The notes under the pieces: model-generated
Seen by the model: the letters and a program-made list of their open reading frames with translations, nothing else
Database searches by the model: none
Told to the model about the DNA's origin: nothing
Part shown: positions 1-64,000 of the stretch, piece by piece
Layout: every line of letters starts with the position of its first letter
How positions within the stretch are numbered: position 1 is the first letter of the stretch
Program-made: the position numbers and the translations under genes
Assembly: GCA_902561765.1 (NCBI GenBank)
Contig: CACEQR010000007.1
Location: forward strand, 1-64,000
Direction of reading: 5' to 3'
DNA: 64,000 nt
Source of the DNA: an uncultured Pelagibacteraceae bacterium
Lineage (GTDB): Bacteria > Pseudomonadota > Alphaproteobacteria > Pelagibacterales > Pelagibacteraceae

Positions 1-1
1 T

Positions 2-394
2 TTTGCATTATTTGCAAGTTTGGTAATATTTTTTGTTAGCGGAGATGGAAAATTTAATACTTTTACAGATCCAACTTTACAATTTATTGTTAGAGAATGG
101 TTTACTAACCCAGTAGAGGCATGGCCCTATGTTTTAATTATGGGAATAGTTGCTTCGATTTCGTTTTTTTGTGTATTTACTGCTTATAGCATTGCCTCAC
201 CATCGGTTGTTTCATTATTTGAGTATTCATACATAGTGTTTGCAATGGTAGCTGGTTATATATTATTTGAAACAATACCAGTGCCAAGAACTTTTCTAGG
301 TGCATCAATAATTATTGGTGCTGGCGTATATATTTATTTTAGAGAAAAAGTCCGAGGACAAATGATTGCTACAGATACACCAGCGAATAGATGA
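2..394 (+). CDS. EamA/DMT-family transporter, C-terminal part (truncated by window start)
   Basis: Open frame runs in from the window edge; hydrophobic helices and a GASIIIGAGVYIYFREK end typical of EamA proteins. Confidence 0.7.
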   Translation, partial: FALFASLVIFFVSGDGKFNTFTDPTLQFIVREWFTNPVEAWPYVLIMGIVASISFFCVFTAYSIASPSVVSLFEYSYIVFAMVAGYILFETIPVPRTFLGASIIIGAGVYIYFREKVRGQMIATDTPANR

Positions 395-1362
395 TAAGAA
401 AAAATTATATTCCAACAATAAATATAAATCCTATTCTAAAAAATAACTTCAATTCAAAAGCAACATTAAAAATTGCAAGGGAAATTGAAAAGGCTTGTGT
501 TGAGGTTGGTTTTTTTCAAATAGTTGGTCATGGAATAAAATTAAAAAAAATAAATAAAGTATGCAAAATCGGAGAAAATTTTTTTAAATCAAATAAGAAC
601 AATAAATTTAAATTGGCTCCAAAGAAATGGAATAAAAGGAGTAAAAATATTTATCGAGGATATTTTCCAAATGATGTTAATGGAAAAGAAGGATTAGACT
701 TAGGTGACTTAAAAGTAACAAAGGATTTTTCAAAAAAAACTAGAAATCAATACATCGAGCATTTAAGTATAGAGAGGTCATTTAATAAGCAATCTATTGC
801 AAAACTAGAAGATTATTTTGAAAATTTATTTAATTTAAGCGAAACTCTTTTTAAAAGTATTATAAAACTTTATAAAAAAGACCCCAATTTATCTAAAAAA
901 GCCTTTTCGAGATTAAAAACACTTAGCACTTTAAGATTTAATTATTACCCAAATCAATCTAAACCAGTTGAAATATCTAAAGAAGATGGGGTTGCACTTG
1001 GATGTGAAACACATGTTGATAGTGGTATTTTCACAGTTTTATATCAAAATAAAAAAGGTGGTCTCCAAGTTCAAAACCGAAAAACAAAAAAATGGCATGA
1101 TGTTCCTTTCAATAAAAATGCCTTGGTAGTTAACACAGGTAGAGCGCTAGAATATTTAAGCAAAGGCAAGTTTAAAGCAACAAATCATAGGGTATTGTGG
1201 AATAAGCAAAAAAGGCTCTCTGTTCCTTTCTTTTTTGAGCCTTCTTATGACTTTAAAATGAATCTTTCCTTTTTAAATAAGCGAAGATTTAGTAACGGTG
1301 GCATCAGATATGATAAATTTCTAAATAAGTCTTTAAAAAAATTCGTTGAATATCAAAGATAA
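391..1362 (+). CDS. 2-oxoglutarate/Fe(II)-dependent oxygenase, isopenicillin-N-synthase-like
   Basis: VEVGFFQIVGHGI N-terminal motif, ETHVDSG (HxD), NTGRALEYLSKGKFKATNHRV (distal His) and RLSVPFFFEP. Confidence 0.85.
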   Translation: MIRKNYIPTININPILKNNFNSKATLKIAREIEKACVEVGFFQIVGHGIKLKKINKVCKIGENFFKSNKNNKFKLAPKKWNKRSKNIYRGYFPNDVNGKEGLDLGDLKVTKDFSKKTRNQYIEHLSIERSFNKQSIAKLEDYFENLFNLSETLFKSIIKLYKKDPNLSKKAFSRLKTLSTLRFNYYPNQSKPVEISKEDGVALGCETHVDSGIFTVLYQNKKGGLQVQNRKTKKWHDVPFNKNALVVNTGRALEYLSKGKFKATNHRVLWNKQKRLSVPFFFEPSYDFKMNLSFLNKRRFSNGGIRYDKFLNKSLKKFVEYQR

Positions 1363-1383
1363 GAATAATAATATTGTCATATA

Positions 1384-1440
1384 AAGCGATACATAACTCG
1401 TCGTAAAATCTTATACGAAAGTGGGATCGGTCGTCTTTAA
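1384..1440 (+). promoter_or_regulatory. candidate structured leader/operator upstream of the LLM monooxygenase operon
   Basis: GC-richer than flanks; possible stems CGAT(1387-1390)/ATCG(1426-1429) and TCGTA(1401-1405)/TACGA(1414-1418); followed by AAAGGAGG SD. Confidence 0.35.
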
Positions 1441-1463
1441 ATTAATTTTTAAAGGAGGCTTTA

Positions 1464-2633
1464 ATGAAGTTTGGTTATTTTTGTAATACCACCAATTGGA
1501 CTCATAAACCATATCACCAGCTATTAGATGAGACTAAAGAAATCACAGAATTTTGTGATCAAAATAATTGGAATTCAATATGGTTTACAGAACATCATTT
1601 TAATCATGAGGGAATGGAATCTTGCACAAACCCTTTAATGTTAGGAGCAGATGCTGCAGCAAGAACAAAAAATATAAGAATAGGACAAGCTGCAAACGTA
1701 ATTACTTTTCATAACCCAATAAGATTGGCAGAAGATATTGCAACACTTGATCAACTTTCTAAAGGAAGAGTAGAAGTTGGTGTTGCCAGAGGAGTTTATG
1801 GTCGAGAAGCAATAAATCTAAATAAAGAAGCAGATTTAAAAGATCAGGCAAAAAACTTTAGATTGTTTGCAGAGACATTAGAAATTTTAAAAAAAGCTTG
1901 GTCAGAAAAATTTTTTAATCACGAAGGAGAGTTTTACACTTATCCATCACCTAACTATGTATGGCAACATGATATGAGTCCACCTAGTGAAGAATTTATG
2001 AATATGGAAGATAGTACTATGAAAAAAATTAGTGTTCTGCCTAAGCCGTACCAAAATCCACATCCTCCAATACATCAAGTTGTAGATGGTATAAGATCTA
2101 TTGAGTGGGCTGCAGAAAATAATATTAATGTAATTATGTGGATACCTACTGTTAAAGCACTCAAATTAAGATTTGAAGCATACAAAAATAAAAGATCAGA
2201 AGTTACTAAAAAAAATGTTCCTTTAGGAGAAGGAGTAACTCTTGTTAGAGATATGTTTGTTGCAGACACAATGGAAGAAGCTAGAGAGAAAGCTGGAGAA
2301 CACATGGTAAATTATATGAGATGGGTTTGTCATTGGAGAGGCCTAGGAAATCATATGGATCCAGGTGAAGAACTCCCACAAACAAAAGGTAAATTAGATC
2401 TTCTTAATTATGAGTTTTTACACAAGAGAAATATGTTATTTGGAACTCCTGAATATGTAACAGATAAGATTAAAGAACTTCAATCAGAGCTAAATCTTCA
2501 AAATCTTCAAGTCTGGTCTAACTTTCCAGGTGTTAAACATGAAGATTGTATGAAAAGTATTAAATTATTCACTGAAAAAGTAATGCCCAACTTTAAAGAT
2601 GATCTAGATACTGAAGTTAAAAAAGTATCGTGA
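1464..2633 (+). CDS. LLM-class flavin-dependent monooxygenase (bacterial luciferase-like)
   Basis: MKFGYFCNTTNW..., WFTEHHF, IRLAEDIATLDQLSKGRVEVGVARG; perfect SD AAAGGAGG upstream. Confidence 0.88.
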   Translation: MKFGYFCNTTNWTHKPYHQLLDETKEITEFCDQNNWNSIWFTEHHFNHEGMESCTNPLMLGADAAARTKNIRIGQAANVITFHNPIRLAEDIATLDQLSKGRVEVGVARGVYGREAINLNKEADLKDQAKNFRLFAETLEILKKAWSEKFFNHEGEFYTYPSPNYVWQHDMSPPSEEFMNMEDSTMKKISVLPKPYQNPHPPIHQVVDGIRSIEWAAENNINVIMWIPTVKALKLRFEAYKNKRSEVTKKNVPLGEGVTLVRDMFVADTMEEAREKAGEHMVNYMRWVCHWRGLGNHMDPGEELPQTKGKLDLLNYEFLHKRNMLFGTPEYVTDKIKELQSELNLQNLQVWSNFPGVKHEDCMKSIKLFTEKVMPNFKDDLDTEVKKVS

Positions 2634-4330
2634 TTAAATCCAAGAATACCTTGACCGGTGGTCAAGCGGCAGTCAAATCCCTAAAAAAAGAAAAAGTAAA
2701 ACACGTCTTTGGTTTAATTGGTTCTGCTACAATGGAAATGTTTGATGCGTTGTATCATGAAAAAAAAATTAAATTTATAGGTGTGAGAGATGAAAGAACA
2801 GGAACTCACATGGCTGATGGTTATGCAAGGGCTTCTAATCAACCTGGTGTTATTATTGCTGGGCAAAACGGCCCAGGAGCAACTAATCTTGTTACAGGTA
2901 TTGCTCAAGCAAAAGCTGCATTTTCACCAGTAGTATCAATCGCAGGCTTATATTCTACAAAAGATAAAATGGAAGATGCTTTCCAAGGACTTGATCAACA
3001 GTCACTGTTTAATCCTATAACCAAAAAAACCTGGACTGTAAAAAAGGCAAGCCATATTCCAAAAGCTTTTAGCGATGCCTTCAATCTTGCAATGTCACCA
3101 CGGAGAGGTCCAGTTTGTATTAATCTACCAAGAAATGTACTTTCAGATACTTCAAAATTTAAAATCAATGTAAATAAAAAGTCTTTTAAAATTGAAAGTA
3201 ATTTAAAAAGCAAAAAAGATTTAATTCAGAAAACAACAAAACTTATTCTCAATTCAAAGAAAACTGTAATTGTTGCTGGTGGAGGTATAAAATATAATTC
3301 AAAATTTAAATCTGTAACTGATCTTGCTGAATTTTTAAATGTTCCAATAGTAACAGCCGCTGGACACGGAGATGCGATACCATTTAGTCACAAACTAAAT
3401 GCTGGACAAATGGGGCCAAGAGGCAATTTAGTTGCTTCAAGACTGGTTAAAGAAGCAGAACTTATTATTGCATTAGGAACAAGACTTGGTTTTAATTCTA
3501 CTTTCTATTCCTACGATAATATAAACAAGAAAGCTAAAATTATTCAAGTCGAACTAGAAAAAAAAATGTTAGGAAGATATTTTCCTATTAGTATTGGTAT
3601 TCATGGCGATGCTGCAAATGTGGCAAATCAAATATTGAATGATTTAAAAAAACAAAAGAAAATTTTAAGTTATAAAGAATGGACAAATAATTTTTTATTA
3701 GAAAGATCAAATTTTTTAATAAATAGGGATAATATGAAATCTAAAAATTATCCAATACAACCAAATGGACTATTTAAAGAGTTAAGAAAAGTTCTTCCTA
3801 AAAATTCAGCTATCACACTTGATGCTGGTACACTTTGCCTTCAAGCTACTGATGCTTTAGAGTATTACAATCCTCCTTCTCTTTTTACTCCTTTAGATTT
3901 TGGATTAGTAGGTTTTTCATTTGCTTGTGGTTTAGGCATTAAGGTTGCGAAACCTAATAAAACTGTAGTTAGTTTAATGGGCGATGGTGGATTTGGCATG
4001 ACTATTTCAGAATTAAGCACTGCCGTAGAGCATGGAATAAATACAATTACAATAGTTATGAATAATAAAAGTTGGGGTGCCGAAAAGGCTTACCAAAAAG
4101 ATTTTTATGGTGAAAGGTATTTGGGCGCAGATATTCAAAGTCCTCCTTTTGATGAGGTTGCTAAACTTTATGGTGCAAAAGGAATTAAAGTGAAAAAATT
4201 ATCAGAGGTAAATCAAGCTGTTAAAAGTGCACTTAAAGCAAACAAACCAGTTGTTATAGATGTTGATGTAGATCCAAAAGCATTATACAGTTTTAGAAGA
4301 GATAGCTTTACACATCGTATTAAAAAATGA
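2630..4330 (+). CDS. TPP-dependent enzyme of the acetolactate synthase superfamily, substrate unknown
   Basis: N-terminal TPP domain (VFGLIGSATMEMFDAL, GQNGPGATNLVTGIA), C-terminal MGDGGFGMTISELSTAVEH...NNKSWG; GTG start overlaps preceding stop. Confidence 0.85.
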   Translation: MIKSKNTLTGGQAAVKSLKKEKVKHVFGLIGSATMEMFDALYHEKKIKFIGVRDERTGTHMADGYARASNQPGVIIAGQNGPGATNLVTGIAQAKAAFSPVVSIAGLYSTKDKMEDAFQGLDQQSLFNPITKKTWTVKKASHIPKAFSDAFNLAMSPRRGPVCINLPRNVLSDTSKFKINVNKKSFKIESNLKSKKDLIQKTTKLILNSKKTVIVAGGGIKYNSKFKSVTDLAEFLNVPIVTAAGHGDAIPFSHKLNAGQMGPRGNLVASRLVKEAELIIALGTRLGFNSTFYSYDNINKKAKIIQVELEKKMLGRYFPISIGIHGDAANVANQILNDLKKQKKILSYKEWTNNFLLERSNFLINRDNMKSKNYPIQPNGLFKELRKVLPKNSAITLDAGTLCLQATDALEYYNPPSLFTPLDFGLVGFSFACGLGIKVAKPNKTVVSLMGDGGFGMTISELSTAVEHGINTITIVMNNKSWGAEKAYQKDFYGERYLGADIQSPPFDEVAKLYGAKGIKVKKLSEVNQAVKSALKANKPVVIDVDVDPKALYSFRRDSFTHRIKK

Positions 4331-4914
4331 AATTAAAATTAAGAAAATTTAATAAATTTGTAGACAAAACTTTTATTGAGGGTGGAAAAGAAGCTAAAGA
4401 TCCAGTTTTAATGGTTTCTGTAGCAGCAGTTTTTAAAAATCCTTGGGATGGGAAAGGTTTTGTAGAAGATTTAAAACCCATAATTTTAGATCTAGCTCCA
4501 AAACTTGGAGATTTACTTGTCCCAGAACTAATTAAAGAAATAGGTTCTCCTGATAAAATATTAGCATATGGAAAAGCCGGTGTAGTTGGATTAAATGGAG
4601 AAATTGAGCATGCGTCTGCTTTCATTCACACATTGAGATTTGGTAATAAATTTAGAGATGCAGTCGGTGGTACATCTTACCTAAGTTTTACGAATACAAG
4701 GGGTCCTGCCGGATCAAAAATATCAATTCCAATGATGCATAAAACTGACTCAGGTTTAAGACCTTATTATTTAACACATGAGTTTACAATACATGATGCT
4801 CCATTTGATGATGAAATTGTAATCGCAATAGGAGGGGCCTCAACTGGAAGAGCACATGCAAGAACGGGTGATAGGTACCAAGACATGAAGGAAATGGGCA
4901 TTGAACCAAAGTAA
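4327..4914 (+). CDS. amino acid synthesis family protein (DUF1185 / AA_synth)
   Basis: ILAYGKAGVVGLNGEIEHASAFIHTLRFGNKFRDAVGG...STGRAHARTGDRYQDMKEMG, characteristic of the family; ATGA overlap with upstream gene. Confidence 0.75.
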   Translation: MKLKLRKFNKFVDKTFIEGGKEAKDPVLMVSVAAVFKNPWDGKGFVEDLKPIILDLAPKLGDLLVPELIKEIGSPDKILAYGKAGVVGLNGEIEHASAFIHTLRFGNKFRDAVGGTSYLSFTNTRGPAGSKISIPMMHKTDSGLRPYYLTHEFTIHDAPFDDEIVIAIGGASTGRAHARTGDRYQDMKEMGIEPK

Positions 4915-4916
4915 TA

Positions 4917-5690
4917 ATGATCAATGCAACAGACTCTAAAGGTACATTCTATATATTAAATAAAAAAGATAGAACTCCAATCATATTTATCCACGGTGTG
5001 GGACTTGATCACTCTATATGGGACCCACAAATAAATGAATTTGATAATACTGTTTTAATTTATGACATTCTAGGTCATGGCAAAACACCTTTAAACAAAA
5101 ATGATTTAAGTTTCGATGACTTTTCGGATCAAATAATAAACTTAATTGATGAATTAAAATTTAACAAAGTTCACTTAGTTGGTTTTTCTATAGGTTCATT
5201 AATTGCAAGAAATTTTGCCACAAGATTTAATGATAGATTGGCCTCTCTCACACTTTTGTGTTCTATATTTAATAGATCTGTTAAAGAGCAGAAAATAGTA
5301 AATGATAGATTTGAACAAACCAAAAAAGATCATAAACTTACTAAAGACGCTCTTAAAAGATGGTTTACAGAAGATTTTTTAAATAAAAATCCAGATATCT
5401 CAGATAAAATTTTCACTATTCTTCAAAACAATAATATGAATAATTTTATAAAGATCTATTCCTTATTTGTGAAACATCAAGACAATGAAAAATTTGAAAA
5501 CATTAATACTAAAACTTTGGTGATAACGGGTGAAGGTGATGTAGGATCAACTCCAGAAATGTCAATTAATTTAAGCAAAAAAATTAAAAATTCCGTTGTA
5601 AAAATTATTCCTAAAGGAAAACATCTCTGTAGTATTGAATGCTCAGATGATGTAAATAATACAATAAAAGATCATATACAAAATGCCTGA
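4917..5690 (+). CDS. alpha/beta-fold hydrolase
   Basis: PIIFIHGVGLDHSIWDPQ, nucleophile elbow GFSIGS, catalytic GKHLCSIE. Confidence 0.85.
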   Translation: MINATDSKGTFYILNKKDRTPIIFIHGVGLDHSIWDPQINEFDNTVLIYDILGHGKTPLNKNDLSFDDFSDQIINLIDELKFNKVHLVGFSIGSLIARNFATRFNDRLASLTLLCSIFNRSVKEQKIVNDRFEQTKKDHKLTKDALKRWFTEDFLNKNPDISDKIFTILQNNNMNNFIKIYSLFVKHQDNEKFENINTKTLVITGEGDVGSTPEMSINLSKKIKNSVVKIIPKGKHLCSIECSDDVNNTIKDHIQNA

Positions 5691-7164
5691 ATTAAAAAAA
5701 TATAAAATGTTTATTGGAGGAGAATGGGTTGACTCTGATACTAAAAAAACTTTTGAAACATTAAACCCAGAAGATAATAAACCATGGGCTGTTGTTCCAG
5801 AAGCAAGTGCCAATGATGTCGATAAAGCAGTTAAAGCTGCTCAGAAAGCTTTTGAAGGGGATTGGCCAAAAATATTACCGAGAGAAAGAGCTAAATTTTT
5901 AAGAGCTATTGCAAACAAACTTAGAGACAATGCAGAATTGCTTGGCAAAATTGAAACAATTGATACTGGAAAGCTTTTTAGAGAGACGAACAAACAAGCA
6001 AACTATATAGCAGAATATTATGACTACTACGCTGGTATGGCTGATAAAGTTGAAGGTACTGTTCTTCCAATAGACAAACCAAACATTCAAGCAATAACTT
6101 CAAGAATACCTATAGGTGTTATTGCAGCAATTGTGCCATGGAACTCCCAAATGTTTTTAACAGCAACAAAACTTGCTCCTGCTCTAGCTATGGGAAATAC
6201 CGTTGTAATTAAATCCTCTGAGCTTGCCCCTGCTGTGATGTTTGAATTTGCAAAACTTATAGAAGAAACTGGTATTCCAAAAGGAGTAGTAAATGTGATT
6301 ACGGGTTTCGGAGATCCATGTGGCAAAGCTTTAACTACACATAATTTAGTTGAGAAGGTTGCCTTTACAGGAGGGCCTGAAACTGCAAGGCATATTATTA
6401 GAAACTCTGCAGAAAACTTGTCTGAGGTTAGTTTAGAATTAGGCGGAAAAAGCCCGGTTGCGGTATTTGATGATGCTCATCAAGAAAATGCTATTAATGG
6501 TATTACTGCAGGTATTTTTGGAGCGAGCGGACAAAGTTGTATTGCAGGTTCAAGGCTGTATTTGCAAAATGGAATTTATGATAAGTTTCTTGATAAACTT
6601 ATAAAAAGAGCTGAAAAAATAAAAATAGGTGCACCTATGGATCCAGAAACTGAAATGGGTCCTTTAAGTAACTTTAAGCAATTAGAAATTATTGAAAAAA
6701 ATATAAAAAAAACAATAGAACAAGGTGGAAAAGTTAGATGTGGTGGTAAAAGACATCCGTTTTCTAATGAAGGTTATTATTTTCCTCCAACAATAATTGA
6801 ATGTGATAACCATAATCTTCCGACTGCTGAAAATGAATTATTTGGGCCAGTTTTATCTGTAATGAAATTTGATGATGAAAAAGAAGTCATAGAAAAAATG
6901 AATGACAATCAATATGGGTTATCTTCTGGTGTATATACCAGTGACTTTGCTAGAGGTTTAAGAGTATCTAATGCTATTAGGGCAGGAATAACATTTGTTA
7001 ACACGTATAGATTAATTTCACCTTCTGCACCTTTTGGAGGAATTAAAGATAGCGGATATGGAAAGGAAGCGGGAATGGAATCAATTAAAGATTATACTAG
7101 AGTAAAAACTACATGGTATTACACATCTGATGAACCAACTTTAGATCCTTTCTCTATAAGATAA
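5683..7164 (+). CDS. aldehyde dehydrogenase (NAD(P)+)
   Basis: ALDH motifs VPWNSQMF, VAFTGGPET, ELGGKSP, GASGQSCIAGSR, FGPVLSV. Confidence 0.93.
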   Translation: MPELKKYKMFIGGEWVDSDTKKTFETLNPEDNKPWAVVPEASANDVDKAVKAAQKAFEGDWPKILPRERAKFLRAIANKLRDNAELLGKIETIDTGKLFRETNKQANYIAEYYDYYAGMADKVEGTVLPIDKPNIQAITSRIPIGVIAAIVPWNSQMFLTATKLAPALAMGNTVVIKSSELAPAVMFEFAKLIEETGIPKGVVNVITGFGDPCGKALTTHNLVEKVAFTGGPETARHIIRNSAENLSEVSLELGGKSPVAVFDDAHQENAINGITAGIFGASGQSCIAGSRLYLQNGIYDKFLDKLIKRAEKIKIGAPMDPETEMGPLSNFKQLEIIEKNIKKTIEQGGKVRCGGKRHPFSNEGYYFPPTIIECDNHNLPTAENELFGPVLSVMKFDDEKEVIEKMNDNQYGLSSGVYTSDFARGLRVSNAIRAGITFVNTYRLISPSAPFGGIKDSGYGKEAGMESIKDYTRVKTTWYYTSDEPTLDPFSIR

Positions 7165-7167
7165 TAT

Positions 7168-8025
7168 TTGTCAACTAAACACACATTACTTATTTTATTT
7201 GTAGTTTTTTTATTGGGAAGTGCTTATCCAACAGGAAAGCTTGGATTAAATGACTCAATTCCTCCAGTTCTTTTTGGAGCTTTAAGAATGGCAGTTGTAT
7301 TTATATGTTTAGTTCCTTTCTTTAAATTTTATATTCCTGAAAAAAAATTTATTATTCCTTTAATTGGATTTTCAATCTGTTTTGGTGTTGCAGTAAATAT
7401 GTTTTTGTATTTATCTATTAATGCCTCAAGCATACTAGCTCCAATAACAATAGGTGCTCAGCTTTCAATTCCGTTTGGAATAATATTAAGTTCTATATTT
7501 TTAAATGAAAAAATAAGTTACAAAAAATGGCTTCTTATTATGACATCATTTTTTGGAATTGTAATTCTCGCTTTTGATCCAAAAGTTTTAGAAGAAATAA
7601 TAGGATCGCTCTTAATTTGCGCTATGGCCTTTTTTTATGGGTTGTCACAAGTTTTTTCAAGATATCTAAAAGATTTAGATGTTAAGTATACAAATACAAT
7701 AATGAGTTTCACAGGATTTGTAATTTTAACTATATTATCATCAGTATTTGAAGGTAATACTTTTCAAACTATAAAAAATATTAGTTTAGAAAGCTGGTTT
7801 ACAGTTTTGTATGCTGGAGCAATTATTTCCCTACTTGGACATTTAATGATGTTTTATTTATATAAATTTTATCCTCTTGATATGGTTTTACCTTTCTATG
7901 CATTATTCCCAGTCTTTGGTTTAATACTTACTTTTTTTATTTTTGGTGAGATTCCATCTTTCATCACGATATTAGGTGGAATAATTGTTATAACTTCTGT
8001 ATTTTTTGCCCAAAAAATGAGATAA
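7168..8025 (+). CDS. EamA/DMT-superfamily transporter
   Basis: About 10 hydrophobic helices, duplicated EamA architecture; TTG start 3 nt after ALDH stop. Confidence 0.8.
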   Translation: MSTKHTLLILFVVFLLGSAYPTGKLGLNDSIPPVLFGALRMAVVFICLVPFFKFYIPEKKFIIPLIGFSICFGVAVNMFLYLSINASSILAPITIGAQLSIPFGIILSSIFLNEKISYKKWLLIMTSFFGIVILAFDPKVLEEIIGSLLICAMAFFYGLSQVFSRYLKDLDVKYTNTIMSFTGFVILTILSSVFEGNTFQTIKNISLESWFTVLYAGAIISLLGHLMMFYLYKFYPLDMVLPFYALFPVFGLILTFFIFGEIPSFITILGGIIVITSVFFAQKMR

Positions 8026-8073
8026 TTTTCCCATTGAAAATTAAAACTAATAAGATTTAATTTTGTTTATATA

Positions 8074-8087
8074 AATTGTTAACAATT
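8074..8087. promoter_or_regulatory. 14-bp perfect palindrome AATTGTTAACAATT, candidate operator
   Basis: Perfect inverted repeat immediately upstream of the RBS and ATG (8099) of the solute-binding protein gene. Confidence 0.4.
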
Positions 8088-8098
8088 AGAGGGAATAT

Positions 8099-9289
8099 AT
8101 GAAAAAACTAGTATTGGCGATGTTTGTATTTGTTTCTTGCTTTGCATCAAAAGCATATTCAGATGGACATGGCATAAAAATGGGAGTTATTTTAGGATTT
8201 ACAGGTCCTATTGAGTCCCTAACTCCAGCGATGGCTGCTTCAGCTGAGCTTGCTTTCAAAGAAGCTTCAGACTCAGGTTCGCTACTTGGTGGAAAGAAAA
8301 TTTCTGTTGAAAGAGCAGACTCAACTTGTGTTGATTCAGCTGCCGCAACAGCTGCTGCTGAAGGTTTAATATCTGGCGGTGTAGTAGCAATTATGGGTGC
8401 TGACTGTTCTGGTGTAACTGGAGCTATTGCAACTAATGTTGCTGTGCCAAATGGTGTTGTTATGATTTCGCCATCTGCGACTTCTCCAGGATTAACTGAT
8501 CTTAAAGATAATGGATTTTTCTTTAGAACTGCTCCATCAGATGCAAGAGGAGGTCAAGTATTAGCGGATATTACTAAAGACAGAAAAGTTAAAAGTATTG
8601 CAGTTACTCACACAAATAATGACTATGGAAAAGGTTTAGCAGATGTATACGTTGCAGCTGTTAAAGCTCATGGGATAAATGTAACAGTTGTAACTGCTCA
8701 CGAAGAAGGTAAAGGTGACTATGGTGCCGAAGTTGCTACATTAGCAGCTGCTGGTGGAGATGCTTTAGCTGTATTGGGTTACTTAGACCAAGCAGGTGGA
8801 AGTATTATTGATGGTTCATTAGATTCAGGTGCATTTGATGTATTCGTATTATCTGATGGTATGATCGGTGACTCTTTAACAGACAGATTTGGTAATGATT
8901 TAAATAAGTCTTTTGGATCACTGCCAGGATCAATGGGTAAAGGCGCTACAATATTTAAAGATGTTGCTGGTGCTGCAGGAATTGACTCCTCAGGTCCTTA
9001 CACTTCAGAGTCTTATGACGCTGCAGCTTTGATCGTTTTAGCAATGCAAGCTGGTGGTAAAGCTGATAGAGCAACTGTGCAAGCAAATGTAATGTCAGTT
9101 GCGAATGCCCCAGGAACAAAAATTTATCCTGGCGAATTGAAAAAAGCTTTAGATTTATTAGCTAGTGGAAAAGCTGTAAATTATGAAGGAGCTTCAAGTG
9201 TAGAACTTACAGATGTTGGAGAAGCATCTGGTGCCTTTATTGAAAAAGAAATTAAAGGCGGTAAGTTTAAAGACAAAAAACAAAGATAA
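8099..9289 (+). CDS. ABC transporter substrate-binding protein, branched-chain/LivK-like
   Basis: Signal peptide MKKLVLAMFVFVSCFASKAYS; IKMGVILGFTGPIESLTPAMAASAELAFKEA; periplasmic type I fold motifs. Confidence 0.88.
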   Translation: MKKLVLAMFVFVSCFASKAYSDGHGIKMGVILGFTGPIESLTPAMAASAELAFKEASDSGSLLGGKKISVERADSTCVDSAAATAAAEGLISGGVVAIMGADCSGVTGAIATNVAVPNGVVMISPSATSPGLTDLKDNGFFFRTAPSDARGGQVLADITKDRKVKSIAVTHTNNDYGKGLADVYVAAVKAHGINVTVVTAHEEGKGDYGAEVATLAAAGGDALAVLGYLDQAGGSIIDGSLDSGAFDVFVLSDGMIGDSLTDRFGNDLNKSFGSLPGSMGKGATIFKDVAGAAGIDSSGPYTSESYDAAALIVLAMQAGGKADRATVQANVMSVANAPGTKIYPGELKKALDLLASGKAVNYEGASSVELTDVGEASGAFIEKEIKGGKFKDKKQR

Positions 9290-9302
9290 TACTTAATTAT
9301 TT

Positions 9303-9338
9303 AACTCCAGCGATGAAAATCGCTGGAGTTTTTTTTTA
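9303..9338 (+). terminator. intrinsic terminator after the substrate-binding protein
   Basis: AACTCCAGCGAT-GAAA-ATCGCTGGAGTT 12-bp stem with tetraloop then a T run. Confidence 0.92.
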
Positions 9339-9944
9339 TCCTAAAATATTAATTAATACATAAATACTAAGCGCTGACATAAATAAAATTATCGATATAT
9401 TTATAATTTTCCAAACTTTATTGCTATTTATGTAATTAGATAAGAACTTAGATAAGTACCCCAATATAAAAAAAAATATTATTGAAGAAAGAGTTGCACC
9501 AAATCCAAATAATAATTTCTGATAAGTAAAAAAACTTTTCGAAAAGTTTCCTAAAAAAAATACAGTATCAGAATAGACATGTGGATTTAAATAAGTGAAA
9601 CCTATAGTTTTAATTATTACAGAACTTAGACTTGCTGTTTCGTTTTTTTGATTTATTTCAAAATTAATACTTATATTTTTCATTTTTTTCAAAATAAAAT
9701 GAATTAAAAATAAAAATAGAAGAATATTTAGAATTAACTCAACTAAAGGTGAAAAAAAACTTTCAAAATAATGAAATATGAATATTCCTAAAAAAATAAG
9801 AAGAAAATCTGACAATGCACAAATTGCACATACAATAAAAACAAATTGTTTTTTTAAACCTTGCTCAATTACAAATATATTTTGAGCGCCAATAGCTAAT
9901 ATTAAACTCAGTCCTGTAAAGAACCCTAAAATAAAAAAACTCAT
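9336..9944 (-). CDS. LysE/ArgO-family amino acid exporter
   Basis: FFTGLSLILAIGAQNIFVIEQGLKK motif and GFTYLNPHVYSDTVFFLG, characteristic of ArgO/LysE. Confidence 0.85.
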   Translation of the reverse strand: MSFFILGFFTGLSLILAIGAQNIFVIEQGLKKQFVFIVCAICALSDFLLIFLGIFIFHYFESFFSPLVELILNILLFLFLIHFILKKMKNISINFEINQKNETASLSSVIIKTIGFTYLNPHVYSDTVFFLGNFSKSFFTYQKLLFGFGATLSSIIFFFILGYLSKFLSNYINSNKVWKIINISIILFMSALSIYVLINILG

Positions 9945-9950
9945 TATGAA

Positions 9951-11321
9951 TTATTGTTTAATAATTTTTTCTGGAATTATTCCTTGAGGTCTAAATCTCA
10001 TTATCAAAAGAAGTCCAATACCCACCAATAAAAACCTAAAATATGGTGCACTATTTATTAAATGAATTTTAATCTCATTCGTTTCAGGTAAATGAGCTGT
10101 AAATAAATTTATGAAGAATAAAGCAATAGGTGCTGCTTCTACCCACAAAAACCATACAACAAATCCTCCTAGAATTGCTCCAAAATTATTTCCAGTACCA
10201 CCGACAATTACCATAACCCAAATTACAAATGTATATCTCATAGGTCTATAGCTACCTGGAGTAAATAGCCCATCATTAGTTACCATCATGGCTCCGGCAA
10301 TTCCAACTATTGCAGATCCTAGAATAAATATAAACAAATGTTGTTTAACTACATTCTTACCCATTGCACTTGCGGCTTCTTCATTATCTCTGATTGCTCT
10401 CATCATTCTACCCCAAGGTGAATAAAGAGCTTTTTGAGTAATTATTAATAAAATTATAACTACAACTAAAAACATACCCGCAAAACAAAGTTTTACATAA
10501 ACAGACGATGCATCAATTACTAATTGATTTAAAATATCTTGTCTCTCCGACAACGAATTTGCTAAATCTAATTTTGCTGAGTGAAATTTTTCAACTAAAT
10601 TTATAAACCAAGGAGAAGTTTGAAGGTCAATTTCGTAAGGAGCTGGTCTTTTTAATCCAATAACATTTTTTACACCTCTCGCTAACCAATCTTCATGTTT
10701 AATAATAGAAACAACAATTTCAGCTATTAATAATGTAGCAATAGCTAAATAATCTGCCCTTAATCCTAATGCAACTTTTCCTACAACAAATGCTAACCCT
10801 GCAGCAAAAAGTCCTCCTACTATCCATGAGAATAAAACTGGTAACCCAAGTCCTCCAAGAAACCCTGTCTTCGCAGGATCAACAGCCTCTATTTGTTCAA
10901 TTGCAGGTCCAGCAATTATTTTTATTAGAATTAATCCAACAATAATTACTCCAGCTATTAAATAATTTCTTTTGTTAGATTTTTGAATATTTTTTAAAAT
11001 ATACCTTGTAGAAAAAATCATTAATATAATTATTCCAAGGCAAGTCATCATATTAACTCCTCCAACACTCCAAGCCTCAGGGACAGGAGCTACAGATACT
11101 AATACAACTGCCAAACCACCTAATGCCGTGTAACCCATGATTCCAAAGTTTATTAAACCAGCATAACCCCATTGAATATTTGCTCCCAAAGTCATTACTG
11201 CAGAAATCATACAATAATTAAAAATTGTTAGTGCAATGGACCAAGACTGGAAGATACCAACTAAAATAATTAAAAGCATCATTATCGAATATGCTACAAT
11301 TATATTTAAATAATTTCTCAT
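9951..11321 (-). CDS. branched-chain amino acid-type ABC transporter permease (LivM-like)
   Basis: GYAGLINFGIMGYTALGG, LRADYLAIATL, RAIRDNEEAASAMGKN motifs. Confidence 0.88.
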   Translation of the reverse strand: MRNYLNIIVAYSIMMLLIILVGIFQSWSIALTIFNYCMISAVMTLGANIQWGYAGLINFGIMGYTALGGLAVVLVSVAPVPEAWSVGGVNMMTCLGIIILMIFSTRYILKNIQKSNKRNYLIAGVIIVGLILIKIIAGPAIEQIEAVDPAKTGFLGGLGLPVLFSWIVGGLFAAGLAFVVGKVALGLRADYLAIATLLIAEIVVSIIKHEDWLARGVKNVIGLKRPAPYEIDLQTSPWFINLVEKFHSAKLDLANSLSERQDILNQLVIDASSVYVKLCFAGMFLVVVIILLIITQKALYSPWGRMMRAIRDNEEAASAMGKNVVKQHLFIFILGSAIVGIAGAMMVTNDGLFTPGSYRPMRYTFVIWVMVIVGGTGNNFGAILGGFVVWFLWVEAAPIALFFINLFTAHLPETNEIKIHLINSAPYFRFLLVGIGLLLIMRFRPQGIIPEKIIKQ

Positions 11322-12328
11322 ATGCGTTTTCCTTCAAATATGCCTGACGGTCTAAATATTAAAACAATAACTAGTATCGAAAAAGAAATCGCAAATTTGT
11401 AATCAGTTGATAATAACTGCATCAATGAATTTGGTTCTAGAGACTCTGGCAAAATATAAACCAAAAATCTTTTATATGCATAAGTCAAAAATATTTCAGC
11501 AAATGCTATAACATAACCACCAAAGAATGCTCCGTATGGATTTCCTATTCCACCTACTATAGCAGCAGCAAAGATAGGTAACATGTTATTAAAATATACG
11601 AATGGCCTATAACTTTTATCTAAACCGTAAAGAATCCCACCAATTGTTGCTAATATTCCAGCTATAATCCAAGTAATTAGAACTACTTTTTTTGGATCTA
11701 TTCCAGAAAGAAGTGCTAAATCCTCATTATCTGAGTAGGCCCTCATACTAGTTCCAGTTTTAGTTTTATTTAAAAACCAAAACATAATAGCAACAACAAT
11801 AATAGTAACTACAATTGTTATCATTTGTGTAGATTTAATTGTCAAACCTTCGGCAAGACCTGTCATTTCTTTAAATTCAGTTGCTTTTAAAATAAATTTT
11901 TCACCATCTAAGAATCTGCGATCTGTAGGTCCAATTACAATCCTTATGACTGCTTGGGTCACAAACATTACCCCAACACTAACCATAGCAAGCTGTACTG
12001 GTGGACTTTTTTTAATTCTGTAATATTTAAAAACTGTTTGATCTATTAACAGCATGTATAAAATCATCATAAAAATTGCAAAAGGAATAGTGAGCAAAGC
12101 TGTAGGCAGAAAACCAAAATTAATTCCAATAGATTGGAAGTAATAAGTCAAAAGCACAGCAAACATTGTGCCAAATGACATCATGTCTCCAGTTGCAAAG
12201 TTAGCAAATCTTAAAATACCGTATATTAATGTTACAAAAATTGCTCCAAGAGCTAATTGAGAGCCATAAGTTAAGGCTGGAATAATTGTATAATTCAATA
12301 AAACTATTACTGCATTAATTAAATCCAT
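11318..12328 (-). CDS. branched-chain amino acid-type ABC transporter permease (LivH-like)
   Basis: LRFANFATGDMMSFG, MRAYSDNEDLALLSGIDPKKV, AAAIVGGIGNPYGA. Confidence 0.88.
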   Translation of the reverse strand: MDLINAVIVLLNYTIIPALTYGSQLALGAIFVTLIYGILRFANFATGDMMSFGTMFAVLLTYYFQSIGINFGFLPTALLTIPFAIFMMILYMLLIDQTVFKYYRIKKSPPVQLAMVSVGVMFVTQAVIRIVIGPTDRRFLDGEKFILKATEFKEMTGLAEGLTIKSTQMITIVVTIIVVAIMFWFLNKTKTGTSMRAYSDNEDLALLSGIDPKKVVLITWIIAGILATIGGILYGLDKSYRPFVYFNNMLPIFAAAIVGGIGNPYGAFFGGYVIAFAEIFLTYAYKRFLVYILPESLEPNSLMQLLSTDYKFAISFSILVIVLIFRPSGIFEGKRI

Positions 12329-12329
12329 A

Positions 12330-13037
12330 CTAAGCTCCTAAAAAAGATCTCCTAACTTCTGGATCATTTAATAATTCCTTGCCAGACCCCTCAAATTTAT
12401 TTTCACCAGTTACAAGCACATATCCTCGATCAGAAATGCTTAAAGCCTGTTTTGCATTTTGTTCGACCATAATGATTGCTACTTTTGTATTTTTAACTCT
12501 AATAATATGTTCGAATAATTCATCCATAACTATTGGTGAAACTCCTGCTGTAGGCTCATCTAACATAAGAACTGATGGTTTAATCATTAGAGCCCGTCCC
12601 AAAGCTACTTGTTGTCTTTGCCCTCCTGATAATTGTCCAACTACTTGATCTTTTTTTTCTCTTAAAATTGGAAATAGATCATATATTTCTTCGATAACAT
12701 TATTAATATTATCTGTTCTTAAAAAAGCACCAACCTCTAAATTTTCTTTTACAGTAAGTTCTGCAAAAACATTTCTAGTTTGTGGTACAAATGATATTCC
12801 CTTTTTAACTCTTTCTTGAGGAGTTAGTTTAGAAATATCTTCTCCATCAATTGAAATATTGCCTGATTTAAGATTTAATAATCCAAGCATTGCTTTCATT
12901 GCTGTAGATTTGCCAGCTCCATTTGGTCCAAGTATTGCAACTATCTCACCCCTATTAACATTAATAGTACATGAGCTAATAATATCAGGACCATCGCCGT
13001 ATCCTCCTGTCATTTTATTTCCCTCAAAAAATGCCAT
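12330..13037 (-). CDS. ABC transporter ATP-binding protein (LivF-like)
   Basis: Walker A GPNGAGKST, signature LSGGQRQQ, Walker B LMLDEPTAGVSP. Confidence 0.93.
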   Translation of the reverse strand: MAFFEGNKMTGGYGDGPDIISSCTINVNRGEIVAILGPNGAGKSTAMKAMLGLLNLKSGNISIDGEDISKLTPQERVKKGISFVPQTRNVFAELTVKENLEVGAFLRTDNINNVIEEIYDLFPILREKKDQVVGQLSGGQRQQVALGRALMIKPSVLMLDEPTAGVSPIVMDELFEHIIRVKNTKVAIIMVEQNAKQALSISDRGYVLVTGENKFEGSGKELLNDPEVRRSFLGA

Positions 13038-13814
13038 TTACTTCTTTCTACCTAAATAACTATCTATAACTTTTTCATTTTTCTTAACTTCATCTGAAGT
13101 TCCCTCAAAAAGAACAGAACCTTCAGACATTACAATGACCGGATCACACATTCTGCTTATAAAATCCATATCATGCTCAATCATACAAAAAGTATAGTTT
13201 TTTTCTTTGTTAAGTCTTAAAATTGCTGTCCCTAAGTCTTTTAATAATGTTCTATTAACGCCTGCTCCAACTTCATCCAATAAAACAAGCTTTGCATCCA
13301 CCATCATTGTTCTTCCAAGTTCTAGCAACTTTTTTTGGCCTCCAGATAAATTACCAGCACGTTCATTGGCGAGATGTTTAAGATTTAAAAACTCGGTTAC
13401 TTCGTATGCTTTTGCTCTAATTATATCTTCTTCTTGTTTAATTAAGTTTGGTTTTAAAAGGGCATTTATTAAAATTTCCCCACTTTGGTTACCTGGCACC
13501 ATCATTAAATTTTCAAGAACAGTCATATTTGAAAATTCGTGAGCTATTTGAAAAGTTCTTAGTAAACCTTTTGAGAAAAGCTCATGAGATGGGACGTTTG
13601 TTATTTCTTCTTTATTAAATAATACTTTTCCATCTGATGATTTAAGATTGCCCGCTATAAGGTTAAATAGAGTAGTTTTGCCTGATCCATTCGGACCAAT
13701 TATTCCTGTAATTGAACCTTCTTTTATTTTTAATGAGCAATTTGATACAGCTGCCAAACCACCAAAATATTTTGATAAGTTATCAATTTGCAGAATATTT
13801 GAAGCTTGCTGCAT
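13038..13814 (-). CDS. ABC transporter ATP-binding protein (LivG-like)
   Basis: Walker A GPNGSGKTT, LSGGQKKLLELGR, VLLDEVGAGVN. Confidence 0.93.
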   Translation of the reverse strand: MQQASNILQIDNLSKYFGGLAAVSNCSLKIKEGSITGIIGPNGSGKTTLFNLIAGNLKSSDGKVLFNKEEITNVPSHELFSKGLLRTFQIAHEFSNMTVLENLMMVPGNQSGEILINALLKPNLIKQEEDIIRAKAYEVTEFLNLKHLANERAGNLSGGQKKLLELGRTMMVDAKLVLLDEVGAGVNRTLLKDLGTAILRLNKEKNYTFCMIEHDMDFISRMCDPVIVMSEGSVLFEGTSDEVKKNEKVIDSYLGRKK

Positions 13815-13820
13815 GTAAAA

Positions 13821-14591
13821 TTATACTTTATTTAATCTTTTAAGAATACTATTTAAGGTTTTATTAGTAGCTTTATAGAAACCAGCTTTTTTTAATTCAT
13901 TTACACCTTGCTCATTTAATCCTTTTGGTGTTTGAGAATCTTTGACAAGTATTTTTAAATCTCTGTTAGAATTAACTACAGCATCTTCAGAAAGCGCTAA
14001 AAAAAGAGATGTTATATATCTCTGAGCTTGATCTTTTTGAATTCCCTTTGCATTTAACCACTCAGACATTGTTCTTAATAATTCATAAAAAGGTGCCATC
14101 ATTCCAGATGTTGACCAAAAATTTTTAGATAATTTTTCGTTTTTAATCTCAACAACTGTTCCAAGATGTTTAAAAAAGTTTTTAACTTTACTGTTCGGTG
14201 GATATATAGGAATTGGACCTTTTTTAAGAGAAATAGGTGGTAAAGGAATCACTCTCGAAATATTAGCTTTTACTTTTACTGCCTTCTTAATATTTTGAAG
14301 ATTCATTGTTGAAATGAAACTTACAATTACCTGATTTTTTTTAAATTTTAGCTTATGTATAATTTGATTAGCCACAGTAGGTGTTACAGCTAGAAAAATC
14401 CAGTTACAATCATTTACAATATCTTGATTGTTTTTTGCAATATAAATTTTTTTAAAACTTTTTTTAAGTTGTTTTGAAATTTTTTTATTTCTTTCAGATA
14501 ATATAATTTTGGTATATTTAATTTTCGACTTACAAATACCCGTGACCACTGATGAAGTAATTTTACCAGTTCCTATAAATCCAAGTTTCAT
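13821..14591 (-). CDS. pyrroline-5-carboxylate reductase-family protein (ProC-like)
   Basis: MKLGFIGTGKITSSVVTGI Rossmann motif; VIPLPPISLKKGPIPIY; GLNEQGVNELKKAGFY C-terminus. Confidence 0.75.
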   Translation of the reverse strand: MKLGFIGTGKITSSVVTGICKSKIKYTKIILSERNKKISKQLKKSFKKIYIAKNNQDIVNDCNWIFLAVTPTVANQIIHKLKFKKNQVIVSFISTMNLQNIKKAVKVKANISRVIPLPPISLKKGPIPIYPPNSKVKNFFKHLGTVVEIKNEKLSKNFWSTSGMMAPFYELLRTMSEWLNAKGIQKDQAQRYITSLFLALSEDAVVNSNRDLKILVKDSQTPKGLNEQGVNELKKAGFYKATNKTLNSILKRLNKV

Positions 14592-14608
14592 AAGTGTATT
14601 TTCTACAC

Positions 14609-15529
14609 TTAATTGTTAAAAAAGGAACCTCTTATTCTTAGTAATTCTCTTGATAAATTTTTATTTTCTTTAAAAGGTTTTCGACCATGAAGCCAAAAAT
14701 AATTATTCGCCACAACAGCACTTCCAACTGGCAAAGATGTGATTATCTTATTTTTACTACCCTCAAGAGCATCAGATAGTCTTTGTAAAAACAATCCTTG
14801 ATCCATGTTTTTTGGTTCAGGAAATTGATCGATGTAGGAAATAATAGGTTTTCCATCACTATCTTTAGAAAACACAGGGTGTTCAACTTTATAATCAATA
14901 TTTTTACTTTTTGGAGATCCCCAAATAAAATTTTGCTGTCCAATTTTGTCATCTGAGAGATCAGACAAATGTTCCCAATCATCAAGATGCAGCAAAGCAG
15001 TCTCTCCCCCAATCACATTCTCCTCCTCAAGCTTTGACATTAATATCCAATCAGTTATTTCTCTCACGTAAGTTCCATCAGTATGTAAATCCATATTTAT
15101 ATATGCCTTACGAAGATATGAATCGCTATTATCTTCATGTTTAACGTGAAATCTTGCATAGTATTTTCCAGCCATTGAGTCGTGATTTGGATTTCCAATT
15201 AAGTGAGTTATTGCAGTTGCTAGTTTGACTAAAAATGTTTGATCTATTTTAGAAGATTTATTTTTTGGACCAATTATGAAGCAACCAGTATCCCTATCCT
15301 TAATAATTTCGTTCAAAAAATCACTTAATTTATTAGATGCAGTTTCATCTAAACTTTTTGCAATAGTGAACCTTGTAAATGGTTTATACTCTAATGCTGT
15401 AATATTAAATTTTTTAAACGGAAAAATTAATCGATCAATAATTTGATCCTCAATTTTTATATTTATTATCCTCTTAGATTTTTCATGAAAGGAAATTTCA
15501 AATCCATCTAATTTAAGAAGGTTCTTCAC
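14609..15529 (-). CDS. glaH: glutarate 2-hydroxylase-like Fe(II)/2OG dioxygenase (GlaH/CsiD family)
   Basis: YYARFHVKHEDNSDSYLRKAYINMDLHTDGTYV...DWILMSK..GGETALLHLDDWEHL...PVGSAVVANNYFWLHGRKPF closely resembles recalled E. coli CsiD. Confidence 0.82.
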   Translation of the reverse strand: MKNLLKLDGFEISFHEKSKRIINIKIEDQIIDRLIFPFKKFNITALEYKPFTRFTIAKSLDETASNKLSDFLNEIIKDRDTGCFIIGPKNKSSKIDQTFLVKLATAITHLIGNPNHDSMAGKYYARFHVKHEDNSDSYLRKAYINMDLHTDGTYVREITDWILMSKLEEENVIGGETALLHLDDWEHLSDLSDDKIGQQNFIWGSPKSKNIDYKVEHPVFSKDSDGKPIISYIDQFPEPKNMDQGLFLQRLSDALEGSKNKIITSLPVGSAVVANNYFWLHGRKPFKENKNLSRELLRIRGSFFNN

Positions 15530-15533
15530 GAAT

Positions 15534-16040
15534 TTATTTATTACAAATACCTATAGACTCTGGTCCACAAATTTCTCCCATTGTCCAAGTAGCGCCAATT
15601 AGATTAGCACCATCGAAATTTGCATTCAAAATATTAGATGACGTAAAGTTTGCCTCCATTAAATTGGAATTCTGAAAATTTGCATCAATAAGAGTAGATC
15701 CAGTAAAATCTGCTCTTGTTAAGTTAGCACTTGTAAAATTTGATTGCTCGAAATTTCCACCACCTAAATTTGACTCATATAAATTAGCTCTTATGAAAGA
15801 TGACTCTGAAAAAGTTCCAAATGTTAAATCTGAATTCATCATTATACTTTTATCAAAATTTACTTGAATAAAACTAGCAAATGAGAGATTAGAGTTTGGT
15901 AGATAGCTTCCTTGTAAATCCTGACCATCTGAAAATTTACATTTAGTATAGTCTACTCCATCAGTTATAGGATCGTCACATCCAGCATTTGCATTACCAG
16001 AAATTATTAAAAAAAATATTATAAAAAAAAGTTTTTTCAT
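15534..16040 (-). CDS. secreted pentapeptide-repeat protein
   Basis: Signal peptide plus A(N/D)L/F xx repeats: SNFTSANLTRADFTGSTLIDANFQNSNLMEANFTSSNILNANFDGANL. Confidence 0.85.
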   Translation of the reverse strand: MKKLFFIIFFLIISGNANAGCDDPITDGVDYTKCKFSDGQDLQGSYLPNSNLSFASFIQVNFDKSIMMNSDLTFGTFSESSFIRANLYESNLGGGNFEQSNFTSANLTRADFTGSTLIDANFQNSNLMEANFTSSNILNANFDGANLIGATWTMGEICGPESIGICNK

Positions 16041-16363
16041 ACCGCAAAACTATTTAATGTTGCTAAAATTATAGCAGATAATATGGTCGGATAAACTAAA
16101 TTTCTTTTAGTGACATAAAAAATTAATATTGATAATAAAATGACAATTATCCTTAAAATATAGTGTACATCTGAAAGATCTCCTGATGGAAAAATTAACA
16201 TTCTTGAAATTAAAGCTGCAAGAGTTGAATATGCTATACAATTAAACCATTTATAAATTTTAGATGTCTCTCCTATCTTTTCTGATGTTAAAGCACCAAG
16301 AAATCTTGAAATATAAGTTGCAAGAGAAGTTACTAAAATTGCTAAAACAATATTAACTGCCAT
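16037..16363 (-). CDS. azlD: AzlD-family branched-chain amino acid exporter subunit
   Basis: Small 4-helix membrane protein ATYISRFLGAL...YSTLAALISRMLIFP; overlaps the AzlC gene. Confidence 0.72.
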   Translation of the reverse strand: MAVNIVLAILVTSLATYISRFLGALTSEKIGETSKIYKWFNCIAYSTLAALISRMLIFPSGDLSDVHYILRIIVILLSILIFYVTKRNLVYPTILSAIILATLNSFAV

Positions 16364-17057
16364 AAACCTCCCCTATAAAGTAAGCAATTGAACCAGCTAC
16401 CAATCCTCCAAGTAAAACACTCCACTCAGGTGAAAAAAAATAAAAAATTGGACCTAAAAATGCGCCCAGGATAATCGCAGAAGAAAGTTGTATAGTTTTC
16501 ATAACTCCTATCATTGCACACATAAAATAAATTGGATTTACTATAGCAAGCCCAATTATCATATCTTTGCTTAAAAAGTCGGCAGCATAAAATCCTAATA
16601 CTGTTGAAAAAATGGCAATTAACCAAGTGGCAGTTCCTATACCAATCCAAAAATCTATTCTATATTTTCTCTCAATATCCTCATAATTACTTTTTAAAAT
16701 CAACCATGATGAAACAGCTACGAAGTGACAAGATATATAATATTTCCATCTAGGTTGGCTTTCATGTTTAAGTAATGGCATAATTGAAACTGTCATTGGA
16801 AATAGTCTAGAATTTACTAACCATACTGCTAAAAAAATATTTATAAGAGACGCACCAATAAGCATTGACTCCGCCATCACTAATGATCCTGGGAGAGCGT
16901 AAGTTAAAAGTGTTGAGAAAATACTTTCTTGTATATTAAATCCTAAATTTTTTAACAAGGCACCTATAGCAATGAAACTAGCTCCTAATGCAATTGCCGG
17001 ACTATCAAATTTTTTTGAGCAGACTATTCCTTTGATAAAATATTTAAAGTTTATCAT
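16353..17057 (-). CDS. azlC: AzlC-family branched-chain amino acid exporter subunit
   Basis: AIALGASFIAIGALLKNLGF, YALPGSLVMAESMLIGASLINIFLAVWLVNSRLFPMTVSIMPLL motif. Confidence 0.8.
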   Translation of the reverse strand: MINFKYFIKGIVCSKKFDSPAIALGASFIAIGALLKNLGFNIQESIFSTLLTYALPGSLVMAESMLIGASLINIFLAVWLVNSRLFPMTVSIMPLLKHESQPRWKYYISCHFVAVSSWLILKSNYEDIERKYRIDFWIGIGTATWLIAIFSTVLGFYAADFLSKDMIIGLAIVNPIYFMCAMIGVMKTIQLSSAIILGAFLGPIFYFFSPEWSVLLGGLVAGSIAYFIGEVYGS

Positions 17058-17842
17058 TAACCGCCTAAGAATAGACGGCCAACATCTGGATTATTTAAAA
17101 GATCATCTCCTTTACCTGCAATAGCTGTTTCTCCTGAAACTAAAACATAACCAATATCAGCAAACTCTAAACCTTTTTTGGCATTCTGCTCAACCAATAT
17201 AATTGTTTTTTTTTCATTTTTTTGAAGATCATCTAATATCTCAAAAACCATTTGAATATATCTTGGCTCAAGCCCAATTGATGGTTCATCAACAAGTAAA
17301 ATAGAAGGTTTCATTACTAGGGCTCGAGAAATTTCTAAAAGTCTTCTTTCTCCACCCGATAATACTTTTGCAGGTTGATTTCTTCTGTTTCTTAATCTTT
17401 CATATTTTTGAAGAACTCTCTCAGCTTCTTCAAAAGACTCCTCTGTTTTATCTTTAATATAACCACCCATTAAAAGATTTTCCTCTACTGTCATATCTGG
17501 AAAAACCGAATTATCTTGCAAAATATATGCTATCCCCTCAGATTTAAGTTTTTCTGCAGGACTGAGGTTGGTTATTTCTTTTCCATCAATCTCTATTTTT
17601 CCTGAAAAGATATTTGTAAAACCATATATTGAATGCAGTATAGTTGATTTTCCTGCACCGTTTGGACCAATCAAACAAAGAGATTGTGCTTTACTTACAA
17701 ATAAATCAAAATTGTGTAGTATTTCCATCTTACCATAACCAGCTGATAAACCTTTGATAGTTAGGTGAACATTTTCAGACGATAGTTTTTTTAAATCCTC
17801 TGCTATAGGAGCTTTACCAAGAACTTCGTATTGATTTGCCAT
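17057..17842 (-). CDS. livF: branched-chain-type ABC transporter ATP-binding protein (LivF)
   Basis: GPNGAGKSTILHSIYGF, LSGGERRLLEISRAL, ILLVDEPSIGLEP. Confidence 0.92.
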   Translation of the reverse strand: MANQYEVLGKAPIAEDLKKLSSENVHLTIKGLSAGYGKMEILHNFDLFVSKAQSLCLIGPNGAGKSTILHSIYGFTNIFSGKIEIDGKEITNLSPAEKLKSEGIAYILQDNSVFPDMTVEENLLMGGYIKDKTEESFEEAERVLQKYERLRNRRNQPAKVLSGGERRLLEISRALVMKPSILLVDEPSIGLEPRYIQMVFEILDDLQKNEKKTIILVEQNAKKGLEFADIGYVLVSGETAIAGKGDDLLNNPDVGRLFLGG

Positions 17843-18582
17843 TATTGAGCTCCTAAATAAGCGTCAATCACACGCTTATCATTTTTAATTTCATCAGGTG
17901 TTCCATTTGCAAGCATTTTTCCATGCGCAAGACAAAAGATACTTTCAGCTAATTGCATTATTACTCTCATATTATGTTCAATAACAAGTAGAGTAATTCC
18001 AAAATCTTGATTTACTTTTATCAATCTATCAATAATTCCATTTATTAATGTAGGGTTGATACCTGCGGTTGGTTCGTCCAGTAATAACATCTCAGGCTCA
18101 TTCATTAATGCCATTGCTAATTCTAATAACTTCTGCTGACCAAATGATAAATCTCCCGCTCGTAGTTTTCTTTTTTGATATAATCCAACAAAATTTAATA
18201 AATTTTCAGCTTTTTCTGTAAGATTTTGTGGTATCTGGGAAAATATAGAAACTAAACTTTCATCGCTTGCTTTGTGACTTATAAGCATATTGTCTACACA
18301 ATTCAATTTTCCATAAATTCTTGTTTGCTGAAAAGTTCTAAGCAAACCAAGTTTAGCTATTACAGGGACTGGTAATTCAGATACTTCTTTACCATTAAAT
18401 TTAATTGACCCTTGATCTATAGGGTATGTTCCAACTATAGAATTAAACAATGTTGTTTTTCCAGATCCATTTGGTCCAATTAAACCTACGATTTTTCCTT
18501 TTTCAACTGACATGGATATATCAACATTCGCTTTAACCCCACCAAATGACTTACTCACATTACTTACCTCTAAAATACTCAT
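17842..18582 (-). CDS. livG: branched-chain-type ABC transporter ATP-binding protein (LivG)
   Basis: GPNGSGKTTLFNSIVG, LSFGQQKLLELAMAL, LLLDEPTAGINP. Confidence 0.92.
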   Translation of the reverse strand: MSILEVSNVSKSFGGVKANVDISMSVEKGKIVGLIGPNGSGKTTLFNSIVGTYPIDQGSIKFNGKEVSELPVPVIAKLGLLRTFQQTRIYGKLNCVDNMLISHKASDESLVSIFSQIPQNLTEKAENLLNFVGLYQKRKLRAGDLSFGQQKLLELAMALMNEPEMLLLDEPTAGINPTLINGIIDRLIKVNQDFGITLLVIEHNMRVIMQLAESIFCLAHGKMLANGTPDEIKNDKRVIDAYLGAQ

Positions 18583-19628
18583 TTAAGTGTAACCTGTGCT
18601 TTCCGATCTGCTTCATCTACAACTTCACCAAATCTCTCTGGATACTTTTCTCTCAACCAGCCCATAATCCCTTCAGGGAAATAAATAACAATTACAACAA
18701 TCAAAACTCCAAGAGCAACATACTGCCAACCTAAAAAGAATGTCCAAAATCCCTCTTTAAATATATGAAATAAAGTTGCACCAATTACTGGGCCCCACAA
18801 CGTTCCTTTTCCTCCTAGTATGGCCATCAAGACCATGAATACTCCCATTTCTCTTCCATCAAAAGCAACATCGGTTGAGTCTATATATCCAACTAATCCA
18901 CCCATGATACCTCCAGCCAATCCACAGAAAAATGCAGAAATCATCCAACCAATAATTTTATATTTCATTGTTTGAATACCCATTGCTTCAGCTTTATCTT
19001 CATTATCTCTAATTGCATTAAGAACTAGTTTGAATCTTGTTGAGTAAATTGCTTTGACTGCAAGGAACGTGAATACCAAAACTATAAAACTACAAAAATA
19101 GAAAAACTCACCTCTTGCTTCTAATCTATCGACATTAGGAAACGGAGGTGTTGTAAAACCTTGTCCTGCTCCAATTATTTCTATTCCTCCAGAAATTTCT
19201 CCAGCCGCAACTCCTAAACCTAATGTACAAATTGCAAAATAATGTCCTCTTAAACCTAAAATCGAATAACCAATTAAACCAGCAACTATTGCTGGGACTA
19301 CCGCAGCGACCGCCAAACCAACTGCAAAACCTTGAAAGAATTGAGCAGGTGTATGAACAAAAGTTTTCTCTCCACCCCCTTCAGTCCACTCTCCTAGAGG
19401 AAAAAACATTCCTACTTGAACTGAGGCACATAAATACATTCCTAGCCCATAAAACAAAATATTTCCGAAGGTATTATAACCCATTTCACCACCCTGAACA
19501 TTCCATGTGATAGCTAGAATTATTAATATACAAAGAATTGATAGCTGAACTTTAAATGCTGGAAATATAAAAGGTGCAGCAATACCGAATATTAGAATAG
19601 CTCCATATAAAATAATATTTTTATTCAT
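18579..19628 (-). CDS. livM: branched-chain-type ABC transporter permease (LivM)
   Basis: LRGHYFAICTLGLG, LNAIRDNEDKAEAMGIQTMKYK, GGKGTLWGPVIGA. Confidence 0.9.
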   Translation of the reverse strand: MNKNIILYGAILIFGIAAPFIFPAFKVQLSILCILIILAITWNVQGGEMGYNTFGNILFYGLGMYLCASVQVGMFFPLGEWTEGGGEKTFVHTPAQFFQGFAVGLAVAAVVPAIVAGLIGYSILGLRGHYFAICTLGLGVAAGEISGGIEIIGAGQGFTTPPFPNVDRLEARGEFFYFCSFIVLVFTFLAVKAIYSTRFKLVLNAIRDNEDKAEAMGIQTMKYKIIGWMISAFFCGLAGGIMGGLVGYIDSTDVAFDGREMGVFMVLMAILGGKGTLWGPVIGATLFHIFKEGFWTFFLGWQYVALGVLIVVIVIYFPEGIMGWLREKYPERFGEVVDEADRKAQVTLK

Positions 19629-20521
19629 TATTTTAAATATTCTCTTTTTTTTGAAAGTTTAAATCTTCTGTAAACTAAAATTAAGACTAACAGTAAGAAC
19701 ACAGAACCAATTCTAAATTCTGTACCTAAAATATAATCTGCAAACTCCTCAAATACACCTAAACCCATACCTGACATTGCAACACCAGGTAAATTTCCAA
19801 GTCCAGCAACAATTACAATCATAAAAGACCTAATTGTATAAGGTAATCCCATATAAGGGTGAATTGTGAAAGTAATTGAAATTAAAGCTCCAGCTACTCC
19901 GCATAAAGCTGCGTTAATACCAAAAGTAGCTGCATATACCTTCTCTGTATCTACACCTAAAATCTTGGCTGCTCTTGCATTTTGAGCAGTTGCTCTAATA
20001 GCCCTTCCAAGCTTAGATTTTTTCATATAAATTACCAACCCGATAGCAAAAACAATACTTATAAATGCTGAAAAAATTTTTGAATTTGGCAATGTAACAG
20101 AGTTATCAAACAACATCGTTGTTCCATATCCTGAGTTTGCAAGAACTACATCTGCACCAAATGCAAAGTTCATTAATTGCATAAATAAAATACTTATTCC
20201 AAAAGTTGCCAAAATAGAAATAAATAGATCTCTATCTACAACTTTATTAATAACCAACTTGTAAATAATTACCCCAACAAAATACATTATTATTGGTGAA
20301 ACTATCACTCCCCACGCAGGATGAATTCCATACAGATACATAAAGTATGCTATGTAACCTCCTAATATAACTAAATCACCTTGAGCAATGTTAATTATAT
20401 TCATGACTCCCCATTGAAGAGCCATTCCGTAAGCTATTAGCGCAAATAAAATTCCAAGTAACAAACCATCTAGTACAGCTTGTAAAGTTAACATCGGAAC
20501 TTGGAAAATTAAAAAATCCAT
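19628..20521 (-). CDS. livH: branched-chain-type ABC transporter permease (LivH)
   Basis: GVMNIINIAQGDLVILGGYIAYF, IRATAQNARAAKILGVDTEKVY, VAGLGNLPGVA. Confidence 0.9.
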   Translation of the reverse strand: MDFLIFQVPMLTLQAVLDGLLLGILFALIAYGMALQWGVMNIINIAQGDLVILGGYIAYFMYLYGIHPAWGVIVSPIIMYFVGVIIYKLVINKVVDRDLFISILATFGISILFMQLMNFAFGADVVLANSGYGTTMLFDNSVTLPNSKIFSAFISIVFAIGLVIYMKKSKLGRAIRATAQNARAAKILGVDTEKVYAATFGINAALCGVAGALISITFTIHPYMGLPYTIRSFMIVIVAGLGNLPGVAMSGMGLGVFEEFADYILGTEFRIGSVFLLLVLILVYRRFKLSKKREYLK

Positions 20522-20546
20522 AATTTCTAAATGCTATATAAAAAAA

Positions 20547-20578
20547 AGCCCCCTATTGCTAGGGGGCTAAGATTTTTT
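20547..20578. terminator. intrinsic terminator/attenuator between the SBP gene and livH
   Basis: AGCCCCCTA-TTGC-TAGGGGGCT 9-bp stem flanked by A-run (left) and T-run (right), so a terminator on either strand. Confidence 0.85.
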
Positions 20579-20582
20579 TTTA

Positions 20583-21821
20583 TTATCTTTCAGACCACTT
20601 AGGAATTGGGTGAATTAATTCTGCTGAAGCCCATTTTAATGGAGCTACAACTTTATTTTCACATTTTCCTGCGTCATCACACATTACTTGGAAAAGTACC
20701 ATTGGTTTGTCAACGTTCTGACCACCTTCGGCAAACTTAATATTTCCATAGAATGTTTGCATATTAGTAGCTGCAAGTGCATCTCTTACTTTCTTTTGAT
20801 CAAAAGTATTTGCTCTTTCAAATGCATCTTTAAATACTAATAAAGCAGCTGATGACTCTGCTGATTGATATGGCGGATCATAACCAAATAATTTCTCAAA
20901 GTCTGCAGCATATGTCATACCATCTTTGAAGAAATCATCTTTGTAAGTTAATGTTTTATGCCATTGAGATGCACACAAAGCGTACTGAGAGTTCTTACCA
21001 TGTTGCTTAGATAATTTTGCAGCATCACAGTGTGTCATTGCAAGCATAGGAACATCAACTTTCATTTCAGCTATTTGTCTGATTGCAGTTAATGCACCTT
21101 TCGTGTGACCTGATACAACCAAAACATCTGGCTTAGTAGCTTTAACTTTTGCCAATGTTGCTGCCATATCGTTTAGCTCTTTTGGTAGTTTATCGTCAAT
21201 TATGATTTTAGATCCAGTTTCTTTCGCTGCATCTAAAATTCCTAATCTAACATCTTGTGAGAAAGCATCTTGCTCAAAAGCTTGAGCAATTCTTACACCT
21301 TTTCCACCATTTAGTTCAACAGCTGTTCTGATCGCAACATCTAAATATAAGTTTGCTGGTGCAAGCACTGCAAATAAATATTTATATCCCTTTGTAAACA
21401 AAGATCTTGATGCACCATTAGCCTCAACCATAGGAACACCATATTTTTCAGTTACAGGTGCAATTGCTTTTGTCAAACCTGAGCTGTATGGCCCAAGCAT
21501 AAACTCAACTCCGTCTTGTGAAATTAATCTTTCTGCAAGTTGTGCTGCTCTTTTTGGGTTTGACTCATCATCGTAATAGATAATATCAAACTTGTAAGTT
21601 TTTCCTCCAACTTTAACACCACCCATCTCGTTAATTCTATCAACGGCCATATTGTATCCGTTTTGAGTATGAACTCCGTTAGATGAGTATTTTCCAGTTA
21701 AAGAAATTGCGGCACCTAATATGATTTTATCACCAACAACTTTTGCAATTGAGACAACTGAAGTTGAAAATAAAATCGCTATTGCAGAAACAAATGTAAT
21801 TATAATGTTTTTAATTTTCAT
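20583..21821 (-). CDS. ABC transporter substrate-binding protein (LivK-like)
   Basis: Signal peptide; IILGAAISLTGKYSSNGVHTQNGYNMAVDRINEMGGVKVGGKTY. Confidence 0.9.
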   Translation of the reverse strand: MKIKNIIITFVSAIAILFSTSVVSIAKVVGDKIILGAAISLTGKYSSNGVHTQNGYNMAVDRINEMGGVKVGGKTYKFDIIYYDDESNPKRAAQLAERLISQDGVEFMLGPYSSGLTKAIAPVTEKYGVPMVEANGASRSLFTKGYKYLFAVLAPANLYLDVAIRTAVELNGGKGVRIAQAFEQDAFSQDVRLGILDAAKETGSKIIIDDKLPKELNDMAATLAKVKATKPDVLVVSGHTKGALTAIRQIAEMKVDVPMLAMTHCDAAKLSKQHGKNSQYALCASQWHKTLTYKDDFFKDGMTYAADFEKLFGYDPPYQSAESSAALLVFKDAFERANTFDQKKVRDALAATNMQTFYGNIKFAEGGQNVDKPMVLFQVMCDDAGKCENKVVAPLKWASAELIHPIPKWSER

Positions 21822-21856
21822 TTATCTCCTCTTATTAATTAATTAATATAAAACTT

Positions 21857-21885
21857 ATTAAACTAAGAAATTAGTTTTTTTTCAA
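21857..21885 (-). promoter_or_regulatory. sigma70-like promoter for the SBP gene
   Basis: Minus strand TTGAAA - 17 nt - TTTAAT upstream of the ATG at 21821 and GAGGAGA SD. Confidence 0.4.
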
Positions 21886-21909
21886 GTAACAGTAGTATCG
21901 CATTTGTGG

Positions 21910-22524
21910 CTAATATTGTTGCATAAATGCAATTATTAGAGCTATCACAATTAAGACGCACGCAGAAATTGTGTTTATGACCTTCGCGTTTGCTTTAACC
22001 CATGTAATCATTTTATTTGCCAAGATTGCATAACCAACTAAAGATAAAAAATCTAAAATTACATAAGTAGTAATTAAAATTAAAAATTGAGCAACATAGT
22101 TTGTGTTAAAATCAATGAACTGAGGAAATATAAAAGGGAAAAACATCCAAGCTTTTGGACTTGTGCCAGCAACTAAAAAACCATCTTTAAAAAATGATAA
22201 TGAGCTTTTTTTTAAATTATCTCCTGAGTCAAAATCTTTTGGTCTTGATTTATATATGTCGTATGCGAGGTAAAGTATATAAACTACACCAAACCACTTA
22301 AATATATTTAGTAAAGTTGGGTTATCAGAAATAAAAGAACCAATTACAAAAATTACAAGACATGCTTGAATAATATTTGCAGTAACATCTCCTAGTGCAG
22401 TCCAAATACAATTTCTAACACCATAATTCATAGAATATGAAATAATTACAATTCTTGGAGTTCCTGGAGTAATAAACATAAACAAGATAATTTGGAGAAA
22501 TAAGAAATAATTTAGTGGAAGCAT
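21910..22524 (-). CDS. LysE/RhtB-family exporter
   Basis: LFMFITPGTPRIVIISYSMNYGVRNCIWTALGD; GTSPKAWMFFPFIFPQFID. Confidence 0.85.
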   Translation of the reverse strand: MLPLNYFLFLQIILFMFITPGTPRIVIISYSMNYGVRNCIWTALGDVTANIIQACLVIFVIGSFISDNPTLLNIFKWFGVVYILYLAYDIYKSRPKDFDSGDNLKKSSLSFFKDGFLVAGTSPKAWMFFPFIFPQFIDFNTNYVAQFLILITTYVILDFLSLVGYAILANKMITWVKANAKVINTISACVLIVIALIIAFMQQY

Positions 22525-22528
22525 GATG

Positions 22529-22575
22529 GATAGTCCTAAAAAACCGGGAGCTAAAGATGGCTAGATAGGACTATC
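22529..22575 (-). promoter_or_regulatory. structured leader of the LysE-family gene with SD inside a 10-bp stem
   Basis: GATAGTCCTA (22529-22538) / TAGGACTATC (22566-22575) perfect inverted repeat; minus-strand AGGA lies in the 3' arm upstream of the ATG at 22524. Confidence 0.45.
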
Positions 22576-22642
22576 TAAAAATGATAATATCATAGGTATA
22601 TAAATTTGCATTATTTATTTATTTCAAGATTGCAGGAATTTT

Positions 22643-22942
22643 ATGAAAAAAAGTCACAGGCCCACAACCAGAGTTAAAAATCCTGAACCAAAACCAGGTA
22701 GTCCAGACTGGGTCATTTGGGCAGCTTGGGCAGATAGAATTACATTTGAAGATATAGAAAAAAAAACTGGAAAAACTGAGTCCGATGTAATCAAAATTAT
22801 GAGGAGAAATTTGAAACCTTCATCTTTTAGATTATGGAGAAAAAGAGTGAATTCACAAAGTATTAAACATAGGAAAAAGTTTGAATATTCAAGAAAACAA
22901 ATAAGAATTAAAATAAGGAAAAATGAAATTCATAACTGGTAA
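22643..22942 (+). CDS. TIGR03643 family (DUF2805-like) protein
   Basis: AWADRITFEDIEKKTGKTESDVIKIMRRNLKPSSFRLWRKRV. Confidence 0.75.
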   Translation: MKKSHRPTTRVKNPEPKPGSPDWVIWAAWADRITFEDIEKKTGKTESDVIKIMRRNLKPSSFRLWRKRVNSQSIKHRKKFEYSRKQIRIKIRKNEIHNW

Positions 22943-22970
22943 TATCAAAAAATATAATTATATCTAAAAT

Positions 22971-23225
22971 ATGAAAAATATAACAATGTATTCGGGACCA
23001 ATGTGCGCATTTTGTGATGCTGCAAAAAGATTGTTAAAAAGAAATAATCTTGAATATAAAGTTATTGATGTATCTACAGGTCCAGAGCTTAGAGATGAAA
23101 TGATTCAAAAAGCTAATGGAAGAAGAACTATACCTCAAATTTTTTTTAATGATGAGCATATTGGTGGTTATCAAGAGCTAAGAGATCTTGAAAAAAATGG
23201 TCAACTAGAAGCATCTTTAAAATAA
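22971..23225 (+). CDS. grxC: glutaredoxin 3
   Basis: YSGPMCAFCDAAKRLLKRNNLEYKVIDV...GRRTIPQIFFNDEHIGGYQEL. Confidence 0.9.
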   Translation: MKNITMYSGPMCAFCDAAKRLLKRNNLEYKVIDVSTGPELRDEMIQKANGRRTIPQIFFNDEHIGGYQELRDLEKNGQLEASLK

Positions 23226-23226
23226 A

Positions 23227-24462
23227 TTAGTTCCATTCAATTAAACCTAATTGTTTTTTTGCTAATTCACTTAAGTCATTGACTGTGACTCTTCCTTTAT
23301 AATTTACTTCATAATCTTCAGGAGCAAAATCAGGTGGACTTTTACCTTCAACAAATTTTTTTGATTGTTTTTTTATATAATCAATATTTTTTTGACAATA
23401 AGGTGTTGATCCAACATAAACAACGTTTGAGTAATTTTTACCTCGATGTTTCTCCTCAACTGCATGCACTACATCTGGATGCCACCAAATAGTATCTCCA
23501 GGATTCATTTTTGGAATTGAAATTAGTCCCTCTAGTAACAAACTATGATATTTTTCATTTATCGATAAAGCTTTTCCTGCTTTTGATCCACATAATTCAT
23601 TTTCGGGTACATCATCTAATAAGGCTCTTGTTAAGACATATGACATTCCTTTTGCAATAGGAATCAATTGTAAAGTTCCATCATTTGGACCTTGTTCAGT
23701 TAAGGCAGTCCATCCTTGAAATGTTCTAAATACATGTGCTACTGCTGGCGACTCAAATTCAATTGTTTCATCTCTATATTTTGCATCAAATGGATTAAAA
23801 TTTTCAAAGTTGTCTGAAAAAATATCATTATAAATTTTTTGATATGCTTGATCTATCCATCTTTCAACAGACCCAGCATCACAATGTGGAGATAAACCTA
23901 GCGTATCATCTCCTGGTTCTCTCCTTCTTACTCGATCTGCATAAACAAGTTCCCTATTTGGATCAAATATATTTTTACCCTCATAATTATAATTCCAAAG
24001 ATTGTTCAACCATTTTTTAATAGTATCCATTTCTTTGGAATGTCTAATTTCTGATTGTGCTTTAGACCAATACAATCCAAAAATTTGAGGTTTTCCTGAT
24101 TTTAAGTCGCTAAAGTATTTATCTATACCAATCTTTTTTTTTTGGTCTTCAAAATAATTATTTTCCAAGACATATTTATCTAAATCATCATTTAAATCTT
24201 CCACTTTTTTTTTATCAAAGGCATTTCTAATAATTACACAGCCACGTTTGAATATTTTATCTTTGATTATTGTTTGATCCTTAATTGAGATATCTTCAAA
24301 TTCTATTTCTGGTATAACTGAACTCTTTGACTCTTTAATTATTTTTACTTCTTTTTGAATATATTTTTCAATTTTTTTAAAATTATAAACAAAATTATCT
24401 GATTTTTTTCTTAAATTAATTTTTTCAGAGATAATCTTATTTTGTATTTCAGTTAAATTCAT
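23227..24462 (-). CDS. DUF1479 family protein (YbiU-like, putative Fe/2OG oxygenase)
   Basis: RGCVIIRNAFDKKKVEDLN, LGLSPHCDAGSVERW, NDGTLQLIPIAKG, PGDTIWWHPDVVHAVE. Confidence 0.75.
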   Translation of the reverse strand: MNLTEIQNKIISEKINLRKKSDNFVYNFKKIEKYIQKEVKIIKESKSSVIPEIEFEDISIKDQTIIKDKIFKRGCVIIRNAFDKKKVEDLNDDLDKYVLENNYFEDQKKKIGIDKYFSDLKSGKPQIFGLYWSKAQSEIRHSKEMDTIKKWLNNLWNYNYEGKNIFDPNRELVYADRVRRREPGDDTLGLSPHCDAGSVERWIDQAYQKIYNDIFSDNFENFNPFDAKYRDETIEFESPAVAHVFRTFQGWTALTEQGPNDGTLQLIPIAKGMSYVLTRALLDDVPENELCGSKAGKALSINEKYHSLLLEGLISIPKMNPGDTIWWHPDVVHAVEEKHRGKNYSNVVYVGSTPYCQKNIDYIKKQSKKFVEGKSPPDFAPEDYEVNYKGRVTVNDLSELAKKQLGLIEWN

Positions 24463-24475
24463 AATTTGAAATCAA

Positions 24476-24844
24476 TTATTTTGGTTTAAAAACTAAACAG
24501 ACACCATTATTACAATACCTTTTTCCAGTTGGTTGTGGTCCATCATCGAATATATGTCCATGGTGTCCACCACAATTTTTACAATGATATTCTGTTCTTG
24601 CATATCCAATATGGTAGTCAGTTTTTATTTCAAAAACATCAGGAAGTGACTCGTAAAATGATGGCCAACCGGAGCCACTTTCATACTTAGTATTTGAGTC
24701 GAACAATTTTATTCCACAATTTGCACAATGATAACTACCTTTTCTTTTTTCAAAATTTAGTTCACTAGAACCAGGAGCTTCTGTTGCTTCTTCAAATAAA
24801 ACTTTTTTTTGTTGATCAGATAAATTAGGGTTATTTTTCGTCAT
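24476..24844 (-). CDS. msrB: peptide-methionine (R)-S-oxide reductase
   Basis: KGSYHCANCGIKLF, SGSGWPSFYE, GRYCNNGVCLVF; two CxxC zinc sites. Confidence 0.94.
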   Translation of the reverse strand: MTKNNPNLSDQQKKVLFEEATEAPGSSELNFEKRKGSYHCANCGIKLFDSNTKYESGSGWPSFYESLPDVFEIKTDYHIGYARTEYHCKNCGGHHGHIFDDGPQPTGKRYCNNGVCLVFKPK

Positions 24845-25736
24845 TTAAATATTTTGCACAATTTTTATGTAAACTTGCGTGCAATTCAACAAGTTTTTCA
24901 AAGTCTTTATTGTAACCGCCCCCTAAAACTCCACAAATAGGAATTCTTCTTTCAAAAAAGTTTCTTATAACCATGTCATCTCTTTTATTTATGCCTATGT
25001 CGGTAATGTTCAACTTGCCTAATCTATCTCCTAAATGAATATCAACTCCTGCAATATAAAATACAAAGTCAAAATTAAAATCATTTAAAAAAATTAAATT
25101 TTTTTTTAAAATATCTAAATATTCTTTGTCTTCCATGGCTTGGTCAAGCTCAACATCTAAATCACTTTTTGATTTTATAGCTGGGTAATTTACTTTCGAG
25201 TGCATGCTAAACGTAAAAACATTATTTTCATTTTTAAATATTTCTGCGTTTCCATTTCCTTGATGAACATCTAGATCAACAATAAGGATTTTATTCGCTA
25301 ATCCTCTATTCAAAAGATATTTTGCAGCAACAGCTACATCGTTAAAAACACAAAATCCAGCTCCTTCATCATAAGTAGCATGGTGACTTCCGCCAGCAGT
25401 ATTACAAGCTATTCCATAATTAATAGCCAATTTAGAAGCTAATACTGTACCACCTGTTGCAACTAACGATCTCTTAACAACGCTTTCAACTAGAGGAAAT
25501 CCTATTTTTTTTATTAAATTTTCTTCCAGTGTTTTATTTATAATTTTTAAAATATAATTTTCAGAGTGAGCCTCTTTAAGAGTGTCTATTGAACATGGTT
25601 CAGGTTTATAAAACTTATTTACCACCTTTTTCTTTTTAAGAAAATTTGCTAATTCACTAAATTTCTTTATTGGAAATTTATTATCATCACCAATCTTTGC
25701 TTCATAGTCAGGATGATTTACAACTGGTAATTCCAC
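24831..25736 (-). CDS. histone deacetylase/acetylpolyamine amidohydrolase-family protein
   Basis: AGGSHHATYDEGAGFCVFNDVAVAAKYLL, ILIVDLDVHQGNGNAEIF, DIHLGDRLG. Confidence 0.9.
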   Translation of the reverse strand: MELPVVNHPDYEAKIGDDNKFPIKKFSELANFLKKKKVVNKFYKPEPCSIDTLKEAHSENYILKIINKTLEENLIKKIGFPLVESVVKRSLVATGGTVLASKLAINYGIACNTAGGSHHATYDEGAGFCVFNDVAVAAKYLLNRGLANKILIVDLDVHQGNGNAEIFKNENNVFTFSMHSKVNYPAIKSKSDLDVELDQAMEDKEYLDILKKNLIFLNDFNFDFVFYIAGVDIHLGDRLGKLNITDIGINKRDDMVIRNFFERRIPICGVLGGGYNKDFEKLVELHASLHKNCAKYLNDEK

Positions 25737-25737
25737 T

Positions 25738-26739
25738 TTACTTTATTTCTCTAATAGGCTTGCCAGCCACACAAGCTTCTAAATTTTCAATCATTTGTGT
25801 AAAGAAAATCGAGTAATTTTCAGCTGTAACATAGCCTACGTGCGGTAGCAAAAGTGCATTGGGAACAAATCTAAGTTTATGACCGGCTGGCAAAGGTTCT
25901 TTATCATAAACATCAATACCAGCACCAGCAATTACATTTGTTGAAAGCGCAATAATTAAATCATCTTCATTTACGATTGGACCTCTTGAAGTATTAATCA
26001 GAAAAGCTGTTTTTTTCATTTTATCAAACTCAGCAAGTTTAAAACAATCTTTATATCTTTCTCCACCTTGAACGTGAATTGATATGAAATCTGAATTTTG
26101 AATTATATCCTCTTTGTTTGAAGGTAAAACATCAAGCTCTTTACACTTATCTAGACTAAGATTTTCACTCCATGCCATTACTTGCATACCAAAAGCTTTT
26201 CCGATTTTAGCAACCTGGGATCCAACTTTTCCCAAACCGATAAGACCTAAGATTTTCCCTTTTAATTCAATACCGAGTGTTGTCTGCCAATAACCTTGGT
26301 ACATATTATCTACTTCCACTTTAATATTTCTTGCTAAGCCCAGAATTAAAGCCCATGTTAATTCGCATGTTGGATTTGAATTTATTTCAGTTCCTGTAAC
26401 AATAATTTTTGCTTTTTTTGTTGCCTCAAGATCTATAGCTTTATTTCTCATACCACTTGTAGAAATGTATTTTAGTTTTTTTAAACTTTTTATTAGATTT
26501 GAACTAATTGTAGTCCTTTCCCTCATAATGAGCAGAGCTTCGAATTCTTTTAATTTTTCAATTGCATCATCCTCATTCTCAAAAGGATCACTAAAAATCT
26601 CAATGTCATATTTTGATGAAAGATTTTTCAAATCTATAAATTCTTGTGCAACGTTTTGATAATCGTCTAAAATAGCTACTTTAAGCATTTTGAGTTTTTT
26701 TATTCGAGATTGTAATACCAGCAATAATGAAAATTGCAC
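25738..26739 (-). CDS. D-isomer-specific 2-hydroxyacid dehydrogenase
   Basis: GKILGLIGLGKVGSQVAKIGKAFGMQVMAW, TSRGPIVNEDDLI, LLPHVGYVT; annotated ATG may lie downstream at MLKVAIL. Confidence 0.88.
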   Translation of the reverse strand: MQFSLLLVLQSRIKKLKMLKVAILDDYQNVAQEFIDLKNLSSKYDIEIFSDPFENEDDAIEKLKEFEALLIMRERTTISSNLIKSLKKLKYISTSGMRNKAIDLEATKKAKIIVTGTEINSNPTCELTWALILGLARNIKVEVDNMYQGYWQTTLGIELKGKILGLIGLGKVGSQVAKIGKAFGMQVMAWSENLSLDKCKELDVLPSNKEDIIQNSDFISIHVQGGERYKDCFKLAEFDKMKKTAFLINTSRGPIVNEDDLIIALSTNVIAGAGIDVYDKEPLPAGHKLRFVPNALLLPHVGYVTAENYSIFFTQMIENLEACVAGKPIREIK

Positions 26740-27586
26740 CTAAGAAATGATAAATTAAAATTTTTTCATTAAAAATTATCATAGCCATAATAGCACCTAA
26801 TACAGGCATCAAATGAAGAAAAACCCCAGATCTATTAGCTCCAATAAGCTTTACACCTTTTATCCAAAACAAAAATGAGATTAAGCCAGGAAAAAAAACA
26901 ACATAAAATAAAACTAAATAAAAAGAAGGTTGTAGTTTTATTGTGCTTCCTAAACTGTAATCAAAAAAATACATAGGAATTAAAAAAATAACTCCAAAAG
27001 TTATCACAACCTGTAATAAAGAAATTGGAGATAAATTAAATTCCTTTTTTTTTAAGAGAGTTGAATATAGTGACCAAGCAAACATTGCAATTAATGCAAA
27101 AATATCTCCCTTATTAAAAGATAAATTTAATAAATTATTTAAGTTTGCCTTAGTTATTATAAACAAAACACCTGTAAGTGATAAAAATACACCGATTATT
27201 TGAAAGAAATTGGTTTTCTCAATTCTAAGTATAGAAGAAAATAATATTATCATAACTGGGACTGTGGATATCATGAGCACGCCAGTAATAACCTGAGTAT
27301 GTCTCAATGAATAAAAAAGGGCAGAATTGAACACACTCACAGCCAATATCCCTAAAATTGAAAATAAGAAAATGTTATCTAGAATGATTTTTTTCTTACT
27401 CAATAATTCCCTATATGTAAATGGAAGTAAAACTATCCATGCTAAAAACCATCTATAAAAGTTTAAAGATATTGGAGGTATATCAATAATACTTGCTGCT
27501 TTACCGACTATAAAATTACCAGCCCAAAATAAACATGCTAGCACTAAGTATAAGGAAGCTAAATATATTGGGCTAAGTGTTTTCAT
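26681..27586 (-). CDS. EamA/DMT-family transporter
   Basis: CLFWAGNFIVGKAAS, LYSLRHTQVITGVLM, duplicated EamA domains. Confidence 0.85.
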   Translation of the reverse strand: MKTLSPIYLASLYLVLACLFWAGNFIVGKAASIIDIPPISLNFYRWFLAWIVLLPFTYRELLSKKKIILDNIFLFSILGILAVSVFNSALFYSLRHTQVITGVLMISTVPVMIILFSSILRIEKTNFFQIIGVFLSLTGVLFIITKANLNNLLNLSFNKGDIFALIAMFAWSLYSTLLKKKEFNLSPISLLQVVITFGVIFLIPMYFFDYSLGSTIKLQPSFYLVLFYVVFFPGLISFLFWIKGVKLIGANRSGVFLHLMPVLGAIMAMIIFNEKILIYHFLGAIFIIAGITISNKKTQNA

Positions 27587-30500
27587 GAAAAGAATTTAGT
27601 AAATCTGTTCTATTGTTTATAGCTTCTTTTATATTCTTTTCCTTAACATGTCCAAATCCTCTTATTTGATCAGGTATTGATGCTATTTTAACAGCTGTAT
27701 CGTAGTTTGATTTATTTATTTTTGATCCAATATCAACAATGGTTTGCTTATAGTCTCTAATTAAATCTCTCTCTTTTTTTCTTTCTTCTAAATATCCAAA
27801 TGGATCAAATTTTGTACCCCTTAAAAATTTAAATTTTGAAATCAATTTAAAAATATTAAATAACCATCCACCAAATTTGATTTTTATTAATTTACCATCA
27901 ACTTTGCTTTTTTTACTGAAGATTGGTGGGGCTAAATAAAAGTTGTAATTAAATTCTCCTTCAAAGTTTTTATTTATATCATCTGCGAATTTTTTATTTG
28001 TCATTAATCTTGATACTTCATACTCATCTTTGTATGCCATTAATTTAAAATAGTTTTTTAAGACTGCAGTAGAGAATTGACTTCCGTTTCCTATGTTTTT
28101 GTCTATCTTTTTTGCATAGCTTACCAAATCCTCATACTTTTGTGCATATTTTGTATTTTGGTAATCTTCTAAAAATTTAAATCTATTCTCATATTTTGCA
28201 TCAAAACCTTCTAATATCTCAGGTTCATCTTTAATTATGTTTATTATATCGTCTTTTAAATTTTCATAATGTCTACCGAATCGGAAAGCATCGATGTTAT
28301 CTTTTACACTTGCACCATTTAATTCAATTGCTTTTTCAATTGATGAAGCTGAAATTGGTATCAAGCCTGATTGATATGCAACTCCAACATTAAACATATT
28401 AGATAAAATTGAATTACCTAAGATTTTAGATGTAATTTTGTTTGATGATATAAATTTTATATTTTCTAAACCTGTTATATTGATTAAGTTGTTCCGCATT
28501 TCGTCGAATGGTAAGTAAAAATCTTTATCCCTTGTAAAATCTCCTGGCATAACCTCATCTGTATTGACTATTAATTTTGAAATTTTTTTGTCCAAAGTTT
28601 TTATTATTTCTAAATCATTCGATACAAGTAAATCAAACCCCAAGAGCAAGTTTGTATCTCCATAGGATAATCTAATTGCTCCAACATCCTCTGTTTTTTC
28701 AAAAATTCTTAAGAAACTTTTTACAGCTCCGCCTTTTTGAGCTAACCCAGTCATATCTAGAACTCCAGATCCTTTGCCGTCTATTTGGGCAGCTGTTGCT
28801 AGCACTGCTCCAATTGTAACAACTCCAGTTCCTCCAATACCAGCAATCATTATTCCATAAGATTTATTTATTTTGGGTAATTTTGGCTCTTCAATTTTTG
28901 AATTAATTTTATTAATTAATTGATCATTGTAATTTTTTTTAAGTCTTATATCTCCTTCTAAACTTACAAAACTTGGACAAAATCCATCAACACATGAGTA
29001 GTCTTTGTTACATGATGATTGATCAATCTGTCTTTTTCTTCCATACTCGGTTTCAATAGGTGCAATCGAAACACAATTTGATTGTATTCCACAATCCCCA
29101 CATCCTTCACATAAGTCTTTATTTATGAATATTTTTTTCTTTGGCTCTTCTAGGATACCTTTTTTTCTTCTTCTTCTTTTTTCAGCTGCACAAGTCTGAT
29201 CATAAATTATAACGGTCGTTCCATTAACTCTACTTAATTCAATTTGAACATCTATAATATTTTTTCTGTCATAGACTTTTGAATTTTTCGCAAAGCCTCC
29301 TGTATCTCCATATTTTTCGATTTCATCAGTAATAATTGCAATTTCTTTAACTCCCTCTGCTTCTAGCTGTTTTGACATTTGAGCAACAGTTGGTAAGCCG
29401 TCTAATGCTTGTCCACCAGTTAAAGCAACAGCATCATTATATAAAATCTTAAATGTCATTTTAGTTTTTGCTGCAACCGCATGTCTAATAGATAGAATTC
29501 CTGAGTGAATATAAGTTCCATCTCCCATATTTTGAAATATATGATCAGTATTGCTAAAAACTGACTCTCCTACCCAGGTAGCTCCCTCAGATCCCATCTG
29601 CGAAAACCCCTCATTATCTCTTTCCATATGTTCGACAAGATAAGCGCAACTAATACCTGTTATTGCCCTACTGCCCTCTGGAATTCTAGTCGAAGTATTG
29701 TGAGGACAACCTGAGCAAAAGTGTGGAATTCTTTTTAAGGAAATTTTTGAATTATTTGACTCAGTTAAAGATTTTAATTGTTTTGAAAAATTATTTATCT
29801 CTTCTGGTAATTCAAGATCTTTTATTATTTTATATATTTTTAAACCAATTTCTCCAGGATCTAAAGCACCTGATGAAATAAACAAATCATTACTGAGCTC
29901 ATCTTTTTTTCCAACAACTTTTACTTTAAAGTTTTTATTAAATAGTATTTCTTTAACCTGTGTCTCAATAATTGATCTTTTTTCCTCAACTACGATGATC
30001 TTTTCTAAATTTTCTGCAAATTCTTCAATTACAGTATCCTCTAAAGGCCAAGGCATTGCAATTTTTAGGAATTTAATTCCTATTTGGTTTGCAACTTCTT
30101 TATTTACTCCAATTTTTTCAAGCCCAAGTTTGGTATCTAGATAAGATTTACCTGTACTTATTATTCCAATTCTTGGTTTTTCTGAGTCAAAGATTAATTT
30201 ATTTAAATTATTTAATTTACAATACTCTTTCACATATTTTAACTTATGATGATGTAAGCGATATTCTTTTTCCTGTGCTGTATCTTTTAACCTGATATTT
30301 AGACCGTCAGATGGGTAATTTTCATTGGATATATCTTTAAGAACAACTCTGTTTTCATCTAAATCTACAGTTGAACCTGAGCTAACATTGTCATGTACAC
30401 ATTTAATACCAACCCAACAACCACTTTTTCTTGATAACTCAATTCCTATGATCCCATAATCTAATATTTCTTGAACTCCACTTGGGTTAAAAAAAGGTAT

Positions 30501-30992
30501 CATTGCATCAATCATTGCAAATTCACTCTGGTGTGAAGTTGTAGAAGACTCACATATGTGATCATCTCCCATCAGAGCAATAACTCCCCCAAACTTTGAG
30601 GTTCCAGCTAAGTTGACATGCTTTAATGCATCTCCCGCTCTATCTACACCTGGTCCTTTGCCATACCAAATTCCAAATACACCATCGTATTTATCTTTTT
30701 TTCTTAAATTAACTTGTTGTGTTCCCCACAAAGAAGTTGCTGCTAGTTCCTCATTAATTCCTGGTTGAAAAAAAATATTATTTTCATTCAAGTATTTTTT
30801 ATTTTTTAATATTTGCTGATCATATCCGCCTAGAGGTGAGCCTCTATATCCAGATATATAACATGCAGTATTTAGATTTTTTCTTTTATCTCGTCTTGCT
30901 TGAACAATCGGAACTCTTACTAGTGCTTGGGCACCAGTTAAAAATCTAGTCCCTTTGATTAATTTATATTTGTCTTCAAGTTTAATATCCAC
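27573..30992 (-). CDS. indolepyruvate ferredoxin oxidoreductase, fused type
   Basis: 1139 aa; FLTGAQALVRVPIVQARRD..GYRGSPLGGYD, FCSGCPHN, 4Fe-4S CEGCGDCG, GIGGTGVVTIGAVLATAAQIDG. Confidence 0.9.
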   Translation of the reverse strand: MDIKLEDKYKLIKGTRFLTGAQALVRVPIVQARRDKRKNLNTACYISGYRGSPLGGYDQQILKNKKYLNENNIFFQPGINEELAATSLWGTQQVNLRKKDKYDGVFGIWYGKGPGVDRAGDALKHVNLAGTSKFGGVIALMGDDHICESSTTSHQSEFAMIDAMIPFFNPSGVQEILDYGIIGIELSRKSGCWVGIKCVHDNVSSGSTVDLDENRVVLKDISNENYPSDGLNIRLKDTAQEKEYRLHHHKLKYVKEYCKLNNLNKLIFDSEKPRIGIISTGKSYLDTKLGLEKIGVNKEVANQIGIKFLKIAMPWPLEDTVIEEFAENLEKIIVVEEKRSIIETQVKEILFNKNFKVKVVGKKDELSNDLFISSGALDPGEIGLKIYKIIKDLELPEEINNFSKQLKSLTESNNSKISLKRIPHFCSGCPHNTSTRIPEGSRAITGISCAYLVEHMERDNEGFSQMGSEGATWVGESVFSNTDHIFQNMGDGTYIHSGILSIRHAVAAKTKMTFKILYNDAVALTGGQALDGLPTVAQMSKQLEAEGVKEIAIITDEIEKYGDTGGFAKNSKVYDRKNIIDVQIELSRVNGTTVIIYDQTCAAEKRRRRKKGILEEPKKKIFINKDLCEGCGDCGIQSNCVSIAPIETEYGRKRQIDQSSCNKDYSCVDGFCPSFVSLEGDIRLKKNYNDQLINKINSKIEEPKLPKINKSYGIMIAGIGGTGVVTIGAVLATAAQIDGKGSGVLDMTGLAQKGGAVKSFLRIFEKTEDVGAIRLSYGDTNLLLGFDLLVSNDLEIIKTLDKKISKLIVNTDEVMPGDFTRDKDFYLPFDEMRNNLINITGLENIKFISSNKITSKILGNSILSNMFNVGVAYQSGLIPISASSIEKAIELNGASVKDNIDAFRFGRHYENLKDDIINIIKDEPEILEGFDAKYENRFKFLEDYQNTKYAQKYEDLVSYAKKIDKNIGNGSQFSTAVLKNYFKLMAYKDEYEVSRLMTNKKFADDINKNFEGEFNYNFYLAPPIFSKKSKVDGKLIKIKFGGWLFNIFKLISKFKFLRGTKFDPFGYLEERKKERDLIRDYKQTIVDIGSKINKSNYDTAVKIASIPDQIRGFGHVKEKNIKEAINNRTDLLNSFHENT

Positions 30993-31006
30993 ACTATATA
31001 ACTTTA

Positions 31007-32248
31007 CTATGCAAATCTAACAGAACTATAGGGTTTTAAATCCATATTAGTATTTTCATTTGCAATCATCCCTGACACTATTTTTCCAGATATTGCCCCT
31101 AAAGTCCATCCTAAATGGTGGTGACCAAATGAATAGTATACATTTTCATAATTTTTAGATGGTCCAATTACCGGTAAAAAATCTGGTAAAGTTGGCCTAA
31201 AACCAAGCCATTCATCTTTATGTTCTGGCAATCCATCCAGCATTTCTTTTGCATTTAAAATTAAATTTTTAATCCTATTTTTTGATAGTGAATTTTTTAA
31301 ACCACCAAATTCAACCGTGCCAACCACTCTTAATCCTTGATCCATTGGGGACATTCCAAAACCTCTATTAGAGTTTACCACGGGTCTAGAAATTAAATGA
31401 TCGAAATCTTTGAAATGTACATGGTATCCTCTTTCAGTATCTAAAGGAATATTTTCATGTAATTTATCTGTTAGTCTTTTTGAGAAAGCTCCACAAGCAA
31501 TTACCAATTTATCAAATACAAATCTTTGAGTTTCAGATCTTAAAACTGGCTTCCCTTCATCAAAGTTAACATCTTGAATATTTAATTTAAGAAACTTACC
31601 GCCCTTTTTTATAAAGTTCTCAAATAATTTTACTAAAATTTTTTTTGGGTTCCTCGCATGTCTTGCATAATCGTAGAATACGCCACCCGAATAAATTGGT
31701 TTTAAGTTTGGTTCTAAATCATGAATTTCTTTTTTATTTACGACTTTTTGTTTTACACCTAATTCGTCTCTGATTTTAATTTCTAATTCTCTGCTTTTTA
31801 AATTTTTTTCATTCCAAATATAAAGTATTCCATTATTTTCTACCAAACCATCTAAATCTATTTCATCAAAAAGTTCATCATATGCGATCAATGATTGGTC
31901 TAAAATTTGATGCATATATTTAGCAGTGTGCATCATTTTATCTTTTGTGCAGTTAATCATAAATCTTGAAAACCAAGGGATCATTTTTGGAACATAGTTC
32001 CATTTTAATGCAAGAGGTCCTCTTGAACTCATCAACATTGCTGGAACGTCTGACAAAATGTCTGGTCTATTTAATGGAACTGAAGCGTAAGGTGAGAAGT
32101 GTCCTGCATTTCCATAAGATGCAGCATTGCCAGGTTCATCTCTATCAAATAGTATTACCTGATATCCTTTTTTTTGAAGAAAGAGAGCGTTACAAACTCC
32201 TTGGATTCCTGCACCCACAATTCCGATTTTAAAATTTTTATCAGACAT
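31007..32248 (-). CDS. FAD-dependent D-amino-acid dehydrogenase-family protein (DadA-like)
   Basis: IGIVGAGIQGVCNALFLQKKGYQVILFDRDEPGNAASYGNAGHFSPYASVPL; YYSFGHHHLGWTLGAISG. Confidence 0.87.
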   Translation of the reverse strand: MSDKNFKIGIVGAGIQGVCNALFLQKKGYQVILFDRDEPGNAASYGNAGHFSPYASVPLNRPDILSDVPAMLMSSRGPLALKWNYVPKMIPWFSRFMINCTKDKMMHTAKYMHQILDQSLIAYDELFDEIDLDGLVENNGILYIWNEKNLKSRELEIKIRDELGVKQKVVNKKEIHDLEPNLKPIYSGGVFYDYARHARNPKKILVKLFENFIKKGGKFLKLNIQDVNFDEGKPVLRSETQRFVFDKLVIACGAFSKRLTDKLHENIPLDTERGYHVHFKDFDHLISRPVVNSNRGFGMSPMDQGLRVVGTVEFGGLKNSLSKNRIKNLILNAKEMLDGLPEHKDEWLGFRPTLPDFLPVIGPSKNYENVYYSFGHHHLGWTLGAISGKIVSGMIANENTNMDLKPYSSVRFA

Positions 32249-32324
32249 TTTTAAAATATAGATGGAGTTGAGTTAAATTATATATGATATTTGATCGCGG
32301 CTGATAACAAGATATGTAATAAGT

Positions 32325-33452
32325 CTAATTTGATATTATTTCCTGACTATAAATTTTACAACTCATTACAATACTTAATCCAATCATAATAGAAAGCATT
32401 GATGAACCTCCATATGACATAATTGGAAGAGGTGCACCTACGATTGGTAATAATCCTACAACCATGGCTATATTAACGAATACGTATAAGAAAAGAGCTG
32501 ATGAAAAGCCAAAACAGTAGAGTTTTGCAAAAAAACTTCTACAAGAAAATCCTATTTTGATAATTCTGTAAACCAATAAGGCATATAAAAATATCAGCAA
32601 TAATGAACCAAAAAATCCAAATTCCTCTGAGAAAAGAGTAAATATGAAGTCTGTATGTTTTTCCGGTAAAAACTCTAGGTAACTTTGAGTACCTTTTAAA
32701 AATCCTTTTCCATACATACCACCAGATCCTATTGCTATCTTTGATTGAATAATTTGATAACCTGCACCTAAAGGATCTCTCTCTGGATTAAAAAAAGTCA
32801 AAATTCTTGATTTTTGATATGGTTTTAATATTGAAATTATAAATGGCAGAGAAACAAGAAGCATTAGTCCAGAATAAATAAAATACTTTATATTTAAACC
32901 TGCTAACCAAATAATAGCTATTCCACTCCCTGCTATTAAAATAGCTGTACCTAAATCAGGTTGTGTAATAACTAAATAACAAGGTATTAATAAAAGTATA
33001 ATAGGTTGCAGCAAATATTTATAACTTTCAATATCTGAACTTTGTATCCTATGATAATATCTGGCAAAACAAAGAATAACTGCAATTTTCATAAGCTCAG
33101 ATGGTTGTAGATTAAATACAAATAAATTAATCCAACGTTTAGAACCAGAAGCTGAAATTCCAAAAAAAATAACTAGAAATAAAAGCAAAAGTCCTAATAA
33201 ATAAAATATATATGCCTGCCTATACCAAGTTGAAACTCTTACAAATGACAAGACTAAGAATAATAAAAAAAAAGCAACCAATCTTATTAAATGATTTTTT
33301 GTATAAAATGAAAATTCTCCATTTTCCGTTGAATAAATTGAAAAAATACTAATAGCTCCAATTATCATAACTATTAAAATTAAAAAGTAATCAACAGACT
33401 TTAATTTGTCAAAAAAAGAGTAATTTAAAGCATTTAAAGATGAGGATATCAT
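32325..33452 (-). CDS. rodA: rod shape-determining peptidoglycan glycosyltransferase RodA
   Basis: SEDS features: GSKRWINLFVFNLQPSELMKI, EKHTDFIFTLFSEEFGF, PIMSYGGSSML. Confidence 0.94.
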   Translation of the reverse strand: MISSSLNALNYSFFDKLKSVDYFLILIVMIIGAISIFSIYSTENGEFSFYTKNHLIRLVAFFLLFLVLSFVRVSTWYRQAYIFYLLGLLLLFLVIFFGISASGSKRWINLFVFNLQPSELMKIAVILCFARYYHRIQSSDIESYKYLLQPIILLLIPCYLVITQPDLGTAILIAGSGIAIIWLAGLNIKYFIYSGLMLLVSLPFIISILKPYQKSRILTFFNPERDPLGAGYQIIQSKIAIGSGGMYGKGFLKGTQSYLEFLPEKHTDFIFTLFSEEFGFFGSLLLIFLYALLVYRIIKIGFSCRSFFAKLYCFGFSSALFLYVFVNIAMVVGLLPIVGAPLPIMSYGGSSMLSIMIGLSIVMSCKIYSQEIISN

Positions 33453-35422
33453 TAGATAATCTTTAGTTCCTCTCTTTTAATTTCTCTGTCTTTATCTCTA
33501 TCAATTATTTTTTTTATCAACTTCTTAGCCAAAGGTGCTGCTGCTTTACTTCCAGATCCACCGTGTTCAACTAAAACACTTATTGCATATTTTGGTTTAT
33601 CATAAGGTGCAAATGCTACAAATAAAGCGTGATCTCTATTTTTATACTCAATTTCAGATGTATCTAGATCTAGTTCTCTGTCCTTTTCTGTTATTCTTCT
33701 TACTTGGGAGGTTCCTGTCTTTCCGGCATATCTATATTTTTTATCATTATGTCTCGATCTAAACGAGGTTCCAAAATGCTCGTTTGTTGATCCATACATT
33801 GCATCAAGAACAATTTTTATATTATTTGAATTTTTATATAGTTTCTCATAAAGATTTACATTTTGATCTTTTAATATATTTGCTTGAATAGGCTTGTTTT
33901 TCTCAGATTGAATTTTTGATAAAACTTCTTCATAATTAAATTTACTATCATAAATTATATTTGGTTTTATTTTAAATCCACCATTTGCCAATTGTGCAGT
34001 CATTAAACAAAGTTGTAGAGGAGTTGTTTGTATATATCCTTGACCAATTCCTGTTATAACAGTCTCACCAAGATACCAAGATTGCTCAAGAACTTGTTTT
34101 TTCCATTTAGTTGATGGAACAAGTCCTTTTTTTTCCTCCGGAAATATATTTTCTAAAACTTTTGAGCCTAAGCCGTATCTTTTTGCAATAATTGACAATT
34201 TATCAACTCCAAGCAATCTTGCTACTTCATAGAAATAAATATCACATGATTGCTTTATTGCATTTCTCAAACTCATTATTCCATGGCCATCTTTTTTCCA
34301 ACAATGATATTTTTGTCCATATAATTCGTATGGATGGTCATGTCCCTTACATTTAACTTTTAGTTTGGGATTTATAATACCGTACTCTAAAGCTGCAAGA
34401 GCTACCAATGGTTTTATAGTAGATCCTGGGGAGTATAAACCAGATATTGATTTATTCACCAAAGGTCTCAGTTTATTGTTTTTGATCTCATTCCAATCTT
34501 TTTTATCTATGCCATAAGTAAATTTGTTTGGATCATAAGTTGGAGAAGATGCAAGCGCAATTATTTCACCACTATAAATATCCATTGCACAGATAGAACC
34601 TGCTTTATTTTCAAGAAGTTTTTGTGCAAGTCTTTGAACTTCTATATCAATAGTTGTTCTTAGGTTTTCTCCTTGTGTTTCCTTTTTATAACTGATTTCT
34701 CTTATTTTTTTTCCTGAGGAGTTTACTTCAAATCTTTTTATACCATAATTTCCAATTAATATTTGGTCAGTTGAATTTTCAATCCCAATTTTACCAACTT
34801 TTAAGCCAGGAACAAAATTTTCCTCAATTTTTTTATTCTTATTGATATCATTTGCGCTCGCCTCTCCAACGTACCCAATTATATGAACTAAATCATTTGA
34901 ATAAGGGTAATATCTAGAAGTAGATAAAACTGGCTTAGCACCCTCGATTTCATGTAGATATAGATTTAATTTTGAAAATTTTTCCCAAGATAAATTTTCA
35001 GATACCAAGATGGAATCCCAAGGTTTAATTTTTTGTTTTTTTTCATAAATTTTACTTAATTCATCATTAGTCAAACCAATTATATTTTTTAATTTAAATA
35101 TAGAACTATTAAAATCTTTTGTTTCATCTAAAGACAGATATACTTGATAAACTCTTTTATTGTCTGCAATTATATTATTATAAAAGTCTGTAATTACACC
35201 ACGTTTTGGTGGTGTCTTCCATTCTCTAAATCTATTTTTATCAGACAAAGTTTCATATTTTGTTTTTTCAGATATCTGAAGGTTATATAATCTTGAAGTT
35301 ATTAATCCTAATAGTCCTACTTTTGCTGACCCGAGAATAAAAAGTCTTCTATTAATAGTTTTATTTTTATCTAAATTACTGGTTCTTTTTATCATTAATA
35401 CTCGCTTGAACAATATTATCAA
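33452..35422 (-). CDS. mrdA: penicillin-binding protein 2
   Basis: SPGSTIKP active site, AGKTGTSQ KTG motif, adjacent to rodA; start site uncertain. Confidence 0.94.
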   Translation of the reverse strand: MIILFKRVLMIKRTSNLDKNKTINRRLFILGSAKVGLLGLITSRLYNLQISEKTKYETLSDKNRFREWKTPPKRGVITDFYNNIIADNKRVYQVYLSLDETKDFNSSIFKLKNIIGLTNDELSKIYEKKQKIKPWDSILVSENLSWEKFSKLNLYLHEIEGAKPVLSTSRYYPYSNDLVHIIGYVGEASANDINKNKKIEENFVPGLKVGKIGIENSTDQILIGNYGIKRFEVNSSGKKIREISYKKETQGENLRTTIDIEVQRLAQKLLENKAGSICAMDIYSGEIIALASSPTYDPNKFTYGIDKKDWNEIKNNKLRPLVNKSISGLYSPGSTIKPLVALAALEYGIINPKLKVKCKGHDHPYELYGQKYHCWKKDGHGIMSLRNAIKQSCDIYFYEVARLLGVDKLSIIAKRYGLGSKVLENIFPEEKKGLVPSTKWKKQVLEQSWYLGETVITGIGQGYIQTTPLQLCLMTAQLANGGFKIKPNIIYDSKFNYEEVLSKIQSEKNKPIQANILKDQNVNLYEKLYKNSNNIKIVLDAMYGSTNEHFGTSFRSRHNDKKYRYAGKTGTSQVRRITEKDRELDLDTSEIEYKNRDHALFVAFAPYDKPKYAISVLVEHGGSGSKAAAPLAKKLIKKIIDRDKDREIKREELKII

Positions 35423-35903
35423 TCCAACTCAGTATTTTGGCAAGAATAGGATAAATTAGAAAGGTCGCAAACAATCCTAATAACAAGCCGTTATATACTA
35501 TCGGAATATTAAATATGTATACTAATATAATATAATTTATCGATCCTACAATTAAAATTGAAATTAGAAAAAATACCCAATCATAAATTAAATTTTGCAA
35601 TATAATTCTTCTTCTAACAAAAGCTGTTAACACACAAATTGACAAATACTCAATTGATGAAATGCCTAAAGGATTATTTTGAATTACATCATTTAATATA
35701 CCTGCTAAAAAAATAAATCCATATCCAAGATATTCAGGTCTTTTTAAGCTCCAAAAAAAAACAATTATATAACTTATGTTAAAACTTAAATAATTGTCAT
35801 CATAAGAAAAATTGTATTTTGAATTTGCAAGTACAGATGTGAATAAAATTATAACTGGAAAAATTGCAAGAAACGTTGAATAGGTTTTATTTATAATGCT
35901 CAC
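35376..35903 (-). CDS. mreD: rod shape-determining protein MreD
   Basis: Hydrophobic about 175 aa protein between mreC and mrdA. Confidence 0.7.
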   Translation of the reverse strand: MSIINKTYSTFLAIFPVIILFTSVLANSKYNFSYDDNYLSFNISYIIVFFWSLKRPEYLGYGFIFLAGILNDVIQNNPLGISSIEYLSICVLTAFVRRRIILQNLIYDWVFFLISILIVGSINYIILVYIFNIPIVYNGLLLGLFATFLIYPILAKILSWIDNIVQASINDKKNQ

Positions 35904-36742
35904 TTTTTGTAATAAACCTTTACAAAATTAATTTGAGTAAAATCTGTAAAGTAATCTACTTTAGGCTGGTTATTATCTAAAACAATTTTTCCTATAGGTA
36001 TACCTGATGAAATTACTCCATCTGATCCAGATGTATAAACAATCCCACCCTCTTCAATATTATTTTTTTCAGGCAAATATTCAATTTCACCAAATTCATT
36101 ATTTCCAGTTCCTGATAAAATTGCACTTATTGAACCAGGTTCAATTACGATTGGAATTTTACTATTTAAATCACTTATAAGTAAAATTCTTGAAGTGAGA
36201 TAGTTTGAGTCTACAACCTTACCAATAAAGTAAGAATCACTTCTAACTGCAGCTCCTAACTTTATTCCATGTTTAAAACCTTTATTTATAAGCAAAGATC
36301 TTAAATATGGACTTTTCTGATCTAATAACACTTTTGTTACAAAGAATTCTTCATTGTAAAGATTTTTTTCATCTATTAGTTTTTTTAATCTTTGATTTTC
36401 TTCTTTAAAAAAATTATTTTCTAAAATTAAGTTTTTACTTTTTGTCTCTACTGTTTTTAACTTTTCGAATTCATCGTACATATTAATATGATCTATTAAT
36501 GATGAATATGTTTTTGAAATTGATTTGAAAGGAACTGAAGCAATATATGAAGACTTTATAATGATGTCTTTAGTAATCATCCTTGCCTGATTTATAGGGC
36601 CAGATTTAAAGTACTCTAAAGATAAAATAATTATTGATATTATAATAAGAGTTAATAAAGAAAACTTTTGTCTATTCCCTTTTTTTAAAAAAACAGAACG
36701 AGCAGATATCACAAAGTCATCTCTGCCCATTTCTCTAGACAT
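35900..36742 (-). CDS. mreC: rod shape-determining protein MreC
   Basis: N-terminal TM, coiled coil, SILLISDLNSKIPI / GIVYTSGSDGVISSGIPIG. Confidence 0.88.
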   Translation of the reverse strand: MSREMGRDDFVISARSVFLKKGNRQKFSLLTLIIISIIILSLEYFKSGPINQARMITKDIIIKSSYIASVPFKSISKTYSSLIDHINMYDEFEKLKTVETKSKNLILENNFFKEENQRLKKLIDEKNLYNEEFFVTKVLLDQKSPYLRSLLINKGFKHGIKLGAAVRSDSYFIGKVVDSNYLTSRILLISDLNSKIPIVIEPGSISAILSGTGNNEFGEIEYLPEKNNIEEGGIVYTSGSDGVISSGIPIGKIVLDNNQPKVDYFTDFTQINFVKVYYKK

Positions 36743-36747
36743 TTTAA

Positions 36748-39371
<2,624 letters not shown>

Positions 39372-39460
39372 TTTATTAATTTAAGCATTTGCATCATACA
39401 TGCTCACGCTCAGATTGCAAAATAAATTGGCTAATTTATGCCAAAAAAACAGTAATCGAT

Positions 39461-40495
<1,035 letters not shown>

Positions 40496-40507
40496 TTAAT
40501 TTATTAG

Positions 40508-41056
40508 TTATTTAAATATCTCTGATCCTCTTGTCATAGCAACTGCTCCAGTTCTTGAAACACTTACTAAACCAAATTTTGTTAAATTTTTTGACATTTT
40601 GTCTATTTCTCTTCTCAATGCTGTAATTTGAATAACTTGCGATTTTTTTGTTTGATCTAATACAACAGGATTATAATTTCTACATGCATTTAATGCACTT
40701 ATCAATTTTTTGTTGTTTGCAACAAATTTAAATAATGCCATTTCTTTAAATATTACATTTTTATCTTCTCTTTTAAAATCTGCAACTTTATGAACAGGCA
40801 CTAGTTTTTTTAATTGAAGTTTAATTTGATCTATTACTTGAGGTGTTCCTGTTGTAACTATTGTAATTCTTGATATATTTTGCTTTTGGTCAACTTCTGC
40901 AACAGCAAGGGACTCTATATTGTAACCTCTTCCAGAAAATAAACCAACCACTCTCGCTAACACTCCAGCTTCATTGTCTACCCAAACTACAATTATATGA
41001 GTATCATTTCTTTGTTTTTTTCCAGCCACGCTGTAAGCTGATTTTGAATTAACCAT
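40508..41056 (-). CDS. ilvH: acetolactate synthase small subunit
   Basis: VDNEAGVLARVVGLFSGRGYNIESLAV ACT domain. Confidence 0.95.
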   Translation of the reverse strand: MVNSKSAYSVAGKKQRNDTHIIVVWVDNEAGVLARVVGLFSGRGYNIESLAVAEVDQKQNISRITIVTTGTPQVIDQIKLQLKKLVPVHKVADFKREDKNVIFKEMALFKFVANNKKLISALNACRNYNPVVLDQTKKSQVIQITALRREIDKMSKNLTKFGLVSVSRTGAVAMTRGSEIFK

Positions 41057-41057
41057 G

Positions 41058-42824
41058 TTAAACTAAAGCTCTTCCTTTGCCTGTGATTTTTTTCTCTTCC
41101 TGATCTTTAGGTCCCAATAACATTTGATTATGTGGTTTGCCAGATGGTATCATTGGAAAGCAATTTTCTTGTTTATCTACCAAACAATCAAATATAACAG
41201 GTCCATCAGTTTCAAGCATTTGTACAATTTTATCATCTAATTCTTCCGGACTTTTGGCTCTAATGCCCATACATCCATAAGCTTCAGCCATTTTCACAAA
41301 ATCTGGCAAAGCTGCAGTGTAACTTTCTGAATAATTTTTATCATGAAGTAATTCTTGCCATTGTCTCACCATACCCATGTACTCATTATTTAAAATAAAT
41401 ATTTTGATTGGTAAGCTGTATTGAACAGCTGTCGACATTTCTTGCATCGTCATTAAAACAGAAGCTTCCCCAGCAATATCAATAACTAATTTTTTTGGAT
41501 GAGCAACTTGAACTCCAACAGCTGCTGGCAAACCATATCCCATAGTTCCAAGACCGCCTGAAGTCATCCATCTATTAGGTTTATTAAACTTGTAATGTTG
41601 AGCTGCCCACATTTGATGTTGACCAACCTCAGTTGTGATATAAGTATCTTTATCTTTAGTAAGTTCGTATAATCTTTCAATTGCATATTGAGGTTTAATT
41701 GTTTCCTCACTGCCAATATAATCTAAAGAGCGTTTAGATCTCCACTTTTGAATTTTTTCCCACCAATTAGATATTTGATGTTTATTGGATTTAGAAAAGT
41801 TTTTTTTTGATTTTTTTAAAGTTTTTATTGTCGACGTTAATACTGATTTAATATCTCCAACAATGGGTAAGTCCACCTTAACATTTTTGTTTATAGATGA
41901 TGGATCTATATCGATATGAACTTTTTTTGATTTAGGAGAAAATTCATCAATTTTACCTGTTATCCTATCATCAAATCTTGCTCCCACATTTATCATTAAG
42001 TCACAACTATACATTGCATTATTAGCCTCATAGGTTCCATGCATTCCTAACATTCCTAAAAATTGATTATCATCAGCAGGAAAACAACCAAGACCCTGTA
42101 AAGTTGAAGTTATAGGAAAACCAGTTGCATATACAAGTTCTCTTAAAAGTTCACTTGCCTTTGGTCCTGAATTAATTACTCCACCGCCAGTATAAAAAAT
42201 TGGCTTTTTTGCCCTGCTAATTAATTTAATTAATTCATCAATATTTTTTTGAGAAAAATTGTCATGAGATTTTCCATTCAATTTTTTATTTTTTTTAAAA
42301 TTTTTATATTTTGTCTTTTGAAATTGTATGTCTTTTGGAATGTCAACTAATACTGGGCCTGGTCTACCAGTAGTTGCTACCTCGAAAGCTTTATGCATTA
42401 TCTCTGCTAGATCATTTACATCCTTAACTAACCAATTATGTTTGGTGCAAGGTCTGGTAATACCTGTTGTGTCGCATTCTTGAAATGCATCAGTACCGAT
42501 TAAGTGGGTTGGGACTTGACCAGTAATACAAACTAAAGGAATTGAGTCCATGTAGGCATCTGTAAGAGCAGTAACTGCATTAGTGGCCCCAGGCCCTGAT
42601 GTTACTAATAATACACCAGGTTTTCCTGATGATCTTGCATAACCCTCAGCGGCATGTCCTGCACCTTGTTCATGTCTAACTAAAATATGTTTTATAGAAT
42701 TAAAATTTTTTAACTCATCATAAATTGGAAGAACTGCTCCTCCCGGATATCCAAAAATATGACTAACGTTTTGATCTTCTAAACATTTAAATACAATCTC
42801 AGCTCCAGAATATAATTTTGACAT
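41058..42824 (-). CDS. ilvB: acetolactate synthase large subunit
   Basis: SHIFGYPGGAVLPIYDEL; GPGATNAVTALTDAYMDSIPLVCITGQV; adjacent to ilvH and ilvC. Confidence 0.96.
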   Translation of the reverse strand: MSKLYSGAEIVFKCLEDQNVSHIFGYPGGAVLPIYDELKNFNSIKHILVRHEQGAGHAAEGYARSSGKPGVLLVTSGPGATNAVTALTDAYMDSIPLVCITGQVPTHLIGTDAFQECDTTGITRPCTKHNWLVKDVNDLAEIMHKAFEVATTGRPGPVLVDIPKDIQFQKTKYKNFKKNKKLNGKSHDNFSQKNIDELIKLISRAKKPIFYTGGGVINSGPKASELLRELVYATGFPITSTLQGLGCFPADDNQFLGMLGMHGTYEANNAMYSCDLMINVGARFDDRITGKIDEFSPKSKKVHIDIDPSSINKNVKVDLPIVGDIKSVLTSTIKTLKKSKKNFSKSNKHQISNWWEKIQKWRSKRSLDYIGSEETIKPQYAIERLYELTKDKDTYITTEVGQHQMWAAQHYKFNKPNRWMTSGGLGTMGYGLPAAVGVQVAHPKKLVIDIAGEASVLMTMQEMSTAVQYSLPIKIFILNNEYMGMVRQWQELLHDKNYSESYTAALPDFVKMAEAYGCMGIRAKSPEELDDKIVQMLETDGPVIFDCLVDKQENCFPMIPSGKPHNQMLLGPKDQEEKKITGKGRALV

Positions 42825-42877
42825 TCAGTTAATCTAGCTGAAGTTGTACTCGTTGGTCAAGTTATTGTAGAGATTTA

Positions 42878-43786
42878 TTATAGTTTTTTTATTAATCTTA
42901 AGAGCCCTTTGGGATCTATTTTTTGCCAATCATTCATCTGACCTCTGGACCAAGTTCTCTGTCTTTTAGCGTATTGTCTTGTTTTTATTACAATATTTAG
43001 TTTCATTTCTTTCAATGATGTTTTTTTATCAATAAAATCTTTAATCTCTTTAATGCCGATGACTTTGTTAATATTGCTGTCATTCTTTAAATTTAACTTT
43101 TTAAAATCTTTAACTTCTTTAACCGCTCCATCTTTTATCATCTGGTCTACTCTCTTTGAAATTTTATTGATCAATTCATCTTTAGGATAATCAATATAAA
43201 TTTTAAAAAATTCATCTCTTTTGAAATATGATTTTGTTTTTTTATACCATTCAAAAATTGATTTCTTCGTAAAGAAGATAACTTCATAAGCTCTTAATGA
43301 TCTTTGAACATCTGTGGGGTCTATTTTATTTTTTACAAATTTATCTACTTTTAAAAGTTTTATATAAAATTTTTTTTGACCTATTTGTTTTTGAATGTTT
43401 CTTATTTTATTTCTAATTTTACTAGGAATATTTGGTATCTTAACTAACCCGTCTGTCAATGCTTTAAAATAAAGTCCAGTACCTCCAACCAAAATAGGTA
43501 TTTTATTTTTATTTCTAATTTCATTTATTTTTTTTTTAACTAATTTTAACCATTCGCCAGTCGAGAATTCATTTTTACAGCTTTGAAAACCATATAGATG
43601 GTGTTTAATTTTATTAATATTCTCCTTAATTGGTCTGGCTGTTAATATTTTTAATTCTTTATAAATTTGCATGCTATCTGCATTTATAATTTCTCCATTA
43701 ATTTTTTTTGCAAATTCAATTGCTAATTTAGATTTTCCTGATGCGGTAGGTCCTGATATTAAAATTATTTTGGACTTGAGGTCCAT
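42878..43786 (-). CDS. miaA: tRNA dimethylallyltransferase
   Basis: LISGPTASGKSKLAIEFAKKINGEIINADSMQIYKEL; RQYAKRQRTW. Confidence 0.95.
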   Translation of the reverse strand: MDLKSKIILISGPTASGKSKLAIEFAKKINGEIINADSMQIYKELKILTARPIKENINKIKHHLYGFQSCKNEFSTGEWLKLVKKKINEIRNKNKIPILVGGTGLYFKALTDGLVKIPNIPSKIRNKIRNIQKQIGQKKFYIKLLKVDKFVKNKIDPTDVQRSLRAYEVIFFTKKSIFEWYKKTKSYFKRDEFFKIYIDYPKDELINKISKRVDQMIKDGAVKEVKDFKKLNLKNDSNINKVIGIKEIKDFIDKKTSLKEMKLNIVIKTRQYAKRQRTWSRGQMNDWQKIDPKGLLRLIKKL

Positions 43787-43790
43787 TTGA

Positions 43791-45203
43791 TTATTTAAGC
43801 TTAACGCCTACGTATGTTCTTTGATTTTGATTATTATAAATAGCAATCAATAAGTTCTTTTCGTCACTTCTTAACTTTAACTTAACTACATTATCAAGAT
43901 CACCAATAGTATTAATTTTTTTTCTATTAGCTTCGACAATTATATTGTTTATTTGCAAATAATTTATTGGACTTTCTTTATCTATTTTTGTTATCACTAC
44001 TCCTCTAGTTCCTTTTGGCAAATTCCTTTCCTCAATATCATCTTTATTCAATAAACGAACATCTATTTTTAAACCATCTATTCTTGATACTTTGGGTTTT
44101 TCAATCACTGGTTTTTGTGCTTTAAAATCTTCTGAAGTCTCTAATCTTCCAAGAATTATTTCTTTTGTTATTTCTCTTTTATTTCTCCAAACTTTTACTA
44201 TAACTTTTTTACCTACATCTGTTTCAGCTACAATCTTGGGTAATTCTTTCATTTCATTAATCGGTTTTCCATCAAACTCTAAAATTATATCACCTGGTTT
44301 AATACCACCTTTGTCTGAAGGACTTTCTTCAGCAACACTTGCTACTAAAGCTCCTCTTGGTTTATCTAAATTTTCTGCATCAGCAATTCCTTGATCAACA
44401 ACTTGAATTCTTACTCCAAGCCAACCTCTTTTAGTTTCTCCAAATTCGATAAGTTGTTTAATAACTTTTTGGGCACTATTAGATGGAATAGCAAAACCAA
44501 TACCTATTGAACCTGATTGCCCCAAAATTGCTGTGTTTATTCCTATTACATCTCCAGCCATGTTAAATAATGGTCCACCAGAATTTCCTTGATTAATTGA
44601 TGCATCGGTTTGAATATAATCTTCATATCTTGATAAGCCTATACTTCTATTTCTTGCAGATATTATCCCTGCGGTAACAGTTCCACCAAGACCAAACGGA
44701 TTACCTATTGCAATTACCCAATCACCTATTCTTGCTTCATCAGAATTACCAAATTTTACTGGCTTAAATTTTTCATCTGACTCTATTTTTAGAACCGCAA
44801 GATCCATTCCTGCATCAGCACCAAGAACTTTTGCTTTATAATCTTTGTCACCATTAACTCTTACCACTATATCTTGCGCCCCTTGAATTACATGATTATT
44901 TGTAATTACTATTCCTTCTTCGTCAATGATAAAGCCAGAACCCAATGCGCTTGTCTGTCTTTGTTGTGGTGTACCAAACATATCCTCAAAAGGAGATCCT
45001 GGAGGAAATTCAAATGGAAGAGGGTTTGATTTTGTTGTAACTGTTGTTGTAGTTGATATATTTACAACTGATGGCATCAACCTTTCCGCAAGATCTGCAA
45101 ATGATGATGGGATTGAGTTAGCGAATGATATCGAGAAATAATTTATAGATATTAAAAAAACTGATAAAATTTTTATTATACTTTTCATGCTTTTAAGTAC
45201 CAA
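43791..45203 (-). CDS. degP: Do-family periplasmic serine endoprotease (DegP/HtrA)
   Basis: Trypsin-like GNSGGPLFN, PDZ domains GWLGVRIQ...GALVASV. Confidence 0.93.
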   Translation of the reverse strand: MVLKSMKSIIKILSVFLISINYFSISFANSIPSSFADLAERLMPSVVNISTTTTVTTKSNPLPFEFPPGSPFEDMFGTPQQRQTSALGSGFIIDEEGIVITNNHVIQGAQDIVVRVNGDKDYKAKVLGADAGMDLAVLKIESDEKFKPVKFGNSDEARIGDWVIAIGNPFGLGGTVTAGIISARNRSIGLSRYEDYIQTDASINQGNSGGPLFNMAGDVIGINTAILGQSGSIGIGFAIPSNSAQKVIKQLIEFGETKRGWLGVRIQVVDQGIADAENLDKPRGALVASVAEESPSDKGGIKPGDIILEFDGKPINEMKELPKIVAETDVGKKVIVKVWRNKREITKEIILGRLETSEDFKAQKPVIEKPKVSRIDGLKIDVRLLNKDDIEERNLPKGTRGVVITKIDKESPINYLQINNIIVEANRKKINTIGDLDNVVKLKLRSDEKNLLIAIYNNQNQRTYVGVKLK

Positions 45204-45370
45204 ATAATTACAAAACCAATTATAGCAAAACTTAATCCACCAATCCTTAACTGTCTGTCTGCAATTAAGTCTAATTTTTTTAACATATTTTTCATTTTTG
45301 ATGGAAATAAGGCATATAAAATACCCTCAATGAATAAGAATAGACCAAAAGCAATGATCAATTCTCTCAT
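45185..45370 (-). CDS. DUF2065 family membrane protein
   Basis: 61 aa EGILYALFPSKMKNMLKKL..RIGGLSFAIIGFVIIWYL, located next to hflC. Confidence 0.8.
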   Translation of the reverse strand: MRELIIAFGLFLFIEGILYALFPSKMKNMLKKLDLIADRQLRIGGLSFAIIGFVIIWYLKA

Positions 45371-45387
45371 TTTAAACTATTTTTTCT

Positions 45388-46248
45388 TTAATTCTCTTTA
45401 TTTCCAAAAAATTTAAAAAACTGACTATCAGGAGATAAAATCATAGATGTTTCACCACCTATTAAAGCTTTTTGGTATGCTTGCATCGCTCTATAAAATC
45501 CAAAAAACTCAGGATCTTGTCCAAATGCATCTGCAAAAATTTTATTCTTAAGACCATCACCTTCCCCTTTCATTATTTCAGATTTTTTTTGAGCATCTGC
45601 TAAGATAACTGTAACTTCCTTGTCTGCAGTAGATGTAATTGTTACTGCCATTTCAGCACCTTTAGCTCTAAATTCTTTTGCTTCTCTTTCCCTCTCAGTT
45701 TGCATTCTTCTAAAAATTGCATCACTGTTAGCTTGAGGCAAATCTGCTCTTTTAATTCTGACATCAACTATCTTAATTCCAAAATTTTCAGCTTCATTAT
45801 TTACACCTTGTTGAATTAATGCCATTTGTTTGGATCTATCCTCAGATAGTAATGTTTGTAATTTTTGTTGACCTAATACATTTCTAATTCTTGAGTTTAT
45901 AATCGTTGCTAATCTTGATCTTGCAACTCTTTCATTTCCAACTGATATATAAAATTTCAACGGATCAACGATTTGAAATCTTGCAAAAGCATCAACAATT
46001 AGTCGTTTCTGATCAGATGCAATAACCTCTTCTGGTGGAGTATCTAAATTCAAAACTCTTTTATCTAAAAAAACCACATTTTGAATAAACGGAATCTTAA
46101 AATTTAGACCAGGTTTTAATATTATTCTTTTTGGATCTCCAAACTGAAGTACTATAGCTTGATTTACCTCTTTAACTATAAATATTGAAAAAAATAGTGT
46201 TGCACCTATCAAGATTATTATTGGTAGTAAAAATTTTCCAGCTTTCAT
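45388..46248 (-). CDS. hflC: protease modulator HflC
   Basis: SPFH domain; VKEVNQAIVLQFGDPKRII; ADLPQANSDAIFRRMQTEREREAKEFRAKG. Confidence 0.94.
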   Translation of the reverse strand: MKAGKFLLPIIILIGATLFFSIFIVKEVNQAIVLQFGDPKRIILKPGLNFKIPFIQNVVFLDKRVLNLDTPPEEVIASDQKRLIVDAFARFQIVDPLKFYISVGNERVARSRLATIINSRIRNVLGQQKLQTLLSEDRSKQMALIQQGVNNEAENFGIKIVDVRIKRADLPQANSDAIFRRMQTEREREAKEFRAKGAEMAVTITSTADKEVTVILADAQKKSEIMKGEGDGLKNKIFADAFGQDPEFFGFYRAMQAYQKALIGGETSMILSPDSQFFKFFGNKEN

Positions 46249-47348
46249 TAGTTTGTCCCCGATTTTAATTCTTGTAATGGAAGATAAGGCACTACACCAG
46301 ATCCTGAGTCTTTGTCTATTATAATTTTATTTATATCTGCAAGCACCTGCTCCATAGTTTCTAAATACATTCTCTCTTGAGTTACCTCTTTTGCTTTTGC
46401 ATATTCTGCATAAATAGATAAAAATCTACTTGCTTCACCCTCTGCTTTAGCAACAACTTCTTTTTTGTAAGCTTCTGCAGCCTGTAAAATTTTTGCAGCT
46501 TCTCCTCTAGCTCTCGGTATTACATCATTTGCATAAGCTTCAGCTTCGTTTTTAGATCTTTCCATATCAGCCCTAGCTGCCTGGACATCTCTAAATGCAT
46601 CAATGACCTGGTCAGGTGGATCAGCTTTTTGAGTTTGAACTTGCGTGATTTGTACCCCACTTTCATACTCATCAAGTATTCCTTGAATTATGTCTTGAGT
46701 ATCTCTTTCTATAACTGCTCTACCTTCTGTAAGAATTGGTTGAATATTTGATCTTGCTATTACCTCTCTCATCGCAGTTTCAGCTGCAGCTTTAACTGTT
46801 CCTTCTGGGTCCTGAATTTTAAATAAAAAATTACCCGCATCTTTAATTACCCAAAATACTGAAAAATCTATATTAACAATATTTTCATCACCAGTTAACA
46901 TTAGACTTTCCTCTGGTACATCTGCAACTCCACCACCTTGGCCAAATCCACTATCTCTTTCTGATCTAAAACCAATATCCATTCTATTTACTTTTGTAAC
47001 TTTAGGGGTTAGCACACTTTCAATCGGAAATGGCAAATGATAATTTAATCCCGGCTGTGTAGTGTTAACAAATTTTCCAAATCTTAAAACTACTCCCTGT
47101 TCATCAGGTAAAACTCTATACAAGCCGCTTAATGCCCAAATAACAACTAATATTATTAATCCAAATATAATAGGTTTTTTTCCACCTGAGCTACCTCCTG
47201 TGAATTTATTTATAGTGTCTTGTAATTTTTTAATTGCCTCATCTAAATTAGGGGGAGTTGGGCCTCTTCGGAAACCTCCTCCGTTTCCACCACTTCCACC
47301 ACTTCCTGGTGGTGTACCCCATGGGCTTTGATTTTTATAAATCGTCAT
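46248..47348 (-). CDS. hflK: protease modulator HflK
   Basis: Gly-rich N-terminus, SPFH domain, VLPDEQGVVLRFGKFVNTTQPGLNYHLPFP. Confidence 0.94.
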   Translation of the reverse strand: MTIYKNQSPWGTPPGSGGSGGNGGGFRRGPTPPNLDEAIKKLQDTINKFTGGSSGGKKPIIFGLIILVVIWALSGLYRVLPDEQGVVLRFGKFVNTTQPGLNYHLPFPIESVLTPKVTKVNRMDIGFRSERDSGFGQGGGVADVPEESLMLTGDENIVNIDFSVFWVIKDAGNFLFKIQDPEGTVKAAAETAMREVIARSNIQPILTEGRAVIERDTQDIIQGILDEYESGVQITQVQTQKADPPDQVIDAFRDVQAARADMERSKNEAEAYANDVIPRARGEAAKILQAAEAYKKEVVAKAEGEASRFLSIYAEYAKAKEVTQERMYLETMEQVLADINKIIIDKDSGSGVVPYLPLQELKSGTN

Positions 47349-47401
47349 TATGACATTCTATATAGTGTCTTTATGGTCAAAAACAAGGTAAGTGTATTTT
47401 T

Positions 47402-48226
47402 ATGAATGATAAAAAAGTAGGTCTTAGTGACACAATGAAGGCAAAAACAGAGCCAAAAACCTTCAAAAGAAACCCGATTATAGGTACAAAATTTACAATC
47501 GCTATTTCGAGCGCCAAAGGTGGTGTCGGAAAATCAACTTTTGCAACAAATTTGGCTTTAGCACTAAAAAAGGTTGGTTGCAAAGTTGGAATTTTAGATG
47601 CGGATATCTATGGGCCATCCTTACCTAAATTGTTTTCAATCAATGAAAAACCTGAAAGCGATGGTCAAATTTTAAAACCAATTATTAAGTATGATATTCA
47701 ATGTATGTCTATTGGATTTTTGACAGATGAACAAACTCCAATGATTTGGCGAGGACCAATGGTAACAAGTGCGATCAAAACTTTTACTCAAAAAGTTGGA
47801 TGGAAAGATTTGGATTTTATTATTGTTGATATGCCACCTGGAACTGGTGATACTCAATTAACTTTTGCACAAGAAATAAAAGTTGATGGTGCAATTATAG
47901 TCTCAACTCCACAAGAAATAGCATTACAGGATGTGAAAAGAGGAATTAGGATGTTTGATAAATTAAAAGTAAATATTATTGGATTAGTTGACAATATGAG
48001 TCATTTTATTGGAGACGACGGAAAAAAATATGCAATTTTTGGTGAGGATGGTGTCGAAAGAACAGCTAAGGAATTTGATAAAAAATTTTTAGGTCAAATT
48101 CCCATTAATGCTGATGTTGGAAAATTTGGAGATATGGGAACTCCAATTGTTGAAAAAGAACCAGGTCATGAAATTACAAATATTTATTTAGAATTTGCAG
48201 AGCAGATTAAACAATCTTATCTTTAA
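47402..48226 (+). CDS. mrp: Mrp/NBP35-family iron-sulfur cluster carrier ATPase
   Basis: [21 protein letters not shown] deviant Walker [15 protein letters not shown]. Confidence 0.92.
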
Positions 48227-49154
48227 TTTCAAAGGCTTCCATAAGTTCGTTCCATTCTCTTTTTGAAAGTCCAGAATTATCTATGTTAACTTCTTCGCCT
48301 CTTAATAATTTCTGAATAATAATTTTTCCTTTAGCTGAAACTTCTGTTCCACCTACTCTATAATCCATGAAAGCATCGTAAGTTATTGGAACCCATCTCT
48401 TTAATGTATCTAACATTATATCTGCATAAACTCTAATTTCGTATTGCGCATGATGGTCTGCACGTAATCTTAAAAAATTCATTAAATTTAATAAGTCTGT
48501 TTTCCAGTACCACTGCGTATATGTATTCAAAGTTAAGTTCATTCTTGCTAATTCTCTAGCCAACCCTTTTTTATTCTCATCAATTGTGGATCCATCATAT
48601 CTCTGATTTAGCATGGTCTCATAGTTATGATATGTTCTTTCTGCATCATTTTTTAAAAGTTCTAAAACTTCTTTTGCTTGTTCTCCCTTAATAACATCAC
48701 CTCGGCCTTGTCTATTTGCTATTGACTGTGCGGCTAGATTTTCTGGATCAGGTAAATAAAATTCTTTATCTAAAATTGAATATCTAGCTGAGTATTCATT
48801 TACGTTTGCTGTACGATGTCTGATCCATTGTCTTGCAATAAAAATAGGTAATTTCACATGATATTTAATTTCACACATTTCAAATGGAGTGCTATGCCAA
48901 TGACGCATAAGATATTTTATGAGTCCACTATCTGTTGAAACTTTTTTAGTTCCCTTACCATAAGACACTCTTGCTGATTGGACAATTGAACTATCATCTC
49001 CCATATAATCAATCACTCTTACAAAACCATGATCTAGTGCTGGCATTGCCTCGTACAAAATTTTTTCTAATTCAGGAGCAGTAACTCTTTTCGTTTTATT
49101 ATCTTGAGATTGTTGCTCTTTTATGTCGTTAACTTGATCTTTTGTAAGTTTCAT
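48207..49154 (-). CDS. thyX: FAD-dependent thymidylate synthase
   Basis: [42 protein letters not shown] (ThyX motif RHRxxSxNEYSxRY-like). Confidence 0.95.
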
Positions 49155-49204
49155 GAATAAATTATTGAATCTATAATAATTGGTTTTATATTAATACTGT
49201 TGGT

Positions 49205-49465
49205 TTTCCAACTATGACGATAAACGAATTTCGTAATAACCATTACGGACGTGGGGGCAGTACCCACCACCTCCACCATTTTCAACTTATGGGGGTGAAT
49301 TAGGATCGACGGGTGACTAAAAGTTGTTCTTTCGTTCGGTATTGTACCGCCGTGAAGGGCTAATTTATAAATGCTAACGAAAGTTACGCACTTGCAGCTT
49401 AATTAATTTTTAATTAAGTTACGGGGTTTGGGGCACCTGGCAACAGAACGCCCCCTTATGTGTTT
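49205..49465 (+). ncRNA. ssrA: transfer-messenger RNA, circularly permuted two-piece type (ends approximate)
   Basis: Acceptor piece ending CACCTCC-A-CCA (49268-49278), 12-nt spacer, coding piece starting GGGGGTGAATTAGGATCGACGGGTGACTAA (49291); GGGGGTG/CACCTCC 7-bp acceptor; tag ANESYALAA* at 49373-49402; stop lies in P5 hairpin CTTAATTAA-TTT-TTAATTAAG. Confidence 0.93.
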
Positions 49466-49588
49466 TAATAGTACTAATATTTATAATTTATACTGTCAAT
49501 TTTTTTTAACCATAATACAAATATTAAATTCTATTAAATAATATATTTAAATGAATAGATTAAGGTAAATACAAAAAAAATTTTATTT

Positions 49589-50569
49589 ATGCTAAAAAAA
49601 AAAGTTATATTTATAAATTTAATAATATCTATTTTAAGCATTTTTATAATTTTGATTTTATTTGAATTTTTTTTAAGGTGGGATGATAATTATAAACCAT
49701 ATCCCAATCCTTACAAATTAAAGATTAATAATGTATCATATAATTTATTTTTAGATGAAAAAAAACTTATGAAATCAAATAAAAAAATAATTTTATTTGG
49801 GGATAGTTTTATTCAAGGCGAATTCTGTGCATTTGAGAAAAAAACTCTATCAGATTACATGGAAAAAAAAACCGAAAATTTAGATGTCTTCAATTTTGGA
49901 ATAAATGGAAAAACAGTAATAAATTATTTAGACCTCATTGACAAAATTATTATAAATGAAAATGATATTTTTTTAGTTTTCTTATACGATAATGATATCG
50001 CGTTATCTAAAGAAATTTGTAATTTGGCAATTATTCAAAATAAAGAATATAATTTACCATTACCACAGTCGTGTCCATTAATATTAAAGATGAAAAAAAA
50101 TGAAAAGTTCAATAATACAATTTTGAAAAAAATTAATAATAAAATAAGACATTTTAAAATTGTTGCTCTGACAAAGGATGCATTTGTGAATATACCTTCT
50201 CTTAGAAAGTTTTTTTTTAGAAGTGAGTATAATAAATTATGGACTGATTTTGACTCTGAAGAAAATACTTATATCTCTGAATTAATAATAGTGCTTAAAA
50301 ATAAGATAGAAAATAACGGAGGGAAATTTTATTTGACTTATTTTCCAAATGTGACCTCTATAACTAAGGAAAACCCTAATCAATTAATGTGGAAAAAATA
50401 TTTTTCAAAAATTAATTCTGGTAACGATCTAGTAATTTTTGATCCTTATGATTATTTATTAAAAAATAAAACTTATGATAATATGACCAGATCACTAAGC
50501 AACGATCACCCAAATTGTGAAGTTTATAATATTTTATCTGAATACTATATAAAACAACTAAAATTATAA
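49589..50569 (+). CDS. membrane-anchored SGNH/GDSL-hydrolase-like protein
   Basis: N-terminal TM helix; block I IILFGDSFIQGE, FNFGINGKT, C-terminal SNDHPN (DxxH-like). Confidence 0.65.
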   Translation: MLKKKVIFINLIISILSIFIILILFEFFLRWDDNYKPYPNPYKLKINNVSYNLFLDEKKLMKSNKKIILFGDSFIQGEFCAFEKKTLSDYMEKKTENLDVFNFGINGKTVINYLDLIDKIIINENDIFLVFLYDNDIALSKEICNLAIIQNKEYNLPLPQSCPLILKMKKNEKFNNTILKKINNKIRHFKIVALTKDAFVNIPSLRKFFFRSEYNKLWTDFDSEENTYISELIIVLKNKIENNGGKFYLTYFPNVTSITKENPNQLMWKKYFSKINSGNDLVIFDPYDYLLKNKTYDNMTRSLSNDHPNCEVYNILSEYYIKQLKL

Positions 50570-50733
50570 ATTTTTTTTAATCAGTAACTTTAAATTTTGA
50601 GTATTATAATTTCTATGATTAGTAGGTATTATTTTTTTGTTAACAATAAGTCTAGGAAGTTTGTAGGTGAAGATTTATAGAATTCGTTTAAGATATCTCC
50701 TGATAAGGATTTTAATAGTAAATTCAATAATTA

Positions 50734-50819
50734 TGGTGCGGCCAGAGAGAATTGAACTCTCATGAGCTAAGCTCACACGGCCCTCAACCGTGCCTGTCTA
50801 CCAATTTCAGCATGGCCGC
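50734..50819 (-). tRNA. tRNA-Leu (anticodon GAG), CCA encoded
   Basis: Minus strand GCGGCCATGCTGAAATTGGTAGACAGGCACGGTTGAGGGCCGTG...GTTCAATTCTCTCTGGCCGCACCA; long variable arm, 7-bp acceptor. Confidence 0.96.
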
Positions 50820-50861
50820 AAATAATGCGTCAGATTAAATGAATGACAATTCTATTTCAAG

Positions 50862-51866
50862 TTGATAAGTTTTGTTATGGAATTTACATCAGAAGTTAAA
50901 ATTGCAACAGATCCAATCTATCAAAAGGTCTCTAAATCTATACCTGAGATAGAATGGGCAACCTATGCACCGTATATTTATAAAATCAATAAGTTAAAAA
51001 AAGAGAAGAATGCAATAATCCTCGCACATAATTACCAAACCCCAGAAATATATCATGGCATTTCCGATTTTTCAGCAGACTCATTAGCTTTAGCAATTGA
51101 AGCTGCCAAAACAGATGCTGACATTATTGTAATGTGTGGAGTACATTTTATGGCAGAAACTGCAAAATTAATGAGCCCTAAAAAAAAAGTTTTACTTCCA
51201 GACATGAAAGCTGGTTGTTCATTGTCATCGTCAATAACAGGGGAAGATGTAAGAAATTTAAAAAAACAATATCCAGGTGTTCCAGTAGTTTCATATGTAA
51301 ATACTTCTGCAGATGTTAAATCTGAGACTGATATTTGTTGCACTTCAGCAAATGCTGTTAAAATCGTAAATTCTTTAGGTGTTAAAAAAGTAATTTTCTT
51401 ACCAGATGATTATTTGGCAAAGTATGTTGCTTCTCAAACTGAAGTAGAGATTATTTCATGGAAAGGAACCTGTGAAGTTCATGAACAGTTCAATGATGAA
51501 GAGATAAACGAAATAAGAAAAAATAATCCTGGAATTAAAATCATTGCTCATCCAGAATGTCCTCCAGATGTAATTGGAGCAAGCGATTTTGCTGGTTCTA
51601 CTAGTGGTATGATTAAATATGTAAGGGATAATCAACCTGAAAAAGTTATGATGGTTACTGAATGCTCAATGAGTGATAATGTTCAAATTGATAATCCTAA
51701 TGTAGAATTTATAAGACCATGTAATTTATGTCCTCACATGAAAAGAATTACATTACCAAAAATTCTTGATTGCCTAGAAAACGAAAGTAATGAATTAATT
51801 ATGGATAATGACACAATTGAGAAAGCTAGGAAATCAGTAGAGAGAATGGCTGAAATAGGCAGATAA
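50862..51866 (+). CDS. nadA: quinolinate synthase
   Basis: IILAHNYQTPEIYHGISDFSADSLALA; MCGVHFMAETAKLMSP; HPECPPDV; CNLCPHM. Confidence 0.96.
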   Translation: MISFVMEFTSEVKIATDPIYQKVSKSIPEIEWATYAPYIYKINKLKKEKNAIILAHNYQTPEIYHGISDFSADSLALAIEAAKTDADIIVMCGVHFMAETAKLMSPKKKVLLPDMKAGCSLSSSITGEDVRNLKKQYPGVPVVSYVNTSADVKSETDICCTSANAVKIVNSLGVKKVIFLPDDYLAKYVASQTEVEIISWKGTCEVHEQFNDEEINEIRKNNPGIKIIAHPECPPDVIGASDFAGSTSGMIKYVRDNQPEKVMMVTECSMSDNVQIDNPNVEFIRPCNLCPHMKRITLPKILDCLENESNELIMDNDTIEKARKSVERMAEIGR

Positions 51867-51871
51867 ATTCT

Positions 51872-52708
51872 GTGCCCAAAATTCAATTAAGCAAAAGTTT
51901 TATACGATCAACATGCAAACTTGCTCTAAATGAGGATCTATACCCCTCAGGTGATATCACAACTAATTTATTAAATAATAATTCAATTACTAAAGTTAAG
52001 CTCATAAGTAATCAAAAAGGAATTATAGGAGGTTTAAAATTTGCTAAAGAAACTTTTAATTTATTGGATAAAAATATTAAATTTCACAAAAAAAAAAAGG
52101 AAGGATCTAAAGTTAGCAAAGGTACTGTAATTGCTATAATTGAAGGTAAAATTAAAAATATATTAATTGGGGAAAGAGTTGCTTTAAACTTTCTATCTCA
52201 CATCTCAGGTATTGCAACTAAAACCAACGAATTTGTGAGAAAAGCAGGTAACAAAACTAAAATTTGTTGTACTAGAAAAACAATTCCTAATTTACGAGTT
52301 ATTCAAAAATATGCTGTAAAACTTGGAGGTGGAACAAACCACAGATTTAATTTGAGTGATGAATTTCTAATAAAAGATAATCATCTTGCTACATCAAAGA
52401 AATTTGAAGAGATAGTGAAAAAAGCAGTTAATACTAAAAAAGGAAGAAAAATTACTGTGGAGGTTGATACTTTGAAACAATTTAAAAGAGTTAATGGACT
52501 AAATTTTGATACTGTTCTTTTCGATAATATGAGTCCAAAAAATCTGAAAGTAGCTGTTAGACATGCAAAAGGAAAATATGAGACTGAAGCCTCTGGGGGA
52601 GTAACTTTAAAAAACATAAAAAATTTAGCCTTAACAAAAGTTGATAGAATATCAGTAGGTGAATTAACGCATAGTATCCAAGCTTTAGATTTAAAATTAG
52701 AGATTTAA
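51872..52708 (+). CDS. nadC: nicotinate-nucleotide pyrophosphorylase (carboxylating)
   Basis: EDLYPSGDITTNLL; ALNFLSHISGIATKT; KYAVKLGGGTNHRFNLSDEFLIKDNHL; GTG start likely. Confidence 0.95.
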   Translation: MPKIQLSKSFIRSTCKLALNEDLYPSGDITTNLLNNNSITKVKLISNQKGIIGGLKFAKETFNLLDKNIKFHKKKKEGSKVSKGTVIAIIEGKIKNILIGERVALNFLSHISGIATKTNEFVRKAGNKTKICCTRKTIPNLRVIQKYAVKLGGGTNHRFNLSDEFLIKDNHLATSKKFEEIVKKAVNTKKGRKITVEVDTLKQFKRVNGLNFDTVLFDNMSPKNLKVAVRHAKGKYETEASGGVTLKNIKNLALTKVDRISVGELTHSIQALDLKLEI

Positions 52709-55365
52709 TTTTTTTTTATTTGAGCTTGAGCTGCTGCTAATCTTGCAACTGGAACTCTATAAGGTGAACAAGACACGTAATCTAATCCAGTTTTTGCACA
52801 AAATTCTATACTTTTAGGATCTCCACCATGCTCTCCGCAAATTCCAAGTTTAATTTTTTTATTTTGTCTTCTACCTTTGTCGGTTGCAATTTTTATCAAA
52901 TCACCAACTCCATCATCAATTGATATAAAAGGATCAATATCAAAAATTTTATTTTCAATATAATCATTTAAAAATTTACCACTATCATCTCTGCTAATTC
53001 CAAATGTAGTTTGAGTTAAATCATTAGTACCAAAACTAAAAAATTCTGCATGTTTAGCAATTTCTTTTGCCTTGATTGCTGCTCTTGGTAATTCAATCAT
53101 TGTTCCAACTAAAAAATCAATTTTAATTCTATTTTCATCTTGAACTTTTTTGGCAACTCTTATGACTAATTCTTTCATAATTTTTATTTCTGCTTCTGTA
53201 GAAACTAAAGGAATCATGATTTCTGGCATAGTTGATTGTATTCTTTGTTTTTTACATTCCACTAAAGCCTCAAAAATTGCAGTACACTGCATCTCATAAA
53301 TTTCGGGGAATGAAATTGCTAATCTACAACCTCTGTGACCTAGCATGGGATTTTGTTCATGAAGTTCTGAAATTCTAACTTCAAGTTCTTTAACAGGAAT
53401 ATTTAGTGAAACTGCAACATCATTAATTTCGTTATTACTTTTTGGCAAAAATTCATGAAGTGGTGGGTCAAGCAACCTTACTGTAACTGGCAAACCTTTC
53501 ATTATTTTAAATATTTCAATAAAATCTTTTTTTTGATGCGGCAATAGCTTTTTGAGTGCATTAGATCGATCTTCAATTGTTTTTGATAATATCATTTCTC
53601 TTACTGATAAAATTCTTTCTTCGTCAAAAAACATATGTTCAGTTCTACACAAACCAATACCTTCTGCACCAAATTCTCTAGCAGTTTTACTATCTAATGG
53701 TGTCTCGGAATTAGTTCTAATTTTTAATTTTCTAAAATCATCTGACCAACTCATTATTTTTGAGAAATCACCTGATATTTCTGGTTTAACTGTTTTTATT
53801 TCTCCAATAATTATTCTGCCTGTTGAACCATCAATTGTAATTAGCTCTCCCTCTTTAATTACTTTATTTTTTGTTTTGAATAATTTATTTTCATAATCAA
53901 TTTCTATTTCACTAGATCCAGAAACACATGGTCGTCCCATGCCTCTTGCAACCACTGCAGCATGACTTGTCATACCTCCTCTTGATGTCAGTATTCCTTT
54001 TGCTGCATGCATACCATGTATATCTTCTGGTGAAGTTTCTACACGAACTAGTATGGTACTTTGCATCATACTATTTAGTCTTTCAGCCTCCTCGGACGTG
54101 AAAACAACTTTTCCACTTGCAGCACCAGGTGATGCAGGCAAGCCTAACCCAATTACTTCTAAGTTTGCTTTCTCATCTAAAGTTGGATGAAGCAAAGTAT
54201 CTAAAGAACTTGGCTCTATTCGTAATATTGCATCTTTTTTAGTAATCAACTTTTCTTTAACCATATCTACAGCTATTTTAACAGCAGATTTAGCTGTTCG
54301 TTTTCCAGAGCGCGTTTGAAGCATCCAAAGTTTTTTATTTTCAACAGTAAACTCCACGTCCTGCATATCTTTGTAATGTTTTTCTAACTTATTTAAAATA
54401 TTTTTAAGTTGCTTGTATGTCTCTGGCATTGTCTCTTCCATTGACTTAAGAGTTTCTTTTGACTCAACTCTGGCTTTTTTTGTAATATGTTGTGGTGTTC
54501 TAGTTCCAGCAACTACATCCTCTCCTTGTGCATTTATTAAATATTCTCCATAAATATTTTTTGATCCATCTGATGGGTTTCTAGTAAACACTACACCAGT
54601 TGCACAATCATTTCCCATATTTCCAAAAACCATTGATTGTACATTAACTGCTGTACCCCAATGAGACGGTATTTGATTTAATTTTCTATAGACTTTTGCT
54701 CTGTTACTTTCCCAAGATAAAAAAACAGCACTTATAGCTCCCACCAGTTGTTCTTTGACATTTTGAGGAAAATCTTTTTTTGTTTTTTCTTTTACAATAT
54801 TTTTGAAATCTTTTATTAAAGCTTCCCAGTCATACTCATCTAATTCTGTGTCTAGTAATACTCCTTTTGTTAACTTATAGTTCTCGATTATATCCTCAAA
54901 GTGATAAGCTTCGATTCCTAACACAACATTAGAATACATTTGAATAAAACGCCTATAACTATCATTTGCAAATCTTAAATTTGAAGTTTTTTTTGCAAGT
55001 GCTATTACCGTACTATCATTTAGGCCTAGATTTAAAATTGTATCCATCATACCAGGCATAGAAACCCTAGCTCCAGATCTTACAGAAACTAAGAGAGGAT
55101 TTTTTATATCCCCAAATTTTTTTCCTGAGTCTTTTTCAATTAATTTTAGTTCTTTATTTATTTCATTGAGTATTTTTTTATTTAATTTTTTTTCATTCTT
55201 GTAAAACAAATTACATACCTCAGTAGATATCGTAAAACCAGGGGGTACAGGTAGCCCCATTCTTCCCATCTCGGAAAGATTTGCACCTTTGCCACCAAGA
55301 ACATTTTTTGGTAGTTTAATTTTTTTTATTTCATTTGATTTAAAATTAAAAATAATTTTTTTCAT
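52705..55365 (-). CDS. ppdK: pyruvate, phosphate dikinase
   Basis: LGGKGANLSEMGRMGLPVPPGFTIS; GGMTSHAAVVARGMGRPCVSG; GICGEHGGDP. Confidence 0.96.
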   Translation of the reverse strand: MKKIIFNFKSNEIKKIKLPKNVLGGKGANLSEMGRMGLPVPPGFTISTEVCNLFYKNEKKLNKKILNEINKELKLIEKDSGKKFGDIKNPLLVSVRSGARVSMPGMMDTILNLGLNDSTVIALAKKTSNLRFANDSYRRFIQMYSNVVLGIEAYHFEDIIENYKLTKGVLLDTELDEYDWEALIKDFKNIVKEKTKKDFPQNVKEQLVGAISAVFLSWESNRAKVYRKLNQIPSHWGTAVNVQSMVFGNMGNDCATGVVFTRNPSDGSKNIYGEYLINAQGEDVVAGTRTPQHITKKARVESKETLKSMEETMPETYKQLKNILNKLEKHYKDMQDVEFTVENKKLWMLQTRSGKRTAKSAVKIAVDMVKEKLITKKDAILRIEPSSLDTLLHPTLDEKANLEVIGLGLPASPGAASGKVVFTSEEAERLNSMMQSTILVRVETSPEDIHGMHAAKGILTSRGGMTSHAAVVARGMGRPCVSGSSEIEIDYENKLFKTKNKVIKEGELITIDGSTGRIIIGEIKTVKPEISGDFSKIMSWSDDFRKLKIRTNSETPLDSKTAREFGAEGIGLCRTEHMFFDEERILSVREMILSKTIEDRSNALKKLLPHQKKDFIEIFKIMKGLPVTVRLLDPPLHEFLPKSNNEINDVAVSLNIPVKELEVRISELHEQNPMLGHRGCRLAISFPEIYEMQCTAIFEALVECKKQRIQSTMPEIMIPLVSTEAEIKIMKELVIRVAKKVQDENRIKIDFLVGTMIELPRAAIKAKEIAKHAEFFSFGTNDLTQTTFGISRDDSGKFLNDYIENKIFDIDPFISIDDGVGDLIKIATDKGRRQNKKIKLGICGEHGGDPKSIEFCAKTGLDYVSCSPYRVPVARLAAAQAQIKKN

Positions 55366-55366
55366 A

Positions 55367-57430
55367 CTAGGTTTCTATTTTTGAAAAATTAAAATAGTTA
55401 TCAAAAGTTTTACACAACATATTTAATAATTCTAATCTATTTTTTTTAATTATTATATCTTCATCATTAACAATAACATTATCGAAAAAATCGTTTACCT
55501 CTTTTTTAATGCTTGATAAAATTTTTAGACTTTCCTCGTAATTTTCGTCTTTTCCAATACTCAAAAAATATTTTCTTATATCATCTATTTTTTTATATAA
55601 TTTTTTCTCATAATCATTTTTAAATAAGCCCGGGTCTGCAAAACCAAGGGTTTCGATAGATATTTTTTCTTCAGTATTTAATATATTCGAAGATCTTTTA
55701 TATACTGCAATAGTTTCAAAACCGATTTCTTTTTTAATATTTTTATTTAAACATAAAGATTTTTTATAAGCCTTTAATAAATCATCCAATCCAAGCAAAA
55801 ATGTTGAGCTTTCAATTATATCTTGTCTTATTTTTTTTTCTTTTAAATAATTTTTTAATCTTTCAATTATGAAATCACTTAATTCGTTTTGTATCTTTTT
55901 GGTATCAAAATCATAGCCCTGATCTCTATATGCTGAACAGGTGTAAACAACTAAATCTTTAAGTTTGATCTTTATTTCATTTTCAACAATTAATCTGACA
56001 AGACTTATAGCCATTCTTCTTATGGCATATGGATCTTTTGAACTAGTAGGTTTAAGATTTATTCCAAAAAAACCTACTAATGAATCTAGTTTATCACTTA
56101 AAGATAAAGCAACACTGTACATTTTTTTTGGTAGTTTGCTTTCCATACCGTTAGGCAAATATTGTTCAGATACAGCAAGACAAACTTCTTTATCAAACCC
56201 TTGAAATTTTGCAAAGTGACCGCCAACAATACCTTGGAGTTCTGGAAACTCTCCAACTAGATCGGACATTAAATCAACTTTACAAATTGATGAGGCTATT
56301 TCAATTTTATCTTTACTAATTAAAAAATCATCAGAAATTAATGATGATAACTTTCTCATTCGTTGAATTTTGTCAAAGTAGGATCCTAAACCTTTAAAAT
56401 AATTTATATTTTTTAATTTATCTACTTGCTTAACTAAATTTTGAGTTTTATTTTTTTTCCAAAAAAACTCAGCATCGCTTAATCTTGCCTCAATCACTCT
56501 CTCATTTCCTAATTTAACAAACCCTTTAGTGTCTTTTATATCTGCAACTACAAAAAAATTATTTGTAAGATTATTTTTTTTATCAAAAGTTGGTAAATAT
56601 TTTTGATGACTCTGCATAGTCGTAATCAATATTTCACTAGGTACATTCAAAAATTTTTTGTCAAAATCACAAATAATTACTGCTGGTTTTTCAACTATAT
56701 TTACTATTTCATCTATAAGCCTTTCATTCTGTTCGATTTTTAAATTTTTTTTATTAATTATTTCATTAATCTTATTCTGTATTATTTTTTTTCTTAAATC
56801 TTGATCAATTAAAATACCTTTTTGTTTAAAAAATTTTATATACGAATTAAAGTCGTTAAAAATTTTTAAACCTTCTTCTAGTGATTTATCTGTAAAAGTT
56901 TTGTTAGAGCTATTTATGTGGTTAAAAACAAAATTAAGAGGTTTTTTATTAAATATTGCTAAAATAGATTTAAGAGGTCTACCCCAGTAAAGATCATAAT
57001 TTGCCCATTTCATAGATTTATTCCAAGTTATCTTTGTTAAGATTTCACTTAAATTTTTTTCTAATAATTCTGAAACTTTTATTTTTCTAGACTCTCTTTT
57101 AAAAAAGTAGAATTCACCTTTCTCAGTACTTTTTTTAAAAATTTTTTCTAATGTTGTATTGTTTGATCTAATAAATCCCTCTAAAGCTTTTTCAGGAGCA
57201 TTAACATTTGGACCTCTTATTTCCTCTGAGTTGAGTTTAATTTCATTAGGGATTTTATCAACATGGAGAACTAGCCTATTTGGTGTTGAATAAACATTGA
57301 AATTTTCATTAAATTTAATTTGGCTATCAATAAAAAAATTTTTAATATTTTTTTTTAACTCATTCCTTGCATTTATCTGAAGCTTTGCAGGAATTTCCTC
57401 ACTAAATAACTCTACAAATAATTCTGACAT
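55367..57430 (-). CDS. glyS: glycine--tRNA ligase beta subunit
   Basis: LFVELFSEEIPAKLQ; MKWANYDLYWGRPLKSI; DPYAIRRMAISLVRLIVEN. Confidence 0.95.
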   Translation of the reverse strand: MSELFVELFSEEIPAKLQINARNELKKNIKNFFIDSQIKFNENFNVYSTPNRLVLHVDKIPNEIKLNSEEIRGPNVNAPEKALEGFIRSNNTTLEKIFKKSTEKGEFYFFKRESRKIKVSELLEKNLSEILTKITWNKSMKWANYDLYWGRPLKSILAIFNKKPLNFVFNHINSSNKTFTDKSLEEGLKIFNDFNSYIKFFKQKGILIDQDLRKKIIQNKINEIINKKNLKIEQNERLIDEIVNIVEKPAVIICDFDKKFLNVPSEILITTMQSHQKYLPTFDKKNNLTNNFFVVADIKDTKGFVKLGNERVIEARLSDAEFFWKKNKTQNLVKQVDKLKNINYFKGLGSYFDKIQRMRKLSSLISDDFLISKDKIEIASSICKVDLMSDLVGEFPELQGIVGGHFAKFQGFDKEVCLAVSEQYLPNGMESKLPKKMYSVALSLSDKLDSLVGFFGINLKPTSSKDPYAIRRMAISLVRLIVENEIKIKLKDLVVYTCSAYRDQGYDFDTKKIQNELSDFIIERLKNYLKEKKIRQDIIESSTFLLGLDDLLKAYKKSLCLNKNIKKEIGFETIAVYKRSSNILNTEEKISIETLGFADPGLFKNDYEKKLYKKIDDIRKYFLSIGKDENYEESLKILSSIKKEVNDFFDNVIVNDEDIIIKKNRLELLNMLCKTFDNYFNFSKIET

Positions 57431-58302
57431 TAACTTTGGCTTTCAATCCAAACTTTCCCAATTGATTTAGTTAGTTCCCTTATTCTTGCAATATATTCAG
57501 CCCTTTGTGCTACACTAATTACCCCTCTAGCATCTAGAATATTAAACACATGGCTACATTTTAAACATTGATCGTATGCTGGAAGTGAAATTTTTTTTTC
57601 AACCAATAATTTTGTCTCCTCTTCAAGCATTTCAAATATTTTAAATAAATTATCAGTGTTGGCATATTCAAAATTATATGCTGAAAATTCTTTCTCTGAC
57701 TTATGAAAGATATCTTTGTAAGTTATTCCTTCATCATTCCAAATTAAGTCAAAAACACTTTTTTTGTTTTGAATAAACATACACAATCTTTCTAATCCAT
57801 ATGTAATTTCGACAGAAACAGGTTTACATTCAACTCCAGCCATTTGTTGGAAGTAAGTAAATTGCGTTACTTCCATACCATCACACCAAACTTCCCATCC
57901 AAGGCCTGCTGCTCCAAGAGTAGGACTTTCCCAGTCATCTTCAACAAATCTTATATCGTGTTCCTCATAATTAATACCTATTGATGACAAGCTATTTAAA
58001 TACATCTTTTTTATTTCTTTTGGCGAGGGTTTAATTAATACTTGGAACTGATAGTAATGTTGTAATCTATTGGGGTTGTCACCATATCTTCCGTCAGTCG
58101 GTCTACGTGATGGTTGAACATATGCAGTTTTCCATGGTTTTGGACCAAGCGATCTTAGAGTGGTTGCTGGATGAAATGTTCCAGCTCCTACCTCTAGATC
58201 GTATGGTTGTAATATCACACAACCTTTTTTTGACCAGTACTTTTGTAAATTAAAGATTGTGTCTTGAAAAGATAAAGTTTTTTTTTTTGTTTTATAGACC
58301 AT
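57430..58302 (-). CDS. glyQ: glycine--tRNA ligase alpha subunit
   Basis: [48 protein letters not shown]. Confidence 0.97.
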
Positions 58303-59101
58303 ACCTTTGCCAGATTGATCTTTCTTCTAATAAACTAATTACTTTATCAGTATAATTTTCTGAGGATGATAATTTTTTTGACAACCACCCTTTACTTTTT
58401 TCAAATTTCTTAATCTCAATTTGATCTCCATATTTTTCTCTTAATATTTGTTCTGCATTACCCAAACCATCTATTAAACCTAATTCTTTTGCTTTTTTTC
58501 CAGCCCAAAACTCACCTGAAAAAAGTTCAATACCAGAGTTTTTGTTTAGTTTTTCTTTTCTACTCTCCTCAACGACATCAATAAAGTCCTGATGAATTTC
58601 TAATTGAATATTTTTTAACCGATTTATATCCTCTTCTTTTTCATCAAGAAAAGGGTCTAAAGTACTTTTATTCTTTCCTGCTGTATATACTCTTCTTTGA
58701 ACTCCAATTTTTTCTATTAAGTTTTTAAATCCGAATGATGCAGAAATAACGCCAATTGATCCTATTATCGAACTTGAGTTTGCATATATCTCATCACCAG
58801 CACAAGCGATCAGGTATCCACCGGATGCAGCCACATCTTCAGCAAAGACAATCACTTTTTTTTTTGTTTTTTTTGATTGTTCCTTAATAAGTTTATATAT
58901 CAGATGTGATTGGACTGGAGATCCTCCTGGTGAGTTTATTGTAATTGCTACTACTAATGCTTTTTTTAGTGAGAAAGCTTTTTTAATTATTTCTTCCTGG
59001 CTTGAATAATCTATTCCTTGTCTAAATTTTCCAACATTTCCTATAACGCCAGATAGCTTTAGATGGCTAATTATCTTTTTTTTTTTAAAAAATGAAAACA
59101 T
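58292..59101 (-). CDS. S49 family signal peptide peptidase-like serine protease (SppA/SohB-like)
   Basis: [51 protein letters not shown]. Confidence 0.9.
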
Positions 59102-59211
59102 TACAATTTTTATTAGTTTTATAAATTTATAATAAACTCTAGTTATAATTAAAGAATAAGGTGCGTCAATTGATAAGTATATTAATAATTTGTATATAAT
59201 AGTTTTAAAAC

Positions 59212-60225
59212 ATGGGAACTGTAATACAGCTTAAAAAACAAATTAATAATTCTTATACTGACTTAAAAAACTCAGTTGAAGATAAGTTGATTCTAGTTGA
59301 AGAAAAAATTAATTCCAGATTAGCAAGTAAAGTTGAGTTAGTTCAAAAGATGACAAAATATCATTTAAACACTGGAGGTAAAAGACTTAGAGCTCTATTA
59401 ACATTGCAATGCTCAAAAATTTGTGGATACGAGAAAGGATTAAGAGATGTTAATCTGGCTGCATGTGTTGAATTAATCCATGCAGCAACTTTAATGCACG
59501 ATGATGTAATTGATAACTCTAAAATTAGAAGAGGAAAAAAGACCTTAAATAAGATCTGGGGAAATCACTCATCAATTTTAGTAGGCGATTATCTCTTAAG
59601 CAAATGTTTTGAAATGATGGTTGAAGATGGAAATTTAGAATTACTTAAACTTTTGGCTAACACATCATCAGAAATTGCTCAAGGTGAAGTTCTGCAATTG
59701 CAACATAATAAAGAAATAGACATGTTAGAAGAAACATATCTTAATATTATTTCCTCAAAGACTGCATCATTATTTGCAGCAGCTACTAAGGTCGGCGCAA
59801 TTATTTCAGAAAAAGATTTAAAATTTAAAAATGCTTTAGAATTTTATGGAAAAAACCTAGGTCTCACATTTCAAATTGCAGATGATACATTAGATTATAA
59901 TTCTGAATTAAAATTATTTGGAAAAACCATTGGTAATGATTTTTACGAGGGAAAAGTAACTTTACCTATAATTCTACTTTATCAAAAATTAGATGATGTT
60001 GAAAAAGGAAAATTAAAATTTTTATTTGAAAAACAAATTCGTGAAAAGAAAGATTTAGAATATGTTCTAAATCTAATAAAAAAAAATAACATAATTAAAG
60101 AGTGTTATAAAAAAGCAGAACATTATATAAATTTAGCTTCTAATTCTTTAAGTGTATTTGAGGAGTCTGATGAAAAAAATGTGCTAAAAAATTTAACATC
60201 TTTTAGTATAGAGAGAAATTTCTAA
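59212..60225 (+). CDS. ispB: polyprenyl diphosphate synthase (octaprenyl-PP synthase-like)
   Basis: GGKRLRALLTLQ; LMHDDVIDNSKIRRGKKT (DDxxD-like); FQIADDTLDY. Confidence 0.9.
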   Translation: MGTVIQLKKQINNSYTDLKNSVEDKLILVEEKINSRLASKVELVQKMTKYHLNTGGKRLRALLTLQCSKICGYEKGLRDVNLAACVELIHAATLMHDDVIDNSKIRRGKKTLNKIWGNHSSILVGDYLLSKCFEMMVEDGNLELLKLLANTSSEIAQGEVLQLQHNKEIDMLEETYLNIISSKTASLFAAATKVGAIISEKDLKFKNALEFYGKNLGLTFQIADDTLDYNSELKLFGKTIGNDFYEGKVTLPIILLYQKLDDVEKGKLKFLFEKQIREKKDLEYVLNLIKKNNIIKECYKKAEHYINLASNSLSVFEESDEKNVLKNLTSFSIERNF

Positions 60226-60884
60226 GGGCTTAGCAATACTTTTTTCCAACTTTTAGTTTTTTTAATGTATTTCAATCTTTCATGAATTCGATTTTGACCA
60301 TCAAGCCAGAATTCTATTTCTTTAGGTTTTATTCTCCAGCCTGACCAGTATTCTGGTCTTGGTACTTTTTTTTGATTTGGGAATTTTTTTTTAAATACGT
60401 TTATAGATTTATACAAATCGTCTCTATTTTTTAAAATGCTGCTCTGCTGTGAAGCCCAAGCGCCAATTCTACTTCCATATGCTCTTGATTTATAATACTC
60501 ATCAGCTTCTTTTTTTGAGACTTTAGATGCAATACCAATTACCCTAATTTGTCTTTGTAGGCTTTTCCAATGAAAACACATGGAAATTTTTGAAGAGTTT
60601 TTAATGGCTTTACTTTTATCACTTTTTAAATTTGTATAAAAAACGAAACCATTTTTATCAAAATCTTTAAGGAGAACCATTCTGACTGTTGGAAATCCTT
60701 TTTTATTTACAGTGCCTACTGCAAACGCATTTGGGTCATTAATTTCAGTTTTTTTTGCTTTATTGAACCATTCTTCAAAAAGTTTTATTGGGTTATTATG
60801 ATCTTTAAAGCAAAGATTTAATCCAAGTGAGTTTTTTTCGTTCATAATTTTAAAAAAATAATTTATACAGTAAGATAATGTCAT
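60222..60884 (-). CDS. pdxH: pyridoxamine 5'-phosphate oxidase
   Basis: [75 protein letters not shown]. Confidence 0.95.
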
Positions 60885-61963
60885 TTAATACTTTTGGAAA
60901 GTTATTTAGATTTACTACCTGGGGAGAGTCTCACGGTCCTGCAATTGGGTGTGTTGTGGACGGATGCCCACCAAATGTTCCAATTAAGGAGAGTGATATT
61001 CAAAAAGAACTTAATAAACGAAAACCAGGTCAATCTAAATTCACAACACAAAGAAAAGAGGATGACAAAATTAATATTTTATCTGGTGTTTTTGAGGGAA
61101 AAACTACTGGAACTCCTATATCTTTAATAATTTATAACAAAGACATGAGATCTAGAGATTATGAGACAATAAAGAACAAATTTCGACCAGGACATGCAGA
61201 TTACACATATTTTAAAAAGTATGGAATTCGGGATTATAGAGGAGGTGGAAGACAATCAGCCCGTGAGACTGCAGCAAGAGTTGCAGCAGGGGCAATTGCA
61301 AAAGTAGTTTTGAAAAATAAGATTGGTGCTAAATATCAAGCAGTCGGTGCAGTTATACAATTAGGAATTTTAGGGTGTGATATAAACAAATGGAAAGACA
61401 AAACTATATACTCAAATCCATTTTTTTGTCCTGACAAATCTGTAATTAAGCTCTGGGAAAAATATTTACTCGGCATAAGAAAAGCTGGTTCATCTTGTGG
61501 AGCAATAATTGAGATAAGAGCAAGAGGAGTACCTTTAGGACTTGGAGCGCCAATATATTCCAAATTAGATATGGATTTAGCAGCTGCGATGATGAGCATT
61601 AATGCTGTAAAGGGGGTAAATATTGGATCAGGAATGGATTCAGCTATGCTAACTGGGGAAGAAAACTCCGATGAGATTTTACAAAGAAAAGGTAAAACTA
61701 GTTTTAAATCAAATAATGCTGGTGGAATTTTGGGTGGAATTTCAACAGGTCAAGAAATAAAAATTTCATTTGCTGTTAAACCAACTTCATCGATTTTATC
61801 ATCTAGAAAAACGATTGATAAGTTCGGCAAAAATACAACAATATCTGTTAAAGGAAGACATGACCCGTGTGTAGGAATTAGAGCAGTCCCAATAGGAGAA
61901 GCTATGATGCATTGTGTAATTCTTGACCACTATTTAATGAACACTGCTCAAAATAAAATTTAA
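60878..61963 (+). CDS. aroC: chorismate synthase
   Basis: [74 protein letters not shown]. Confidence 0.97.
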
Positions 61964-63873
61964 TTAGATTTTTTTATTAAAACTTTTGAATTTAATGTAT
62001 CTAAAATCTTATTTTCTATTCCAATTGAATCAAGATTTGCATATTTATACATTAACTCTGGTTTATCATGATCTATAAATCTATCAGGTAATATCATTGA
62101 TCTAAATTTTAAATTGCTATCTAGAAGATTTTTTTCACTAAGAAATTGGCTAACATGAGATCCAAACCCACCAATAGATCCCTCCTCTATTGTGATTAAA
62201 ACTTCATGCTCTGTTGCAATTTGCCAGATTAAATTTTCATCTAAAGGTTTTGCAAATCTTGCATCAATTATAGAAATATTAATTCCTTTTTTAGATAAAT
62301 TTTCAGATGCTAAAATACACTCATGAAGTCTTGCACCAAAATTTAAAATTACAACTTTTTTTCCAGTTTTAATAATTTTTCCTTTACCCAACTCAATTTT
62401 TTCATTTATTTCTGGTAATTCAATCCCTAGACCATTTCCTCTTGGATATCTAAAAGCTGAAGGTCTATCATTAATATCTATTGAGGTATTGATCATTCTT
62501 ACAAGTTCGGCTTCATCGCTAGCCGCCATTACTACAAAATTTGGTAGTGTTGATAAGTATGTTATATCAAAAGAGCCTGCATGTGTTGGTCCATCAGCGC
62601 CAACGAGTCCAGCTCTATCAATTGCAAATCTTACTGGCAAGGATTGAATTGCAACATCATGAACAACTTGATCATAAGCTCTTTGAAGAAAAGTTGAGTA
62701 TATTGCTGCATATGGTTTAAATCCTTCTGTAGCCATTCCAGCGGCAAAAGTTACTGCGTGCTGTTCTGCTATTCCAACATCAAACATTCTGTTAGGAAAT
62801 TTTTTTCCAAATAAATCCATACCTGTTCCTGATGGCATAGCTGCTGTTATACCAACAACTTTACTATCCTTTTCAGCATGCTTGATTAAGGTATTAGCAA
62901 ATACTTTTGTATATGATGGTGCATTAGATGAGGACTTTATCTGTTCTCCTGTTTTTACATTAAATTTTGAAACTCCATGGAATTTATCTTCTGATTTTTC
63001 TGCAAATTTATAACCTTTTCCTTTTTCAGTTTTAACATGAACTAAAATTGGACCATCATAATTAATTTCTTTTGCATTTTTAAATACAGAAACCATTGTA
63101 TCAATATCATGTCCATCTATTGGCCCAATGTAATAAAATCCCATGGAATTAAATAAAGTACCACCAGTAACTGCAGATCTTAAAAAATCCTCTGCTTTTC
63201 CTGCTTTGTTTTTAAATCTTTTTGAGAAAGCAGATATGATTAATTTTAATGTCTCTCTAAAACTAAAATAAATCTTACCAGACAGAATTTTTGCAAGATA
63301 CTTTCTCATAGCTCCAACAGGTTTTGCAATTGACATGTCATTATCGTTTAAAACGACTATCATTTTTGTCTTACTTTCTCCTGCGTTGTTCATTGCCTCA
63401 TATGCCATACCAGCACTTATCGCTCCATCACCTATGACCGCAATTACATTATCAGATTTATTTGACAATTTATTAGCAACAGCCATTCCTAATGCCGAAG
63501 ATATAGAAGTTGAACTATGAGCAGCGCCGAAAGGATCATACTCGCTTTCTGATCTTTTTGTAAAACCAGACAATCCCCTCCCTTTTCTTAGTGTTCTAAT
63601 TTTATTTTTCCTACCAGTTAATATTTTATGAGGATAAGTTTGGTGCCCAACATCCCAAATTAATTTATCATGTGGAGTATTAAATATATAATGCAAAACC
63701 ACAGTGAGCTCTACAACTCCAAGACCAGCTCCTAGGTGTCCACCAGTTTCTGAAACAACGTCAATTAATTCTTGCCTGACCTCGTCAGCCAAAACTTTTA
63801 TATCAGATTGAGATAATTTTCTGATATCATCTGGAAAATTGACATTGTTTAAAAATTTGTAATTGTTACTCAT
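61960..63873 (-). CDS. dxs: 1-deoxy-D-xylulose-5-phosphate synthase
   Basis: [77 protein letters not shown]. Confidence 0.97.
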
Positions 63874-64000
63874 TTTGTTCTACTTAAAATATAATTTATA
63901 GTTTCTTTTAGATCTCTACTTTTTTTTCCAAATTTATTTAAACTTTTGAATATATTTAATTTCAGGTTATTTGCATATTTAATAGTATTTTTAGTACCTA
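63870..64000 (-). CDS. ispA: farnesyl diphosphate synthase, C-terminal end only (truncated by window)
   Basis: Minus-strand frame ...[41 protein letters not shown] resembles IspA C-termini; stop overlaps dxs ATG. Confidence 0.6.

Follow-up and report, generated by a model that had tools for sequence, protein, structure and literature searches.

A conserved LLM oxygenase–DUF1185 operon of SAR11 bacteria, related to the trigonelline gene set and possibly directed at an N-heterocyclic compound

The DNA under study (hereafter the window) is a stretch of 64,000 nucleotides from an uncultured Pelagibacteraceae bacterium (contig CACEQR010000007.1). Analysis of the window by ORF list and Pfam confirmed seven ORFs, their strand and their protein families (Table 1). 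Re-measurement of the ORFs and junctions bore out the gene positions and the tight coupling that a preceding sequence-only reading had described. The LLM/TPP and TPP/DUF1185 gene pairs overlap by 4 nt each and the hydrolase/ALDH pair by 8 nt; the DUF1185/hydrolase and ALDH/EamA pairs are separated by 2 and 3 nt, respectively, and the EamA and binding-protein genes by 73 nt. The strong terminator claimed 3' of the binding-protein gene was likewise found, and a search for RNA elements around the operon returned none.

Table 1. Genes and signals at the operon locus (window coordinates)
Feature	Position	Strand	Basis or remark
2OG-Fe(II) oxygenase, possible upstream accessory of the TPP-containing form	391..1362	+	PF03171/PF14226
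AGGAGG, Shine-Dalgarno-like	1453..1458	+	Sequence; 5 nt 5' of LLM start
LLM (bacterial-luciferase family) flavin monooxygenase, proposed ring-opening oxygenase	1464..2633	+	PF00296
TPP-dependent enzyme, acetolactate synthase/Xsc superfamily, optional component	2630..4330	+	Pfam/NCBIfam profiles, operon context
DUF1185/AA_synth protein, LLM-associated subfamily	4327..4914	+	PF06684; motif HTLxFGNxxR
Alpha/beta hydrolase, proposed TgnD role	4917..5690	+	Pfam; nucleophile motif GFSIG, residue 89
Aldehyde dehydrogenase (ALDH), TgnC-like	5683..7164	+	Identity, tree, catalytic GQSC and ELGG motifs
EamA/DMT transporter, adjacent, variable, non-core	7168..8025	+	PF00892
Branched-chain-type ABC binding protein, core SAR11 gene	8099..9289	+	Pfam; orthologue survey
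Intrinsic terminator	9303..9330	+	Perfect 12-bp stem, then T8
LivM, LivH, LivF, LivG genes, permease/ATPase partners of the binding protein	9951..13814	-	ORFs

Comparison with homologous loci revealed an operon core of the order LLM–(TPP)–DUF1185–hydrolase–ALDH. Identical neighbours surrounded the DUF1185 gene at the 30 short and 20 longer loci examined, and the gene order is kept far beyond chance. Beyond SAR11, the core extends to a second family of the order and to other Alphaproteobacteria and Acidimicrobiia. Of 101 relatives, 38 carried a DUF1185 gene and about as many the operon core; within one genus, 26 of the 61 sampled genomes (roughly 40%) carried the operon. Co-occurrence of these genes had been set beforehand as a test, and the recurrence of the same neighbours across SAR11 and other genomes supports the reading of the locus as one catabolic operon. 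On the same strand, 101 nt 5' of the LLM gene, lies the 2OG-Fe(II) oxygenase gene, which directly precedes the LLM gene in all ten long TPP-containing loci of the same genus and was also present at 10 of 56 TPP-less SAR11 loci. Thioesterase, TauD and GMC genes were observed upstream of the operon in several SAR11.

The EamA and binding-protein genes lie outside the conserved core, EamA being missing from many homologous operons. The ABC binding protein had been proposed as the importer of the operon, which was not supported. Its orthologue is present in 73 of 101 relatives, with or without the operon, and within the genus in 21 of 26 operon-carrying compared with 23 of 35 operon-less genomes, as is typical of a core SAR11 gene that is about equally frequent where the operon is missing. 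The Liv genes adjoin it in operon-less genomes too, and three loci (L219, L220 and L222) have the same binding-protein/Liv locus with the operon absent. Together with the genus counts, these loci speak against a specific role as dedicated importer.

Judged from gene content and sequence, the closest known system is the trigonelline gene set (tgnA-F of the Acinetobacter baylyi ADP1 type), yet the window operon is not simply Tgn. Both combine DUF1185, alpha/beta hydrolase, LLM and TgnC-type ALDH genes in one operon, and the ALDH and DUF1185 (TgnF) proteins are homologous over their full length. A RefSeq-annotated plasmid cluster of this kind in Acinetobacter sp. PK01 comprises DUF1185, a hydrolase, the tgnA reductase, the tgnB LLM and the tgnC MFMB dehydrogenase, with an SSADH gene nearby; its gene order is repeated in Rhizobium etli, Leisingera and Chimaeribacter, and sequence matches show it for Paraburkholderia and S. 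meliloti pSymA as well. In contrast, the window operon has an LLM of another clade, a diverged hydrolase and an added TPP enzyme, and contains no linked PF01613 reductase (TgnA), no SSADH (TgnE) and no GntR regulator. The sequence-only reading, which took the locus as a candidate for an undescribed pathway, needs correcting in that the set has a precedent: its DUF1185 and ALDH proteins, and probably its hydrolase, are of the types found in tgn clusters.

The window DUF1185 protein shares a motif and 57-60% identity with members of tgn-type clusters, and HTLxFGNxxR, the motif of the LLM-associated subfamily, was present in 48 of 50 sequences. The DUF1185 structures SPO0826 (2QTP) and BB2672 (3BYQ) have the same Pfam family and fold and are also encoded near branched-chain-type ABC genes, but lack this motif. 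The earlier statement that DUF1185 has no assigned reaction stands; the literature searched on DUF1185 with LLM genes names no pathway except tgn, where the homologue TgnF stimulates succinate-semialdehyde oxidation by TgnE (PMC7913881). The window ALDH is 49-52% identical to Tgn-type ALDHs, and window-type and TgnB-type clusters interleave in the ALDH tree, which indicates that clusters with either kind of LLM rely on one dehydrogenase type. The hydrolase, the fastest-evolving member of the operon, belongs to the same superfamily as the Tgn-type hydrolases at 21-31% identity.

The LLM protein, modelled by AlphaFold with a luciferase fold (pLDDT 85), shows 24-29% identity to TgnB types. In the tree it falls into its own supported clade, separated from the TgnB types by a branch of 2.2 changes per site, which rules out that it is a TgnB orthologue. 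Orthology of the LLM or the TPP enzyme to an enzyme of a known pathway had been named as grounds against novelty: the outcome was mixed, as the LLM is not orthologous to TgnB whereas the ALDH and DUF1185 proteins are of a pathway type already known. A working label "RcaE-like" for a Peribacillus plasmid LLM (35% identity) was dropped, as solved RcaE structures came no higher than 29th in the fold search, with identities of 15-17%. One genome (G691) carries a divergent window-type LLM cluster together with a canonical TgnB gene, which suggests that the two LLM types act on different substrates. Two-component oxygenases require a flavin reductase partner. The ORFs and Pfam confirmed that the operon contains neither a flavin reductase nor an isochorismatase, and no PF01613 flavin reductase was detected in the 61 genomes of the genus, which include a complete one. 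Linked PF01613 genes were found at the homologous window-type LLM clusters L097 and L139.

The TPP enzyme has E55 and the GDGG/NN cofactor motifs and scored under every NCBIfam cut-off shown, with 388 bits for Xsc (TIGR03457, cut-off 676.4) and 392 bits for AHAS (cut-off 538). Superfamily and cofactor motifs are common to it and to Xsc and acetolactate synthase, whereas its scores, its separate orthologue group and its own operon context set it apart. Its counterparts in the DUF1185–LLM operons L114-L116 are 60-61% identical, and orthologues were confined to such operons in the 15 genomes tested. The TPP enzyme is an optional part of the operon in SAR11: its gene is absent from many SAR11 operons that are identical in other respects, one of them in a complete genome. 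Relocation of the gene was rejected, because TPP-less genomes, the complete G012 included, contain only weaker paralogues (about 310 bits, compared with about 1000-1090 for orthologues). A scan of genome contigs covered the 80 loci nearest a TPP-less relative, and that none of its 63 SAR11 loci had a TPP gene reflects this sampling. Since so many operons do without this gene, the proposed TPP-dependent cleavage of an obligatory 2-oxo intermediate is unlikely as originally stated.

We consider the chances about even that the genes at 1464-7164 specify a Tgn-like route by which an N-heterocyclic compound is broken down, probably one that is N-methylated and carboxylated, such as the plankton osmolytes homarine or trigonelline; substrate and TPP step are predicted from sequence. 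LLM-based oxidative opening of an N-heterocycle, as proposed in the sequence-only reading, is still the best analogy. By homology, the LLM, supplied with FMNH2 from elsewhere in the cell, would open the ring oxidatively to an N-formyl amino-aldehyde, and the TgnC-like ALDH would convert the aldehyde or lactol to the acid. The alpha/beta hydrolase would then remove the N-formyl/amine part, giving formate and a small amine together with either a semialdehyde or a 2-oxo acid, and the DUF1185 protein, as TgnF counterpart, may aid handling of the hydrolase product. Where the operon includes the TPP gene, its enzyme might convert a carbonyl product further by C-C cleavage or ligation.

A homABCDER operon with SAR11 among its carriers is reportedly described in the abstract of a homarine study. 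It is possible, though we would not expect it, that the window operon is the SAR11 form of the homarine (hom) pathway (Ferrer-Gonzalez et al., 2026), in which case only the TPP variant and the LLM phylogeny would be new. As cited in PMC13390433, Ferrer-Gonzalez et al. (Nat Microbiol 11:1531) tied homarine catabolism in environmental bacteria to Mgd; what the hom operon would have in common with the window operon is a marine N-methylpyridinium carboxylate as substrate. Moreover, homarine is far more abundant at sea than trigonelline, with up to 67 nM in marine particles compared with 1-300 pM (PMC8269262). Against this reading, the window genome yielded no recognisable N-methylglutamate dehydrogenase locus; its closest candidate, a sarcosine-oxidase-like set, could not be supported as one, having no methylamine genes beside it. 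We propose with similar reserve that operons with the TPP gene represent an undescribed SAR11 pathway of their own, in which a new LLM subfamily, with no flavin reductase dedicated to it, would open the ring of an N-heterocyclic osmolyte abundant in the sea, and a new TPP-enzyme reaction would then salvage the carbonyl product.

LLM-DUF1185 sets were also found beside carnitine-type genes (L067) and MttB, so the substrates may instead be non-aromatic quaternary amines, of the carnitine or betaine family, and not compounds with a pyridine ring. The thioesterase, TauD and GMC genes seen upstream of the operon in several SAR11, MttB near the L138 and L116 clusters and the carnitine-type genes around TgnB3 LLMs all speak for this. 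We nevertheless regard it as unlikely, as those neighbours vary and persist where the operon is missing (L219), and the ALDH and DUF1185 proteins go with the tgn set. Even more doubtful is that trigonelline itself is degraded, with a non-orthologous LLM in place of TgnB and a generic cellular reductase in place of TgnA. The kinship of ALDH and DUF1185 to tgn clusters would fit, as would the pattern in family f185, where one genome (G678) has a window-type LLM and two (G587 and G829) have TgnB, as in a displacement; however, both LLM types coexist in G691, trigonelline is scarce in seawater particles (PMC8269262), and the TPP enzyme is left unexplained. Finally, a Rut-like (rutABCDEFG) opening of a pyrimidine or nucleobase ring is highly improbable, and the earlier rejection of the Rut pathway holds on gene content and profile score alike, since the LLM has no more than its general type in common with RutA, and the alpha/beta hydrolase with RutD, the operon contains no isochorismatase (RutB), RutC-type protein, reductase (RutF) or permease, and the hydrolase scores 64.7 bits against a RutD cut-off of 238.5.

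The analysis isolates two questions, namely the role of the HTLxFGN-type DUF1185 protein and the working of an LLM oxygenase where no PF01613 reductase was found. SAR11 bacteria rank among the ocean's most abundant cells. If the Tgn-like operon ties them to N-heterocyclic osmolytes of plankton, it would show the fate of much dissolved organic nitrogen.

The six coupled genes described in the sequence-only reading, and the binding-protein gene downstream of them, were all confirmed at their coordinates, with junction distances, in gene order, of -4, -4, +2, -8 and +3, and last +73 to the binding-protein gene. The related organisms in the list of compared loci were Pelagibacteraceae, which fits the assumed SAR11 origin. 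The operon is real and widespread. Of 101 relatives, 38 carried DUF1185, each as a single copy. In all 20 longer loci the LLM gene was followed by the TPP gene or directly by DUF1185, then by hydrolase and ALDH, the last being seen except where the stretch ended first. A second family of this order kept the core at 44-68% identity with no adjoining EamA gene.

Features in the window and in compared loci (L numbers)
Feature	Location	Strand	Remark
LLM	window		PF00296
AA_synth/DUF1185	window		PF06684
TPP enzyme, alpha/beta hydrolase, ALDH	window		remaining operon families
EamA	window 7168-8025		
Binding protein	window 8099-9289	+	Peripla_BP_6
Strong terminator	window 9303-9330		downstream of binding-protein gene
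Second branched-chain-type ABC transporter set	window 16353-21821	-	own binding protein; besides set at 8099-13814; visual assignment rather than family search
LysE/RhtB-like exporter gene	window 21910-22524	-	
rhtB sRNA (RF01814, 77 bits)	window 22511-22593	-	upstream of exporter gene
Second LLM, contig C24 of the same genome	L230, 2411-4849		28% to TgnB3
Paired DUF1185 genes, Sulfitobacter	L070, 8423-9585		
purU, folD, sarcosine-oxidase-like set	L064, 770-7724		Acinetobacter plasmid

The proposed obligatory TPP cleavage of a 2-oxo intermediate was not borne out, the TPP gene being optional and missing from the operons of genomes G002, G012 (complete), G015, G028, G030, G046, G057 and G058. 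Whole-genome search of 15 genomes confined TPP orthologues (~1000-1090 bits) to operons, other matches being paralogues of ~310 bits or lower. The core is therefore LLM-DUF1185-hydrolase-ALDH, with the TPP enzyme as an add-on. In other Alphaproteobacteria (L114-L116), TgnC-LLM-DUF1185-hydrolase-TPP clusters carry an LLM of a different type (none recognised in L115). Their TPP enzymes are closer to that of the window (60-61% identity) than is that of the sister family (51%), a pattern that indicates horizontal transfer and a genuine functional connection.

Searching plasmids by tblastn with the window DUF1185 protein revealed clusters with the same gene types. The Acinetobacter sp. PK01 cluster carries RefSeq trigonelline annotation, namely tgnA reductase, tgnB LLM oxygenase and tgnC, a (Z)-2-((N-methylformamido)methylene)-5-hydroxybutyrolactone dehydrogenase. 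DUF1185 and an alpha/beta hydrolase come before these genes, and SSADH lies close by. The trigonelline pathway was reportedly described by Perchat et al. in PNAS in 2018. TgnA/TgnB open the aromatic ring (PMC8269262), and the DUF1185 homologue TgnF stimulates TgnE (PMC7913881). Of the window proteins, DUF1185 and the ALDH were 57-60% and 49-52% identical to their counterparts in Tgn-type clusters, but the LLM was only 24-29% identical and the hydrolase only 21-27%, or up to 31% where a second subtype was compared. The HTLxFGNxxR motif occurred in 48 of 50 DUF1185 sequences of the LLM-associated clusters but in neither of the two solved DUF1185 structures.

In the LLM tree (62 rows), a branch 2.21 changes per site long divided every window-type LLM from every TgnB type (support 97/94). 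The window-type members, from SAR11, Rhodospirillales, Kiloniellales, Rhodobiaceae and Acidimicrobiia, form a new clade. The ALDH tree mixed both cluster types: in window-type clusters L097, L138 and L170 the ALDH grouped beside TgnC (99/99), and the LLM-type label changed at least three times on supported branches. Thus, the downstream enzymes are common to both types and the ring-attacking enzyme was swapped. Modelled by AlphaFold (pLDDT 85), the LLM has an ordinary luciferase fold and showed no closer functional match.

A PF01613 flavin reductase was linked to window-type LLMs in L097 (beside a Rieske oxygenase) and L139, and to a TgnC-DUF1185-TPP cluster in L115. None was detected in the 61 genomes of the window's genus, complete G012 included. 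The cell must have a different source of FMNH2. PF03358 reductases are an example candidate; they were present in most, not all, relatives and were not detected in the window genome, which is 84% complete. The operon's LLM is an orphaned oxygenase. The operon is a variant form of the trigonelline-type set for ring opening, marked by this oxygenase, its new clade and the optional TPP enzyme. The earlier view of an undescribed pathway finds partial support.

The substrate may be a pyridinium carboxylate, as suggested by the kinship of the operon's ALDH and DUF1185 with tgn and by the fact that homarine is abundant in marine particles (PMC8269262). The paired DUF1185 genes in Sulfitobacter lie beside 6-hydroxynicotinate reductase and molybdopterin enzyme genes, which again ties DUF1185 to pyridine-ring catabolism. 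The purU set, whose oxidase is N-methylglutamate-dehydrogenase-like, adjoins the Acinetobacter tgn cluster and is compatible with use of N-methyl products. Wider quaternary-amine chemistry might also be considered, given MttB near L138 and L116 and carnitine-type genes near several loci. The second LLM on C24 has as neighbours a 3-hydroxyacyl-CoA-dehydrogenase-like gene and one for an alpha/beta hydrolase; L067 and L232 contain carnitine-type LLM clusters resembling it. Rhizobiales plasmids (L058, L061, L068 and L069) carry a further subtype, flavin reductase-ALDH-LLM-hydrolase with DUF1185, mostly with a carboxymuconolactone decarboxylase-type gene. Plain trigonelline would fit poorly with the distinct LLM and with genome G691, which has both a divergent window-type cluster and a canonical TgnB gene. 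The abstract of a 2026 homarine pathway paper is said to mention SAR11, and part of the operon finding may therefore be known already. That paper is cited in PMC13390433.

Import by the ABC system, as first proposed, is not supported, since nothing ties the binding protein specifically to the operon: its orthologues occurred in 73 of 101 relatives, the same binding-protein/LivMHFG locus was present in operon-less genomes (L219, L220 and L222), and in G046 operon and binding protein lie on separate contigs. EamA presence varied among homologous operons. At the operon position, L219 has a gene for a 1139-aa protein, equal in length to that at window 27573-30992, between EamA and binding protein. 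In the operon-less loci this position was empty or occupied by other genes; the operon behaves like a cassette in a variable spot adjoining a core transporter.
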